DNA of 64,000 bases from Lineus longissimus (lineage: Eukaryota; Nemertea; Pilidiophora; Heteronemertea; Lineidae), in NCBI RefSeq assembly GCF_910592395.1, contig NC_088313.1, positions 8,930,501-8,994,500 of the forward strand, given 5' to 3'. The position numbers were made by a program, and so were the translations under genes. Shown in pieces: positions 1 to 64,000 of the stretch (the first letter of the stretch is position 1; every line of letters begins with the position of its first letter). Under the pieces are notes generated by a model, which saw only the letters and a list, made by a program, of their open reading frames with translations, was not told the DNA's origin and did no database searches.

Positions 1-710
1 TACCGTATCATAGTCAAATTTTGCTAAATTTTAAAATGAGGAAACTCTTCTCCAGTGTTCATGGAAGCAGTCATGACATTGGCCATGCCGACTAATCGGC
101 GGCTCATATCGATCCTAAAGTCCTCTCATTGCACCGCCGACATCAACGGGCGGGATAGTGATCAGGCGCACATTCATAAACGAATGGCCAATCAAATTGC
201 TTGAAACAAAGTAATTGAACGAGGTCCTGAATTGATTTGGACATCCTCGCTTTATTATCAGGTTACTCTACTTCTATATAACACGCACAGTGCATTTGTG
301 TCTGGTCAGCGGCCTGGAATCGCGGATGCAATAACAACTATTACAATTGAACACCTGGTCAATTATAGCTTTTAGCGCGTGTCTCTTACAGGGTCTCTTT
401 CAACTCTTTGTGCGTAATGATAGTGTTAAGCAAATTCTTGGAGACAATAAATGATGTTGTGACAAACGTCCTGACAGCCTTGTACATTGTTGCAGGGGCC
501 TTGTTATCGGCGTAGACATTGGCACGGGCGTAGTGATATATCTTATTTGCAGTCGCCCGACCAACACCCTTGTCGCCTCCCCCCTCCTGTCCAGTCACCT
601 GGCAACATCCTTGTCCCCACCCCCAACAGTAATAACTAATAATAATCACTTTTTTTTCCTTTTTCCAGCGCCAAGGTTGCAAACCTGTGTCACGTGACTG
701 ACGCAGGATA
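1..710. other. No recognisable gene
   Basis: I see no domain, splice-compatible exon or clear repeat in this AT-rich leading stretch. The short open frames have no recognisable motif. A pyrimidine-rich patch near 570-670 is low complexity. Confidence 0.5.
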
Positions 711-938
711 TTACATACATACATACAAATAGCATTTATATAGCGCAAAATCCAATTAGAAAAATTGCTCAGCTGCGCTTAACAAAAACACTGTTCAAAT
801 AGTTTGGTTTTTAATCTTCTTTTGAACTCGCTGACGGTGGAGCTGTTGCGGGCGTTAGTGTCCAGCGAGTTCCATAATTTGCTGGCATAAACTGTAAAGC
901 TTCTGCCACCAAATGTCTCAAGGCGATACCTGGGAGTC
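711..938 (-). mobile_element. 5'-truncated LINE 3' end (CR1/L2-like)
   Basis: This stretch is almost identical to 27565-27797, where the same sequence continues into a minus-strand reverse-transcriptase C-terminal reading frame. It starts on the + strand with a (CATA)n run, which is the microsatellite tail of a minus-strand element. It ends abruptly at the junction with the Helitron-like coding region near 938. Only the last part of the ORF and the 3' UTR survive. The open frame that seems to start at 913 begins inside this LINE, so its first residues are not Helitron sequence. Confidence 0.85.
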
Positions 939-981
939 ATCATTATCAATCATTTCTCACTCATCTCACTCAACCTTTAAT

Positions 982-3535
982 ATGCCGCCTGCCAAGAAAC
1001 AAAGTGCTGCTACTCGACGTAAAATAGATAAAAAACGGAAGCGTATGGATTTGCGGTCTTCCGCATCACTTGATCAAGGTGACTCTTTGATTCAAAGTAC
1101 CATCAGCATTGAATCTTCCTCCACCGACTCTGACTGTATCACAAGAAAGCAAGTGAATTATGCTAAACTTGAACTTCAGGCATCTATGCATCAGGGCTCA
1201 GACTGTTTTTCTGTTCTGTCTGCTGGTATGCAGTGTACACCAATTGCCTATGTCGCCCTTTTGTTTGCTTCCTTGAAAGATCCAACGACTTGGCTTAAGC
1301 AAGATCTTGACCGAATTTTGACACTTGGTGATTTCTTGTATCAAACTACACCTCATGTTCATGATTACATGCTTTACACTGAATTGCCCATTGCCATTGA
1401 CATCAACGTTTTCTCCTGCTCAATGATCACAGAGTTCAGTTCTACAATGGCTGGCCCATTGATGGGGATCCCAGACATAGAAAGCATAGAACAAGGAGCA
1501 TTATATCCCTTGAATTTGGCATTATTGAAGTCATTGTCCTCAGAATACATTGGTTGCTTACTGCTGACATGTGGTTACACTGTTGCCATATTTGCTCACG
1601 ATCAAAATTATTATGTCTTTGATTCACACAGCCGAAATTTGTTGGAACAAATGACACCTGATGGAACAGCTGTCCTTCTCTCATTTTGCAGCATAGAAAA
1701 TATTGTATACCACATACAGTCTCTGTATCAACAGCGAAGCAATGCTCAGTTTGATGTCATTCCATTGAAATTAGTATCTTCAGTTCAACATAGTGAAACT
1801 ACATTAAATATTGCAGGTGCTTGTAATGTGCAAGCACCACCACCCAACTTACTTGATCAGTACTTCAACTTTCAAAATAATAAACAACTCAAAAGACGTG
1901 AAAGCATCGAAAAAATTCATGAACAAAGTCAATGGAAGCAATGGTATCAGTCAAAACCCACTTCGTACAAAAGGATGCGAGCATTAAAACAAATAGAAAA
2001 TAGGAAAATTGCTGAAAGGCGCCATTGCCATGAAGACCAACATTTTCAACAACAGAAACTGTATTTAGATAGAGTTAGAAAGAAACGTCGATATGATGAA
2101 GATAATGGACACAGAAAACAACAATAGTCGTCAGATAGAGATCGAAAAAAACGTCGATATGAAGAAGATGATGAACACAGAAAACAACACCAGTTGTCAG
2201 ATAGAGATCGTAAGAGACGTCGATATGAAGAAGATGATGAACACAGAAAACAACACCAGTCGTTAGATAGAGATCGAAAGAAACGTCGATATCAGGGAGA
2301 TCAAGCATATCATGATAAAGTAAAGACATCAGCAATAGCAACATATAAAACATGCAAACAAAATGCTGCCACTTTGGCAAAGGCTATCGACAATTTCAAG
2401 CAATCTATTGCATGTAGCCCGGAATACATATGCACTGTTTGTCATAGATTGCTTTTTAAGAATCAAGTTGTCCAGTGTCATTGATCCAAATATAAGACAA
2501 CACCAGACAAAGAAGCCAATGCTGAACTATGCCTCACTGGCAAGTATGTTTGCACCTGTTTACAAAATGACAGTTGTGAAGAATGTACTCAATTTGAACA
2601 TAGTTACAGCACCTGTGATAAAGAATGGATTTGTCATGCATGTCACCACTCATTACTCATTTGCAAAATGCCCTCACTTGCTGCTGTAAATGGTCTGCAG
2701 TTGGAAGATATACCCCCTGCATTACAAGGTCTTAACTTCTTGGAAAAACAATTAATTGCAGTGAATATCCCTTTTGCTAAAATAGTTCTATTACCGAAGG
2801 GTGGACAAAAAGGAGTCCATGGTCCTGTAGTATCCGTACCAGCAAGCATCACTCAAACCGTCAATGCCCTACCTCGTTCTGTACATGAATCTGCACTTAT
2901 CAAAGTCAAGTTGAAAAGGAAACTAGAGTATAGGGGTCATGTTGCATATTCTTTTGCCAGACCTTCTAAACTGCATGCAGCTCTGTCCTACTTGAAGGTA
3001 AACAATACCTTGTACAAAGACATTCCACTAGATAATGATTGGGAAGAAACCAACTTGACCACAGATGCTGATGTCATCAACAGCAGATCTGGTGACAACG
3101 GATATGAAGCTTTGAATGAACAACCAGGAAATGAAGACAAGTCACCCACTCTTAGTCCTAATAGTACGACAGAATCTTGTGAATTAGATGATCAGTTTAG
3201 TAGGAAAGAAGGCAACAAGGAAACTGTTCCAGACATTTACACTAGTGTTTATGAAACTCCTGTTGATACCTGTTTGCAACCAGTGGACATTGGCCAAGAA
3301 GTGATGGATCAGTATGATAACATTGCATTTTGTGTGGCACCAACTGAAGGCAATAGACCAGTTTCAGTGCTTAATATCCCAGACATAGAAGCCCAATCAT
3401 TTCCACAGCAATTACCATCTGGAAAATTTGGGTACAACACTGATAGATCAGTCAAGATTGGATTGAATTGGTACTACAATGCCCGTTTGTTTAATGCTGA
3501 TAACCGTTTTGCTACAGACACCAATTATTTGTTTT
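982..3535 (+). pseudogene. Helentron-like protein, N-terminal part: C76-like peptidase, zinc finger, DUF6570
   Basis: One reading frame runs from the ATG at 982 to a T8 tract at 3532-3539 and is broken by TAG at 2125 and TGA at 2482. Domains in order: a basic, Ser-rich N-terminus; a cysteine-peptidase-like domain (about 1200-1740) with Gln-Cys at 1231-1236 and an Asp-Ser-His motif at 1621-1629, the layout of peptidase family C76 (Cys, Asp-x-His); an Arg/Lys-rich 22-residue repeat (2065-2328); a Cys-rich stretch with CxxC pairs (about 2425-2660); and the segment with PxLAAVNGL and LPKGGQ (2668-2860), which matches the DUF6570 region found upstream of Rep in animal Helitrons. The frame then shifts into the Rep segment at the T8 tract. 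The ATG at 982 is preferred because the upstream bases are LINE sequence. I infer that the peptidase matured the polyprotein or acted on ubiquitin-like modifiers; that is not shown. Confidence 0.82.
2065..2328 (+). repeat. In-frame 66-bp tandem repeat, four copies
   Basis: Copies begin at 2065, 2131, 2197 and 2263. Each encodes 22 residues rich in Arg, Lys, Asp and Glu (core RKKRRYEEDDEHRKQ). The first copy carries CAG to TAG (2125-2127), which ends the open frame; the other copies have CAG there. The unit length is a multiple of three, so expansion kept the frame. Confidence 0.9.
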
Positions 3536-5440
3536 TTTTCTCAATACACCAGTGAACTGCAACAAGTGCTTTCGAATATCTCCATTGCACTTCGTAAAGG
3601 AAATGCTACCACCAAGACTGGCCAGAAAGTAACGGCAGACATGTTAAAAGACAAAGATAGTGTGAAAAAAATACTGTTGTCCGATACTGGATTCCGATTC
3701 ATGCAACCAATCCGAGGTACACCTCCATATTGGGAGCGAACATTAAAGGATATGTTTGCCATGATTCGACAGATAGGTATCCCAACTTGGTTTCTTACGT
3801 TCTCTGCAGCTGATCTGCGTTGGGAAGAAGTGCTCATTAACCTGTCTCGTTGCTCACAAAGTGACATTCCTGTTGAAGAACTTACTTATGTTGACAAAAC
3901 AAAAATGCTACGCGAGAATCCTGTCTCTGCATCAAGAATGTTCAATCAAAGAGTGCAGATGCTTTTCACTAAATTGATATTAAGTGAAGCCCAACCAATA
4001 GGCAAAGTGATAGACTTTTTTTGGCGGACCGAGTTCCAAGCAAGGGGTTCACCTCACATCCATTGCCTTGTGTGGGTTGAAAATGCCCCAAAACTTGACA
4101 TCAACAGTGATTCTAAAGTTTGTGCATTTGTGGACAAATACATCTCCTGCAAACTTCCTGATGAAAACACCAATCCTGAACTACACAAGATTGTCAAAGA
4201 TGTACAGACGCACAGCAAAGGCCACACTAAGTCATGTCGAAAGGGAGGAAAGAAATGCAGATTCAATTTTCCAAAACCACCATCACCAATAACATTCATT
4301 GTCCGCCCAGCAAAGGACTAAACAGAGAACCAACAAGATGCAATGTTAGCAGACTTGATAAAAGCTTCACTCCCATCTGGTGAGCAAGATTTGTCTGTAA
4401 CAGATGAACATTCATCACCAAGACAACCATGTGTTCTAGAGAGCAGCAAAGAGCAATCCTGTAACAATAATGATGATCATTCTGTTAAGATCACCAGAGC
4501 TATGGCACAAACAAACATTGAGAAGATATGGGCACTCATGAATGACCCCAATGAAGCCCTTGAGATCCTTTCAGCAACAGACATCATACAAAAAGCTGGC
4601 CTGTCAATGAAAGAATATGAGAAAAGCATGGCAATACTTTCTAAGAAAGTGAACATTGTAATGAAGAGAGAACCAAAAGATGCTTATGTAAATAACTACA
4701 ATCCTAGTCTTCTTCAGGCATGGAATGCGAATATGGACATTCAGTATGTCTTTGATCCATACACTTGTGTTATGTACATCTTGTCATACATAAGTAAGGC
4801 CGAACATGAGATGAGTCAGTTACTTAAACAAGCACAACAGGAGAGCAGACAAGACAACAATGAAGATGATGCGAATGAAATGAAACGTCTTGGTAGTGTA
4901 TACTTACACAATCGAGAAGTTAGTGCGCAAGAAGCTCTCTACCGTGTCACAGGCATGAAATTAAAGAATAGCTCTAGACAAGTCATTTTTGTACCAACTG
5001 ACCCCAACTGCACAAAGATGAGTCTTCCTTTGAAAGTTATACAAAGCAAGGCTAACACAGAAAACTCTGACGATGTCTGGATGAAATCAGTTGTAGATAG
5101 ATACAAAGCTCGACCTGAAACCCCTGAGTTTTCTGATATATGTCTTGCCAGTTTCGCGTCAAACTACAGAATACTTCCATCCACAGCCAAATCTCAGGCC
5201 AACGATGAAAAAGATCCAATAGACATAGAATTGGAAGGGAATCTTCCTGATTTGCAATGTCCATCAACAAAACAGGTACCAATTATTGACTTAAAAAATG
5301 GTCTTGGAAAGATCCAAAAAAGATCCAGAAGTTCTCCAGCTATTGTGCAATCCGCCCGGTTCCCAAAGACAAAATTCCCAGAAAAATACTTTCATAATTT
5401 GCTTGCGCTCTACCTGCATTCTGGACTGAAACCCAACTAG
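3536..5440 (+). pseudogene. Helitron Rep (HUH) nuclease segment
   Basis: This is the Helitron_like_N / Rep portion, in a frame shifted from the upstream part after the T8 tract. Rep motif 1 is seen as TWFLTFSAADLRW (about 3790-3830). The metal-binding HUH motif is HIH in GSPHIHCLVWV (about 4048-4080). The two catalytic tyrosines fit YILSYISK (Tyr codons near 4775 and 4787), the YxxxY arrangement of two-tyrosine Helitron Rep proteins. A basic Cys-containing stretch follows the HUH motif. A TAA at 4319-4321 interrupts the frame, which then continues in the same register from 4322. Rep would nick and join DNA for rolling-circle transposition. All motifs survive, but the stop and flanking frameshifts make this copy inactive. 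Confidence 0.88.
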
Positions 5441-5780
5441 GTCCATAACCTTTTGAAACTTCGGAGGAATTCTATTTCAAGGCAGCCGTCAAACTTTCAG
5501 GTACCGATGACCTAGAAAAGGTTCAACACATTGTAGACCGTAACAGGGCTGTGTTTGAAGAAGGCGCAGAACCTCTTGACGAGGCATATGATCAACTACA
5601 GGAAAACCCACCATTACAAGATGCATGGGCACAGATTGCACCATCAACTGAAGAAGACCGTCTAGACACACAGCAGGAAAATGGTGACCTCCGTGAAGAT
5701 ACAGACATAAACAACGAAGATATACCTGATTTGGCCAGTACGAACTCCCCATCCCCGATCCTGCTGCTAGTTGTGGCCAC
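5410..5780 (+). pseudogene. Degenerate linker between Rep and helicase
   Basis: The Rep frame ends at 5440, but homologous-looking coding continues in another frame from about 5420 with one TAA near 5450, through acidic sequence (DLEKVQHIVDRNRAVFEE, about 5509-5562) to about 5740. It then shifts again into the helicase frame. In intact Helitrons this is one continuous polypeptide, so at least two frameshifts and one stop have accumulated here. Confidence 0.7.
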
Positions 5781-7418
5781 ATGGAAATTGTCCTTAAAGG
5801 CATATCCAAAGACGAAGCTAAACACCTCCTTCAGTCACTCAACACAAAACAGTCTTTTGTCTTCCATTCCATTCGAAAATGGTGTCTGCAGAAACGTCAT
5901 GGCAAAAATCCACAACCACTCAACATCTTCATATCGGGTCCAGGAGGAACCGGTAAAAGCCATCTAATCAAAGCTATTGAGTTTGAATCAACCAAACTGT
6001 TGCAACCAGTGTTGGAGTTCCCACAGTCTGTGTGCGTGCTAAAAACTGCATCTACTGGCCCAGCCGCTTACAATATTGGTGGACAAACTGTTCATGGTGC
6101 ACTATGCATACCACCAAAGGGCACCGTTCTTCCATACAAACCTCTTGGAGAAGACAGGGTGAACACACTCAGATCAACCTTGCATGAATTACAGATCTTG
6201 ATAATCGATGAAATATCCATGATAAAAAACATATTGTTGATCTACATCAGTGAGAGATTGAAGCAAATCAAGCAGAACACCAAACTATTTGGTGGAATTA
6301 CTGTACTTGCTTTTGGAGATTTCTACCAATTGCCACCAGTCAGAGCCAAGCTCTTGTGCAATCTGAACCCTCATGATCTCTACAATGAATGGTCCACCAA
6401 CTTTTGTCATGTTGAACTTACAGAGATCATGCGCCAGAGGGAAGAAGCTGACTTCGCACACTTACTCAACAGGATAAGAAAGCGCGTAATTTCACAACCG
6501 TTGGAGGCGCAGGATGAAGCTATCTTAAAAGAGCGGATTATCTCAGTGACAAGCGATCATCCAGCATATCCCAGTAATGCATTACATGTTTTTGCTACAC
6601 GAGACGAAGTCAATACTTACAACTTAAAGAAATTGAACACTCTCCAATCACCCACTGTCACCATTCATGCCAAAGATTCAGGCCGAGATCCGATGACTGG
6701 AAATACTTCCAAACATCCTTCAAAGAAAACTACAGCTAAGCCCAGTAGCAGTGACTTGCCAACAAATCTTCAAATGGCAATTGGTGCACATGTTATGCTG
6801 CTTCGGAACGTTAGTGTACAGGATGGTCTAACTAATGGTGCAATGGGTATAATAACTGATATTCTCCCTCACTCAACTGAACAAGCAAGATTCCCAAAAG
6901 CAATTTGCGTTGAATTCAGTGACAAAAAAGTAGGCAGAGAGTACATGAAAAAATCTCCTTTCAGAAATCAAGTTCCCAATAATTCTGTATGCATAGAACC
7001 AGTCCATGAAAAACTTGAAAACAGCCCCACCACAAGATCACAATTTCCACTATCACTTTCTTGGGCAACCACCATCCACAAGACTCAAGGAATGTCACCA
7101 CAAGAAATTGTTGTTTCGCTCGATAAAATCTTTTCTTCTGGTCAAGCATATGTTGCCCTCAGCCGTGTAACCAAATTGGCTGGCCTACACCTGCTGGACT
7201 ACAGATCATCAGCACTGTATTGTAATAAGGAAGTTGAAAATTCAATGCTTGCAATGAAGACCTTGGAATATGCTGACAACATATTATTGCATGATCCCCC
7301 AGCAAACTCACTTTTTGTTTTCCATCACAACATCGAAAGCTTGTCAGCCCATTTTCATGACCTTCAATATACCCTATATGTTCAACATGCACATTTCATC
7401 TGCTTGTCAGAAACATAG
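5781..7418 (+). pseudogene. Pif1-type helicase of the Helentron-like element
   Basis: An uninterrupted 545-residue frame with a complete superfamily 1B helicase core. Walker A is GPGGTGKS (residues 53-60), Walker B is IIDEISM (141-147), motif III is FGDFYQLPPV (178-187), motif IV is ELTEIMRQ, and the C-terminal motifs are TTIHKTQGMS and YVALSRV. It would unwind DNA during rolling-circle transposition, fused to Rep upstream. The frame does not end naturally: a TAG at 7416-7418 replaces what is probably a Trp codon after the SET residues of an endonuclease motif, and coding continues in the same register. The stated start is only where the open frame resumes after upstream damage. Confidence 0.92.
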
Positions 7419-8210
7419 CTCCACGATGATAACAGCCAAAATTTCCAGATTCCCGGATTTCTATGCTTCCAAAGAAACCGACACGATTGCTACCAAGACG
7501 ATTCCACGTTTCATCAACAACAAAGAGGTGGTGTTGCAATTTATGCTAAACAGACTCTAACTTGTCATCAGTTTCATCTGGGAATCAGCAATCTTGAATA
7601 CCTTGCTCTCCTAGTAGAGTACAATGAAACAACCTGCATGATTGTGGTTGTCTACCGACCACCCACTTACAATGCCACCACATTCTGCCGTACCCTCAAG
7701 CTTGCCCTTCAAAATGCTGATACACACTTCCCAGACCATATTGTAGTTTGTGGTGATTTCAATGAAAATAGTACCAACAAAGGCAGTTCACCAGTAAAGA
7801 ATGTTTTCACTTCTGAAGGGTATACCCAACTGGTAACTGAACCAACTACCCTTGATGGTGTACTGTATCACCCAGCATACCATTGCCCTTTAAGAGGTTA
7901 GAGAGACCGGCCGGTGGCGCCCCAATTTGTAATGGCTTTGCCATTGTGGCGTTTTGTAGAACTACTTGTTCTGTTACGTGCTGTGTACGTTTTTCCGACA
8001 TGTTTTGATTCCGATGATTAAAACCTGTTAAACAACATCCTGCGATTCGATCTTCTCTTCAATCAGATCACGAGGCTGTTGACCAGGAGGTAAATACAGA
8101 TGGAACAACCATTGACCACATTTTTGTCAAATCATCCTCGCCAATTAACAACATTTCCTCTGGTGTGCTCTCCACATATTACAGCTACCATGACCCTGTT
8201 TATTGTTTCC
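7290..8210 (+). pseudogene. EEP (AP-endonuclease-like) domain fused to helicase, split by an LTR
   Basis: Downstream of the helicase, in the same frame, come the hallmarks of an endonuclease/exonuclease/phosphatase domain: FICLSET (stop at 7416), VVYRPP (about 7647), and VCGDFNEN (about 7749). The frame is then cut by a 240-bp insertion with a 5-bp duplication, and the next domain block resumes at 8099 with GTTIDHIFVK and a later HDP. EEP domains fused to Rep/helicase characterise the Helentron (HeliNoto) branch. Both the nonsense codon and the insertion inactivate this copy. Confidence 0.82.
7859..8098. mobile_element. Solo LTR (240 bp) with 5-bp target duplication
   Basis: The insert starts TGTACTGTAT and ends GTAAATACA, so it has TG...CA termini and a TGTA/TACA inverted end. 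It is flanked by GATGG at 7854-7858 and GATGG at 8099-8103. Removing the insert plus one GATGG rejoins the EEP coding frame exactly (245 bp in total). No internal retroelement genes remain, so this is a recombined solo LTR. Family and strand are unknown. Confidence 0.8.
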
Positions 8211-8378
8211 TACCTATTTAATTTAAGCAGTTTTAATCTCTTGCAGATACATGCACAGACTCTTTCTCCAATACTGAAAACCTCCATCACGACAGACTTT
8301 GCCACAAATTACTTCAAACTTCACTACTTTGTCCTCAAGTAATTATTTTAACCATTTGGTAAATTGCTATATTTCCAG

Positions 8379-9755
8379 CATGAATATTGCAAAAGCCCTA
8401 GCATCCACAGCACCCTTGAAACTGCCCCTGGGGTAGAAGTTCAAAGCAAATTCTACCGAAAAGAAGGAAGGGAAACCAAAATGTGGATTGCAGCAATAAT
8501 CGACACCACAGCTGCTGCTAAGCTCCTGATCTATGACGAAAAAACTGCTGCCAAGCTTACTCCAATGGCCACCTACATCATCAGAAACGTCACATCCAAA
8601 ACAACGCACTTCACAACCAACTCATCATTCCAACTTTTCCGTACTGCCAAAGCTGAAGTCGACCAACAGAAAGTACAAGAAGCTTGTGATCTTCTGCACC
8701 CACCAGCACCACCAGTCATCAGTATCGCAGAAGCAAAGACGTCACCAGTGAAGAAACTTGTGTCAGTTAGAGGACAGGTCGTTCAGGTATGTATGCTATA
8801 GCCCTTCTGAATAGGAATTTTTCGCATTGTTTAACATCCTAATGGGTCAACTACTTGTTATTGATTACTACCTTGCGACCAAATAATCAAGTTCAGTCAA
8901 TCAATGTACATCTACATGTAGTGTGCATGCATAAATCTGTAATTGTAATAATTTTCATATATTTCATATAACATCATGTATGCATGAACACATCCCTCAA
9001 TATAAAATAAATTACTGTAATGAATATATATCAATGTACAACTTGGACCTTGTCCAATGGCATTTATCCGGCAACTCCTACTTTCAGGATGAACCCGTCC
9101 AAATGGTGGGTGACAATATACCATTACGACATGTAACGCTGAAGGACACTACAGCTAGCGTACAACTTTCCCTTTGGAGAGATATGGCAGACACACATCT
9201 CAACCCAGGAAACTACATTGAAGTCCGCAGTGTGTACGTGTCTTCCAACCCCATCAAGAAAGAAACCCAACTTGGTTCAACACAAACAACAGTCATTGAG
9301 GTATGGTTAGTTCTCCTTCCACTTCACCATTCTCACCTACATTGTAGAAGTACTTAAATACAAGCAAACTTTCAACTCCTACACATGCCTATGTAATGCA
9401 ATAAAGCATTTCAGTTACATTAAGAAATCATCTACCTGCATGCTCATTTCTTTTGATAGTGATATCATTACTTATAATATTGTATTGACAGCAACAACCA
9501 TTACCAGTCGAAACACACACCGGAACTCTCACAGCATTCGACATAACTGATACCGAATGCAGCCTCATCATCGATGACCAGCAATATCAGTCTACCACGA
9601 CCAATCTACAGGAGCTGATCCCAGACAACGACGAAGACGACATCGAAACCGAGTTGTGTCTAACATTCTTCCACTTTCAGTTGATTACACACGCCTGCCA
9701 ACAAACAAGCAAATTCTTTCTATTACTGCCACCAAATCGGAATGAACATGTTTGA
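8379..9755 (+). CDS. RPA-like OB-fold protein, three exons, probably Helentron-borne
   Basis: Exons 8379-8786, 9088-9300 and 9492-9755 are joined by GT-AG introns, all phase 0, and read to a TGA at 9753-9755. Acceptors are TTTCCAG, TACTTTCAG and TTGACAG; donors are CAG|GTATGT and GAG|GTATGG. The product has two regions resembling OB folds of replication protein A large subunits (residues about 10-75, with TKMWIAAIID and TYIIRNV; and about 125-205, with LRHVTLKDTT and SVQLSLWRD), then an acidic tail. RPA-like genes are known passengers of Helitrons and would bind single-stranded DNA during rolling-circle transfer. No lesion is visible. The first exon lacks an obvious start, so an upstream exon may be missing. 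Confidence 0.6.
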
Positions 9756-10261
9756 GCATACCCATGGCATGTAAGCCTAACTGAGGCTGTCTAACGATGT
9801 TTTGTTTGACATGTTTGATTTTACAGACTTCTGACTCAGTATAACTCTGCCAGCAAGGTCAAGCCTTGGGCTTTGAAAGTGTATCTGGTAAAACACCCCT
9901 TACCAATGTTACTCAGTGTAATGCTAGTCTGAATGGCTATTTACCATACCGTTAGCCTCCTAGCATAATTGCCTAACTCACAGTTGATTTTTTTGAGAAG
10001 ATTTTTTAAAAAACATAATTTTTAGGAAAAGCTAGATAAATTTTGATTAAAACTTAACAATAACTTATAACAAATTGATCATGATGTTGCCAATTATACA
10101 GGGTGATGCAGCATTAATTAGGGGTCTCAGTAAACTACCGTTCCCATCTAAGCAAAAAAATGACTTGGGCAATTATGCTATGAGGCGCACGATACACAGG
10201 TGTTCATCGCTCAACAGCTACTTACACTTTCCCCAACACTTTCAAAACCCAAGACTTGTTC
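9756..10261. other. No recognisable gene
   Basis: AT-rich sequence after the RPA-like gene. There is a possible acceptor near 9826 (TTTTACAG) followed by a short open stretch, but no domain. The Helitron 3' end should lie downstream of the RPA-like gene; I could not identify a hairpin plus terminal motif. Confidence 0.4.
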
Positions 10262-10620
10262 TCAAATGTGTGGCATTCGTTTCACTTGACATCTTTTATA
10301 ACAACTTTGTTACTGATCTTGACTAGGGTTATGATGAGACTTTTGGTTGTATGATGTATCAGTAAATACTAGTACAACATTGTAATTTGTTTTCAAATGT
10401 GTGGCATTCGTTTCACTTGATATCTTTTTAAACAACTTTGTTACTGATGTTGACTGGGGTTATGATGAGACTTTCATTGTACTTTGTATCAGTGAATACA
10501 ACAGCATTGTATAATTTTATTTTGTATTTTTAGGGCTGAGGTTAAGTGCAGTCACAATGAGACTACTAGTATATTTCATTGTATTGATTAGTGAATACAG
10601 CAGCATTGTTTAATTGTATT
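10262..10620. repeat. Degenerate 131-bp tandem repeat
   Basis: The segment with GTGGCATTCGTTTCACTTGA near 10270 recurs near 10401, offset 131 bp, including the following ACAACTTTGTTACTGAT and GGTTATGATGAGACTTT blocks. A third partial unit with GTGAATACAGCAGCATTGT lies near 10590. Confidence 0.8.
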
Positions 10621-11319
10621 AGTCACTCATGGTGTCCGCAAATCCTACTTAAAAGGTCAGGTATTGGACCTCCAGTCATTTAAGGGCTGAAAAGTCCATA
10701 AAATTACCAATATCTGTCTATAATGGCCATAAAACGTCATAATTTCTATAGTTCTTGCTCTTCCCAAAAGAAAATAATACAATAGAAAACTTGTTGTGTT
10801 GTTTTAATCAAACCCCCGTTTTTGTAAAATCAGCTGCAATGTAAATAATGCTATTAGTATACAATGTATGCACATAGGCAATGCATTGCCCATGTAACGG
10901 AGTTCTATGCATATCACTGTTGGAGTGCTTGGATGTAAGTTTGACAGCTTGGCAAAACGGATTAGCTGGTGATGTTTGGTTCTTTCAATTTTAATTCTGA
11001 GAGGATGTTTTCGTTAGAATTATTGATTAGCCACACTTTGGGACATTTTGTTGACCCTGACGTTGAGTTATTGTTTCATTTGATGTATCTTTGAAAACAC
11101 ATGTTGAGTCCTGAAATGAAAGTGAAAGTGCCAATGATAATCAAACTTCATGCACTGAGTGACTGAAGTGTGGTGTCATTCTCTTGAGTTCTTTTGGAAT
11201 TATTATACCATCCTCTAGTTCCTCACATTTGTGGAAGGAACTATTAAGATGACCAGAGTTTGGACTGGGAAAACGTTTGAAATAAGTTAACTGTTGGCTT
11301 GAACTGAATAGAAATGAAA
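10621..11319. other. No recognisable gene
   Basis: No coding motif seen. A short motif CATAAAACGTCATA occurs here (near 10729) and again at 12529, on either side of the HINE-like repeat, suggesting that the repeat inserted into an older repeat carrying this motif. Confidence 0.4.
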
Positions 11320-12352
11320 TGGCCAGGGCCATTGTGCTCACCTCATGTGGAGGAAAGATGGATAAAGAGCATGGTATTGTGTCATGTAGCGTTAGGTTTG
11401 ATGTAGGTCCAAGCAATTACAATTTCCCCAAAATGGCCAATTTACATAACATTCGACCTCTGTGACCTTGAAAAGTAGGTCAAATCAAAGAAGACCCGGG
11501 TGACACATTGAATGGTTGTTAGAATTAGATGTACCTATGATATAAAATTGGTGCCAATCGGGCAAGTGGTTACTAGGAATAATGGCATTTTGAAGAATTT
11601 AGGATTTGGCCCCCTCCCTGGAGGCCAAACGGCAAATCAGATCGCACCAAACTTCGGTACCTGAGATCACCTGACCAAGGGGTACATGTGTACCTAATTT
11701 TTGATCGATAGTCATTGCAGTTAAGAAACGTGCCATAGTTACGGCCTGACGGCGAATTTACGCCATTTGACCTTTGTGACCTTGACAAGAAGGTCAAATT
11801 AAAAACCTGTGTGACATATACTGTATGGTGGTTAGATGTACCCATGATATCAAATTGGTGGCAATCGGGCAAGAAGTTAAGGAATAATCACATTTTTAAG
11901 GTTTTTGGATTTTGCCCCCTGGTGGTCAAGTGGTGAATCATATTGGACCAAACTTCGGTCCCTGAGATCACCTGACTAATGGGTAAATGTGTACCAAATT
12001 TGGTATCAATAGTCTTTGCAGTTTAGAAACGTGCCATCGTTACATCCTAACGGCCAATTTACACCATTTGACCTCTGTGACCTTGAAAAGGAGGTCAAAT
12101 CAAAAACCCGGAGGATATATGATGCACATTTGCTAGAAGTACCTACCATATTTTTTTCAAAATTTCCCGACTACTATTAAGGGAGATATTGCATATTTTC
12201 ACTTTTAACGTTTGGCCCCCTGGTGGCCAAACCATGAAACGAATCGGACCGAAACTTCGTCTCCAAGGTGTCATTACATAAGGGTACATGTGTACCAAGT
12301 TTCAACTCAATAGCTCTAACAGTTACGAAACGTGCCCTGCTAACGGACGACG

Positions 12353-12426
<74 letters not shown>

Positions 12427-12482
12427 ACGACGGACGCCACGGTATGGGATAAGCTCACCTCTGCTAAGAGGTGAGCTAAAAA
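11320..12482 (+). mobile_element. HINE/pearl-like non-autonomous element, copy 1
   Basis: The element begins TGGCCAGGGCCATTGTGCTC and ends in a hairpin, AGCTCACCTC-tgctaa-GAGGTGAGCT, followed by AAAAA. It is almost identical to 28526-29704 and related to 39666-41313. Inside are about three diverged 300-bp direct repeats, each with CCCCCTGGTGGCCAA, AAACGTGCCAT and TTTGACCTCTGTGACCTTGA, then a (GAC)n tract just before the terminal hairpin. Tandem internal repeats plus a terminal stem-loop and no coding capacity match the HINE/pearl class linked to Helentrons; this assignment is inferred from structure only. Confidence 0.75.
12346..12434. repeat. (GAC)n microsatellite
   Basis: About 29 uninterrupted GAC/CGA units near the 3' end of HINE-like copy 1. 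Open frames here (poly-Arg, poly-Asp, poly-Ser) are artefacts. Confidence 0.95.
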
Positions 12483-12667
12483 TGGCAACTTGAAGGCCTT
12501 GGTCATAAATTTGGCTTAATAAGTGGTCATAAAACGTCATATGAAAGTCATAAATTGTTTGCTCTGTCAACTGAATATACCGTGTTAATTCCTGTGGGAA
12601 CCATGTTCAGTTTTTTAATAAACATTTTCATCTTTCGTATCTTATCTCTTTCAATTTATTCATATTG

Positions 12668-13505
12668 ACTACAATAATAATAATAATAATACGAGTCTTA
12701 TATAGCGCAGTATCCAACCATTAACTGGCCGCTCAAAGCGCTTGATAGGCCTCTTTAAAAAGCAAATGTTTCAGTTGTCCCTTGAAAGATAACAGAGAGC
12801 TGCAGTTCCTAACAGTTGAAGGAAGTTTGTTCCACAGCTGAGGGGCTCCAATTGAAAATGCTCTACCACCGACTGACATGACATTGGTCTTTGGGATAGA
12901 CAGAAGAACGGCCGATGAAGACCGCAGAGTTCGAGAAACGGTATGAACGGAGAGAAGTTCTGAAAGGTATTGGGGAGCAAGTTGGTGAAGACACTTGTAA
13001 GTAAGAAGGAGAACCTTGCACTTGATGCGCAGGAAGCCAATGTAGAGACCTGAGTACTGGGGAAATGGAAGATCGTTTCTTGGTCTTGGTAATTAGGCGT
13101 GCGGCAGAATTTTGTACCTTCTGTTGGGGTATAATTGTTGAATTGGGACAACCAAGGAAAAGGGAATTACAGAAATCCAGGCGAGATATTACAAGAGCCT
13201 GGACATATAACCTGGTGGTATTTGGAGTTAGATATTTTCTGATTTTCCCGATGTTACGAATGTGAAAATTGGTGGCCCGTACACAGGTGTTAATGTGTTC
13301 TTTGAAATTGAAATCACAGTCCAAGATCACACCCAAATCTCTTGCAGAAGAATATACATTTGCATCAATGATACGGATGGCGGGGAGATTAATAGTGCTG
13401 CTGAACCTGCGGGAACAGATTAGCAGAATCTCGGTCTTGTCGCCATTACAGCTAAGAAAGTTGTCGACCAACCAGAGATTTAAATCGTGGGCAATGATAC
13501 AACCC
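12668..13505 (-). pseudogene. 5'-truncated LINE reverse-transcriptase C-terminus
   Basis: Minus-strand coding matches the C-terminal region of the + strand LINE at 22211-23431 (shared CNGEKT-type, RNIGKIR-Y and SRLDFCNSL-LG blocks, then SLHWLP). A frameshift near SLHWLPA puts the last part out of register. The element ends at an (ATA)n tail (12668-12692), next to the same GCGCTATA-type 3' UTR seen at 23450. The left end of the ORF is lost at about 13505, where unrelated sequence starts. Confidence 0.88.
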
Positions 13506-14126
13506 TGAATTCCTGAATTCTCCTAGCCCTACACACCAGTCGCGAAGTGGCGACATTCAAACGCCTGTCTCATCTCATTCCGAATAGTAGAGTAGTAACT
13601 TCTAGACATCCATTTCTGGCACTGCGTCGGACTGTCGGTACCCACGCCAACTTGGAAATAATCGAACTTGAATATGGAATATATGGATGGATAATAGAAT
13701 TACGCCTCAAATCCCTGTGTTCAATTCGGCCAGATGCGCTAACACCCTGGCAGGGCGGTCTTCAAATTAGCTGACAAGTTAATTCTAGTTTAAAATCACC
13801 TCTGCTCTAGGGAAGCCATAAGAGGGGGTGGATCAACTTACCCTCTCGCTTGACTAACCCTCCTCTCCCCTACTTAATTACCATTGGTAGAATGTTTTGA
13901 AATATGATCCCGCTACAGTTTGAAAGTATGTATCTTTTGATATCAATCATCAATATCGATGTAAAGTTTTAGTTTTTGTAATTTTTATTGTTGCATCTTT
14001 TGATATCAATCAACCATATGGATGTAAAGTTTTAGTTTTTGTAATTTTTATTGTTGCCAAATAAAATACTTAAAAGATATTTGACAGTCTGTATACTTAT
14101 TTGATATCATCCCATGAATGTACAAT
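13506..14126. other. No gene; short tandem duplication
   Basis: No coding signal. At about 13928-14057 a 65-bp unit (ATCTTTTGATATCAATCA ... TTTTTATTGTTGC) is duplicated in tandem. Confidence 0.6.
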
Positions 14127-14475
14127 TTTACAGAAAAATCTGTAGGGTAAATTTACAGACAAGAAAATCTGGAGGGTAAATTTACAGACAAGTCCTGGCA
14201 GCTAGGTTTCATGAACTTTACTGTATTTTCACAGACATGGTTGTAAAAGTACAAAATCAGTGTAACATATTTTTACAGAATTATTTGTACTTTTACAAAT
14301 TAGTCATCCAATTTACAGATGGTCTGTACAATGAGATTACAGTATAACTGTTGTTTTATATCACAGATTTGATGTAATTTTACTAGTTCTGTGAAAATCC
14401 AGTAAAGTTCGTGAAACCCAGCTGCCAGGACTTTTCTGTAAATTTATCAGATATTTTTTTAACAGTGTGCGCGCG
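14127..14475. mobile_element. MITE-like palindromic element
   Basis: The left part AAGTCCTGGCAGCT near 14191 is the reverse complement, with few mismatches, of AGCTGCCAGGACTT near 14430, and the match extends inward through TTTCACAGA/TCTGTGAAAA and outward through TAAATTTACAGA. No coding capacity. The terminal CTGTTAAAAAAAT-type sequence and nearby TTAA suggest a Kolobok- or hAT-derived MITE, but I cannot fix the target duplication. Confidence 0.72.
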
Positions 14476-14761
14476 TACACTACGAAGCATTAATGAAATC
14501 AGATGTGGAGAAGGATGCAGGTGTTCTGTTTCTGTAAACTACAGAGCACCATAACCACTTTAAATAATGCAGATGAGGTGGTACATGAGGTGGTCCTTGC
14601 TGGTGCCTTCATTTTGATACGCACTGTATGAGACGAGACGGTTTTTGAGTTATTTAGAATGAAGACATGCCAATCGATTAACCGAATCGGGCTACCATCG
14701 CCATATTTGTTTTGGCTTGCAAGTGGCTGAGTCCAAGGAAAATGTGGAATCCGGGCTTTGA

Positions 14762-16480
14762 ATGGAGGATGCCATACCGAGAACCATGAATGATTTTCAT
14801 GACCAGCACGCGCCTGACTACTACATCAACGGCTACAACTACGACCAAATTTACTTGGTATCACCCCACATAGAAGAGGCTGCCTTGAAGGCCCCACAGG
14901 AAGACTCGTACTCCTCGGCATGGTGTCTGGCAGCAGCATCCTCTGTGTTGTTCCTTCCGATTTCGTTCGTCTATCCGGCCGTAAAAGGCGAGCAAGACAA
15001 GGTCGTCAGTATTCTCTCCCATGTTTTTCAACCAAGACAATTTCTCCCAGTCCCCAAGAGCTCGCGACTGAAGGCGCTGTACATAATGTGGACAAGTATG
15101 CAACCGAAAAATCCGCCGACTGTGGACAGCCAACCATTTTGTTCCCCTCCTACCTTGAGATAGAGCCCCTGCAAGACAACGCAGCACGTATACAGAAAGG
15201 ACCAAAGTTAAACCAGCCAGCCAGCCTCGCCACCGCCAGCCTGCCAGAAAGCCTCGCCATCACCAGCCTGCCAGCCAGCCACTCCACCGCCATCCAACCT
15301 CTCCACTGCCAGCCAGCCACGCCACCACCAGCCAGCCTCGCCACTGCCAGCCAGCCACTCCACCGCCAGCAAGCCAGCCAGTCTCGCTACCGCCAGCCAG
15401 CCAGCCACTCCACCACCAGAAAGCCTTGCCACCGCCAACCTGCCAGCCAGCTACTCCACCACCAGCCAGCCTCGCCACTGCCAGCCAGCCATTCCACCAC
15501 CAGAAAGCCTTGCCACCACCAGCCTGCAAGCCAGCCAGCCACTCCACCACCAGAAAGCCTTGCCACCACCAGCCAGCCATCCAGACAGCCTCACCACCAC
15601 TGCCAACCAGCCAACCAGCCTCGCCACAGCCAGCTACTCCACAGCCAGCCGTTCGGTCACCAGACAACGTGCCAAGTGATGATTTGCTCCTTGACCCCTT
15701 GAACGATCCATCCAGTGATGAGGCACAAGAGCCATCGATCGGTACGCCTATCAAAACATTCCAACAATGGGAGAAGATTTGGATATTATCAACGGAACTA
15801 CGCTCGCACGGAATCGCATTCCATGAGGCAAGAAGGAATTCGTTTACGTTACCTTCGAACGTAGTGCAGGCCATGGTAAAAAAGGAGACTTCGCCGATTA
15901 TTGTGGCACGTGAGATACCAAGAATATCTCGAGCAAAACGAGATATTTCGTCTGCATCGATGGAACAATGACTTTTATCGAAAAAAGAAAGGGGGTCTAC
16001 AGAAAGGTCCAGAAGAGAGCATTCGTGACGTTCGACCCGTAGCCAGCAGAGGCCAATATCGCAACGATGAAGCAGTACTACACGACTTCAAAGCGTGATT
16101 CCCAGTTAAAAAGACAAGTGACGTGGTTTGAGAAGATGCCAAATAATCTGACAGCCGGAAAACATTGCCGTTGCCGAGTTCAAGTGAAGTGGCAGAGTAC
16201 AAGATCTATTTGTGGTAATTCGACAAAAAATACAGACGCCTACAAGAGAGCCCAAGTTTTAACAAGGAAGAATATGCGCGACATCGTGAAACACCTTCAG
16301 CCGAACGACGCCTACACTGACATGATGGCCAGCGATTCGATGCCACGGAACTTGAAACAAGTTAAAAAAATATGAAATACAACGTCGATAAAGATTCTTC
16401 GCACCCAACCCGAAATCGAAACAATAACGCAGACGATCTACAATATACTGTACCTACTCAGTTATACCGACAGTCCATTA
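14762..16480 (+). pseudogene. Unidentified transposase-like gene remnant
   Basis: Coding sequence that jumps between frames. The first part (14762-15110) has DYYINGYNYDQIY, then SSVLFLPISFVYP and LYIMWTS, loosely resembling the N-terminal domain of vertnin-like and some transposon proteins. A long Pro/Ala/Ser-rich low-complexity tract follows (15206-15660). The third part (15660-15900) has an acidic patch and TFQQWEKIW. The last part (about 15890-16480), with two or more frame changes and stops, runs through MMASDSMPRNLKQVKKI to an A-run near 16366; beyond it another frame continues (KYNVDKDSS), as in the region just before the catalytic domain of MULE-type transposases. The catalytic domain is absent. 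Family assignment is tentative. Confidence 0.5.
15206..15660. repeat. CCAGCCAGCC-type minisatellite
   Basis: Irregular repeats of CCACCACCAGCCAGCCTCGC and variants (units of 16-30 bp), open in several frames on both strands. The plus frames give Pro/Ala/Ser/Thr-rich and the minus frames Gly/Trp-rich translations. Only the plus frame joined to flanking unique coding is plausible. Confidence 0.9.
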
Positions 16481-19113
16481 AATATTCGTAGATCAGCGGA
16501 CCGCCTTTTTCACCATGTGACTGTGGTAATGCTACTCACGTGGTACATATAAGCCCCGGCAACATTTTAATATTCATTTATCGGGGTCAGTTCAAATGCA
16601 ATGGAAATGTGATCTGACAAAAGTCTGTTCAATAGCCGTGTCGGCGGGTTTCATACCTCACGGATTGGCTTTACAAGGTGATATTCAGGTTGTTTGAAAT
16701 ACAGGGTGTCCCAACATTAAAGTTGCAATGCTCCTATTCATTTATCGGGGTTGGTCAAGTGCATTGGAAAAGTGATATGAATCTAGTTTCTAAGTCTCGT
16801 ATGGGGAGTCCAAGACCTTCTGTGAATGTTTTGATCTTGGCCGATCGCTGGTGCAACCAGTAGGTCTATAGTGACCCAAGCCCATGACTTAATGTGTGCA
16901 ATCATTACAAATGGCAGGTTTACTTCGGGCGTCTTATTCTGTAAAACAGAAATTAAAGTACATTGATGCATTCCGAATGCAGGACAGATCCGCGAGCAAA
17001 TTTGCAGCCTGATGTTAAAGAGGACAACTTTTCTATCCTGGTTGACCAATCAGGAGCGGATTCGGGACAACTTTGCATCAAGTAAAACGAAAGGCCAAGA
17101 AAGGAAAGTGAAGGATAGTGGAATTTGCGGCTTGATTTCAACACCTGATCATCAATTTTGTTTGCTCTCAAATTGTGCACAATCATTTGTATCTGTATGG
17201 TCAGTGACAATTCATGAACACTGTGGTCAACTACACATAGACGCTAGGCGTTTACCGCATAGATGAACTTCCGAAAGCAGATGCTATATTTGTCAAAGCA
17301 CATTTTGGTTGCCTTTGCTGCCCAAATCAATCAATTAACACCGGGGTCTCGATTTTTTTATACTGGGTAACCAATTCTTTATCTTGCGTGACATTCTTTA
17401 AGTCATTCTATCTTGTAATAAATTCTAAACGCGATGTAACCCTTGCGTTGAAAAAAAGTTCTGTCTTTGGAGAAATTGGGAACATTTCCAGCATTCAGTC
17501 CCAAAGGGAAGAATTCAGGTACAAATGAAACATTTTATTGTGGGAAATTGTGTGAAGTTTGAAGGTTTTGCTGAGATTTGAGGCAGAAAATGTAAATAAT
17601 CTTTAAAAGTCGGACACCCTAGACGCCATCAACTTTTGTCTAACTTCACTAACACAATGCACTCGATTCACTGCAAGTAAGCAAGTCAGAATTGCGTCAA
17701 TGCGGGTGAACGCCTGGCAAGTATCTGTACGTTGACCACAGTGATAAATCTTACACCAGTGTACATTTATATTGGCTCACTGTCTATAGTGACCATTAAA
17801 GTTGCATGGGTTTTTTAACCTCATTTTGCGATAACCTTGTTTGTCCATAAGGGCTGACCGATTCGGGCGCAATCGGCATCATTGGCTGTGTTTGGCATCA
17901 TAGGTGTGTCTCGTGAAGTGATTTTGGACAACAAACCATTGTATATATCTGTTTTTTTCGTTTTTCCATGTAATTTTGCCACGCCCCTTTTCCAGGGTGT
18001 TATTCATATTGATTCATTATGGTCATATGTACGTACATTCGTACAAGGGGACGAGCTTACTATGTTCCAACAAATCGAGTACATTCGCAAAATGTTGATT
18101 TTTTGGAAGCGTGTGAGTAGTGCAAATTGGCCACAAACAATTTATTCCATTTTATTCCATTTGATTCCATCGACAAATATTTAAAGAAAAGAACATATAT
18201 CGTGCCAGTTCGATAGTTTCAGGTTTTATTAGTAAGGTTTGATCCGGGGGTGTGATAATGACATGCTACATTAGCCGATAATCAACCTGGGATCGATGAA
18301 GTATTGCAGGTGTATGACTGTATGCAACTAAGCTTATGGTGAGCATTCGGAACGAGGTAATCACCGTAATTACCGTCATCCATTAATGTTTACATCGTTC
18401 ACTGCTTGCTTTCCGTACAAAATCAGTAAGTTTTCAGATGTCGAGGTGATGGAAATACTCATCGAAGTGTCAATTAGTTGTCTGTGAATCGCTGGCAGCA
18501 TTGGTATGACCTGGTTTGGGTGACACTGACTGACAGAGTTGCACTTGCAGCCTGATGCGGATGGCCGGTGAATTCTGAAGTCAACGTATACGTATAGGCC
18601 GGACATCCTAAACAGCGTCCACCAGCGTCCACCAGGTTTCAAAGTTATCAAAATTATATTTTCTTGACATAAATCAATAAAATAGGTTATTTAAAACATA
18701 TTTTGCAAGTTTTATTGCAATATATTGAAAAATAAGTGAATTATCTGTGCTAGAAGGCTGTAGGAAAAACCCGGAGGAAAGGCTGGCGGTATGTTTCTTC
18801 TGGATTAGGCCTACCCACAAGTATGTCTGTGAATAATTTAACAATCTGTAATGAAAAAGGTGAATTAACTGATGACGGCTCATCCAAGGCAACCAATTTG
18901 GCCCCAGGCTTTGGCCAGGCTTATTTGCCTTCTCTTCCCAACAGCGATGGATATGAAAACTCCCTGCACTCCTTCGTGTACGTGGTGAAGTCTTTTCAAT
19001 GTATTTCACTATTTTTAAACAAAGATTAGATTGCTTATGTAAACTCATTCTTATCATGTACATGTATTTTGCAATTAACGTAGCGAGAAGTCACCACTAT
19101 ATCAGATAAAACT
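16481..19113. other. No recognisable gene; partial direct repeat
   Basis: No domain is visible. A segment with ATTCATTTATCGGGGT near 16570 recurs near 16737 with the downstream TGCAnTGGAAAnGTGAT, a diverged direct repeat of about 165 bp. The short open frames here show no family motif. Confidence 0.5.
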
Positions 19114-19114
19114 T

Positions 19115-19427
19115 ACATCAATACGCCTGCATATTTCACTGGTAGAGTAACCTGGCCCAGTAGCACTGGCTCCACCATGTCCACTTGCACTGGAACGACT
19201 ACAACAATCGTTCGTGCCAACCAACAAAAAAATGTCCGAAAACGAAGACCATCTAATCCGCCGACATTTTTCTAACAAGCCGGCAGTTTCATAACCCTGG
19301 TATGCAAAAGTTATATGGCTCTTGAACGAACTCCCTAACGCCTCATTATCCACGTACTTCAAAATTGATGCGGAAAAAATTGCAGTACGCTTCTCATTCT
19401 CCGACACTCCCGCCATTTTGGTTTTTT
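19115..19427 (-). CDS. Possible first coding exon of a minus-strand gene
   Basis: On the minus strand an ATG in good context (AAAATGGCG, near 19417-19415) opens a frame of about 100 codons ending at a strong donor, GAT|GTAAGT, near 19115. The product starts MAGVSENEKRT and includes a Ser/Gly-rich stretch (SSASGHGGASATGPG). No domain is recognised. The start context and donor make a genuine 5' exon plausible, with the rest of the gene to the left. Confidence 0.35.
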
Positions 19428-19584
19428 TCTTCCATAACCTCGGCGGACTAATTCTACATCGCCCGCGGAATGCCGAAGACATTAGAAACCTGCACATCAA
19501 ACGTCGTCGGCTAACTGTACACCTTACGACTTTGCCTCCAGACGTAATATTATAGTAGGAGGAGTACACAGCTTCACACCACAA

Positions 19585-20581
19585 GTTTGTTGTGGCAATC
19601 TACATCATGTCTTTAGTGGCCGCATCAGGGACACCATGCTAAGTCACATAAAGTGTGTCGTGGAGGTGTGTCCGCCAGACTACCGCGTGATTAGTTGACC
19701 TAGTTGATATCTGTGTCAATTCGTTGTTTTTGCGACGACCAATAATGACGAATCATCAGCAAGAGTATTGACTTGTCGTAGTGGCCGGTAAGGGCGATGG
19801 GACGAGGCCTTATCACTAAGTCCGTAGTGTAACTAGTTGTAACAACCCTTCTTGGTTTATGCACATTTTGCAGTATTTATACCCTTAAAGAAGCAAATGC
19901 TTTCAACACATATAATCTGTGCCTCTTAATGATTCAGCGATATCTAGAAATCATCACTTGCGTGTTTCCAGGGAATGTGAAGATTTTTTTCATATTTTTG
20001 CATTTTTCTCCAAATATAGGGTTTAAAATGTGCCTTAGCCTGATTATACTTCTAAGCTCTTCAATTAGTACTCGCATTTTAGTCTGGTGGTCCGCCATCT
20101 TGGATTCAGTAAGTGAACCAATTGGTCCAGTCCCTGTACACATTGACAACATTAGAGCAATCATTTCTCACAGTGAGCCATTATCGCCGAAGGGCTTGTT
20201 ATGTTATTATTTTTAATTCATTGTGAGAGACATGCAATATTTCACTGAATAAGCTCTGCTTTAAAGGTCACACGAAAATCGTACAAACTTTTGTTAGAAG
20301 TCCGTCTATCCACTTGGTGGACATCCTTTCAACAAAATAGTGCGCCAACATCAGACATTGGCCCCAAGTATTGGTAAATTGGTCACATAATTTATTTTTA
20401 AGGACAACAATGACTTTGAAGAAATACCGGACATCATCCATCAGCCTAGACAAAGACATGGACGAAAGCCTAATCAAGTAACGTAAGTACAATACGTAAA
20501 CCTATTAGCCAATCTCAGCTGATCTGAAAATATGATCGATACCGAAATGTGACCAACGCCCTTGGCTCACCGATGGTATGA
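19585..20581. other. No recognisable gene
   Basis: AT-rich, no domain or repeat recognised. If the downstream LINE had a 5' UTR or ORF1 they would be here, but no ORF1 (PHD, esterase or zinc-knuckle motifs) is visible, so the LINE is probably 5'-truncated. Confidence 0.45.
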
Positions 20582-23431
20582 TGTACACTGATAAATGCAA
20601 GGTCTATCAGTAATAAGACTGAACGCATTAAACTCTACGTCAGGGACAATGATATTGATTGTCTGTTCATTACTGAAACTTGGATCAATGAGAATGACAC
20701 TGCTGCAGTGACTGCTATCACTGAGGAGGGTTACAACTTTTTCCATGTTCCTCGCCCAAATAGGCGTGGAGGTGGTGTCGGTGTAATGCATCGTACCTCA
20801 CTGAAATGCAAAGTCAAGTCCATCAGCTGGCCGAAAAGTTTTGAATGTCTCCGTGCAAGGATCATGTCTGATCATCAGAGTTTCTCATTCGTTCTTATCT
20901 ATAGACCTGAGAAAGGGCCACAGGCAGATTCCAATCGTTCTGCTTTCTTTGACGAGTTCTGCAGCCTACTCGACAACATATCTATCACCGCAACGAAGGA
21001 TAAGTTATATCTCTTAGGAGACTTTAACTTTCATCTCGATAATCCCAATCACCCTGACTCTAAGAGGCTACTTGAGATACTCGAACAGCGAAGTCTTCTT
21101 CAACACGTTAACAGTCCTACCAACGACAAAGGCCATGTGTTAGATCTCCTCATTTCGCGTATTGGGGACTCCTCTATTGCCGACATTGAAGTCACAGATC
21201 CTAGCATATCTGATCATTGTGCAGTTTCCTTTGTCCTACGTATGGTAAAGCCATCGGAACTGCAGAAGACTATTTGTTACCGTACGATTAAGGCGATCGA
21301 TGCTGATTCTTTTGCCTCTGACCTTACGAGGAGAGTGAAGGCTCTTGACCTCGCAAGTGATCTTGAGACTCTAACTGTGTGTTATGACAAGGTTCTCCGA
21401 AACACACTTGACCAACATGCTCCTGCGAAGTCCAAACGCGTTACAGTCCGTCCCAATGCACCTTGGTTCAGTGACGAGATTGTACAGGAAAGAAAGACTG
21501 AACGTAAACTTGAACGGAAATTTCGGCGCTCAAAACTTACAATTGATCGCCAGATTTGGAAACATCAAGCCAGACTTGTGGATTCAATGATTGAGACAGC
21601 CAAGGAGGACCATTTTGCTGTGCAGGCTGAGGAATCATCAACTGTTGACACTTTCAGAACAGTGAACTCTTTACTCTATGGCAAGAAGAACACTGTTTTG
21701 CCGAGTCATGAGTGCGCCAATGAACTTGCAGAAAGGTTCAGTGCATATTTTGCAAATAAGGTTCAACTGATTAGGGAGTCTTTCCCTGACCAGGACGGTG
21801 ATGAGCAAGTGCATGAACAGTATCTGTGCTCCTCCAAGCTTGATGAGTTTAAGCCTGTTACTTCCACTGAGTTTGTTAAACTCCTCGGTCAAATGAGAGC
21901 TACTAGCTGTTCACTTGACCCCATTCCAACACCTTTGCTGAAAAAGTGTACACCGGGTATAGTTGAGCTTATGATTGCAATCATCAACTCCTCTCTCAGT
22001 TGTGGTGTTGTCCCTGATAGTTTCAAGAGGGCTATTCTTAATCCACTTATTAAGAAACCATCATTGGATGCCGATGTACTTAAAAACTATCGCCCGGTGT
22101 CCAATCTATGCTTTCTCTCAAAGGTGCTTGAGAGGGTAGTTGCCAATCAATTATCAGTACACTTGGATAGCAACGATCTGCGTGAACCTTTTCAATGAGC
22201 CTATCGTCCTATGCACAGCGTTGAAACTGGGCTTACTCGTGTCCATAATGATGTCATTCGTGCGCTCGATGAAAAGAAATGTGTCCTCTTAGTACTTTTG
22301 GACATGAGCGCTGCTTTCGATACTGTGGATCATGTGAAGCTGATAAATCGCCTTGGTGCAATGGGAGTCTCAGGGGTGGCATTGAAATGGTTCACGTCCT
22401 ATCTTAGTGGCAGGTGTCAGGAGGTGTGCGTTGAGGGTAAACTTTCAAAGCCAAGTATGATCAAGTGTGGGGTACCTCAGGGTTCCATACTTGGTCCCCT
22501 GTTATTTTCCATCTATACTACACCTATCGGTGCTATCATCTTGGCACATAGCATTTCTTACCACTTTTATGCCGATGACAGTCAGTTATACCTGGTTTTC
22601 ACACTGCCTGAGCTCCGCCCCACATGTGACTTGATGTCAACCGGTGTTTTCGACCTCAACAAATGGTTGGTAAGAAACTTTCTCAAGTGTAATGGTGAAA
22701 AGACAGATCTATTGTTCATTGGTCCCAAGAAGCACATCGACGTGCTTAGGCTGCAATCAGTCCGCATCATTGACGCTGATGTGTATGCTTTTCTTTCAGC
22801 GAGAAACCTTGGTGTAGTTTTTGACAGTGATTTCACTTTCAAACAGCACATCAGTGCTTGTGTTAGGGCCTCATACTTTCATATCCGCAATATTGGAAAG
22901 ATCCGCAGATATCTATCGGTCATCACCACCAGGCTCTATATTCAAGCCCTCATCACTTCTAGACTTGACTTCTGCAATTCCCTTCTTCTTGGCTTGCCTA
23001 AATCTACTTTCCGTCCACTGCAGTTAGTGCAAAACAACGCGGCTCGTCTTATTACCAAGTCTCGAAAGAGGTCACATATTACCCCAGTCCGCAAGTCTCT
23101 ACATTGGCTCCCTGTTGAACAGCGTATCGCTTACAAGGTCCTCCTCCTTACTTTCAAATGTCTCCATGGTCTGGCCCCATCCTATCTCTCCGAGCTTATA
23201 TCAATCTACACACCTAACCGTCCCCTTCGCTCCTCAGCTGAAACTCTCCTTCAACCTCCCAGAGCAAAGGTGCAATCAATAGGAACTAGAGCTTTTTCTA
23301 TTGGTGTACCAAAAATGTGGAATAAACTTCCAGCAACTATCAGAAACATCCAAGACATTGTTCCTTTCAAACGTTCCTTGAAACATTTCCTCTTTTCTGA
23401 AGCCTTCATTAGCAGTGATGCAGCGCTTTGA
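20582..23431 (+). pseudogene. LINE ORF2: endonuclease plus reverse transcriptase
   Basis: N-terminal AP-type endonuclease motifs: INARSISNK, ITETW, RRGGGVGVM, LIYRP, LGDFNFHLD and SDHCAV. The reverse transcriptase has LNPLIKKP and NYRPVSNL, LDMSAAFDTVDH (first catalytic Asp), GVPQGSILGPLLF and YADDSQLY (the catalytic YADD). The C-terminal region has RLDFCNSLL and HWLPV, typical of CR1/L2/Rex LINEs. A single in-frame TGA at 22196-22198 (CAA TGA GCC TAT) breaks an otherwise continuous frame of about 950 codons. A stop at 20579-20581 precedes the first conserved residues, so the true start is lost or further 5'. It would nick target DNA and copy its RNA. One nonsense mutation suggests fairly recent activity. 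Confidence 0.92.
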
Positions 23432-23496
23432 GCGATCCTAATGGATCGGATACTGCGCTATACAAGACTCGTTATATATATATATATATATATATG
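20582..23496 (+). mobile_element. CR1/L2-group LINE, nearly full ORF2
   Basis: ORF2 runs in one frame from about 20582 to the stop at 23431, followed by a short 3' UTR and a (TA)n tail at 23472-23496. The 3' UTR with GCGCTnTACAAGACTCGTTA is shared in reverse with the minus-strand copy at 12.7 kb. No ORF1 is seen upstream. No target duplication could be fixed. Confidence 0.88.
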
Positions 23497-24078
23497 ATGT
23501 CAGATGATTCATGGGTTGGCCACCAGGACGAAAGGTCAAAGATGAAAATTTGCATTTTCTCCTTTACGGGTCCGAAGAATAGGAGAAAAAATATGGTAAT
23601 GTACTTCTACTAATGGTACATCGCATATCCTCCGATTTTTTATTTGACCTAAAACTTTAGAACAGAATATATACGATTACTCACGAAAAATTTGAAAAAT
23701 ATATGGTACTTGGTAGGTTTTCCAATATTTATAGCAAAGGTACAATATCCTCCGCATTTAAATTCTTTCGACCTAATTTTCCAGGTCGCAGGGTCAAGGT
23801 CAGATAATTTTGTCCTTAAATGTCCTTAGACAACTCTGCCGCCCATGGCAAAATGAAGTACAGTTGGTTCAATGTTAATTCTGGATTTATTCCAACTTAA
23901 ATGTGCCAACTCGTAAAGTAGAGTAAAGTTGACCATTTGTCCATCAGACGTCCTGTTTATTAAATTAACCCTATTTTTCCTCCTCCTGGCTCCTCAAATA
24001 GAGGGGGTAGACCCAGAGGCTGTACACCGCACCTTATTCAGTATTCTTTAGCATACCAAATTTTGTTTCTGCTTTCAG
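23497..24078. other. No recognisable gene
   Basis: AT-rich intergenic or intronic sequence with no domain. A good acceptor (TGCTTTCAG) closes it at 24078. Confidence 0.45.
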
Positions 24079-24124
24079 AAAGTCACTAACAACTGTGCCA
24101 CGTGAACCAAAAGACCAAATATCG
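24079..24124 (+). CDS. Candidate linker exon upstream of peptidase exon, locus 2
   Basis: 46 nt between TGCTTTCAG and TCG|GTGAGT. Read in phase 2 it encodes KSLTTVPREPKDQIS and leaves phase 0, exactly the phase needed to join the peptidase exon at 25138. The equivalent exon in the 43-56 kb gene (46107-46215) also goes from phase 2 to phase 0. No sequence homology is visible, so the support is splice-site and phase logic only. Confidence 0.45.
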
Positions 24125-24559
24125 GTGAGTAAGATATTTCATTTGTTTGTGGTCTTTTCTTCCTTTTGAAAGGAGCAGTGTATGTGTTGCAGAAAACTGT
24201 AAATGAGAGGGCCGCTATTTAGAAAAACCCATAGGGCACCTTGATTGACAGTTGAAGACTCATGACATTTACCATTGACCATGTACTCTTAGAGTATAGA
24301 AGGCGTCAAGTGCGGCCTGAGCTGGATTTGAAACGTTATTTTAGGGGTCTAAATGTTTGGTTCATAAATAGACTAATAAGAGATGACAAGAGCAATGCAG
24401 GGTGTGGCTTATGCCCCCGACATGGTCCAGAAAAGATGTGCTTTTCTGAAGAAGACAAATGTAGAATATGTTATGTCCCATCATTAGATGCATCAAACAC
24501 GAACATTTGGTTGAGCTGTTTCCAATGAAAAGGGAGAAATTGCACTGACTTTGTTTCCA

Positions 24560-24775
24560 CATCTAACCCTGGTCCTCTTGTGGCCAAACGATGGATCGTA
24601 CAAGACCGAAACTTAGTGTACAAGTCAATGTTACCTAGAGGTACATATGTATCAAATTTGGTCTCAATAGCTTCAGTGGTTGTAAAGAAATGAAACTTCA
24701 ATTCAAATTCAAATTCGTAAATTCAAGTACACTTTGACCTCTGTGACCTTGAAAAGTAGGTCCATTAGATGGCGG
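24560..24775 (+). mobile_element. HINE-like repeat fragment
   Basis: A diverged single internal unit of the HINE-like family: TCCTCTTGTGGCCAAACGAT, then GAGGTACATATGTATCAA, then TTTGACCTCTGTGACCTTGA followed by AAAGTAGGTC. Neither the GTGCTCACC start nor the terminal hairpin is present. It lies in the intron before the peptidase exon of locus 2. Confidence 0.75.
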
Positions 24776-25137
24776 ATATGATGCAAAGCTATTGTGTCAC
24801 ACATGTGTTGGACAGGGTCAGAGCTGGCTGGTTACTGTCCCTTTCGGGGTGGTCGGGTCTGAAGGGGTTAAGAGTACTTTAAGGTTGATGATATCAGATT
24901 GCCACTGCCCTGCTTCAACTGGCGATTCCTTGCTAGAGATGGTGACCATGAATGACTCTGGTGTCAGATACATCCTCCATGAGGCCGAAAATTCCTGTAG
25001 ATTGCACTTGAAATTGCCACCATATGAGAATCATACAATATTCGCCATCACTTAAAGCAGCAGTGTACTGCCTGAAGTTATGCTGGTGACAAATTAGTCA
25101 GTTTGTGCTTGAATTGTTATTCTATCTCTTTTTGCAG

Positions 25138-25768
25138 GATGATGAGGAGGGATATGCAGTATTGGGAGACTTCCACCAGGCCTCTGACTTGATATTTGAT
25201 GATGCATTTGCCGGTTCTCAGTGCACTTCCATGAGTGTGATGGCAATTGTACTTGCCCTTCTCAAACCACCTGAGAATTGGACGAAGTTTACTCTTCACC
25301 AAGTGCTCATTGAGGGACACCGGGCACATGCGGAAGCACTGGAACGTCTCGGATGGCCAGAGAATAGGACAGACTTGACAGTAGATATTGATGAGATTTC
25401 CGAGATCCAGACTGGTACTCTAGATGAACAGCACATACAAGCCAACATTGGTGTGTTAACAGAGCCACAATTCGGTATGGAGATGAAGGGTTTAATCAAT
25501 GAGCAGGTGCAGGAGGAGTCGGCTGTTTCATACGTGCTGAGAGTTGGTGACCGATCCAACGCAATATTGCCAGGACGGAATGGGGCATGGTTTGTTTTTG
25601 ACAGCCATGCCTGCCAAGCAAAGGGCATGTCCGACCCAGATGGAAGTGCATGTTTGATAGTATTCCGATCGAAACAGAAGCTCATTCAACACCTCACAAG
25701 ACGATATCCTGATGGCGGGCAGCAGATAGACCTGTTCAAGGTTAATGTGCATAGTTTGGCAGAAGAAG
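25138..25768 (+). CDS. C76-like cysteine peptidase exon, locus 2
   Basis: A 631-nt exon (TTTTGCAG acceptor; GAAGAAG|GTGAGT donor; phase 0 in, phase 1 out), open throughout. It starts DDEEGYAVLGDFHQASD and has SQCTSMSVMAI with the candidate nucleophile Cys at 25222-25224, and FVFDSHACQ with Asp at 25600-25602 and His at 25606-25608, followed by PDGSACLIVFRS. The Gln-Cys then Asp-x-His layout is that of peptidase family C76 (de-ubiquitinase/de-neddylase type). It aligns along its length with 47051-47680 and more distantly with 1200-1740 of the Helitron protein. Downstream exons in compatible phase lead to a MULE transposase. This is the best-preserved copy; all three candidate catalytic residues are present. 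Confidence 0.75.
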
Positions 25769-25984
25769 GTGAGTAATTGTCAAGAATGGAATGAGTGGTG
25801 GTCAATGAAGTGATAACGATTTACCATATAGTTTTTTAAACACTGGTAATCCATGGATTAAAAACGCAGCACACTGCAAAATCTGGCTTGCAGCTATTAA
25901 TTGAAAGGGGATGTACAAATATACTAAAATTGCACCAATAATCATCGTGATCATATTATGAAGAAACAAAGAAAAGTTCCAACT

Positions 25985-26068
25985 CTGACTAGGACTCTAA
26001 ACCCACGACTTCGACAACACTGCCTCGCACGAATGTACCAACGCCTTAGCCCTCTGAGCTAAATCGCC
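25985..26068 (-). ncRNA. tRNA-derived SINE head or tRNA pseudogene
   Basis: On the minus strand the sequence reads TTTAGCTCAGAGGGCTAAGG (A-box-like) followed about 45 bases later by GTGGGTTTAGAGTCCTAG (B-box-like). The acceptor arms do not pair (GGCGATT against GTCAGAG), so it is not a functional tRNA. It lies in an intron of locus 2. Confidence 0.5.
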
Positions 26069-26202
26069 ATTCTTAAAAAGAATGGTCATTTATTGTCGAG
26101 GCAACCATTTTCAGTTGACTAAGGTGTCTTTCAACCTGAGACTGTAGGCCTATCAAAAGAAAACCTTTTTCAGAATTCTCAACAGAAGCCATTTTCTTTC
26201 AG

Positions 26203-26265
26203 TTATTGGTCGTAGAGATGACAGAAATGAAGGAAACTGCAGCAAGAGAGATGAAACATCACCTG
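26203..26265 (+). CDS. Small linker exon, copy A, locus 2
   Basis: 63 nt between TTTCTTTCAG and CCTG|GTAAG, phase 1 in and out. It encodes VIGRRDDRNEGNCSKRDETSP in the frame set by the peptidase exon. It is duplicated with flanking intron at 26889-26966. Low-complexity polar linker without a domain. Confidence 0.6.
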
Positions 26266-26888
26266 GTAAGATTATTTTTTGTTTTAGATTTAGATTAAGA
26301 TAGCATTTTTGATGTTAACATGAAAACCTGGAACGTCCCCTGTCTTTGGTTGATGGTACCACAGAAAATTTGCGTCTGTCAGACCGCCTGAGATAGAAGA
26401 CGGAATAAATAAAACAACATGGGTGTCTTCCCTACCTTTGACGAAGGTGTCCCAGAAAATTAATGTCCACGAAAAAGAGCGGTTCTAGAAATTAAGATTC
26501 AAACACTAAGATGGTTGCCTGGCCGACATCTTGGAATTTGGGTCGGAACCCAGTCAAAGATACCACAAACAATTTTAAAGTCTAATGGGCCACAGGTTCT
26601 TTTTGAAGGTCAGATTCTTTTTAAGGTCAGAATTCATAAACTAAGACGGCTACCTGGCGGCCACTTCGGATTTTGAATTGGATACAAAATCAGTATGTAA
26701 TTTACATTTAGGTAGTCGATGGGATGCCTAAAAACTGAAGTAGACATGCTGGATTACTTCACCTTTGGGCAGAGGGTGAAAGTGAAGGCTGAAAATTGAT
26801 AGGGAACATTCAATGTGCTAGGGCAACACCCCATAGAAATTTCTGGTGGGGTGCCTATGATTTCTCAACGGAAACCATTTGCTTTCAG

Positions 26889-26966
26889 TTATTGGTCGTA
26901 AAGATGGAGGAAATGAAGCAAACTGCAGCAAAAGATATGAAACATCACCTGGCTTTGTCAAAACAG
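26889..26966 (+). CDS. Small linker exon, copy B, locus 2
   Basis: 78 nt between TTGCTTTCAG and AACAG|GTAAC, phase 1 in and out. It begins VIGRKDGGNEANCSKRYETS, a clear duplicate of the exon at 26203, and is five codons longer because it uses a later donor. The length is a multiple of three, so including or skipping it keeps the frame to the transposase exon at 27240. Confidence 0.6.
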
Positions 26967-27563
26967 GTAACATTCTTTTCGTTATGATTTTTGCCACATA
27001 GCACTCTTGTTGTTAACCCTTTCAGTGTCGATGTCAACCAATTTCCAGCCCTTTGACCCTGACCAGAAAATGGACGTGGGGACATGTTTTTCACCCCCAG
27101 TGCTGCCACCAGTCGCAGTGGAAACAGGCCTTAATGCCAGCGTTAGTGAATTACACCGATTGTGCAACTGGGCCCATTAGTTTAGGCAGGGCCTGCTTAC
27201 CTACCTATAGTTCTTATCATATAAGTTCACTTTTTTCAGTTGATCTCCTGATATCGTCTATTGACAGCACAGATGAGACTGCTACAAAACCGAAGAAGAA
27301 GAATAGGTATAGAAACGACCAGTATGATCCAATACATTGGGCAGAGTGCCAGCCATGAAAGGTAGAGGAACTTCCCCATGATATTGATGGGTTGAACACG
27401 TACCGTGTTCCTTGCAGTGAAAAGAAGGTTATGATGAAGGTCTCCAAAGATGGTAGACCATGGGCACGTTACTGTCTTAAGTTCAAGAAAGGGATTTTCA
27501 GGAGAGCGGAGACTTGCTCATTGCAAGGGATCCCCAATATGTGTGAATGGGGAGTGCCAGTTT

Positions 27564-28262
27564 CGGCATACATACATACATACAAATAGCATTTATATAG
27601 CGCAAAATCCAATTAGAAAAATTGCTCAGCTGCGCTTAACAAAAACACTGTTCAAATAGTTTGGTTTTTAATCTTCTTTTGAACTCGCTGACGGTGGAGC
27701 TGTTGCGGGTGTTAGTGTCCAGCGAGTTCCATAATTTGCTGGCATAAACTGTAAAGCTTCTGCCACCAAATGTCTCAAGGCGATACCTGGGAGTCACCAA
27801 CAACTCTTGGTTATCCGATCTCAGGGATCGCCCTGGGACATACGATGGCAGGATGTCCGAGATATATGATGGAGCCATGTTGTTTTTGGCTTTGAACACC
27901 ATGAGTAAAACCTTGAAATCGATACGATATGGTATCGGAAGCCAGTGGAGAGTTCTCAAAACGGGTGTTATGTGCTCACGTAGTGGAGTCCTTGTAATTA
28001 TTCTTGCTGCACGGCTCTGCACTAGTTGTAATTTGTGCAGGAGTTGCTCATTAACCCCAGCTAACAGACTATTTCCGTAGTCCAAACGAGACATCACCAG
28101 TGAGTGCACTAGCTCTTTCGTTGCTGCAGTTGTAAGGAGCTTGCGAGCGCGACCAATATTGCGCAAGTGGTAAGTTGCAGATTTGACGATGTAGTTTATG
28201 TGTGATGCCATAGAAAGAGTTTGATCAAAATACACGCCGAGGTTCCGCACAGGGCCACTGGA
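27564..28262 (-). mobile_element. 5'-truncated LINE inserted in the transposase
   Basis: A minus-strand reading frame encodes a LINE reverse-transcriptase C-terminal region (RNLGVYFDQTLS, SRLDYGNSLLAG, LHWLPIPYRI, ASKLWNSL) of a family different from the 20.6-kb LINE. The 3' UTR and (TATG)n tail match the fragment at 711-938. The junctions interrupt the transposase between the GECQFR and YGSQNRKQF blocks, which are contiguous in the paralogues. The target duplication is not clear. Confidence 0.88.
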
Positions 28263-28525
28263 CGGAGTGTATGGCAGCCAAAATCGAAAACAATTTAAGA
28301 AGGAAAGTGACACTCAGGTGTGTTTTTCCTGCGGTAAACCTGCTGAGAGTGTTGAGTGCCCAGCTACAAAGATTTGGGAATTTCGCAAGGACTTTGTGAC
28401 AATTATGCACACTGGTACACATACATGTGTAGCCACAAAACCCAAGATTTCGTTGGATGTCATTGAAAAAGATCTGGAGCAAAATCCAGGTATCACTCCA
28501 GGTAAAATAGTTTCATAAAAAAAAA

Positions 28526-29568
28526 TGGCCAGGGCCATTGTGCTCACCTCATGTGGAGGAAAGATGGATAAAGAGCATGGTATTGTGTCATGTAGTGTTA
28601 GGTTTGATGTAGGTCCAAGCAATTACAATTTCCCAAAAATGGCCAATTTACAGTACATTCGACCTCTGTGACCTTGAAAAGTAGGTCAAATCAAAGAAGA
28701 CCCGGGTGACACATTGAATGGTTGTTAGAATTAGATGTACCTATGATATAAAATTGGCGCCAATCGGGCAAGTCATTACTAGGAATAATGGCATTTTGAA
28801 CAATTTAGGATTTGGCCCCCTCCCTGGAGGCCAAACGGCAAATCAGATCGCACCAAACTTCGGTACCTGAGATCACCTGACCAAGGGGTACATGTGTACT
28901 TAATTTGTGATCAATAGTCATTGCAGTTAAGAAACGTGCCATAGTTACGGCCTGACGGCGAGTTTACGCCATTTGACCTCTGTGACCTTGACAAGAAGGT
29001 CAAATTAAAAACCTGTGTGACATATACTGTATGGTGGTTAGATGTACCCATGATATCAAATTGGTAGCAATCGGGCAAGAAGTTAAGGAATAATCACATT
29101 TTTAAGGTTTTTGGATTTTGCCCCCTGGTGGTCAAGTGGTGAATCATATTGGACCAAACTTCAGTCCCTAAGATCACCTGACTTAGGGGTAAATGTGTAC
29201 CAAATTTGGTATCAATAGCCATTGCAGTTTAGAAACGTGCCATCGTTACATCCTAACGGCCAATTTACACCATTTGACCTCTGTGACCTTGAAAAGGAGG
29301 TCAAATCAAAAACCCGGAGGATATATGATGCACCTTTGCTAGAAGTACCTATCATATTTTTTTCAAAATATCCCGACTACTATTAAGGGAGATATTGCAT
29401 ATTTTCACTTTTAACGTTTGGCCCCCTGGTGGCCAAACCATGAAACGAATCGGACCGAAACTTGGTCTCCAAGGTGTTATTACATAAGGGTACATGTGTA
29501 CCAAGTTTCAACTCAATAGCTCTAACAGTTACGAAACGTGCCCTGCTAACGGACGACGGACGACGACG

Positions 29569-29647
<79 letters not shown>

Positions 29648-29704
29648 GACGACGGACGCCACGGTATGGGATAAGCTCACCTCTGCTAAGAGGTGAGCTA
29701 AAAA
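28526..29704 (+). mobile_element. HINE/pearl-like non-autonomous element, copy 2
   Basis: Begins TGGCCAGGGCCATTGTGCTC and ends with the hairpin AGCTCACCTC-tgctaa-GAGGTGAGCT and AAAA. It is nearly identical to copy 1 over its full length, including the three internal units and the (GAC)n tract, so the two moved recently. Comparison with the paralogous transposase shows that it interrupts coding between the VS and MSSENF regions. Confidence 0.82.
29549..29662. repeat. (GAC)n microsatellite in HINE copy 2
   Basis: About 30 GAC units plus interrupted ones. Poly-Asp, poly-Thr and poly-Ser frames here are artefacts. The frame of the following transposase happens to be open through the repeat, which makes an unreal poly-Asp N-terminus. 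Confidence 0.95.
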
Positions 29705-31079
29705 TGATGAACCTCATGTCCTCAGAAAACTTTCAATGGGAAAATATAGAGGAAGTCGCAGAACAATACACTGACCTTAAGCGAATGCACAATGTTCGGC
29801 AGAGACTGAAAGCTGACACGTTTCCGGGCGGTGAAAATTTTGAAGCACTAGCCGCATTTAAACATAAATGCGATGAGAAGGACCAGTTTTTCATCTTCCG
29901 CATGAACAACAGGGCGCTCAATGGTGAGCATTCTTACGTGTTCAAATCAAGCAAAGGGATGGTCGAACTGATGCTGGCGATGGACAAAGATGGGGGAGGT
30001 GTGCTTTCCAGAGAACATGCCTATGTTGACGGAAAGCACGACCATTGTAAAGGATTTGTCACTCTGACCCTTTGGGTCTATCACCCCTTCATGCGAAGAT
30101 TGGTACAGCTAGCCATCTGTGACACAGATAAGGAGGACACCACAAATTTACGATCATTCTGGACAACCATCAATGCGATGGTCGCAACAGCAACTGAGAC
30201 TGACCAGAAATTCAACCCTCACGGATTTGTGGCTGACGAGAACCATGCCAACTGGCGCAGTATTGAGCAGGTTTATGGGGAGGATGGAGTGAAAAGAACA
30301 GTCTCCTGTGAATTTCATTGGAAGCAGAGTGTTCATCGGCAGGCCAAAAAGATGCCATCACATCAGGTCGGTGAATTCACTGAAATAACAAACGAAATGC
30401 TTACCGCTTTAACCATTGCTGACTACAATAGTGCCTGCGCCAGAATGACAGAGTTCATGAAAAGTGGCGTCACGGAAATTGAACATTGGTTCAACTGGTG
30501 GCATAAAAGACGCAGCCACATCTTCAGGGCATTCAAGCCAAGTGACGCACCATCATCCAACCTTGCTGAAGTCGGTCATGCCAAGATGAGCAGTATCGGG
30601 AAAAAAAACATGACGCTTCTTGACGCAGCCAAAGAAGATGTTATCGGAGCGATCCGTCAAGAAGCGGAGATCAAGGGCTTCTACGAGAGAAGATGTCCTG
30701 GGGGTCGTGGTCGATCTACAAAGCAGAAGAAGGCTGACCAGTTCAAGGCAGATAAAAAAAGAGTTGCTGCCTTTTCTAAAGAACTGGGCCGAATTTATGT
30801 GTCGGAGAGCGGTTCTCATCGCCCTACAGAACAGGGACCTAAATCTAAACGCCGAAAGAAGTCCCAAGTTTCCAATACGCCAAAAGAGCAGAGGCAAAGA
30901 AATGAACCAACTCAAGAACAAGGCACGGCCACACCAAAAAAGGATGAACAGCCTGTTTGCGTATGCCTTGCTACCTTGGTAATGAACCTTCAAACATGCT
31001 GTGGGTGCAAGCATCAATTTGCAGACAAGTATAAAAAGCCACCAAATGATGTAATTCTCAAAACATTCCTGAAGAGGAC

Positions 31080-32445
31080 ATACAGTCTACGATCCAGACC
31101 AGGAATATGTAATTGATATCAGTTCCCGCGTGATCTGATGGCCTCGGTTTGGTTTACGCTGAGTGGCATATCTGCTTACAAGCAGGCCAGACTCTAATTA
31201 GGACACGCTCAATATAGCCATTCCGGGATAGAGAGGCATCCGTAATGACTGGATAGCAATCCAAAAGAAACAACCCCAAGCATGTTGTCTGTTGGACAAC
31301 TAACTCATGCTGACCACATGGGCTCCATCCACCCATGGGTGAAAGATAAAAAAAATTCATGAATATTATAAACCTATGGGGCTATGCTAACTAATATAAG
31401 TGGACATTTGGGATATATTATTAATTAGGTATATGTACTAGTTACTTCAAACTCTACAATGAACTAACTTAACTAATGGTGAAAATGCCCTAGCCATAGC
31501 AACCACTACACCAACGCCTAACTGACACATGCATACTCGTGCAGGGTATACAGAATGTGCATCAAGGAAGTAGGTCATGTCCTGGATTTTTAACTCTGAT
31601 TTGCAAAATGAGCACCAACAAAGTACTGATTTTACATCATGTGTGGTATATTTCAGTTTAAGATGACTATATTTTGGTACCTTAGGACATTATGCACCCA
31701 TGGATATCATACATCAACTGTCTTGAACTCTAAGCCTCACAGAACATGGCACCCAACATGTGTCTCTCAGCATGTTTAACCCCATCTATCAAGCCACTGT
31801 TTATTTCAAGATTTCTCAGAACTATTTTAATTTCAAGCCATCAGACCGCTTGCATCTGAAAGAAGGCATCATTATGTGCCAAAATGTGCATAGATACTGA
31901 GCTAATTGGCTGAGACCACGCTAAGACGACAGCTTTTTTCTGTTGATTGGCATTTTAGAACCCTGCCCCTTCATGACTATAACCAATAATATAGCAGAGA
32001 CCAGTTGAGATATGAAATCAACATTTTGCATACCATTAGTCAAGATATCAAGAGAGAGGCCTAGTGGATTTTTCACCCTCAAGGCTCTTTAAGCCTCCCA
32101 GAACACGCCCAAAAAGGGCAGCCACACCCTTCAGGATTATTTAGGATTATTAATCTGTCTACTGGAGCTAAATAGGATAATATGTTCGAGGATAAATATC
32201 ATAAACAGTCAGTGAGTAACCTATTCTCCAATATCAGCAAGATTGAAACAGATGTGGGTAACTGTATGGTCACAGGGGACACTTTTAGTGGCACATAATC
32301 ATTTGGCTACTCTCTATCAGACAGGTAGTACATTGCAGTACCAATGCACTATCATGCATTGGTACCAAAACGAGGCTGAGTTTTAGCAACGAGGCTGAGT
32401 TTTAGCAGATAAGGATATGATATGGCCTAGATTGCAGACTGATAC
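31080..32445. other. Insertion or intron splitting the transposase C-terminus
   Basis: In the paralogues the block ending ILKTVLKRR is followed within about 20 bases by the GKERVSTKP block. Here those blocks are separated by about 1.37 kb without coding signal. I see no clear terminal repeats or LINE/HINE sequence. Whether it is an inserted element or an intron is unresolved; no good donor lies at 31080. Confidence 0.5.
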
Positions 32446-32631
32446 ATGGTTAATGGGGAAGAACGCGTTGCTTCCAAGACTTCTGCAACATACTTCCATT
32501 TGAACATCAACTGCGTTAGGATGGTGAAACCCTACAGTCAAATTAGTCAAATTGTTGTACATGACGAGGTGAAACCTGATTTATCTGAGGGACACAAGAG
32601 AATTCTCACCAAGTTTGGCGTGCACCTTTAA
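32446..32631 (+). pseudogene. Transposase C-terminal fragment, locus 2
   Basis: 61 codons ending in TAA, with NCVRMVKPYSQI and LSEGHKRILTKFGVH. It matches the extreme C-terminus of the transposases at 52.7 kb and 56.2 kb (DCVRMVRPYTEI and LSEGQRRVLLCFGMH), where it lies in another frame after a frameshift. The ATG at 32446 is internal, not a gene start. Confidence 0.75.
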
Positions 32632-32695
32632 TAATTCACTTTTCAAACAATCTAACCTGTCACTCGAGGTGCCCCCCACAACAGAAGTCTGACAC

Positions 32696-32938
32696 CGCAT
32701 AAGTCTGACAAGGGAGATATCTTTTCTGACCTTTTCCCATAAGTCCGTCACACAACAAGTCCGACATTCAAGAAAAAGGTATCACAAGTCCAACTTCCCA
32801 TAAAGCCACTATCAAAATCCCGATGGATGCTCTGTTGTTGGACATATGGGACGTCTGGTCAGACCTATGATACCTTTTTCTTGAATGCCGATCGGACTTG
32901 TGGGGTGTCAGAAATATGATGTTTCAGACTTATGGGGA
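32696..32938. mobile_element. MITE-like inverted repeat, CATAAGTCTGA ends
   Basis: Outer ends: CATAAGTCTGAC near 32698 and TCAGACTTATG near 32927. Inner arms: ACAAGTCCGACATTCAAG near 32756 and CTTGAATGCCGATCGGACTT near 32880, with GAAAAAGGTATCA/TGATACCTTTTTC between them. No coding capacity. The ends resemble those of the element at 47884-48307. Confidence 0.7.
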
Positions 32939-32949
32939 GGAGGGCACCG

Positions 32950-35577
32950 TCACTCGACTAGAAAGGAAAACACACTGGCAAATTTTGTAATCTGTGTACC
33001 GAATTTTTGAACTTGTTGTCCTTAACTGCCAGTCAAATTTATTTTCATTCCAATACAAGAGATGCTAAAAATGCTTCTCGACCTTTGACAACAGGAGAGC
33101 ACATGGTCCCACTTGACCATTTTATTGTATTTCACCGTGTAGTGCGATATCTATTCATGCATGTTTACTGTTGTTCGCAAGTACGATTCATCTAATACAT
33201 GTGTTTCTGTCCTGATAGCAATTTTGCTCAAAGGTCAATGCTGTTTAGAGAGCATGGCCTGGTCAATTCATAATTTTGATTGTACATTGTATTTTGATTG
33301 TATACCGGTAGCTATATATCATGCCAAGGCTACTATTATCTCGATCAATCTCATGTCATGCATGTTGCCTGACTATGCCTACTGGACATTTTTAGCATAG
33401 TCTATATTGGGTTGTTCACTTTCCAACGTTTTCACTAGGTTGCTAAGAGTACTCTTTTCCTTAGACCCCCACCCCGGCCCTCATAAAGAGTAGGCCCCCT
33501 ACAGTAAAAAAATTTTGATTTTAGAGTTCTAGATTCTAGAGTTTACAGTGAGCTTGACCACACACATCCCCGGCTCCCAAGAGCGCATACTTTAAAATTC
33601 CACTCAGCTGACACATTCTAATCTAACTGAGTCCAACTATAGGGTAGGGTAGATGAGCAATGCAAAGAACAGCCCAGGTTAAAATGATCAGATCTGATTT
33701 TGCCCTAGGCTCTTCCGTTGTCGCATTGTCAAACTGTCCGAACGCCTCAATTCCAAGGGCCAAATTCATGCATGCAAGTATGATTGATAAAGCTGCCGAT
33801 CGGTTAGGGCCTATTAAAAGAGTGTGTTGACTTTTTTGGTCAAATGATAACTGGTGAAAAGGTTTTAAGTGTCCTGGGTAAAGTGTCCTATGAACAATAG
33901 CTTGGCATTGATATAGAGTTAGGTTTGGGATCAAATAGATTTTGTAATATTCAAAATACATGCATGCTGTATTTTGGACGAAAGCGCGACAAAGGCAACA
34001 AATCGCGTCCGTGGGTATAACCCTTTACTGTAGTTTTAAGTCTAATTTTAAGTTCTTTGGCACTATCCTAGAATTTTTCCCACGTTCCGGTTATGGGTGG
34101 TTTCTAGAGAGTTGAAGTTGGATGCTGTCTAGATAAATGATTTAAGAAAGCCAGGAATTCCATTGCATATTTCAATATTGGGTTTCTTGATCTGTTTTCA
34201 TCACATTTTGTGCATGTTACGTAAGCCCTATAGTATTTTTAGCATAAATTACCTTTTTGGGAAGCCCAACCAATTTTTGGCTCCTATGGGCAATGATCAA
34301 AACTGAAGCTAAACACACTCAAGGTCAAGATTTCTATATCCTTTAAACATTAATCATGTATATGCGTGGTTGCACGTGATTTGGAGTAGTGGGATAGATA
34401 CCCTGCCAGAGCCACTGTGTAGTTAACTGTGAACTGGCCGAATTGCCAAGTGTAGCGCTGGTTGTAGCATTCCTTGATTTCTACTGAAGGTTTGTGGAGA
34501 GACTGGGTGTAAAGAGCTGAGAGGGGAAAATCATTGATTTTGCATGGTTGGGACCAATAATTTTACGTCAACTTAGGGATTTTGGCGACTAAGAGATGGC
34601 AAGTTAGAAAGTTAGAAATTATAATTTCATACTGTACCTATTATAATAATCCTTCTTATGTCTCAATGTTCATGCTTCAATGGTGTCAGCATACAGAGTG
34701 TTTCCATAAAAAATAGTTCTGCATTATTATATGATGATTCAATAAAGTTAAGTAAACATTTTTTCTAACTTTTTGTTGATGCATTCAATCCTGAATAGAA
34801 ATCAAAAGACTTCCTGTTACTTTAAATCGAGGAACCAGTTTCTTCACTGGAATCATATTGAAGATCCAAGGAATTTACTCTAAAGGGAAACTGAAAATGA
34901 TTATTTGCATGATTTTGTTCAGTCTGTGTTCAGTAGACTCAATAATTCAGTCTGGGGTCACCGCAAAACCCACTCTATCCCCTGTTTGTGTGAGTAGGTG
35001 CGAGGATAGACGACTGGATTAACGGGTAGTGTTCAGATGCTGAAAGTTGCCAGCTGCCTTGATTAGGAGGGTGAACTGCATGCCAGAGTCACAGAATAAG
35101 GCGTCAATGGCCATCTTATAATCCAGATATGCATCATACGCCAATCTTGTTGATAATATGGTGTACATACTATACGATAGATTGATTTGACCAAGCCTGC
35201 TAGACCTTTTCAAACACAAGAGCACAGTATCAACCCCCTATCAAGTTGACACGTTGGGAAAGTTTCACGAGCACAGGTCCATTGGTATTTCCGCAAAGTC
35301 CCGTAGTCTATTCTTTTAATAGTATAGATAGATGGAGAACACAACACAGAAAATAACCCAGTACATGTTCACCTCACAATGACCATGGAATAGAAAATGG
35401 AATAGACACGTCAATATTTAAATGTGGGTTTAAAGAGTTTACTGAAGAAACCCAATACTTTTCCTGCCATTTGGTTCCTTAGACAATCTATAGACAGTCT
35501 ACCTCGAGTAGGCCCACCAGTAACATGGCATTAGCAATCTACTTTGAGTACTACATTGCATAAGATTTTCAATTTGA
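32950..35577. other. No recognisable gene
   Basis: AT-rich DNA. Short open frames on both strands show no domain or convincing splice structure. Confidence 0.5.
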
Positions 35578-35690
35578 TTGATTGAAACTTGCAACTTGCA
35601 TTTTCAACTTGCAACTTGCATTTTCAACTTGCAACTTCAATTTCAACTTGCAACTTGCATTTTCAACTTGCAACCTGCATTTTCAAGAAA
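35578..35690. repeat. AACTTGC minisatellite array A
   Basis: About five units of 20-22 bp built on AACTTGCAACTTGCATTTTC. Same orientation as array B at 36476-36655. Confidence 0.9.
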
Positions 35691-36475
35691 ACCGTATACA
35701 AAGGGGTCCTCCCATTCCAGTTGTTCAATGAAACGGACAGTTCTAAAAATCCATAAAGGCAAATGTAGTTGGGATAGTGTCAGAAGATTCTCCCCAAGTT
35801 CAACACTTGGAACTGTGCTCATAGACTGGAACATTCCAGGGATTTAGAACTGTCATCGAAGAAGGTGCATCGTAGTATGTGCAGTGCATAGGGCATTGAA
35901 TACTAACTCCACAACAGTATTCAATCTCTCCGCCAGGAGATGCTCCAATATCAAACACTGCCGGCGTTGCGAAACTTCCATTTTGAATGACGACAAGGCG
36001 AGTTTAAAAATAGATTTCGCCAATTCACACGAACACTCACAACCCCAAACTTGCCTCAAATGGGCTGCCAGAACTTCTTCTAATCTTTCAAAAAATAAGT
36101 TACGATCATAAAATCATACTGAGCTGGTCCGAAACTTTCGAAAATACACAATTGTCACCGCCCCATGATAGCTTACTCGTAAATCCTGATCACAAAAGGA
36201 CGAAATTCATCTTAAACTTCCGCGACGGAACTACTTTTCAAGATGGCAGCCACTCATCGATATATACTAGAGGGTACTTTGAGCACCGAAAAAGCACTCT
36301 CTAGTGTTAAGTTTGCATTGAATACAGTCCTCAAGGCTATTGAGCACACAACACTGCGGGGGGGGGGGTTAAGTGCAAGAAAGCATCGTGAAGTGGCAAG
36401 ACCTATGGAACAGAAGTGAGACAGGTTGATGGCTGGTCTATTTGTTTGCCTCTGGAAAAGGGTATATACATTTTT
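35691..36475. other. Unique sequence between the two AACTTGC arrays
   Basis: No domain recognised. An ATG in good context (TTCAAGATGGCAGCC at about 36242) opens a frame of about 35 codons up to a G12 run at 36358, beginning MAATHRYILEGT; it could be a small first exon, but there is no homology. Short frames at 35853-36111 are open on both strands without motifs. Confidence 0.35.
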
Positions 36476-36655
36476 TGTAACTTGCATTTTCAACCTGCAA
36501 CTTGCATTTTCAACTTGCAACTTGCATTTCCTACTTGCAACTTGCATTTCGAACTTGCAACTTTCATTTTCAACTTGCAACTTGCATTTTTAACTTGCAA
36601 CTTGCATTTTTAACTTGCAACTTGCATTTTTAACTTGCAACTTGCAACTTGCAGA
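36476..36655. repeat. AACTTGC minisatellite array B
   Basis: About eight units of 20-22 bp (AACTTGCAACTTGCATTTTT). The array ends AACTTGCAACTTGCAGAAAA then GAAACCCTCA, close to the end of the right MULE repeat near 58010-58040 (AACTCGCAACTCGCAGAAAA then CCCTCA). Confidence 0.9.
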
Positions 36656-38271
36656 AAAGAAACCCTCAAGTAAGGGTACTGTTAGGTCGACGACTTTCGC
36701 GAGTGTGAGTTTGTGTTTACCTTGGTTCCATAATCGTCGTAAGATGGCAGGGTGGTAGGTAGACTTAGTTCCCCGACCAGCCAACCGGCACCCGTCCCGA
36801 ACTGTACAGTACACAGGGTGGTATATCGTACGTTAACGTAATAGTGTTGATTTTTGTCTGCATTCAGTGGTGTAAGTAGATTTTGACCTGATAAACCTGA
36901 TATGTGTCATCCCCGGAATGATTGGATCGGTTTGATAGGCGATTTTCTTCCGTGAAAGACACACTTTCGTGCTCTGTTCAATCAATGTCAATGAGTTCAG
37001 TCACTCGCATGGCAGCATGTCATGCATGTCGGCGTGTGTTTTCCAGCCCGGCGGTACAGTGCCAGTGGGAAGACGCTATACATGATCATGATGATGTACA
37101 ATGTAGGCCTAGTGTAATGTGTTGCATGGTTGCATGCAAACTGGTTAGCAGCCATTGCCACTGCAATGCCACAGGCCGACCGGGTGTAGAAGTAGAACAT
37201 GTCCCCTGAAAAAAAGTGTCCGGCCCTATGTATTCTGCTAGCCTAAAGGCCCTATGCCTGGTGCGGTTACTAGCCCATGACCATCAATAGCACAGAGATC
37301 AAAGTTCATAATAGAATCCTTTGTTTCCTGGACATTCTACCCTATATAGGTCAAAAGGAACTTCTACACCAGCCTCTAGCTACTGCCTATAGTAACAGTA
37401 CTGGTCAGTGTTGTGTTGCATTTCATTGCAGTGACAATTGACTGTGTGAATTATCCCCAGGCACAGCCCTCCCCCTTCCTATTTTGTAGTTCAAGATATG
37501 AAATGCTACATTAGGGTTAAAGACGTCTTTCTCAGAAATTTGTGCTCCTATCATGTGTGGCCTTGGGCAAGGCACTTTATACACTTTGCCAGCATTGTGA
37601 TCAACGTCTTTTTGCAATACACATTTCACAAAGTCTCCTCTGCAAATCCGGATAATTGGCAACATTTTTTAGCCATTCAGAAGCACCTATTGGTAGAACC
37701 CCCCCCCCCCCCCTCAGTTTTGCAGAACAGAAAAAACGTGTTTTGCTCTGGGCCCCACATACTGAGCACATGGTTGCTTACCCATGCCCCAAAATCTCAT
37801 CAAGTACCAGTATTAGATGAACCTTCCTTAGCACACACCTCTCATTTAGGACACCTATCAAGGACAACACATTTTTGTCCCAAACAGGTCATTTCCATTG
37901 AATTTGACCTCTGTAATCAGGAAAACTCTTAAAACCTAAGACAGCATCTGTCAGTCCCAAAAATGTCTGCCAAATAAATGGATGTGGTACTGGTGTGATT
38001 CAAATGATTGCAGTCATGTGGGGATATGGACTTAAGGTTATATTCTTGTCTCTTTTCAGGTAGAAACAAAGAACATGGCTGCCGTCGAAGAGGTTTGTCT
38101 TGGGAGTTTTAATATACTGACGAAAAGAGATTGTATAGTGTTTTTACTGTCAGGGTCATCACATCTTCTTCTTCACTGTATTAATTTTGTGCCAAACAAA
38201 TGTTTTCCTGTTGTTTATGCACACTGAAAGTCAGAATATCACTGTGGACAAGCACGTGGTGCGACTTTCAT
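36656..38271. other. No clear gene; possible mini-exon
   Basis: No domain. A C15 run lies near 37699. Near 38060-38093, TCTTTTCAG, then an ATG in good context (ACATGGCTGCC) and GAG|GTTTGT could mark a very short exon (MAAVEE). I would not rely on it. Confidence 0.35.
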
Positions 38272-39460
38272 GCGAGTTGCGAGTTGCGAGTTACATTTGC
38301 GAGTTGCGAGTTACATCTGCGAGTTGCGAGTTGGATTTACCACAATTTGCTAATTTCAGCAGGCAACAAAGTTAGACATTCCTAGACCCAATCAATGACA
38401 CTGGTAATGAACGACTGGTAATCAATGGCCAAAAAATGTTGAACTAGCCCAACTTGCAGAAAAGAAAACCCCCATGGTTATTCTTTTCTGCGAGTTGCCT
38501 GGCTGAAATTGCCAAATCATGGTAAATTCTCTTGAATTTGGTCATGTTTGGCCACACTGGTAGGATGCCTCATATCAGAGATGCCCTCTCTCATTTCAAG
38601 TGTCATTTATTGGGTCTAGAAATGGCTAACTAGCCCAACTCGCAGAAAAGAAAACCCCCGGGGTAATTCTTTTCTGCGAGTTGCCAGTTGAAATTGGCAA
38701 TTTATGGTAAATTCTCTTGAATTTGGCCATGTTTGGCCACACTGATAGGATGCCTCATATCAGAGATGCCCTCTCTCATTTCAAGTGTCATTTATTGGGT
38801 CTAGAAATGGCTAACTAGCCCAACTCGCAGAAAAGAAAACCCCAAGGGTAATTCTTTTCTGCGAGTTGCCAGTTGAAATTGGCAATTTATGGTAAATTCT
38901 CTTGAATTTGGCTATGTTTGGCCACACTGATAGGCTGCCTCATATCAGAGATGATTTCTGTTATTTCCAGTGTCATTTATTTGGTCTAGAAATGTTGCGC
39001 TAGTTTAACTTGCAGAAAAGAAAACCCCCGGGGTAATTCTTTTCTGCGAGTTGCCTGCTGAAATTGGCAATTTATGGTAAATTCTCTTGAATTTGGCCAT
39101 GTTTGGCCACACTGGTAGGATGCCTCATATAAGAGATGCCCTCTTTCATTCCCAGTACCATTCAATGGGCAAAACATGTTGAAATAGCCCAACTCGCAGA
39201 AAAGAAAATCCACAGGGGTAATTCTTTTCTGCGAGTTGTCTGCTGAAATTAGCAAATCATGGTAAATTCTCTTGAATTTGGTCATGTTTGGCCACACTGG
39301 TAGGTTGCCTCATATCAGAGATGCCCTCTCTCATTTCCAGTGTCATTGATTGGGTCTAGAAATGGCTAACTAGCCCAACTCGCAGAAAAGAAAATCCACA
39401 GGGGTAATTCTTTTCTGCGAGTTGCCTGCTGAAATTAGCAAATCATGGTAAATTCTCTTG
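38272..39460 (+). repeat. Left terminal inverted repeat array
   Basis: Outer minisatellite at 38272-38340 (GCGAGTTGCGAGTTACATTT), then six units of about 185 bp. Each unit holds a palindrome, CAACTCGCAGAAAAG ... CTTTTCTGCGAGTTG with a C/G-rich centre, near 38450, 38636, 38820, 39008, 39190 and 39377. This is followed by TTTGGCCACACTG and GTCTAGAAATGGCTAACTAG. Units differ by a few per cent. Confidence 0.9.
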
Positions 39461-39665
39461 AATATTTCCCAAATTTATAATTCAAATACATGTACATATT
39501 TCTTTTACCTCTTGGCTTTGGGGTAAAAGCAACCCCTAATCACCAGTCTTACCATGCGTTCACAGGCATTGTTTTATCATTAGAAGACATGCCACTCTAC
39601 ACTATCCTTGCAGGTTTTAGTGCATCTAAAGGTGTAGGCCTAATCGAGGTGATAGTGAATGAAAC

Positions 39666-41313
39666 GGCCAGGGGCCATTGTGCTCACCGTAAGTATTTTT
39701 AGTAGACAGTTACAGAAAGTGCTACAGTATGTAGGCCTCTCATAATTTATACATGCATCTGTGACCAGTTCAGAGCCGGCCCTGGCCAAGTGGTGAATCC
39801 GAGACTTGTTGTTCCAAGCTTGTAGAGTCTAGGTGAAAATGATAGTGAAGAAACGTGCCACTCCATGACAATGGTGAATATATTTTTAACTTTGACCTCA
39901 GTGACCCTGACAGGTAGGTCAAATAACAAACCAGGGTGATATTGTGATGTAGACACATCCACCTGACCATAACAATTTCATCACTCGTTACACTACAGCA
40001 ATCGGCAAAAAACGATTTCCAAGATGGCCGCCTAATTAAATCTATGGCACCAAATAAATCAAAAAATGAAGAAAATGTAAGATAGAACTCAGAAAAAAAA
40101 AGGGAAAGATGAAAAATAAAAATATTTTTGGCTGTCCTTGACCGGGGTTTGAACTCACGACCTTTGGATTGCCACAATACGAGGAAAAACCCACAAAACA
40201 TGCAATTTCGGCCATATTTGAATTCCGATCTGGCTGAAACTTGGCATACAAATAGTGGCTTCTTAGATGCATCATTACACAAAATTAAAACTCTTTACAT
40301 TGAACAACGACAAAACGTACCAAGAACGGTAAATTTTCAACTTTGACCTCTGTGAACTTGAAAGGTGGGTCAAATCAAAAACCCGTAAGATATGTGATGT
40401 ATCCTTGCTGGGGGAACCTACCATGAAACTTTTATCAAAAACAAATCAGTAATAAGCGAGAAATCACACTTTTTGAGTTTTGAGTTTGGGCCCCCTGGTG
40501 GCCAAGTCAATAATCAGACCGAACCAAAATTCAGTGTAAAAGGTCAACTGACCTAGGGGGTCATTTGTTCAAAGTTTCAAGTTCATAACTGTTGCGGTTG
40601 AGAAACGTGCCATAGTTACACTCAAACGGCAAATTTACGCCATTTGACCTCTGCGACCTTAAAAAGTAGGTCAAATCCAAAAAATCGTGCAACATCTGAG
40701 GTAACCTTGCTAGGGGTCCCTGCCATAAAAATTTCATCAAAAACAATTTGCTAATAAGCAGGCTATTGCACTTCTTACTTTTTCTGTTTTGGCCCCCTGG
40801 TGGCAAAGTCAAGAATCAGATCAGGCTGAAATTCAGCACCAGAGGTTATCTGATATAGGGGGTTATATGTACCAAGTTTCAAGCTCATAGCTTTGGTGGT
40901 TGAGAAACGTGCCATAGTTACACTCAAACGGCCAATTCACGCCATTTGACCTTTGCGTCCTTGAAAAGTAGATCAAATTAAAAACCCGTAAGATATATGA
41001 TGTATCCTTGCTATGAGTACCTACCACAAAAGTTTTATCGAAAACAAGTCACTAATAAGCGAGATATCACACTTTTTAGATATCCACATTTGGCCCCCTG
41101 GTGGCCAAGTAGAGAATCAGATCGGACAGAAATTTAGTGTCACGGGTCATCTGACCTAGGGGGTCAAAGTTTGTGTACAAAGTTTTAAGTTCATAGGCCT
41201 AGCGGTTAAAAAACGTGCCACTGTTTTTGAACTAGGATACGACGGACGACGACGACGACGACGGACGACGGACACTGCGGTATCGTATAGACTCCCCTAC
41301 GGTGAGCCAAAAA
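39666..41313 (+). mobile_element. HINE/pearl-like element, copy 3 (diverged)
   Basis: Starts GGCCAGGGGCCATTGTGCTC and ends, after a short (GAC)n tract at 41238-41271, with ACTCCCCTACGGTGAGCCAAAAA. It has at least four internal units with CCCCCTGGTGGCCAAGT and AAACGTGCCAnnGTTACACTCAAACGG. An insertion near 40100-40180 holds a tRNA-like B box on the minus strand (GTGAGTTCAAACCCC). Older than copies 1 and 2 by its divergence. Confidence 0.72.
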
Positions 41314-43536
41314 GGTGGTTGCTTTTCCCCGATTTTACCTTACACGGCATTCGGCAATACCAGCTAATATTGTGCTTAGGTTGTTTCTGCCCATCAGTTT
41401 CCGCAGATTCCACAGTTTCCGCAGCTTTTGCTAAATCAAATTGCCATGGCCCAGCTGGAGGTGTAAAGATAAAAAGCCAGTTAAAACACCTGTTCTTGGA
41501 ATCCTCGAATATTATATAAGATATGATTGGAGATAACTTTCTAATTATGTAGTAGTTATATATAGCCATCAGCAAGGAAGCAGGACTTTATCCCTTATCT
41601 TCGATTATGTAACCAGACGGTTGGCTCATGTTTTGACCTATATCATGATCATTGTGCTCAAGATGTGGCATGTGCTTTGAGTGTTGTTTCGATTTGAGTG
41701 TTGAATGTGTACGAGAGTACAAAAAAAGTGTTTTCCGCGGTTTCTGAGTAAAACTAGCCCTTGCATGGTCACCAGACAAATGCCAGAGAGCGAGACTATT
41801 TTGACTGGAGTAACCCGAACCAGACATGTTTGATTGGAAGGATTTACACACCTCTTGATCTTGACATGACATGATGCCTGTCATTTGAGATTTACCCGTT
41901 TCGGCTGGACCAATGTTGGGATTTTCAGAGCCATTACAGAAACAATAAGCAGGTAAGATAAGCACAGTTCATTTCGTATCAATAATTTTCTGGGGAGCTA
42001 GCTCAAATAATGCTTTTTGGTTTGGGGAAATGAAAGTATTTGGCCAAAATCTTGGTCAAAAACCCATTCTTAGTGACTTGGGGGGGGGGGGGATTATCCC
42101 TGGGAAATGATCGAAAAGACACTAGAATTTACCACAAATGAAATCACCATCATCATCAATTTAGGTCGAAGGCCTTTTTTCATTTGCCTGTAAGCTGTTG
42201 GCCTGAGGTATGGAGTCCACTAAAGGCTCTTCTATCCACCTACTTGGGGTCTTTTACCGGCGGGCAGAAAATGCATGCTGCATACCGTCTGCAGACTGGG
42301 GGTTTTCTCATGAGTCAATAGAATCTAAGGTCTGGAATTAGGGGACCATATCAGCTGTTGCTTTAAGCCAACTTCTGCTTTAATTCTGTTGAAGTGTTTG
42401 ATGTTTTAAGTTGAGTTGTGTTGAGGGTTTGATAGAAGAGGAGCTGATTTGAAGCCGGTTAGGTATCTAAATCGGGACTTCTGTTGAGGTGTTGTTTTCA
42501 ACCTCAACACAACTCCCCTTTAAAACCCAACCCCTCAGCAAACCTCTGCATGCTAGGCCTACTTGCATTAACCTACAAAACAAAGACAAGGACCCTATCT
42601 TGATTGTTAGGGTTATGAAGTCAGAGTGTGATGGACACTAAAAGGTAATCCTGTTAGCTGTGAGAATGTTTTGATGTCTGGGCACTTGGCGAACCCTACA
42701 ACATATCATTTTACACTATGTACCGGTACATCAATGTTTTAGGTTAGGCTGAAATGGAGTCAATCCAGAGTCAATTCTTACTCTTTACCACTGATGGGGG
42801 TCATTGATGCATACTCATTCCTTTGGTATGTAATGTGAACCATTGCACTTTTTGGACATTGCTTTCAACACAATGGTACTCAGCCACGAAAACACACATC
42901 AAGGTCATCAAGGTGTCAAATGAAAGCTAAAGGCCTATATTTTGATATTATGAAGCATTGAATGGTTAGTAATAATATGTAATCAGCTGCCCGTATTAAC
43001 CCCTTCTGTCGGGATTTTTTTGAGACACCCTGTATACCCTAAGTGACCGGTTCTGGCAGAGATGATATGAAAAACATCAACATTTGCCAGTAAAAGAACA
43101 TGCAAACTTCTCAAGATTCATTGAAATTGTTATCAAGGGATGTCTTTACTTGAAAATGAAGTCATTGTCACTTGAATGATCATTATAACAAAACTGTTTG
43201 AGAAAGTTTGAAAAAGTTATTGCACTGTATTTTTGGTGATATTTGGTATATGATAAATATGATGACTATATATAACCCGTTAATTTTCTCAGGCTTCAGA
43301 AAATCAACTTGTGCGATCTGGTGATTCGGATCAGCCATTCGGGCAGTATTCTTATTAAAAGGGTATCCTTCTGAAAATGTTTGTTAAAGAGTATTATCAT
43401 GATGCTGTAAACTTCCTGTTTCATTCACCATTTGGATTTTTTAATTGGGTTGGCCTATTTTGGATTTTTAATGATTACTTTATACTGGTGCAAATTACAG
43501 GGTTAGGTTTTAATTGTTGGCATTGTTTCTTTTCAG
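41314..43536. other. Non-coding; 5' flank of the kinase exon
   Basis: If the composite gene has upstream exons or a promoter they should be here, but none is convincing. AAGCAG|GTAAGA near 41952 is a possible donor, and TTTTCTCAG at 43293 is a possible acceptor followed by an open stretch without a matching donor. G-rich and microsatellite tracts occur near 42080 and 42140. Confidence 0.35.
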
Positions 43537-44610
43537 AAATGTTCAAGCGGCCAGTCCTGAGACCGGTTCTCGTAAATGACAGAGAGAAGGAAAGGCGAAC
43601 TCTCATTCAGCACCTGACGGAGGATCTCCCAAAGTCGGATTCCAGAATGCTCAACATTCTTGGCATCATTGGCCATGGCAGCTATGGAAAGGTGCATTTA
43701 TGCAAGAAGAATGGACAACATGTTGTGCTGAAGGAATTAATTGATTGTAGTGATGAAAAGAACATCCGCCTCATAATAAAGGAAGCCAGGCTATTGAATA
43801 GCATAAGACATCCCAATATAGTGCAGTTCAATAGTGTTTTCCATGACTCCGAAAATGGCTCCCTCCCCATGAGAAATGGTTTCATCATGGAGTATGTACA
43901 CTTCAGTTTTAAGCCATTGAATATGGACAAAGATGTATCATCTCTAACAGACTTTCTGAACATCGTAGACCAATACGATGGTGTTGGTTTTGAACATGTG
44001 AGCAAGTTTATTGCCAAGGACATCGTCAGTGCATTGGCTTTCTTACACAGCAAAGATGTTGTTCATAGGGACCTGCAAATGTTCTAGTGTCAAATAGCCA
44101 CTACAGTTCTCTGAGTGATAGTGAAATTAACAACTTCTGGGCAACCAAGCCAATTGTGGCAAAACTGACGGACTTTGGGGAAAGCAGGGCTGCTTTGATT
44201 CAAACAAACAGCTTGGTCCAAACGGCAACTCGAAACTTAAACAGGGGATCGCCTGTGTTTATGGCCCCAGAACTGCTACTCTGCGATGAGGGACTTAGTT
44301 TGTCGATCCATGAACTGAAGAACGCTGACGTATGGTCATATGCGATGATCTTATACACAATTCTCAATCCAGAGTATAGATATCCTTTTGAAAAGGAATT
44401 TAAAGCCCTCCCCCAGAATAACAGCCTTGATCTCCTAAAGAAGATCCTTAGGTTAGGGAAATTGCCTGAGCATGGACACAAATATGAAAATTTAAAATCG
44501 AAGGACTGGAAAGAAATGTTTGCAGCTTACGAGAAATGTGCCAAATTTGGTCAGCGACCTACATCTCAGCAACTGCTGTCAGTTTTTGGAGAGAACATCA
44601 TCAAAGAAAG
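43537..44610 (+). pseudogene. Ser/Thr protein kinase domain of the composite gene
   Basis: An exon with acceptor TTTCTTTTCAG and donor GAAAG|GTAAGA (phase 2). The ATG at 43539 could be the start. Motifs: glycine loop GHGSYGKV (residues 45-52), ATP-binding Lys in VVLKEL (65), helix-C Glu in IKEARLL, HRDL catalytic loop, DFG in LTDFGES, GSPVFMAPELL and DVWSYAMILY; the core is full-length for a protein kinase. One lesion: after HRDL the frame shifts, and PANVLVSN follows in the new frame. Comparison with the HRDLKPxN consensus suggests loss of about seven bases between two CCTG copies, removing the catalytic-loop Lys-Pro. Splice phases link it to downstream linker exons and the peptidase. Substrate and origin are unknown. 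Confidence 0.85.
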
Positions 44611-44888
44611 GTAAGACATTTTTGATTTGAATCAGTTTGCTGGCACATTTTTGTTAGCGGGGGTGTTTATCAGTCGTTCGTGGCTAATGATCTCTATTTT
44701 TCCATGTGCCTGTGATCAGTTCACAGTGACTTTCGTAGTGACTAGCTGGAACCAAAAGAGTTGCTCATGTTCAATGAATAAAACTGACAAACTGAACCCT
44801 CAAGGACCCAAGGGGTCCATACAAACGAAGAAGTACTGCATATATTGTAGCATGATTTCCATAATTATTATATATTGTGTTTTTTCAG

Positions 44889-44987
44889 CGTGCCATCAAC
44901 AGGAAACACTCTAACCCATGGACAGCAATTGCTTCCTCCAGTGCCATCTGCAGGATGCATGCAACAAGCTGGACAAGTGACGTCGAG
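44889..44987 (+). CDS. Linker exon, copy A
   Basis: 99 nt between TTTTTTCAG and GTCGAG|GTAAGG, phase 2 in and out, in frame with the kinase exon. It encodes VPSTGNTLTHGQQLLPPVPS and a short Gln/Gly-containing tail. No domain; a flexible linker. Duplicated with its flanking intron 364 bp downstream. Confidence 0.65.
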
Positions 44988-45252
44988 GTAAGGAAACTGT
45001 ATGACTAAAAATTAAACAGAAAGTCTATGCATTAACGCAACTGTAGGATGCTGTCCTGTTCTTTGATTCTTCCAAGGCTCCCACTACACTACGTATGCAC
45101 TACGTACGAAGCTCACAGCGATTGACTAGTAATACAATTCTTGAGTTCAGGTCTGCAGTTCAAGTCATAAATTGTCCGGTCCATACAAACGAAGAAGTAC
45201 TGCACATATTGTAGCATGATATCCATAATTATTATATATTGTGTTTTTTCAG

Positions 45253-45351
45253 CGTGCCATCAACAGGAAACACTCTAACCCATGGACAGCAATTGCTTCC
45301 TCCAGCGCCATCTGCAGGATGCATGCAACAAGCTGGACAAGTGACGTTGGG
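45253..45351 (+). CDS. Linker exon, copy B (tandem duplicate)
   Basis: 99 nt, nearly identical to 44889-44987, with a GG|GTAAGG donor. The duplicated block covers about 364 bp (44815 and 45179 starts) with only a few substitutions. Both copies have frame-preserving length, so either or both can be included. Confidence 0.65.
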
Positions 45352-45551
45352 GTAAGGAAACTGTATGACTAAAAATTAAACAGAAAGTCTATGCATTAAC
45401 GTAACTGTAGGATGCTGTCCTGTTCTTTCATTCTTCCAAGGCCCCCACTACACTACGTATGGACTACGTACGAAGCTCACAGCGATTGACTAGTAATACA
45501 ATTCTCGAGTTCAGGTCTGCAGTTCAAGTCATAAATTGTCCTATTTTTCAG

Positions 45552-45695
45552 TGCCTCCACTGATTCTCAAGGATCTCCTGTGTTGACAGTTAACCTTCCT
45601 GAAATTATCTACATGCCCAGAAACAGAAGTTGTTCTCCTGATGAGAGGTCTTGCCAAAGACAGACTAATACGAGTAAACGTGACAATGAGAGGAG
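45552..45695 (+). CDS. Linker exon
   Basis: 144 nt between TTTTTCAG and AGGAG|GTAATG, phase 2 in and out. Product is polar: STDSQGSPVLTVNLPEIIYM, then a basic Ser/Arg/Gln-rich part. No domain recognised. Fits between the duplicated exon and 46107 without breaking the frame. Confidence 0.6.
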
Positions 45696-46106
45696 GTAAT
45701 GATAACCCAAATTTTACACCTGTCAAAAGGGACCACTTGTTCACAGATGCAATGTACATGTGAGACACTTTACTTGAAGCTGAACTGTTCAAGATAGAAG
45801 CTCTGTTCAGCATTCAACACCCAATGACTTTGATAGCAGTGGTTGATTTGGGGGTGGTGTGCTCCCACTTTCGCCCGGCAGAAACATAAAAATAATTTCT
45901 ATTTTGGTGCCATTTTACTAGGCGCCTTTTCAAGCCTAAGGCAGCTGCCTATTTATGAACTACTCCATATTCCCCTGACTTAACAGAGCCATTATATCGC
46001 ATGAAATTTCCTGAGAACATGTCTCAGAGCATCTGTAATTTAAAGCATTTCCTGGGGTAGGCCCCCTGAAGTATGAGAAATGACCTTTTCTACCATCTTC
46101 TTTCAG

Positions 46107-46215
46107 GCATCAGGAAAATAGTTTCAGAAAAAGTTTCCCCAGTTCCCATGCAGACAGACCATCTACATCTACTGGTGGTAGCTTCAATCCCGGGATTATT
46201 GCCCCTGCTACTCGT
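46107..46215 (+). CDS. Linker exon before the peptidase
   Basis: 109 nt between CTTTCAG and ACTCGT|GTAAGT, phase 2 in, phase 0 out, matching the phase-0 acceptor of the peptidase exon at 47051. Ser/Arg-rich sequence ending GGSFNPGIIAPATR. No domain. Confidence 0.6.
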
Positions 46216-47050
46216 GTAAGTTTATTGCTTACTGGTATTATGACGTGTAACCCATCAATTCAAAGTCGGTGCCCAGTGACCGGTTCCGACGGGAAATTGG
46301 TAGGGTTGGATGGCCTGGTGACTGGGCTCCAAGTGAAGAACAGGTTAAGAGCTGAATCCATTTTGCCCTACAAATTGGAGTACAAATTGTAAAAACTGTC
46401 AAAATTGAGGTGGCACACAGCTTGCCCTTGGAATGTTATTAAGTCTCAGGTGACTGTCAGAATGTATCAAAGCAAGGAACCAAATATGAAAGGGTAAACA
46501 TGAATGTGGTAGGTTAGAATTTATATCACTGAATGTAATGTTCAGATATTGTTGACTTGGCAAATTGATGTACGTCCACTGTGCCTGCATTACCGCAGCT
46601 GAATGAAAAAAAAGTAACGTTTAGTGATATACCTTCCATGATTCACATTGTAACTAATATTCCCATGTTAAAATTCTCTGGGCCATACATGAATAGGTTG
46701 CCATAGGAAATACCACTTATTCTGGCATGCAAAGTTCATCTAATGTGCAATATGCCAGAATGGGTTAAGTGTGTATTTTATGATTGCATCCCAGTCAACT
46801 GTCAACTGACAGCAGGATGTTACTTTACCCACGAAGATAAACATTCATGTTCAATTCAAGATGAGTTACAATCAAATTCATTTTTCTCCAAAACATGAAG
46901 AGTGCACTTATGTAAACCACTCTGGCACTACCCTCGCGTTGGGTCCTGAACCATAAGGTATATCTGATATCCTGTTCTTGTCTGTGCTGTTTCCGATCAA
47001 GAGAGATGACTAGCATGTAAAGTTTAATAATTTCTTGGTTTTCATTACAG

Positions 47051-47680
47051 GTGAACTGGGATTTTCTTATGATGGGTGAATTTCATCAGGCATCTGAGCA
47101 CATGTTTTCCCACGGAGCGGCAGGTTCTCAGTGTGCTTCAATGAGTGTCATGGCCATCATGTTTCCCAATTCAAACCACCAACTTGCTGGAGCAAGCATG
47201 ACATGAATGACATTCTGATTCAGGGAAATGATACCCATCTGAGAGCTTTGAGGGAATTAGGATGGCCGGACAGAAGAGAAGAAACCTCACTGGACATCGA
47301 TGAGATATCACATATTCAGGAATTTTCAGTCAATGGGAAGAATGTGGCTGTTAAACCCATTGTGCTGGTGCAGCTTGACTTTTTTGGCTTCGAACTGCAA
47401 CCAGTTTTAAATGCAGCCCTGGATCAACACAAAGGACAGGCCCTTGTCCTGAGGGTTGGGAACACATGCAGTGCAATCATTCCATGCTCTGATGAGAAGT
47501 ACAGCCTCTTTGACAGCCATTCATGTAGTGAGAGAGGACGACAAGACCCTGATGGTGCTGCATGCATGATGATCTTCAGGACAAGGAATGACCTCCTACT
47601 TCATCTGAACAAATGGTACACAGATGATGCGAGTCAAATAGATGTCTTTCCAGTAAATGCCAAAGTCCTAAATGTCCAAG
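47051..47680 (+). pseudogene. C76-like cysteine peptidase exon of the composite gene
   Basis: An exon from TTCATTACAG to GTCCAAG|GTAAGG. It starts VNWDFLMMGEFHQASEHM, with SQCASMSVMAI (candidate nucleophile Cys at 47132-47134) and SLFDSHSCSE (Asp 47512-47514, His 47518-47520), then PDGAACMMIFR. It aligns with 25138-25768 through GEFHQAS, LDIDEIS, LVLRVGN and DSHSC. It is 630 nt where the intact relative is 631, and the frame changes after AIM at about 47155-47165, so a single base is missing. Apart from that it is intact. Peptidase activity is inferred from the motif only. Confidence 0.75.
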
Positions 47681-47883
47681 GTAAGGAGAATGCTAGTCAG
47701 ACAGTGAAATGACTCGACAGCTTTCGAAGCTATTTTGCAGTAACTGTTCGATTGTTTATTATGGCTGCACAATCAAATAAAGAATTTGGTTGTGCGGGAC
47801 TACTAAATTACTGAGGGTTGAGGGGGTAGACTCTATCAGAACTAGCTCTGCACTTGACTCGGAATCCAGTCCCTAGTGGTGAC

Positions 47884-48307
47884 TGCCCATAAGTCCGAGG
47901 GTTCACAAGACCACAAAGAAAAGTCTGAAATACCATTTGAAACGTGTGTATCTTATTGTTAGTTACCAGTCTATGTAGCATCAGTATTAAATATACGCGG
48001 AAACATCAAATACGGGAAAACCGATCAACCTGACCCAGCATCACGCGATTTTCATTGCAGGTATTCCTTAGTTAGCATGGCGTACGTGACAAGGCCGAGG
48101 GCTAAATATTTCTTATTTTCAATGATTTCTGCTAACCATCGTAACAAGAATGCCATGGAAAACTTATATTGGCGAGATTTTTTCACTGCTTAATATAATA
48201 GGCCAAAAATCATTAATTTCAAAGTTTTGTTTTCGGCCTTGTGGATGCTCAGCCCTATGGACTTTGAATGGACCTTCGGAATTGTGGACTTTTGGACTTA
48301 TGGGCGG
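47884..48307. mobile_element. MITE-like element, GCCCATAAGTCC ends
   Basis: The left end GCCCATAAGTCCGAGGGTTC (47886) and the right end GGACTTATGGGC (48294-48305) are inverted, with further matches inward (CACAAGACCACAAAG against the GAATTGTGGACTTTT region). About 420 bp without coding. It sits in an intron of the composite gene and resembles the ends of 32696-32938. Confidence 0.68.
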
Positions 48308-48623
48308 TAATCGTCTCTAGCGCTGCGCTGACTATCAGGTTCTCATGCTAGTGACTTGGAAAATTGGCTCAGCTGTTTCTTGCCAATGGCATTGCAGAAG
48401 CACCGGTTTCATCAAGTTGGTCTTATACATATTTTCAGAATGCCCTGTTTAAAATCAATGTGACATTCACAGTGTCCGACTCAACTCAGCACTTGGGGGC
48501 GTTTTCAAGTAATATGAAGCGACAAAGGCAAGATGAACTGTCGTGCATCCAGTAATCCCAAAATGGCAGGAATTAGGATTTGATGACACTCATACTTGAA
48601 TCGAATTTATCTTTATCTTGCAG

Positions 48624-48707
48624 CCTTTGATTCACCTCACGATGATAGAGGAGCAGTTGATTCAGAAAGTTGGAGAGAGGCTGCAGAAAGTTCGCATTCC
48701 GTTAAAG
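48624..48707 (+). CDS. Linker exon, copy A, after the peptidase
   Basis: 84 nt between ATCTTGCAG and TTAAAG|GTAAG, phase 1 in and out. Starts AFDSPHDDRGAVDSESW, an acidic, Ser-rich linker. Duplicated 645 bp downstream with flanking intron. Confidence 0.62.
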
Positions 48708-49268
48708 GTAAGAGGGCATAACAATCACAATCATAGTTAAACACTAATTATTTTGTGTTTAACTAAAAATACGGCCTACATCCTGTTACCTAAATACTTG
48801 GGAATCTCCATACCCAGCTACCATTAGGATTGATTGGAATTTGTGATGATTTCTGGAGAAACCCAAACATTACAAGTATACATGTACTGACTTTTAGCTG
48901 GAAGTTTAGTTGTGTGCAGCTATAGGCCTATCCAAATTATTTAAGTTAAACTCATATTAATTAGACCGAAGTGGTCATACTTCTGATTGCAAACTCTGGA
49001 AATTCCAAATATTTAGGTTTAACTGGATGTAGGCCATAATTAGAGTTTAACTCAAAACAGTTATAGTTAAACTTATACATGTATTACTCTTATGACCACT
49101 TCATATCGCCATACTTGGGGGCATTTTGAGTAATATGAAATAGGTGACAAAGGCAAGATGTACTGTCCTGCATCCAGTCATCTCAAAATGGCAGGAATTA
49201 GAATTTGATGACACTCATACTTGAATTGAATTTACATACTTGAATTTACATGTATCTTTATCTTGCAG

Positions 49269-49355
49269 CCTTTGATTCACCTCACGATGATAGAGGAGCA
49301 GTTGATTCAGAAAGTTGGAGAGAGGCTGCAGAAAGTTCGCATTCCGTTGAAGCAG
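49269..49355 (+). CDS. Linker exon, copy B (tandem duplicate)
   Basis: 87 nt between TATCTTGCAG and GAAGCAG|GTAAG, phase 1 in and out. Identical to 48624-48707 except at the end, where it is one codon longer. The preceding intron is also duplicated (GGCATTTTGAGTAATATGAA-like text near 49120 and 48495). Confidence 0.62.
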
Positions 49356-50224
49356 GTAAGAGGGCATAACAATCACAACCATGTTCACTAATTTGACTAT
49401 GTCCATTTTGACAAATGACATTCTCTGAGTCTTTGGACAATGACGCTTTGAATGTCTCCTTGCATGAGAAGGCAATATCAGGGTTGCCTAGATAGTCAAG
49501 GAAGTCGGTGTTGCTGGTCTTTGAGCCAGCCTCTTTAAAAACACTGGAATGCATTTTAGCATTGGCCTACTTCTGAAGTACATAAGGGTAGATGATCAAA
49601 ATCTTGTTTATAGGGGAACACATAGCCCATGGACCATACCCCTAGTGTTAGCGTACTACAATATCTTCCCTTTGAGGGTTTCTTACCTATGCAATGGAAT
49701 GGGAAGCCTGGGCAGAATGATTTCTTGATACATATACATGTACAGTCAACCTCAGCTAGGTCGAATATGATAGGATCCTCACCACAGCTTTGACTAGGCC
49801 AAAATTGAAACTACGAGTATGTTTCGGCATACAAATAAATATTTGTGAGGGAGGCCTGTGAGTGATCGTGACATTGTTTACTGTTGGCTCATGAAATTTA
49901 CTGTCTTCCTTATCTACATGTACCCATTAGGTGGAAATTTGCCGTATCAGAATTCGACTTGGGTGAATTTGCATTAGTTTCGGACCAGGATTCCAATTCG
50001 AGATAGCCGAACATTTGAGTAATAAACATAGTCTTATGAAGTTTCTACAGGAAAATGCATTAAGAAATTTGTGACATTCCCCTTACTTTGACTTGGTCAA
50101 ATTTCCGAGTTAGACGGCATTGTCTAATGCAAGGTTGACTGTATCTCAGATGCATATTAAGCTGGCAAAATTCTGGGCAGTTCCTGCATTAGAATATCAC
50201 TCAAAAGCCATAATTTCCTTTCAG

Positions 50225-50311
50225 ATATTACCCCCGGTTCAAAGGATGGAATTTCAGTGGGTGCAGAAGGTCGGAGACTGCCCAAGGAAACGGTGCTTTC
50301 AGTCGATAGAG
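50225..50311 (+). CDS. Linker exon before the transposase
   Basis: 87 nt between TTTCCTTTCAG and ATAGAG|GTAAGG, phase 1 in and out. Product ITPGSKDGISVGAEGRRLPK and a short tail. It connects in frame to the transposase exon at 50678. Confidence 0.6.
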
Positions 50312-50677
50312 GTAAGGATCAAGACAATGTATTTGTGGATATTTGTAGCATTTTAGAATTGACCTACTTCTCAAGGACACAGAAGTCGAGACCTTCTATC
50401 ATAACTGGTAGATGATCAAAATCTCTTGATCCTTGGACCATTTCTTCTAGAGTTTGTGTACCCTTGGTACAATATTCCCTTGGAATGGTGACAAGCAAAG
50501 AATGGACTTGATCAGAGAAGTCCGATATTGGCTATCTAATGGGACCGTTGCATGCATCATACAATTAAGCATTGGGCCTCAATGTCAGACCATGCAGGTG
50601 TTGAAGATTTAAGGGGTGACTCTACTCTACCCCTCGTTCCTTCACTTCAAAACACTAATAAAATCTATTTCTTACAG

Positions 50678-52836
50678 AATCACGTGGTTCATCTGATGGT
50701 TATCTGACTGAATCAGCGTCAAAAGGTCCAGTTAGCAGTAGGAAGACAGTGTACGATACATCGATTTGGGCCTCATGCACGCAAGAAAAAGTTAAAGAAT
50801 TGCCGTATGATATAAATGGGTTAAAAGTATATCATGTACCTTGCAAGTCACCGAAGGAAACAATGAAAGATATGAAAGATGGCCGACCATGGGGTCGTTA
50901 TTGCAAAAGCAGTAGGAAAGGATTCGCTGGCATACGGCGCGGCGCATTGGACACTGCAAAGGCTCAATGATATGTAGAAACGAACAGTGCCCATATCGTC
51001 AAATGTATGGCTGTGAGAACCGAAGACAATTTAGTAGGCAAGGCGGTATTATGAAATGTTTTACTTGTGGTACTCCTGGTGAATTGATTGACTGCAATGC
51101 CACAAAAGTGTGGGAGTTACACGGTGATGTGGTGCATGTGATGCACATCGGGCACCATTCTTGTGTGGCAAAGAAACCGAAGATTTCTATTGAAGTTCTT
51201 GCCAAAGATGTCCAGGAGCATCCCGGTATGAAGCCTACTGGAATGGTGAACGCAAAAATGTCAGAAATCATCTGTAGTGAAAATTTCAATTGGGAATATG
51301 TCGAAGATATGGCACGGAGATATGACGACATGAAACGTCTCCATAATGTTCAACAAAGGCATAAAGAAGTAGTCTTTCCCATGGGAGAAAACTTTGAAGC
51401 CCTGGGGGATTTCAAAAGGAAGTGCGATGAAAGGGACAAGTGTTTCATTTACAAAATAAACAATCGGGCATTAAACGGGGAAAATTCCTTTGTATTTAAG
51501 TCGAGTACTTCCATGGTTAAGCTTGCAATGTCCATGGATAAGGACAAAGATGGTGTTCTTCACAAAGAGTATGCCTATATTAATGGCAAACATGACCGTT
51601 GTCGAGGTTTCGTTACCCTGACCCTTTGGGTATATCACCCAGTGCTACGTAAGGTCTTGAGGATAGTAGCCTGTGAGGCTGAAAAGGCAGACACTGCTAA
51701 TATTACCAATCTCTGGTTGGTTCTCAATCAAATGTTGGCAGAAGTTGGGGGTCCAAATACAAGGTTCAACCCAACCGGCTGGGTGGCAGATGAGAATCAT
51801 GCGAATTGGCGAAGTATTAGCGAGGTTTTCGGGGAGGAAGAAATAGCGAGAACAGTGTCATGCGAGTTCCATTACAAGCAAAGTGTGCAGCGAAATGCAA
51901 AGAAGGTGTCAGCTGATGATGCGGGTGAATTTATCCAGCTCGCTGATGCACTGCTCACTGAATATTCATTGGCCGGATTTCAATCTGCATGTGAGGATAT
52001 GAAGTGTTCATCAGAAAATATGGCGATCTGAATCAATGGTTCAATTGGTGGTTCACAAGAAGAAGCCACATTTTCCGGGCATTTAAGCGAAGTGATGCTT
52101 TTGCCTCAACATTGGCTGAGGTGGGACATGCAAAAATGAATGTCGCCAAGAGTAACATGACTCTGCTGGAAGCAGCCCGACAAGACGTGATCGACGCCAT
52201 TCGTCAATCTGCCGAACTTGAAGGTTTTGAGAAGGGAGTCCATCAGGGTGGACGGGGTAAAACTTCCACAGCAAAAATGGCGGCATATTACAAACAGCAA
52301 AAAAAGCGGGCTCTTGAGTACAGCCAAGAACTGGACCAAATCTACCTTGCAAAGAAGGGAAGCCATCGTCCACCAGAATCACGGAAAAAGAAAGCAGCAA
52401 AAGACAACAAAGAAAAACCTCCAAAGAGGAGCAGAACTGAAATCCAAAGCCCAGACGTGCAGTTGAAATCACCGGCCCTCCCATTGAGAGATGATCAACC
52501 CTTCTCTGTCTGCTTCTTCAGTATGATCATAAACCTGAAGACCTGCTATGATTGTAATCGTAACTTTGCTGAGAAGCACAAGAAAGAACCGAATGATGTC
52601 ATTTTGAAAACCGTTCTCAAACGGAGGTTTTTCAAAGATGGTAAGGAACGTGTTTCCACCAAGCCTCAATATTTCAATATCACCAAGCGGCATATTTCCA
52701 TTTGAAGATGGACTGTGTCAGGATGGTGAGACCATATACCGAGATAGATGACATTGTGATTCATTATGAGGTCAGGAATAGTCTCTCAGAAGGGCAGAGA
52801 CGGGTACTCTTGTGTTTTGGTATGCACAACATATAG
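50678..52836 (+). pseudogene. MULE-type transposase, copy 1
   Basis: Acceptor TTTCTTACAG, phase 1 (ESRGSSDGYLTE...). The N-terminus has a DGRPWGRYC block and zinc-finger-like Cys/His sets (HCKGSMICRNEQC; KCFTCGTP, HIGHHSC) resembling WRKY-GCM/FLYWCH-type DNA-binding domains. The DDE-type core has VADENHANWRS, CEFHYKQSV and Glu in AEVGHAKM. Lesions: a 5-bp CGGCG duplication near 50938 shifts the frame; the first catalytic Asp of YIDGKHDRC is Asn here (AAT at 51582-51584); a frameshift near 52000, and another before DCVRMVRPY near 52680, are shared with copy 2. The C-terminus is basic, with CYDCNRNF. It would cut at the terminal repeats; this copy cannot work. Confidence 0.85.
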
Positions 52837-53285
52837 CCGAAGTAGTGAATGTTTGTCAGAGGAGGCTTCATTGATCAGTTTACAATCTGGGTCAAATTCT
52901 ATCTGAAACAAGGACACAGAAGTCGAGACCTTCTATCATAACTGGTAGATGATCAAAATCTCTTGATCCTTGGACCATTTCTTCTAGAGTTTGTGTACCC
53001 TTGGTACAATATTCCCTTGGAATGGTGACAAGCAAAGAATGGACTTGATCAGAGAAGTCCGATATTGGCTATCTAATGGGACCGTTGCATGCATCATACA
53101 ATTAGGCATTGGGCATCAATGTCAGACCATGCAGGTGTTGAAGATTTAAGGGGTGACTCTACTCTACCCCTCGTTCCTTCACTTCAAAACACTAATAAAA
53201 TCTATTTCTTACAGAATCACGTGGTTCATCTGATGGTTATCTGACTGAATCAGCGTCAAAAGGTCCAGTTAGCAGTAGGAAGACA

Positions 53286-55313
53286 GTGTACGATACATCG
53301 ATTTGGGCCTCATGCACGCAAGAAAAAGTTAAAGAATTGCCGTATGATATAAATGGGTTAAAAGTATATCATGTACCTTGCAAGTCACCGAAGGAAATAA
53401 TGAAAGATATGAAAGATGGCCGACCATGGGGTCGTTATTGCAAAAGCAGTAGGAAAGGATTCGCTGGCATACGGCGCATTGGACACTGCAAAGGCTCAAT
53501 GATATGTAGAAACGAACAGTGCCCATATCGTCAAATGTATGGCTGTGAGAACCGAAGACAATTTAGTAGGCAAGGCGGTATTATGAAATGTTTTACTTGT
53601 GGTACTCCTGGTGAATTGATTGACTGCAATGCCACAAAAGTGTGGGAGTTACACGGTGATGTGGTGCATGTGATGCACATCGGGCACCATTCTTGTGTGG
53701 CAAAGAAACCGAAGATTTCTATTGAAGTTCTTGCCAAAGATGTCCAGGAGCATCCCGGTATGAAGCCTACTGGAATGGTGAACGCAAAAATGTCAGAAAT
53801 CACCTGTAGTGAAAATTTCAATTGGGAATATATCGAAGATATGGCACGGAGATATGACGACATGAAACGTCTCCATAATGTTCAACAAAGGCATAAAGAA
53901 GTAGTCTTTCCCATGGGAGAAAACTTTGAAGCCCTGGGGGATTTCAAAAGGAAGTGCGATGAAAGGGACAAGTGTTTCATTTACAAAATAAACAATCGGG
54001 CATTAAACGGGGAAAATTCCTTTGTATTTAAGTCGAGTACTTCCATGGTTAAGCTTGTAATGTCCATGGATAAGGACAAAGATGGTGTTCTTCACAAAGA
54101 GTATGCCTATATTGATGGCAAACATGACCGTTGTCGAGGTTTCGTTACCCTGACCATTTGGGTATATCACCCAGTGCTACGTAAGGTCTTGAGGATAGAA
54201 GCCTGTGAGGCTGAAAAGGCGGACACTGCTAATATTACCAATCTCTGGATGGTTCTCAATCAAATGTTGGCAGAAGTTGGGGGTCCAAATACAAGGTTCA
54301 ACCCAACCGGCTGGGTGGCAGATGAGAATCATGCGAATTGGCGAAGTATTAGCGAGGTTTTCGGGGAGGAAGCAATAGCGAGAACAGTGTCATGCGAGTT
54401 CCATTACAAGCAAAGTGTGCAGCGAAATGCAAAGAAGGTGTCAGCTGATGATGCGGGTGAATTTATCCAGCTCGCTGATGCACTGCTCACTGAATATTCA
54501 TTGGCCGGATTTCAATCTGCATGTGATGTTATTTCGAGCCTTACACTATGTGTTGAGTCAATTAAGGAATGGATGGTGAGAAACAAACTGAAATTGAATG
54601 ACAGTAAGACCGAATTTTTCCTTGCATGTGTAAAGAACCTACAGAAGTATGTGTCTGATCTGAAATTGAAAATTGGCGATACTGAAATTGAGCTGAGTGA
54701 TACCATCAAGATTCTTGGTGTAACATTTGACAGAGAAATGTCCATGAAAACGCATGTTAACAATGTATGCCGTGCGGCAAATTTCCATCTCTATCGTATA
54801 AGCAAGATAAGATCTTTGCTCAGTAAATCAGCAGCAACAAGTGCAGTGCGGACCTTAGTTGTCTCGCGGTTGGACTACGCAAATAGTCTGCTATATAACA
54901 TCTCTGAGGCCAATGTGCGTAAGCTTCAACTGGTTCAAAACTCGGCAGCTCGTCTCGTCACTAGGGTGTCCAGAGGGGATCATATCACTCCGGTTCTGTG
55001 CGCACTCCACTGGCTTCCTTTGAAAGCAAGGCTCGAGTACAAGGTTAATCTAATGGTCTACAAATGTCTACATGATTACGCACCAAAATATCTCGCAGAC
55101 TGCTTGGAAGTTTACAAACCCTCACGCTCCCTGCGGTCAAGTACAATGGGTCTGTGTAAGGAAATGCGCACAAACCGGGTGATAGGCTCCTCTGCATTCG
55201 CAGTGGCGGGACCAAAGCTATGGAATGAGCTTCCAAATAGTGTTCGTGGCCAGAGTACCCTGGGTCGTTTTAAAACTGCACTAAAAACTCATATTTTTAA
55301 GAAATTCTTTTGA
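53286..55313 (+). CDS. Chimeric ORF: transposase fused in frame to LINE RT C-terminus
   Basis: A single 675-codon open frame in which about the first 413 residues are MULE transposase (zinc-finger part and the first two catalytic Asp residues) and the last about 260 are the C-terminal region of a LINE reverse transcriptase (LNDSKTEFF, ILGVTFDREMS, SRLDYANSLLYN, LHWLPLKARL, AGPKLWNELP). The fusion comes from a plus-strand LINE insertion that happens to be in frame. No RT catalytic YADD is included and the transposase Glu is lost, so enzymatic function is unlikely. Whether it is transcribed is unknown. Confidence 0.75.
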   Translation: MYDTSIWASCTQEKVKELPYDINGLKVYHVPCKSPKEIMKDMKDGRPWGRYCKSSRKGFAGIRRIGHCKGSMICRNEQCPYRQMYGCENRRQFSRQGGIMKCFTCGTPGELIDCNATKVWELHGDVVHVMHIGHHSCVAKKPKISIEVLAKDVQEHPGMKPTGMVNAKMSEITCSENFNWEYIEDMARRYDDMKRLHNVQQRHKEVVFPMGENFEALGDFKRKCDERDKCFIYKINNRALNGENSFVFKSSTSMVKLVMSMDKDKDGVLHKEYAYIDGKHDRCRGFVTLTIWVYHPVLRKVLRIEACEAEKADTANITNLWMVLNQMLAEVGGPNTRFNPTGWVADENHANWRSISEVFGEEAIARTVSCEFHYKQSVQRNAKKVSADDAGEFIQLADALLTEYSLAGFQSACDVISSLTLCVESIKEWMVRNKLKLNDSKTEFFLACVKNLQKYVSDLKLKIGDTEIELSDTIKILGVTFDREMSMKTHVNNVCRAANFHLYRISKIRSLLSKSAATSAVRTLVVSRLDYANSLLYNISEANVRKLQLVQNSAARLVTRVSRGDHITPVLCALHWLPLKARLEYKVNLMVYKCLHDYAPKYLADCLEVYKPSRSLRSSTMGLCKEMRTNRVIGSSAFAVAGPKLWNELPNSVRGQSTLGRFKTALKTHIFKKFF

Positions 55314-55457
55314 ATCCTTTGCACGTTTTTTTTTTTTTTTAGTAATGACTTTTATTCTATCATGTATTAATGTTATGTTTTATTATAAATTGTAAAGCGC
55401 TTATAAGTTTTAACAACGTTAAGCGCTATAAAAATGTTTTTAATAATAATAATATTA
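54527..55457 (+). mobile_element. 5'-truncated LINE with 6-bp target duplication
   Basis: 931 bp inserted in transposase copy 2, defined exactly by comparison with copy 1. Flanked by ATGTGA at 54521-54526 and 55458-55463. It encodes only the RT C-terminal region, then a T-rich 3' UTR, GCGCTATAAAAATG and an (AAT)n tail. It belongs to a third LINE family, different from those at 20.6 kb and 27.6 kb. Confidence 0.93.
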
Positions 55458-56379
55458 ATGTGAGGATATGAAGTGTTCATCAGAAAATATGGCGATCTGA
55501 ATCAATGGTTCAATTGGTGGTTCACAAGAAGAAGCCACATTTTCCGGGCATTTAAGCGAAGTGATGCTTCTGCCTCAAACTTGGCTGAGGTGGGACATGC
55601 AAAAATGAATGTCGCCAAGAGTAACATGACTTTGCTGGAAGCAGCCCGACAAGACGTGATCGACGCCATTCGTCAATCTGCCGAACTTGAAGGTTTTGAG
55701 AAGGGAGTCCATCAGGGTGGACGGGGTAAAACTTCCACAGCAAAAATGGCGGCATATTACAAACAGCAAAAAAAGCGGGCTCTTGAGTACAGCCAAGAAC
55801 TGGACCAAATCTACCTTGCAAAGAAGGGAAGCCATCGTCCACCAGAATCACGGAAAAAGAAAGCAGCAAAAGACAACAAAGAAAAACCTCCAAAGAGGAG
55901 CAGAACTGAAATCCAAAGCCCAGACGTGCAGTTGAAATCACCGGCCCTCCCATTGAGAGATGATCAACCCTTCTCTGTCTGCTTCTTCAGTATGATCATA
56001 AACCTGAAGACCTGCTATGATTGTAATCGTAACTTTGCTGAGAAGCACAAGAAAGAACCGAATGATGTCATTTTGAAAACCGTTCTCAAACGGAGGTTTT
56101 TCAAAGATGGTAAGGAACGTGTTTCCACCAAGCCTCAATATTTCAATATCACCAAGCGGCATATTTCCATTTGAAGATGGACTGTGTCAGGATGGTGAGA
56201 CCATATACCGAGATAGATGACATTGTGATTCATTATGAGGTCAGGAATAGTCTCTCAGAAGGGCAGAGACGGGTACTCTTGTGTTTTGGTATGCACAACA
56301 TATAGCCGAAGTAGTGAATGTTTGTCAGAGGAGGCTTCATTGATCAGTTTACAATCTGGGTCAAATTCTATCTGAAACT

Positions 56380-56659
56380 CCGAAAATCATGCAGCCTCGT
56401 TTTCCTACTTGTGTTCGTAGCAAATTCTGATACTTCAAATAGTAGAATTTCAATACATACACGTGGAAAAGTTGAGCAGGGACCAAGCATCTTCATACAA
56501 ATGTGACATTATATAATGGTAAAAACCAAAAATAGACGAAAATACGCAAAAGGTCTCGGCTTTTCCCAATTTTGTGGTCAGCTGTTCACATTTTCAGAAG
56601 GCTCATTTTTGTCTCATTGAAATTTTTCTTATTTGATATAACTGTTATCAGTGGGATTT
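56380..56659. other. 3' flank of composite gene
   Basis: Unique AT-rich sequence between the duplicated transposase block and the right inverted repeat. No coding signal and no clear AATAAA at the expected distance. Confidence 0.4.
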
Positions 56660-58026
56660 TGAAGCCCAGTTTCAGCTGGCAACTCGCAGAAAAGAATTAC
56701 CCCAGGGTGTTTTCTTTTCTGCGAGTTGGACTAGTTAGCCATTTCTAGACCCGATAAATGACATTGGAAATGAAAGAGGACATCTCTGCTATGAGGCTGA
56801 CTATCAGTGTGGCCATACATGACTAAATACAAGGGCATTTGGCCATGCTTTGCCAATTTCAGCTGGCAACTCGCAGAAAAGAATTACCCCAGGGTGTTTT
56901 CTTTTCTGCGAGTTGGACTAGTTAGCCATTTCTAGACCCGATAAATGACATTGGAAATGAAAGAGGACATCTCTGCTATGAGGCTGCCTATCAGTGTGGC
57001 CATACATGACTAAATACAAGGGCATTTGGCCATGCTTTGCCAATTTCAGCTGGCAACTCGCAGAAAAGAATGACCCCAGGGCGTTTTTTTTTCTGCGAGT
57101 TGGACTAGTTAGCCATTTCTAGACCCGATAAATGACATTGGAAATGAAAGAGGACATCTCTGCTATAAGGCTGCCTATCAGTGTGGCCATACATGACTAA
57201 ATACAAGGGCATTTGGCCATGCTTTGCCAATTTCAGCTGGCAACTCGCAGAAAAGAATTACCCCAGGGTGTTTTCTTTTCTGCGAGTTGGACTAGTTAGC
57301 CATTTCTAGACCCGATAAATGACATTGGAAATGAAAGAGGACATCTCTGCTATGAGGCTGCCTATCAGTGTGGCCATACATGACTAAATACAAGGGCATT
57401 TGGCCATGCTTTGCCAATTTCAGCTGGCAACTCGCAGAAAAGAATGACCCCAGGGTGTTTTCTTTTCTGCGAGTTGGACTAGTTAGCCATTTCTAGACCC
57501 GATAAATGACATTGGAAATGAAAGAGGACATCTCTGCTATGAGGCTGCCTATCAGTGTGGCCATACATGACTAAATACAAGGGCATTTGGCCATGCTTTG
57601 CCAATTTCAGCTGGCAACTCGCAGAAAAGAATTACCCCAGGGTGTTTTCTTTTCTGCGAGTTGGGCTAGTTAGCCATTTCTAGACCCGATAAATGACACT
57701 GGAAATGAGAGGGGGCATCTCTGATATGAGGCATCCTACCAGTGTGGCCATACATGACTAAATACAAGGGCATTTGGCCATGCTTTGCCAATTTCAGCTG
57801 GCAACTCGCAAAAAAGATTTACCCGGGGGTTTTCTTTTGCGATTTGGGCTAGTTTGACATTTTTAGACCCATTTAATGACACTGGAATTGAAAGAAGGCA
57901 TCTGGCATTTTTAACTCGCAAATCCAACTCGCAACTCGCAAATGTAACTCGCAACTCGCAAATCCAACTCGCAACTCGCAAATGTAACTCGCAACTCGCA
58001 AATCCAACTCGCAACTCGCAACTCGC
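56660..58026 (-). repeat. Right terminal inverted repeat array
   Basis: Seven units of about 184 bp, inverted relative to the left array. Each has the palindrome CAACTCGCAGAAAAG ... CTTTTCTGCGAGTTG (near 56686, 56871, 57055, 57239, 57427, 57617 and 57800), then CTAGTTAGCCATTTCTAGAC and CAGTGTGGCCATACATGAC. The outer cap at 57912-58026 is (AACTCGCAACTCGCAAATCC)n, the complement of the left cap. The inner five or six units are nearly identical (local homogenisation). The outermost unit is the most diverged. Confidence 0.9.
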
Positions 58027-58279
58027 AGAAAACCCTCAGAGTTTCAGAGTATCATGTTTCCCGATAAAAAAAGTTAGTTTCTTATCATGTTGAATGCATC
58101 GCATGCACATTCTAAACACTTTGATTCATTTAAAATGATCTTTGTGTGACAAATTTCCTGTCACGTTGCATGCATCACATTAAATTTTTTTGTTTCATTG
58201 AAGTTGTCTTTCTTGAATCATCCGAGGCCTTATCTGTTGTAGGGGAAACACTGGCATACAGAAACACTCACAATACTAG

Positions 58280-58870
58280 ACCGGTATTAACGGTGGAAGA
58301 CCATATCTGGCTAAACACTGCTTGTGACAAAGACCAAATGGTTGCTAGTATGACAGCGAGACCACATCAGGCTATGCAGAGCTGGTGGTGACAACGAGAC
58401 AGAATGATTATGACACTGAGACAACATCGGGCTAAGCAGACAATGTTTTGTGACAATGAGACAACATCGGGCTAATGCAGACACTGGTTGTAACTATGGG
58501 ACAAAACGGTTATGAGACCACATCGGGCTACATGCAGACAATGGTTGTGACAAAGACCAAATGGTTATGGCAATGAGCTCGAGACAACAGGTGAAAGCAG
58601 ACACTGGTTGTGACAATGAGAGAAATGGTTATGGCACCGAGGAGACCACATCAGGCTAAGCAGCCACTTGTTCTTGCAAAGACTAAAAGTGATGATAGTA
58701 GGACCAGGCTGGGCAGACATTGGTTTTGAAATGAAACCATCATGCCAAATGGTTGTGACAGGGAGACCAAGAGGGCAGTGAGACCATCACGGCCCAGCCA
58801 GACACAGATTGCGACATGAGACAACCAAATGGAGCCAACCAGACAGCTGATTACGGCAGTGGGAAAACTC
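58280..58870. repeat. Degenerate tandem repeat with GACAATGAGACAACATCGGG
   Basis: Irregular units of about 55-75 bp carrying variants of TGGTTGTGACAAnGAGACnA and CATCGGGCTAAGCAGACA. A short open frame at the left edge (58146-58391) has no motif and reads into the repeat; I do not call it a gene. Confidence 0.7.
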
Positions 58871-58880
58871 CCCCCCCCCA

Positions 58881-59552
58881 TTAAAGTCCTTTGCTGTAAT
58901 TAATCATGGCGACAGACTATGCTCTATAGAGACCCCCCGTACAGAAGGCACGACGATTTTTCGTTGACCACACGCGACCTATTATGCTCTGTTGCTCATA
59001 CCTGTCAATCCAGTAAGGAACCGTCGAGACAATCTGCTAGAGCGATGATCAGCTTTAGTCGCCGCTGGTGACCGAAAAGAACAGTCTTCTTTTGCTCGAG
59101 TATCTTGGGTAATTTATTGATATAACCCAGGTATGACTCGCGGTGTCTTGTCAAGTTCACTTACACCAGATACTCTAGTTTCATCCATCTAAGACTGTAT
59201 CTTAATCATATCGCTGAAGAGCTTTATTGGAACATGGAGGTTCAATGACGAAATGACAGTTTGGGGCCTCACCCACTTTCAATCCTCATGTAATATTGGA
59301 TATGACCACTACCATGTGCGTATTGCAAAAATAACATTGAATGTTATATTCAGAAATGGTCTTCGATTAGTGAAACAAGAGTACACATAGTACTGTAACT
59401 TGTCTCTTCCATTCTGAATATAATATTCTGCCTTCATATCATCCCATTCTCGAAAAGCTCGCACACACCGTCAGTATTTTAGGAGTGAGATAATGTTTGC
59501 GTCGTTTGGGTTGCTTTTTCACAACTCCGTATTTATTTTTCTATGTCACAAT
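58881..59552. other. No recognisable gene
   Basis: Unique sequence with no domain; it would contain the promoter and 5' exon(s) of the OTU-like gene. Confidence 0.4.
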
Positions 59553-60464
59553 AGGCCTCTCTCGGATTTTCGGACAGTACAAGTATATGGCGATGGATAC
59601 TGCATAATGAATTCGTTTCGCATAGCTGTGGAAACCAACAGACCATCTGCGAAGATGCTAGAAGAACTACAGTATGAGATTCTTGCCAATCTAGATACAT
59701 ACAGTCCGTTTATGACCGAAAACAGTGATATTGTCGCTGAACTCGACGCGTACGTTTACCACGGCAATTATTCCAACGAGGTCGGCGATTTAATCGTGCA
59801 CGCCCTGGCCAACATGTACCGGACCAAGATTGTAGTTCATGTTGTGGGTGGTGGGACGATTGTAGCAACCCCTAATGATAATGTTGTCCTCGATGAAGCA
59901 CACCTCCAGAAAGTTGGCGAGCACTACGACGCATTGCTTCCGAAAGACGCCAATCCAGTTGTTTTGAGTAGCAGCGATGATGAGGGGGACGTGGCCGATG
60001 ACGTAATCATGAGAGGTATGTCAGAAATCGACCAGCAGGCCTGATAATTATTATTAACTCGTTCTTGTTCTTCTATCCCCTATTTAAGCATTCTGGTTGT
60101 GCCTTGGTCCTCGTAGACCAACTTCTGTTGTTACATTAGCATCGTACACCTAAGTATCGGGCACAACCAACTTAGGCCAACACATCTGTTGAGGGAAAAG
60201 AAGTGCTGGTTGGCCTACGGAAATTAAATCACGGCATACAGTAACGGAATCTGATACAATTTTATGCGATAAATTACATGTGCAACAAGCCACGACGAGA
60301 TCTGAGGGAGGGACAATCATATATCGTTAGTTGATATTGTCCTGTCACAAAGTTACTCACTTGATTTTAGTTGTGTGTTTTTTTCCAGAAGAAGAAGAGG
60401 AAAATGAAGCTGATAGGCCTGTGCCATGTGCCGGTATAAAGAAAGAACAACTCGGCAAGATGTA
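59553..60464 (+). CDS. OTU-like cysteine protease family protein, two exons seen
   Basis: Exon 1 (about 59553-60016, possible acceptor CACAATAG) has YGDGYCIMNSFRIA, matching the OTU motif Asp-Gly-x-Cys, and the C-terminal EHYDALLP, matching the OTU His-Tyr-Asp block, with DLIVHALANMY between them as in OTU folds. Donor GAGAG|GTATGT (phase 1); exon 2 from 60389 (TTTTTTTCCAG) reads EEEENEADRPVPCAG and ends at TAA 60462-60464. OTU proteases remove ubiquitin. The domain is short (about 150 residues), and Tyr replaces the usual Asn/Asp before the Cys. An ATG at 59493 opens the same frame, but its leader is hydrophobic and unlike OTU proteins, so a spliced start is preferred. It may be host or transposon-borne; OTU genes are common transposon passengers. 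Confidence 0.6.
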
Positions 60465-60564
60465 AAAAGAAACATCGTTGTGAATCAGGTCATTGTGAAT
60501 GGCTTTTATTTGTACGAAACCCATTCTAAAGCCAAGAAATTCAAGTCCCCCGGAATCTTAGGCC

Positions 60565-60696
60565 GGTGTAAAAGTAAAATGTGTCCTTCGGACCGTTTTC
60601 CCCAGAGAGAAAAATGTCCTATGGGACATTTCTTCCTGTCTTATATATAGACGATCCGGACATTTTAAACGGCCGGACACTTTTTTCTTTTACACC
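60565..60696. repeat. 132-bp inverted repeat (MITE-like)
   Basis: Starts GGTGTAAAAGTAAAATGTGTC and ends GGACACTTTTTTCTTTTACA then CC; the arms are complementary over about 22 bp with a few mismatches. TATATATA lies in the middle. No coding. The sequence just outside (GTCCGGCT near 60729) suggests a somewhat larger element. Confidence 0.7.
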
Positions 60697-61195
60697 TATG
60701 ACAGTTAAAACTGTCCGCAGTGAAATTGTCCGGCTACGGTTCGCAGTAAAAAGTAAAAAGGGATTTCTTAAGTTTTTCTTTCCTGGGCTTTAGAGGGGGC
60801 AAGCCCTCAAGACCCCCCAAAAGGGAGCTTTCATTTACACTTTAGAGCACAAGGCTGAAACTGGCGATGATCAACACCATTGAATAACCTGATCAGAATA
60901 AACCACTTAAGAAAAAGAAAATTCTGGGGTTTCGGTTTTAAGAAGGGTCTCAGTAGGTGGCTCTCAGGGGTTCCAATTACACTTTGGAGCACAAGGTCAG
61001 AATTCATACTGGTGACTCTATTTATAAACCATGTCCAAAATGTGAAACTTAAGAAATGATATTCCCTGGCGTTTCCAGATAAGAAGGGTCCTTTTTGATC
61101 CTAAGGGTCCAAATTGGGGACCATTTACACTTTGGAGAACAAGGTTGACTTTGGTATATCTTACACCCCTGGCGACACCTAACATCGAGCGTTAG
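60697..61195. other. No recognisable gene; degenerate direct repeats
   Basis: A block with TTTACACTTTnGAGnACAAGG occurs three times (near 60834, 60970 and 61123), spaced 135-155 bp, with GAAGGGTC between. Probably the upstream control region or a relic LTR-like region of the DIRS-like element. Confidence 0.55.
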
Positions 61196-61202
61196 TATAA
61201 AT
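61196..61202 (+). promoter_or_regulatory. TATA box upstream of the DIRS-like element
   Basis: TATAAAT followed about 25-30 bases later by a pyrimidine-rich initiator region (CGTTCACTATTCTC). Placed at the start of the putative retroelement transcript. Confidence 0.45.
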
Positions 61203-61488
61203 ATGCCCACCCATTCGGCCTCGTTCACTATTCTCTCTCCTGCCGTCTGTATAGGCAGTCTTTTGTTCGCCGCTCCTCATTTCACGGTAGGTTTTCCACG
61301 CGGATTCTTCCTTGGATATTCGTTTTCTCTCTTTCCCTGGATATCGCTCCTTCTGGCCGTTTTTTCTCGGCACTTTGTTATTTATTCCGATTTTTGTTTT
61401 CGCATTTCCCGTTTTCCTCGCTTTTTTCGGGTTATCGTGACAGTTTTCTTACGTTTGTTGTGTGTACGGCCGGTCTCTTTGATTCACA

Positions 61489-61660
61489 CCGTTGCGAGCT
61501 TTGCTGGCGGTGGCCTTGCGAGCTTTGGCTGGGGCGTATATCTGTATATCGTTGCGAGCTTTTGCTGGCGATAGCCTTGCAAGCTTTGGCTGGGGCGTAT
61601 ATATTACCTTGTAAGCTTTGGCTGGGGTACAGACCGTTGCAAGCTTTGGCTGGCGGCAAT
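61489..61660. repeat. GTTGCGAGCTTTGGCTGG tandem repeat
   Basis: Seven irregular copies of TTGCRAGCTTTGGCTGGnG, spaced about 20-35 bp, in the 5' leader of the DIRS-like element. Open on both strands, but repeat-driven. Confidence 0.8.
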
Positions 61661-62066
61661 TTTTTGCTCCTTCTGGTGGGAGAGCCACGCTCGATGGTTT
61701 CAGGATTTATCCCCAGACATTTCTTCTGAGTGCATGAGTCGCTGTAAGGGCCCTTGTACGTTACCCGGGGTGGCGTCTAGACGGCCCTTTGTTTGGCACG
61801 CGAAGGCAGGCCCCTCGTATGTTGTAATGTAGAGGTGCTTTGCTCGGACTGGAGCTTATGCTTGTTGCTCTTATGCAAGCCCGTTAGGCCTATTTAACTT
61901 CTGTATTATGGCCTTTTTTCTCGGTGATTGTTTACTCGCTTTGTTACGGTCCTATCCTTTGCACTTCATTTATACCGCTGCTTATATTTTCATATGGTTC
62001 TCCCTACTACTTTGAAAAAGCGTCACTCTCTGCGGGGTAAAAAACTTATTGCCGCTCTTTAAAGCG

Positions 62067-63226
62067 ATGGCAGCTGCGGAGTCCCCAAAACAATTGGCTA
62101 GAATTTCAAAGGATGAACCGCTGGACGGCATGTCAATGGATAGAATGTGATTCCACTTCTCCAAGTTGACGGGAGAAGACACCGACGATACACTGAAAAT
62201 GCTAGGGCGAGATCAGGATTCGACCCCTCTACTTTTGCATCATACGGTTGTCCTCGCCAACTCCATTGGTCAGCCCACCGGCCAGTCTCTCAAGGTAAGC
62301 TCGATTAAGCTATAAGCGATTTTCTCATTCCACGTCTGAGGCTTTCTCACAAAGCTCGTTGGCTTACGTACCAGTCGTAGTCGCTAAGATTATATATATG
62401 TAAGTACTTAATGACAGATCGTTCCATACATCCCGCCTCCGGTCCGAGTCCCTCCCTGTCTCCCACAGTAAAATGAGTCGTGTTCTTTTCTTTCTAGTCC
62501 AAGCCTGCACCTCCATCCGCGGTTCCTTCGGCGGCCGAGCCCCTGTCGTCCTCTGACGCGGACGCTGTTGATTCCCCTCTGCCGCTCCCTCCTGCCGCCA
62601 AAGTTCGAAAAACTTCTGACACCGATTTCGCAACGCAGGCTGCTAAAGAGAAGGTGAGGTCCCTGGCTCTCCAGCAAGAGCCGAATGAGTCTCTTCTTTT
62701 ACTCTTCTTGGACGAGTTGGCAACAACGGCGGCTGCGACAATATCGAAGGACTCCAGCCTCTATGAGGATCTCTACCGGCAAGCCAGAAGGCACCAGGGA
62801 AAAGTAGACATTGCGGCCTTAGCTTTAAATGTGTTAGGGGGAGGGGTTGCCGATGTGATCTCCAAGGCACTAGTTAAATGCCTCAAGCCAAAGCCAATGC
62901 CTCCACAGTTTTTTCCAGAGCGTCCCCCTAAGCCTGTAAAGCAATCCCCTCCTCGAGAGGCCAAGTCGCCCCTGGCGGATCTATACCCCCAACTGGCTAT
63001 CTCTCAACTGCTTTCCCCGCTACTTAATTCGGGTGGTAGAGGGTATTCAAATTACTCGCGTGGCTACTCTAGGGGATACGGTGGAGGATATGGAAGGCGC
63101 CCTTTCCGTGGTGGTCCAGGGGGTACTTACGGCGGCAGAGCTGCCTACACTTGTTATTTCTCTCACTCCCCGGACCACTACATACGTGACTGTGACAAAA
63201 TGAAGCAGGCCAAGCCGCCCATTTAG
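62067..63226 (+). pseudogene. Gag-like protein of DIRS-like retroelement, spliced
   Basis: Exon 1 from the ATG at 62067 (MAAAESPKQLARISKDEPLD) to TCAAG|GTAAGC at 62294, with one in-frame TGA at 62148-62150; exon 2 from TTTCTTTCTAG at 62497 to the TAG ending at 63226, both phase 0. The product has a Pro/Ala/Ser-rich segment, a helical middle (LLLLFLDELATTAAATISKD), then a Gly/Arg/Tyr-rich stretch (GGRGYSNYSRGYSRGYGGGY) and a zinc-knuckle-like C/H set (CYFSHSPDHYIRDC). RNA-binding RGG/GY plus knuckle fits a Gag-like ORF upstream of a DIRS-type polymerase. Homology is inferred from position and composition. Confidence 0.6.
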
Positions 63227-63384
63227 TTTGCCACCTTTTTCTTTCGGTTTCCGTACCCAGTGCGCCTGCCCTAGTGGAGCCTTGCCTTCACTTGGGTCGG
63301 AGACTGAGTTTTCTGTCCTTCATGTCCATACCGTTTACAGTTCGATAGCCGTCGTTAGTAACCGCTATCTCATTGTATTTTCAG

Positions 63385-64000
63385 GTCGTTTCTTCTCTGG
63401 GGTTTAAAGTGCCCGATTGGGAATTGCAAGTGTCTTTCGACCCATTATCAGCTCTCGATTCTAAACGCTCGTCTGCGGTATGGACAACTCTTGCAGGACG
63501 GGAAACTCAGCCTTCGGTCCACGTGAACCCGGATTTTGAAGCTGTCTTAAAGGACAACGCCCCTTTTGATTATAACGTGTTACCTTTAAGAGACCCAGAA
63601 TATTTCCTAGCTGGACAGCTGCATGATGCTAAAGAGCAATGGGAGAGAATAATCCCGTTACTTCAGCATGACAATCCGCCTGCAAACGTAATTCTTTCTT
63701 GGTTTGCCATGGTGTTGATGTTTCTGATTTTTTCATACCGTATAAGGGTAATTTTAAGGGTGAGGCATTCGAGTCTGACGCTCCCCCTTCAAACATTTTT
63801 CAAAATTTTTCCACATCTGCAAATTTGCTAATTTCATCGCTAATGAGCTAGAGCAAAGAATCAAGTCTGGTGCAATAGAACTCCTTGGTAAAGTTGGTGA
63901 ATGCGATATGCCTTTCATCATAATGCCTTTAACCGTAGAACCTTCTAAACCTCGATTATGCCACGATGAGCGATTCCTCAATCTCTGGATTAAAAACAGC
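63385..64000 (+). pseudogene. DIRS-like reverse transcriptase ORF, 5' part, cut by window end
   Basis: An acceptor TATTTTCAG at 63384 opens a frame (VVSSLGFKVPDWEL) to about 63700; it then shifts frame (GVDVSDFFIPYKGNF) and again near 63824, where FANFIANELEQRIKSGAIEL leads to MPLTVEPSKPRLCHDERFLN and LWIKNS at the window edge. The VEPSKPRLCHDxRxLNLW block is characteristic of the start of the RT domain in DIRS-like tyrosine-recombinase retrotransposons. The catalytic RT motifs, RNase H, methyltransferase and tyrosine recombinase would lie beyond 64000. Two frameshifts indicate a decayed copy. Confidence 0.75.

Follow-up and report, generated by a model that had tools for sequence, protein, structure and literature searches.

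A probable giant foldback-type transposon in Lineus longissimus with a candidate kinase-deubiquitinase-transposase gene

Our analysis covers a window (the whole stretch of DNA analysed, 64,000 nt) from Lineus longissimus (GCF_910592395.1, NC_088313.1, 8,930,501-8,994,500, forward strand). We read its segment at 38.27-58.03 kb, with reasonable confidence, as one copy, now decayed, of a giant DNA transposon that has composite inverted-repeat ends and a single gene for a protein kinase, a VTD deubiquitinase and a transposase. The ~20-kb element is probably a giant foldback-type transposon related to the MULEs. Its tandem-repeat ends are precedented, and the three-part gene looks new: no description of a kinase-deubiquitinase-transposase element was found in literature titles and abstract starts, a scope that most subscription journals and Repbase fall outside, so this absence is weak evidence. 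The copy is dead, because frameshifts occur in the kinase, the protease and both transposase copies, and a LINE has entered one of these copies. It is the only full-size copy in the 64-kb window, which counts against a single transposon.

The enclosed gene and its diverged sister

Ten exons at 43.5-52.7 kb link a protein kinase with a probable deubiquitinase of the VTD (herpes-tegument-like) type and with a zinc-finger protein showing a D-D-E pattern. These exons, the second transposase copy and the diverged sister gene are as follows:

43539..44610, + strand: exon of the kinase (Pkinase, PF00069), final phase 2, with the frame disrupted between HRDL and NVL
44889-44987, + strand: linker exon L1, AG/GT limits, open, phase 2-2
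45253-45351, + strand: duplicate of linker exon L1, AG/GT limits, open, phase 2-2
45552-45695, + strand: linker exon L2, AG/GT limits, open, phase 2-2
46107-46215, + strand: linker exon L3, AG/GT limits, open, phase 2-0
47051..47680, + strand: exon of the VTD-like protease, phase 0-1, with a frameshift near 47165
48624-48707, + strand: linker exon L4, AG/GT limits, open, phase 1-1
49269-49355, + strand: duplicate of linker exon L4, AG/GT limits, open, phase 1-1
50225-50311, + strand: linker exon L5, AG/GT limits, open, phase 1-1
50678..52705, + strand: copy 1 of the zinc-finger/DDE-type transposase exon, with 5 additional bases (50935-50939) and a frameshift near 51998
53215..56174, + strand: copy 2 of the transposase exon, within an apparent tandem duplicate of 50372-52909
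24079..31116, + strand: sister gene (linker 24079-24124, VTD-like protease 25138-25768, linker pair 26203-26265 and 26889-26966, transposase pieces 27240-31116)

The phases agree at all nine exon junctions, and since they give one reading frame with the transposase, the kinase and the protease are not loose cargo. The exons had been chosen by eye prior to the script test, a point against a single transposon. On the + strand, 44.6-50.7 kb holds 13 exon-like segments against a mean of 3.9 and is the densest of 116 windows, only one of which reaches 13; a 6.1-kb window on the - strand from 49001 has 12, nearly as many, and this too weighs against the preferred reading. Ahead of the kinase, two candidate exons (near 38060-38093 and near 43295) were rejected by eye, their phases being unfit for the kinase frame. 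In the second transposase copy, the exon is interrupted at about 54527-55458 by part of a LINE, accompanied by TGTGA as short direct repeats.

In the sister gene, the exons for linker, protease, duplicated linker and transposase follow in the same order and with the same phases, and its proteins are 38-56% identical in amino acids to those of the main element. Third codon positions (32-38% identity) have diverged more than first and second positions (50-76%); thus both the protease and the transposase have been under selection.

A VTD-bearing Helentron occupies about 0.9-7.9 kb of the same window. Its VTD-like domain and those of the sister and the main element are homologous by BLAST, and D-S-H is invariant in all three, in keeping with Asp-x-His, the motif of herpes-tegument-like deubiquitinases (PMC9741609). 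Against a Pfam cut-off of 25, the Helentron domain scores above (30.9), and the sister (19.6) and main (12.2) domains below. A poor model of the VTD-like domain has VTD/M48 chains as its six best structure matches (E 1.4e-4 to 9.1e-4), at a TM of only 0.33-0.35. The sister's protease has no match by sequence in the PDB at E up to 1 and no relative among viral contigs.

The kinase halves score 69.3 and 36.8 bits with PF00069, both over the cut-off of 31.7, and belong to a eukaryotic protein kinase. It is unlikely, in our estimate, that only the protease-transposase transposon is real and that the kinase is of host origin with no part in the family, whether the element captured part of a host kinase gene or landed in one, or the locus became a chimeric host gene that was perhaps once domesticated. 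Such an origin would fit the lack of a second kinase remnant in the 64-kb window, the sister's visible part included (tblastn, E 0.01), which is evidence against a single transposon; the best other phmmer match in the window reaches only E 0.93, and MULEs are described as prone to acquiring pieces of host genes (PMC6446971, in its available part). However, four linker exons join the kinase to the protease without a change of phase, the kinase lies between both arrays, and the sister keeps linker 24079-24124, which is expected after such an upstream part, a part it may have lost. A LINE is present at 20.6-23.4 kb.

The composite inverted ends

The ends of the main element, and the one end identified for the sister, are built of tandem repeats:

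38271..39467, + strand: left end, a composite inverted repeat (minisatellite 38271-38333; chimeric unit containing the inverted piece 38335-38410; 185-bp units from 38451)
56666..58035, - strand: right end, a composite inverted repeat (187-bp units at 56666-57903; minisatellite 57913-58027; terminus GGGTTTTCTGCGAG at 58035, reading inward)
35586..36665, - strand: sister right-end minisatellites (35586-35686 and 36475-36646; terminus GGGTTTCTTTTCTGCAAG inward from 36665)

TRF gives a left array at 38442-39463 (185 bp x 5.5, 89% matches) and a right array at 56666-57903 (187 bp x 6.6, 96% matches), with a GCGAGTT-type minisatellite outside each, at 38271-38333 and 57913-58027. In self-BLAST, 38432-39467 matches 57864-56825 in inverted orientation (84.7% identity over 1046 alignment columns, E 0), and the minisatellites match at 94.5% identity (38266-38338 against 58031-57960). 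The array-to-array match is far beyond chance and confirms the sequence-only reading, in which 38.27-39.46 and 56.66-58.03 kb were inverted copies. The same order from the outside in, which that reading gave to both ends, is present except that the outermost left unit is chimeric, 38335-38410 being oriented opposite to the remaining left array. The ~185-bp units, described there as homogeneous, are so on the right (R1-R5, 98-99% alike) and less so on the left (L1-L5, only 84-94%). Each such unit contains a 46-base near-perfect palindrome of the GCGAGTT core, that is, two motif copies head to head. When two units, one per array, were compared with the rest of the 64 kb, no further unit and short matches only were found, the best of these outside the arrays being the sister's terminal motif at 36.6 kb. 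These are long inverted ends of internal tandem repeats, as in foldback-type elements, and they carry satellite and minisatellite arrays as in the Rehavkus group.

At the left end (38263), 26 of 30 positions are identical to the right terminus; all four mismatches, judged by eye, fall within the outer 8 bases, which argues against a single transposon. The proposed check for a target duplication of MULE length (8-11 bp) at the element ends yielded no convincing one. The best candidate matches in 10/11 bases at 38231/58044, a level that 75 of 5000 random pairs reach as well; it does not abut matching termini, a further point against a single unit.

The sister terminates in a minisatellite of the same kind, and on the same side, as the main element. 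Its left end was not found: among the matches listed to its terminus, all bar its own right end lie in the main element's arrays, and this also counts against the preferred reading. Because the sister shares the exon order and phases of protease and transposase, the minisatellite kind and the terminal motif, the arrays belong with the enclosed gene, and to this extent the earlier proposal that they are the element's ends and the transposase its own holds. That they instead terminate other elements, or are free satellite arrays facing each other by chance, with no single 20-kb unit ever having moved, we judge quite improbable: the missing target-site duplication, the differing outer bases, the 12-20% difference between the units of the two arrays and the ability of foldback-end repeats to spread as satellites (described for Tetris in the available part of PMC4079207) would fit, whereas both arrays share an order mirrored around the gene, the sister gene has the same end kind on the same side, and the right array begins only ~0.5 kb beyond the gene end.

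Relation to known transposons

At E up to 10, Pfam MULE (PF10551) matches neither the sister transposase (480 aa) nor the N-part of main copy 2 (443 aa), and at E 0.01 it matches none of the remaining transposase pieces; for this reason we do not file the element as a proven MULE member. The MULE DDE fold has the pattern D..D..C-x2-H..E, and the sister transposase shows D119, D188, C212-x2-H215 and E299. The transposase model is uninformative (pTM 0.29), and none of its 21 structure matches has E <= 0.001; by sequence, the sister's transposase has no match in the PDB at E up to 1 and no relative among viral contigs. Pfam detects no PHD finger in four main and one sister transposase pieces at E 0.01, nor in two pieces at E 10.

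Such ends are not undescribed: internally repetitive inverted ends are known in Rehavkus-1_TC, Tm1, Tetris and Galileo. The Rehavkus group (Repbase) is an outgroup or a branch of the MULEs. Rehavkus-1_TC is a 9.5-kb element whose inverted termini have a 164-bp satellite unit, mostly in five and eight monomers (PMC10218199), and the group has a 9-bp target-site duplication and a minisatellite (PMC6446971); Rehavkus differs in having half the main element's length, terminal inverted repeats of 26-400 bp, one ORF and a PHD finger (PMC6446971). This comparison is by description only, and the available parts of both sources mention neither a kinase nor a deubiquitinase. The nematode Mutator/foldback element Tm1 is likewise an animal MULE-domain element with composite tandem-repeat ends, unequal in repeat number and with outermost motifs that are not inverted; in contrast, it is 2.5 kb long, has 13-15-bp repeats, a recognised Pfam MULE plus FLYWCH and a 9-bp target-site duplication, and the accessible text mentions no kinase or protease (PMC3169594).

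Tetris and Galileo, both from Drosophila, share the long, internally repetitive inverted ends, and in Tetris tandem units of ~220 bp seeded satellite arrays. Tetris, however, is apparently non-autonomous (PMC4079207) and Galileo belongs to the P superfamily, with no kinase or deubiquitinase mentioned for either in the source text available. VTD-bearing Helentrons encode a herpes-tegument-like deubiquitinase with the Asp-x-His motif but are rolling-circle elements without a DDE-type gene, and the paper that describes them (PMC9741609), in its main text as available, does not use the words kinase, MULE or Mutator.

A possible working and its implications

Beyond the observed arrays, palindromes, exon chain, sister element and decay, we infer binding, excision and roles for both enzymes. 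The composite end is laid out as a terminal motif, a minisatellite built from the GCGAGTT core of that motif, and then the ~185-bp units with their palindrome. In a relative that is still intact, the transposase's zinc-finger part would bind the many motif copies of the arrays, bring both ends together and excise the element for reinsertion. The deubiquitinase could prevent degradation of the transposase or of host helpers, and the kinase could modify the transposase or host factors. We tentatively suggest, as something that may well prove otherwise, that a family of giant foldback-type DNA transposons encodes its own regulatory enzymes, with protein kinase, tegument-like deubiquitinase and DDE transposase in one gene, so that phosphorylation and ubiquitin removal control the cut-and-paste transposase or the host.

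Transposons, probably Helitrons, have been proposed as the origin of the herpesvirus tegument deubiquitinase (PMC9741609, available part). Within 64 kb, a VTD-like domain occurs not only in one Helentron but also in two elements of a different type, which points to a wider range of carriers. In the arrays, a single terminal motif has given rise to minisatellite as well as satellite repeats, and this offers a testable path by which the end of a transposon may turn into satellite DNA. Post-translational control by a transposon would become directly accessible through a kinase that shares its reading frame with a transposase.

Terminal arrays and their motif

The sequence-only reading had described two inverted tandem-repeat arrays, and both are borne out, at 38271-39467 (left) and 56666-58035 (right), by TRF and by inverted self-alignment, as is the ~19.8-kb length of the interval that they bound (the main element). 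The left array is made up of 185-bp units (38442-39463) and the right array of 187-bp units (56666-57903), each with a short minisatellite on its outer side (all by TRF), and the two align in inverted orientation at 84.7% identity over 1,046 alignment columns. Unit comparison gives 98-99% mutual identity for right-array units R1-R5, whereas left-array units L1-L5 are 84-94% alike and match the right-array units at 80-88%. This difference suggests that the right array was recently multiplied or homogenised, the left being more diverse. A piece of the outermost left unit (38335-38410) lies in reverse orientation. With one unit per array as query, no further array units were found in the rest of the 64-kb window.

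The right terminus, reading inward, is GGGTTTTCTGCGAGTTGCGAGTTG; the left end agrees with it at 26 of 30 bases, and the mismatches all fall within the outer eight. In Tm1, too, the outermost motifs are described as not inverted (PMC3169594). With at most two mismatches, the motif core, AACTCGCAGAAAAGAA, is found at 13 places across both arrays and, reverse-complemented, at 12. Twelve of the 13 cores sit in inverted pairs, the unpaired one being the outermost on the right, at 57803. The one array unit that was folded (38637-38821) has a 16-bp stem and -39.6 kcal/mol, against -17.8 +/- 3.2 for shuffles. The GCGAGTT part of the motif is the building block of the minisatellite. Since terminus, array cores and minisatellite all carry parts of it, every layer of the ends is built from this one motif, which is likely to be the binding site of the transposase. 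Target duplications, suggested as a check, gave no convincing case: the best pair, TCAGAATATCA (38231) and TCAGAGTATCA (58044), agrees at 10 of 11 positions, a score equalled or exceeded by 75 of 5,000 random pairs.

The gene between the arrays

Exons of the main gene were first picked by eye from the DNA between the arrays and afterwards tested by script. In order, on the plus strand, they are:

43539-44610, kinase exon
linker exons L1, L1 duplicate, L2 and L3
47051-47680, protease exon
linker exons L4, L4 duplicate and L5
50678-52705, transposase exon

These ten exons make nine junctions, and the phases (2,2,2,2,0,1,1,1,1) agree at every one; the 3'-end phases of the kinase and protease exons were read from the downstream open frames because each contains a frameshift. 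As the exons were initially chosen by eye, this agreement is no independent probability, and the sister, a diverged related element, is the better test. As a control, exon-like segments were defined by a polypyrimidine-AG, a GT-type donor, 40-160 bases and at least one open frame. The plus strand at 44.6-50.7 kb holds 13, several being overlapping alternatives, and windows of 6.1 kb average 3.9 on the plus and 3.1 on the minus strand. Thirteen are reached in 1 of 116 plus windows and 0 of 116 minus windows; one minus window (from 49001) has 12.

The gene is decayed. The kinase frame is disrupted between HRDL and NVL, and that of the protease is shifted near 47165. The transposase exon exists as two tandem copies sharing a frameshift near 51998; copy 1 has five additional bases (50935-50939), and copy 2 carries a LINE piece flanked by TGTGA repeats. 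The copies differ by 16 substitutions and these five bases over ~2.5 kb, so that either the duplication would be recent or two haplotypes were misjoined in the assembly. Tandemly duplicated gene segments lie at 44814-45541, 48491-49393, 26173-26952 and 50372-56378 (364 bp at 97%; linker exons of both elements; transposase exon ~99%), and this recurrence is either characteristic of the family or in part assembly error.

The sister element and the encoded proteins

The sister gene (24.1-31.1 kb) comprises:

linker exon (phase 2-0)
protease exon (0-1)
two copies of one linker exon (1-1, 1-1)
transposase pieces

Its second linker copy is missing from the exon-like candidates because its donor is GTAAC. 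The N-terminal part of the transposase has one in-frame stop, and other repeats interrupt it. Compared with the main element, the sister's protease is 38% and its transposase 50-56% identical at the amino-acid level, with 32-38% identity at third codon positions against 50-76% at first and second positions. To the right lie two minisatellites with the related core GCAAGTT and the terminus GGGTTTCTTTTCTGCAAGTTG at 36.67 kb; neither a left end nor, by sequence similarity, a kinase was found for the sister in the window. Directly upstream of the gene, at 20.6-23.4 kb, is a LINE that has an endonuclease and a reverse transcriptase. A 228-bp stretch in the upstream part of the window's Helentron (712-939) matches a segment inserted into the sister's transposase gene (27569-27796) at 99.6%. 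A repeat of ~301-bp tandem units ending in a GAC run occurs at 11317-12484, 28523-29706 and 40325-41270, the first two copies 96.5% identical and the third ~75%; one copy breaks the sister transposase.

The kinase exon matches PF00069 (Pfam), and its best PDB matches by sequence, at E 2e-10 to 9.6e-10, are to CDKL2, CDKL1 and LIMK1. The transposase matches no Pfam family, its single zinc-finger match having E 0.27. It shows a D-68-D, C-x2-H pattern followed by an E at 110, a spacing of the sort seen in MULE/hAT-type enzymes. The earlier MULE assignment is thus a lead rather than a result. An ORF of 206 residues at 59424-60041, which matches no Pfam family at E 0.01, resembles an OTU-type protease, as judged by eye.

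The Helentron at 898-7901 encodes a herpes-tegument-like deubiquitinase (VTD), DUF6570, Helitron_like_N, a PIF1 helicase and an endonuclease, and is a second type of transposon in the window with the same kind of deubiquitinase. Its domain at 0.9-2.1 kb, homologous to the protease, scores 30.9 bits for Herpes_teg_N, above the cut-off, and the proteases of the sister (19.6) and main element (12.2) fall below it. All three carry the Asp-x-His motif, given as invariant among VTD enzymes (PMC9741609). For a low-confidence model of the sister protease (pLDDT 44), the six top structure matches are VTD and M48 chains (E 1.4e-4 to 9.1e-4) with low TM-scores of 0.33-0.35; the seventh drops to E 0.18.

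Comparison with known elements

Rehavkus-1_TC (PMC10218199), Tm1 (PMC3169594), Tetris (PMC4079207) and Galileo are known to have inverted ends composed of tandem repeats, and a minisatellite is tabled after the transposase in aphid Phantom. An arthropod survey gives lengths up to 10.0 kb, about half the interval here, and TIRs up to 1193 bp. Helentrons are known carriers of transposon-borne VTD, and fusions of VTD genes with transposon-associated domains are mentioned for cnidarians (PMC9741609). No joint kinase-VTD-transposase gene was met in a literature search at the level of titles and abstract openings, and the kinase, seen in one copy, is a possible member of the transposon family. The main element is real and is probably one single giant transposon of foldback build, now dead; its ends are of a known kind and its gene content is unusual.
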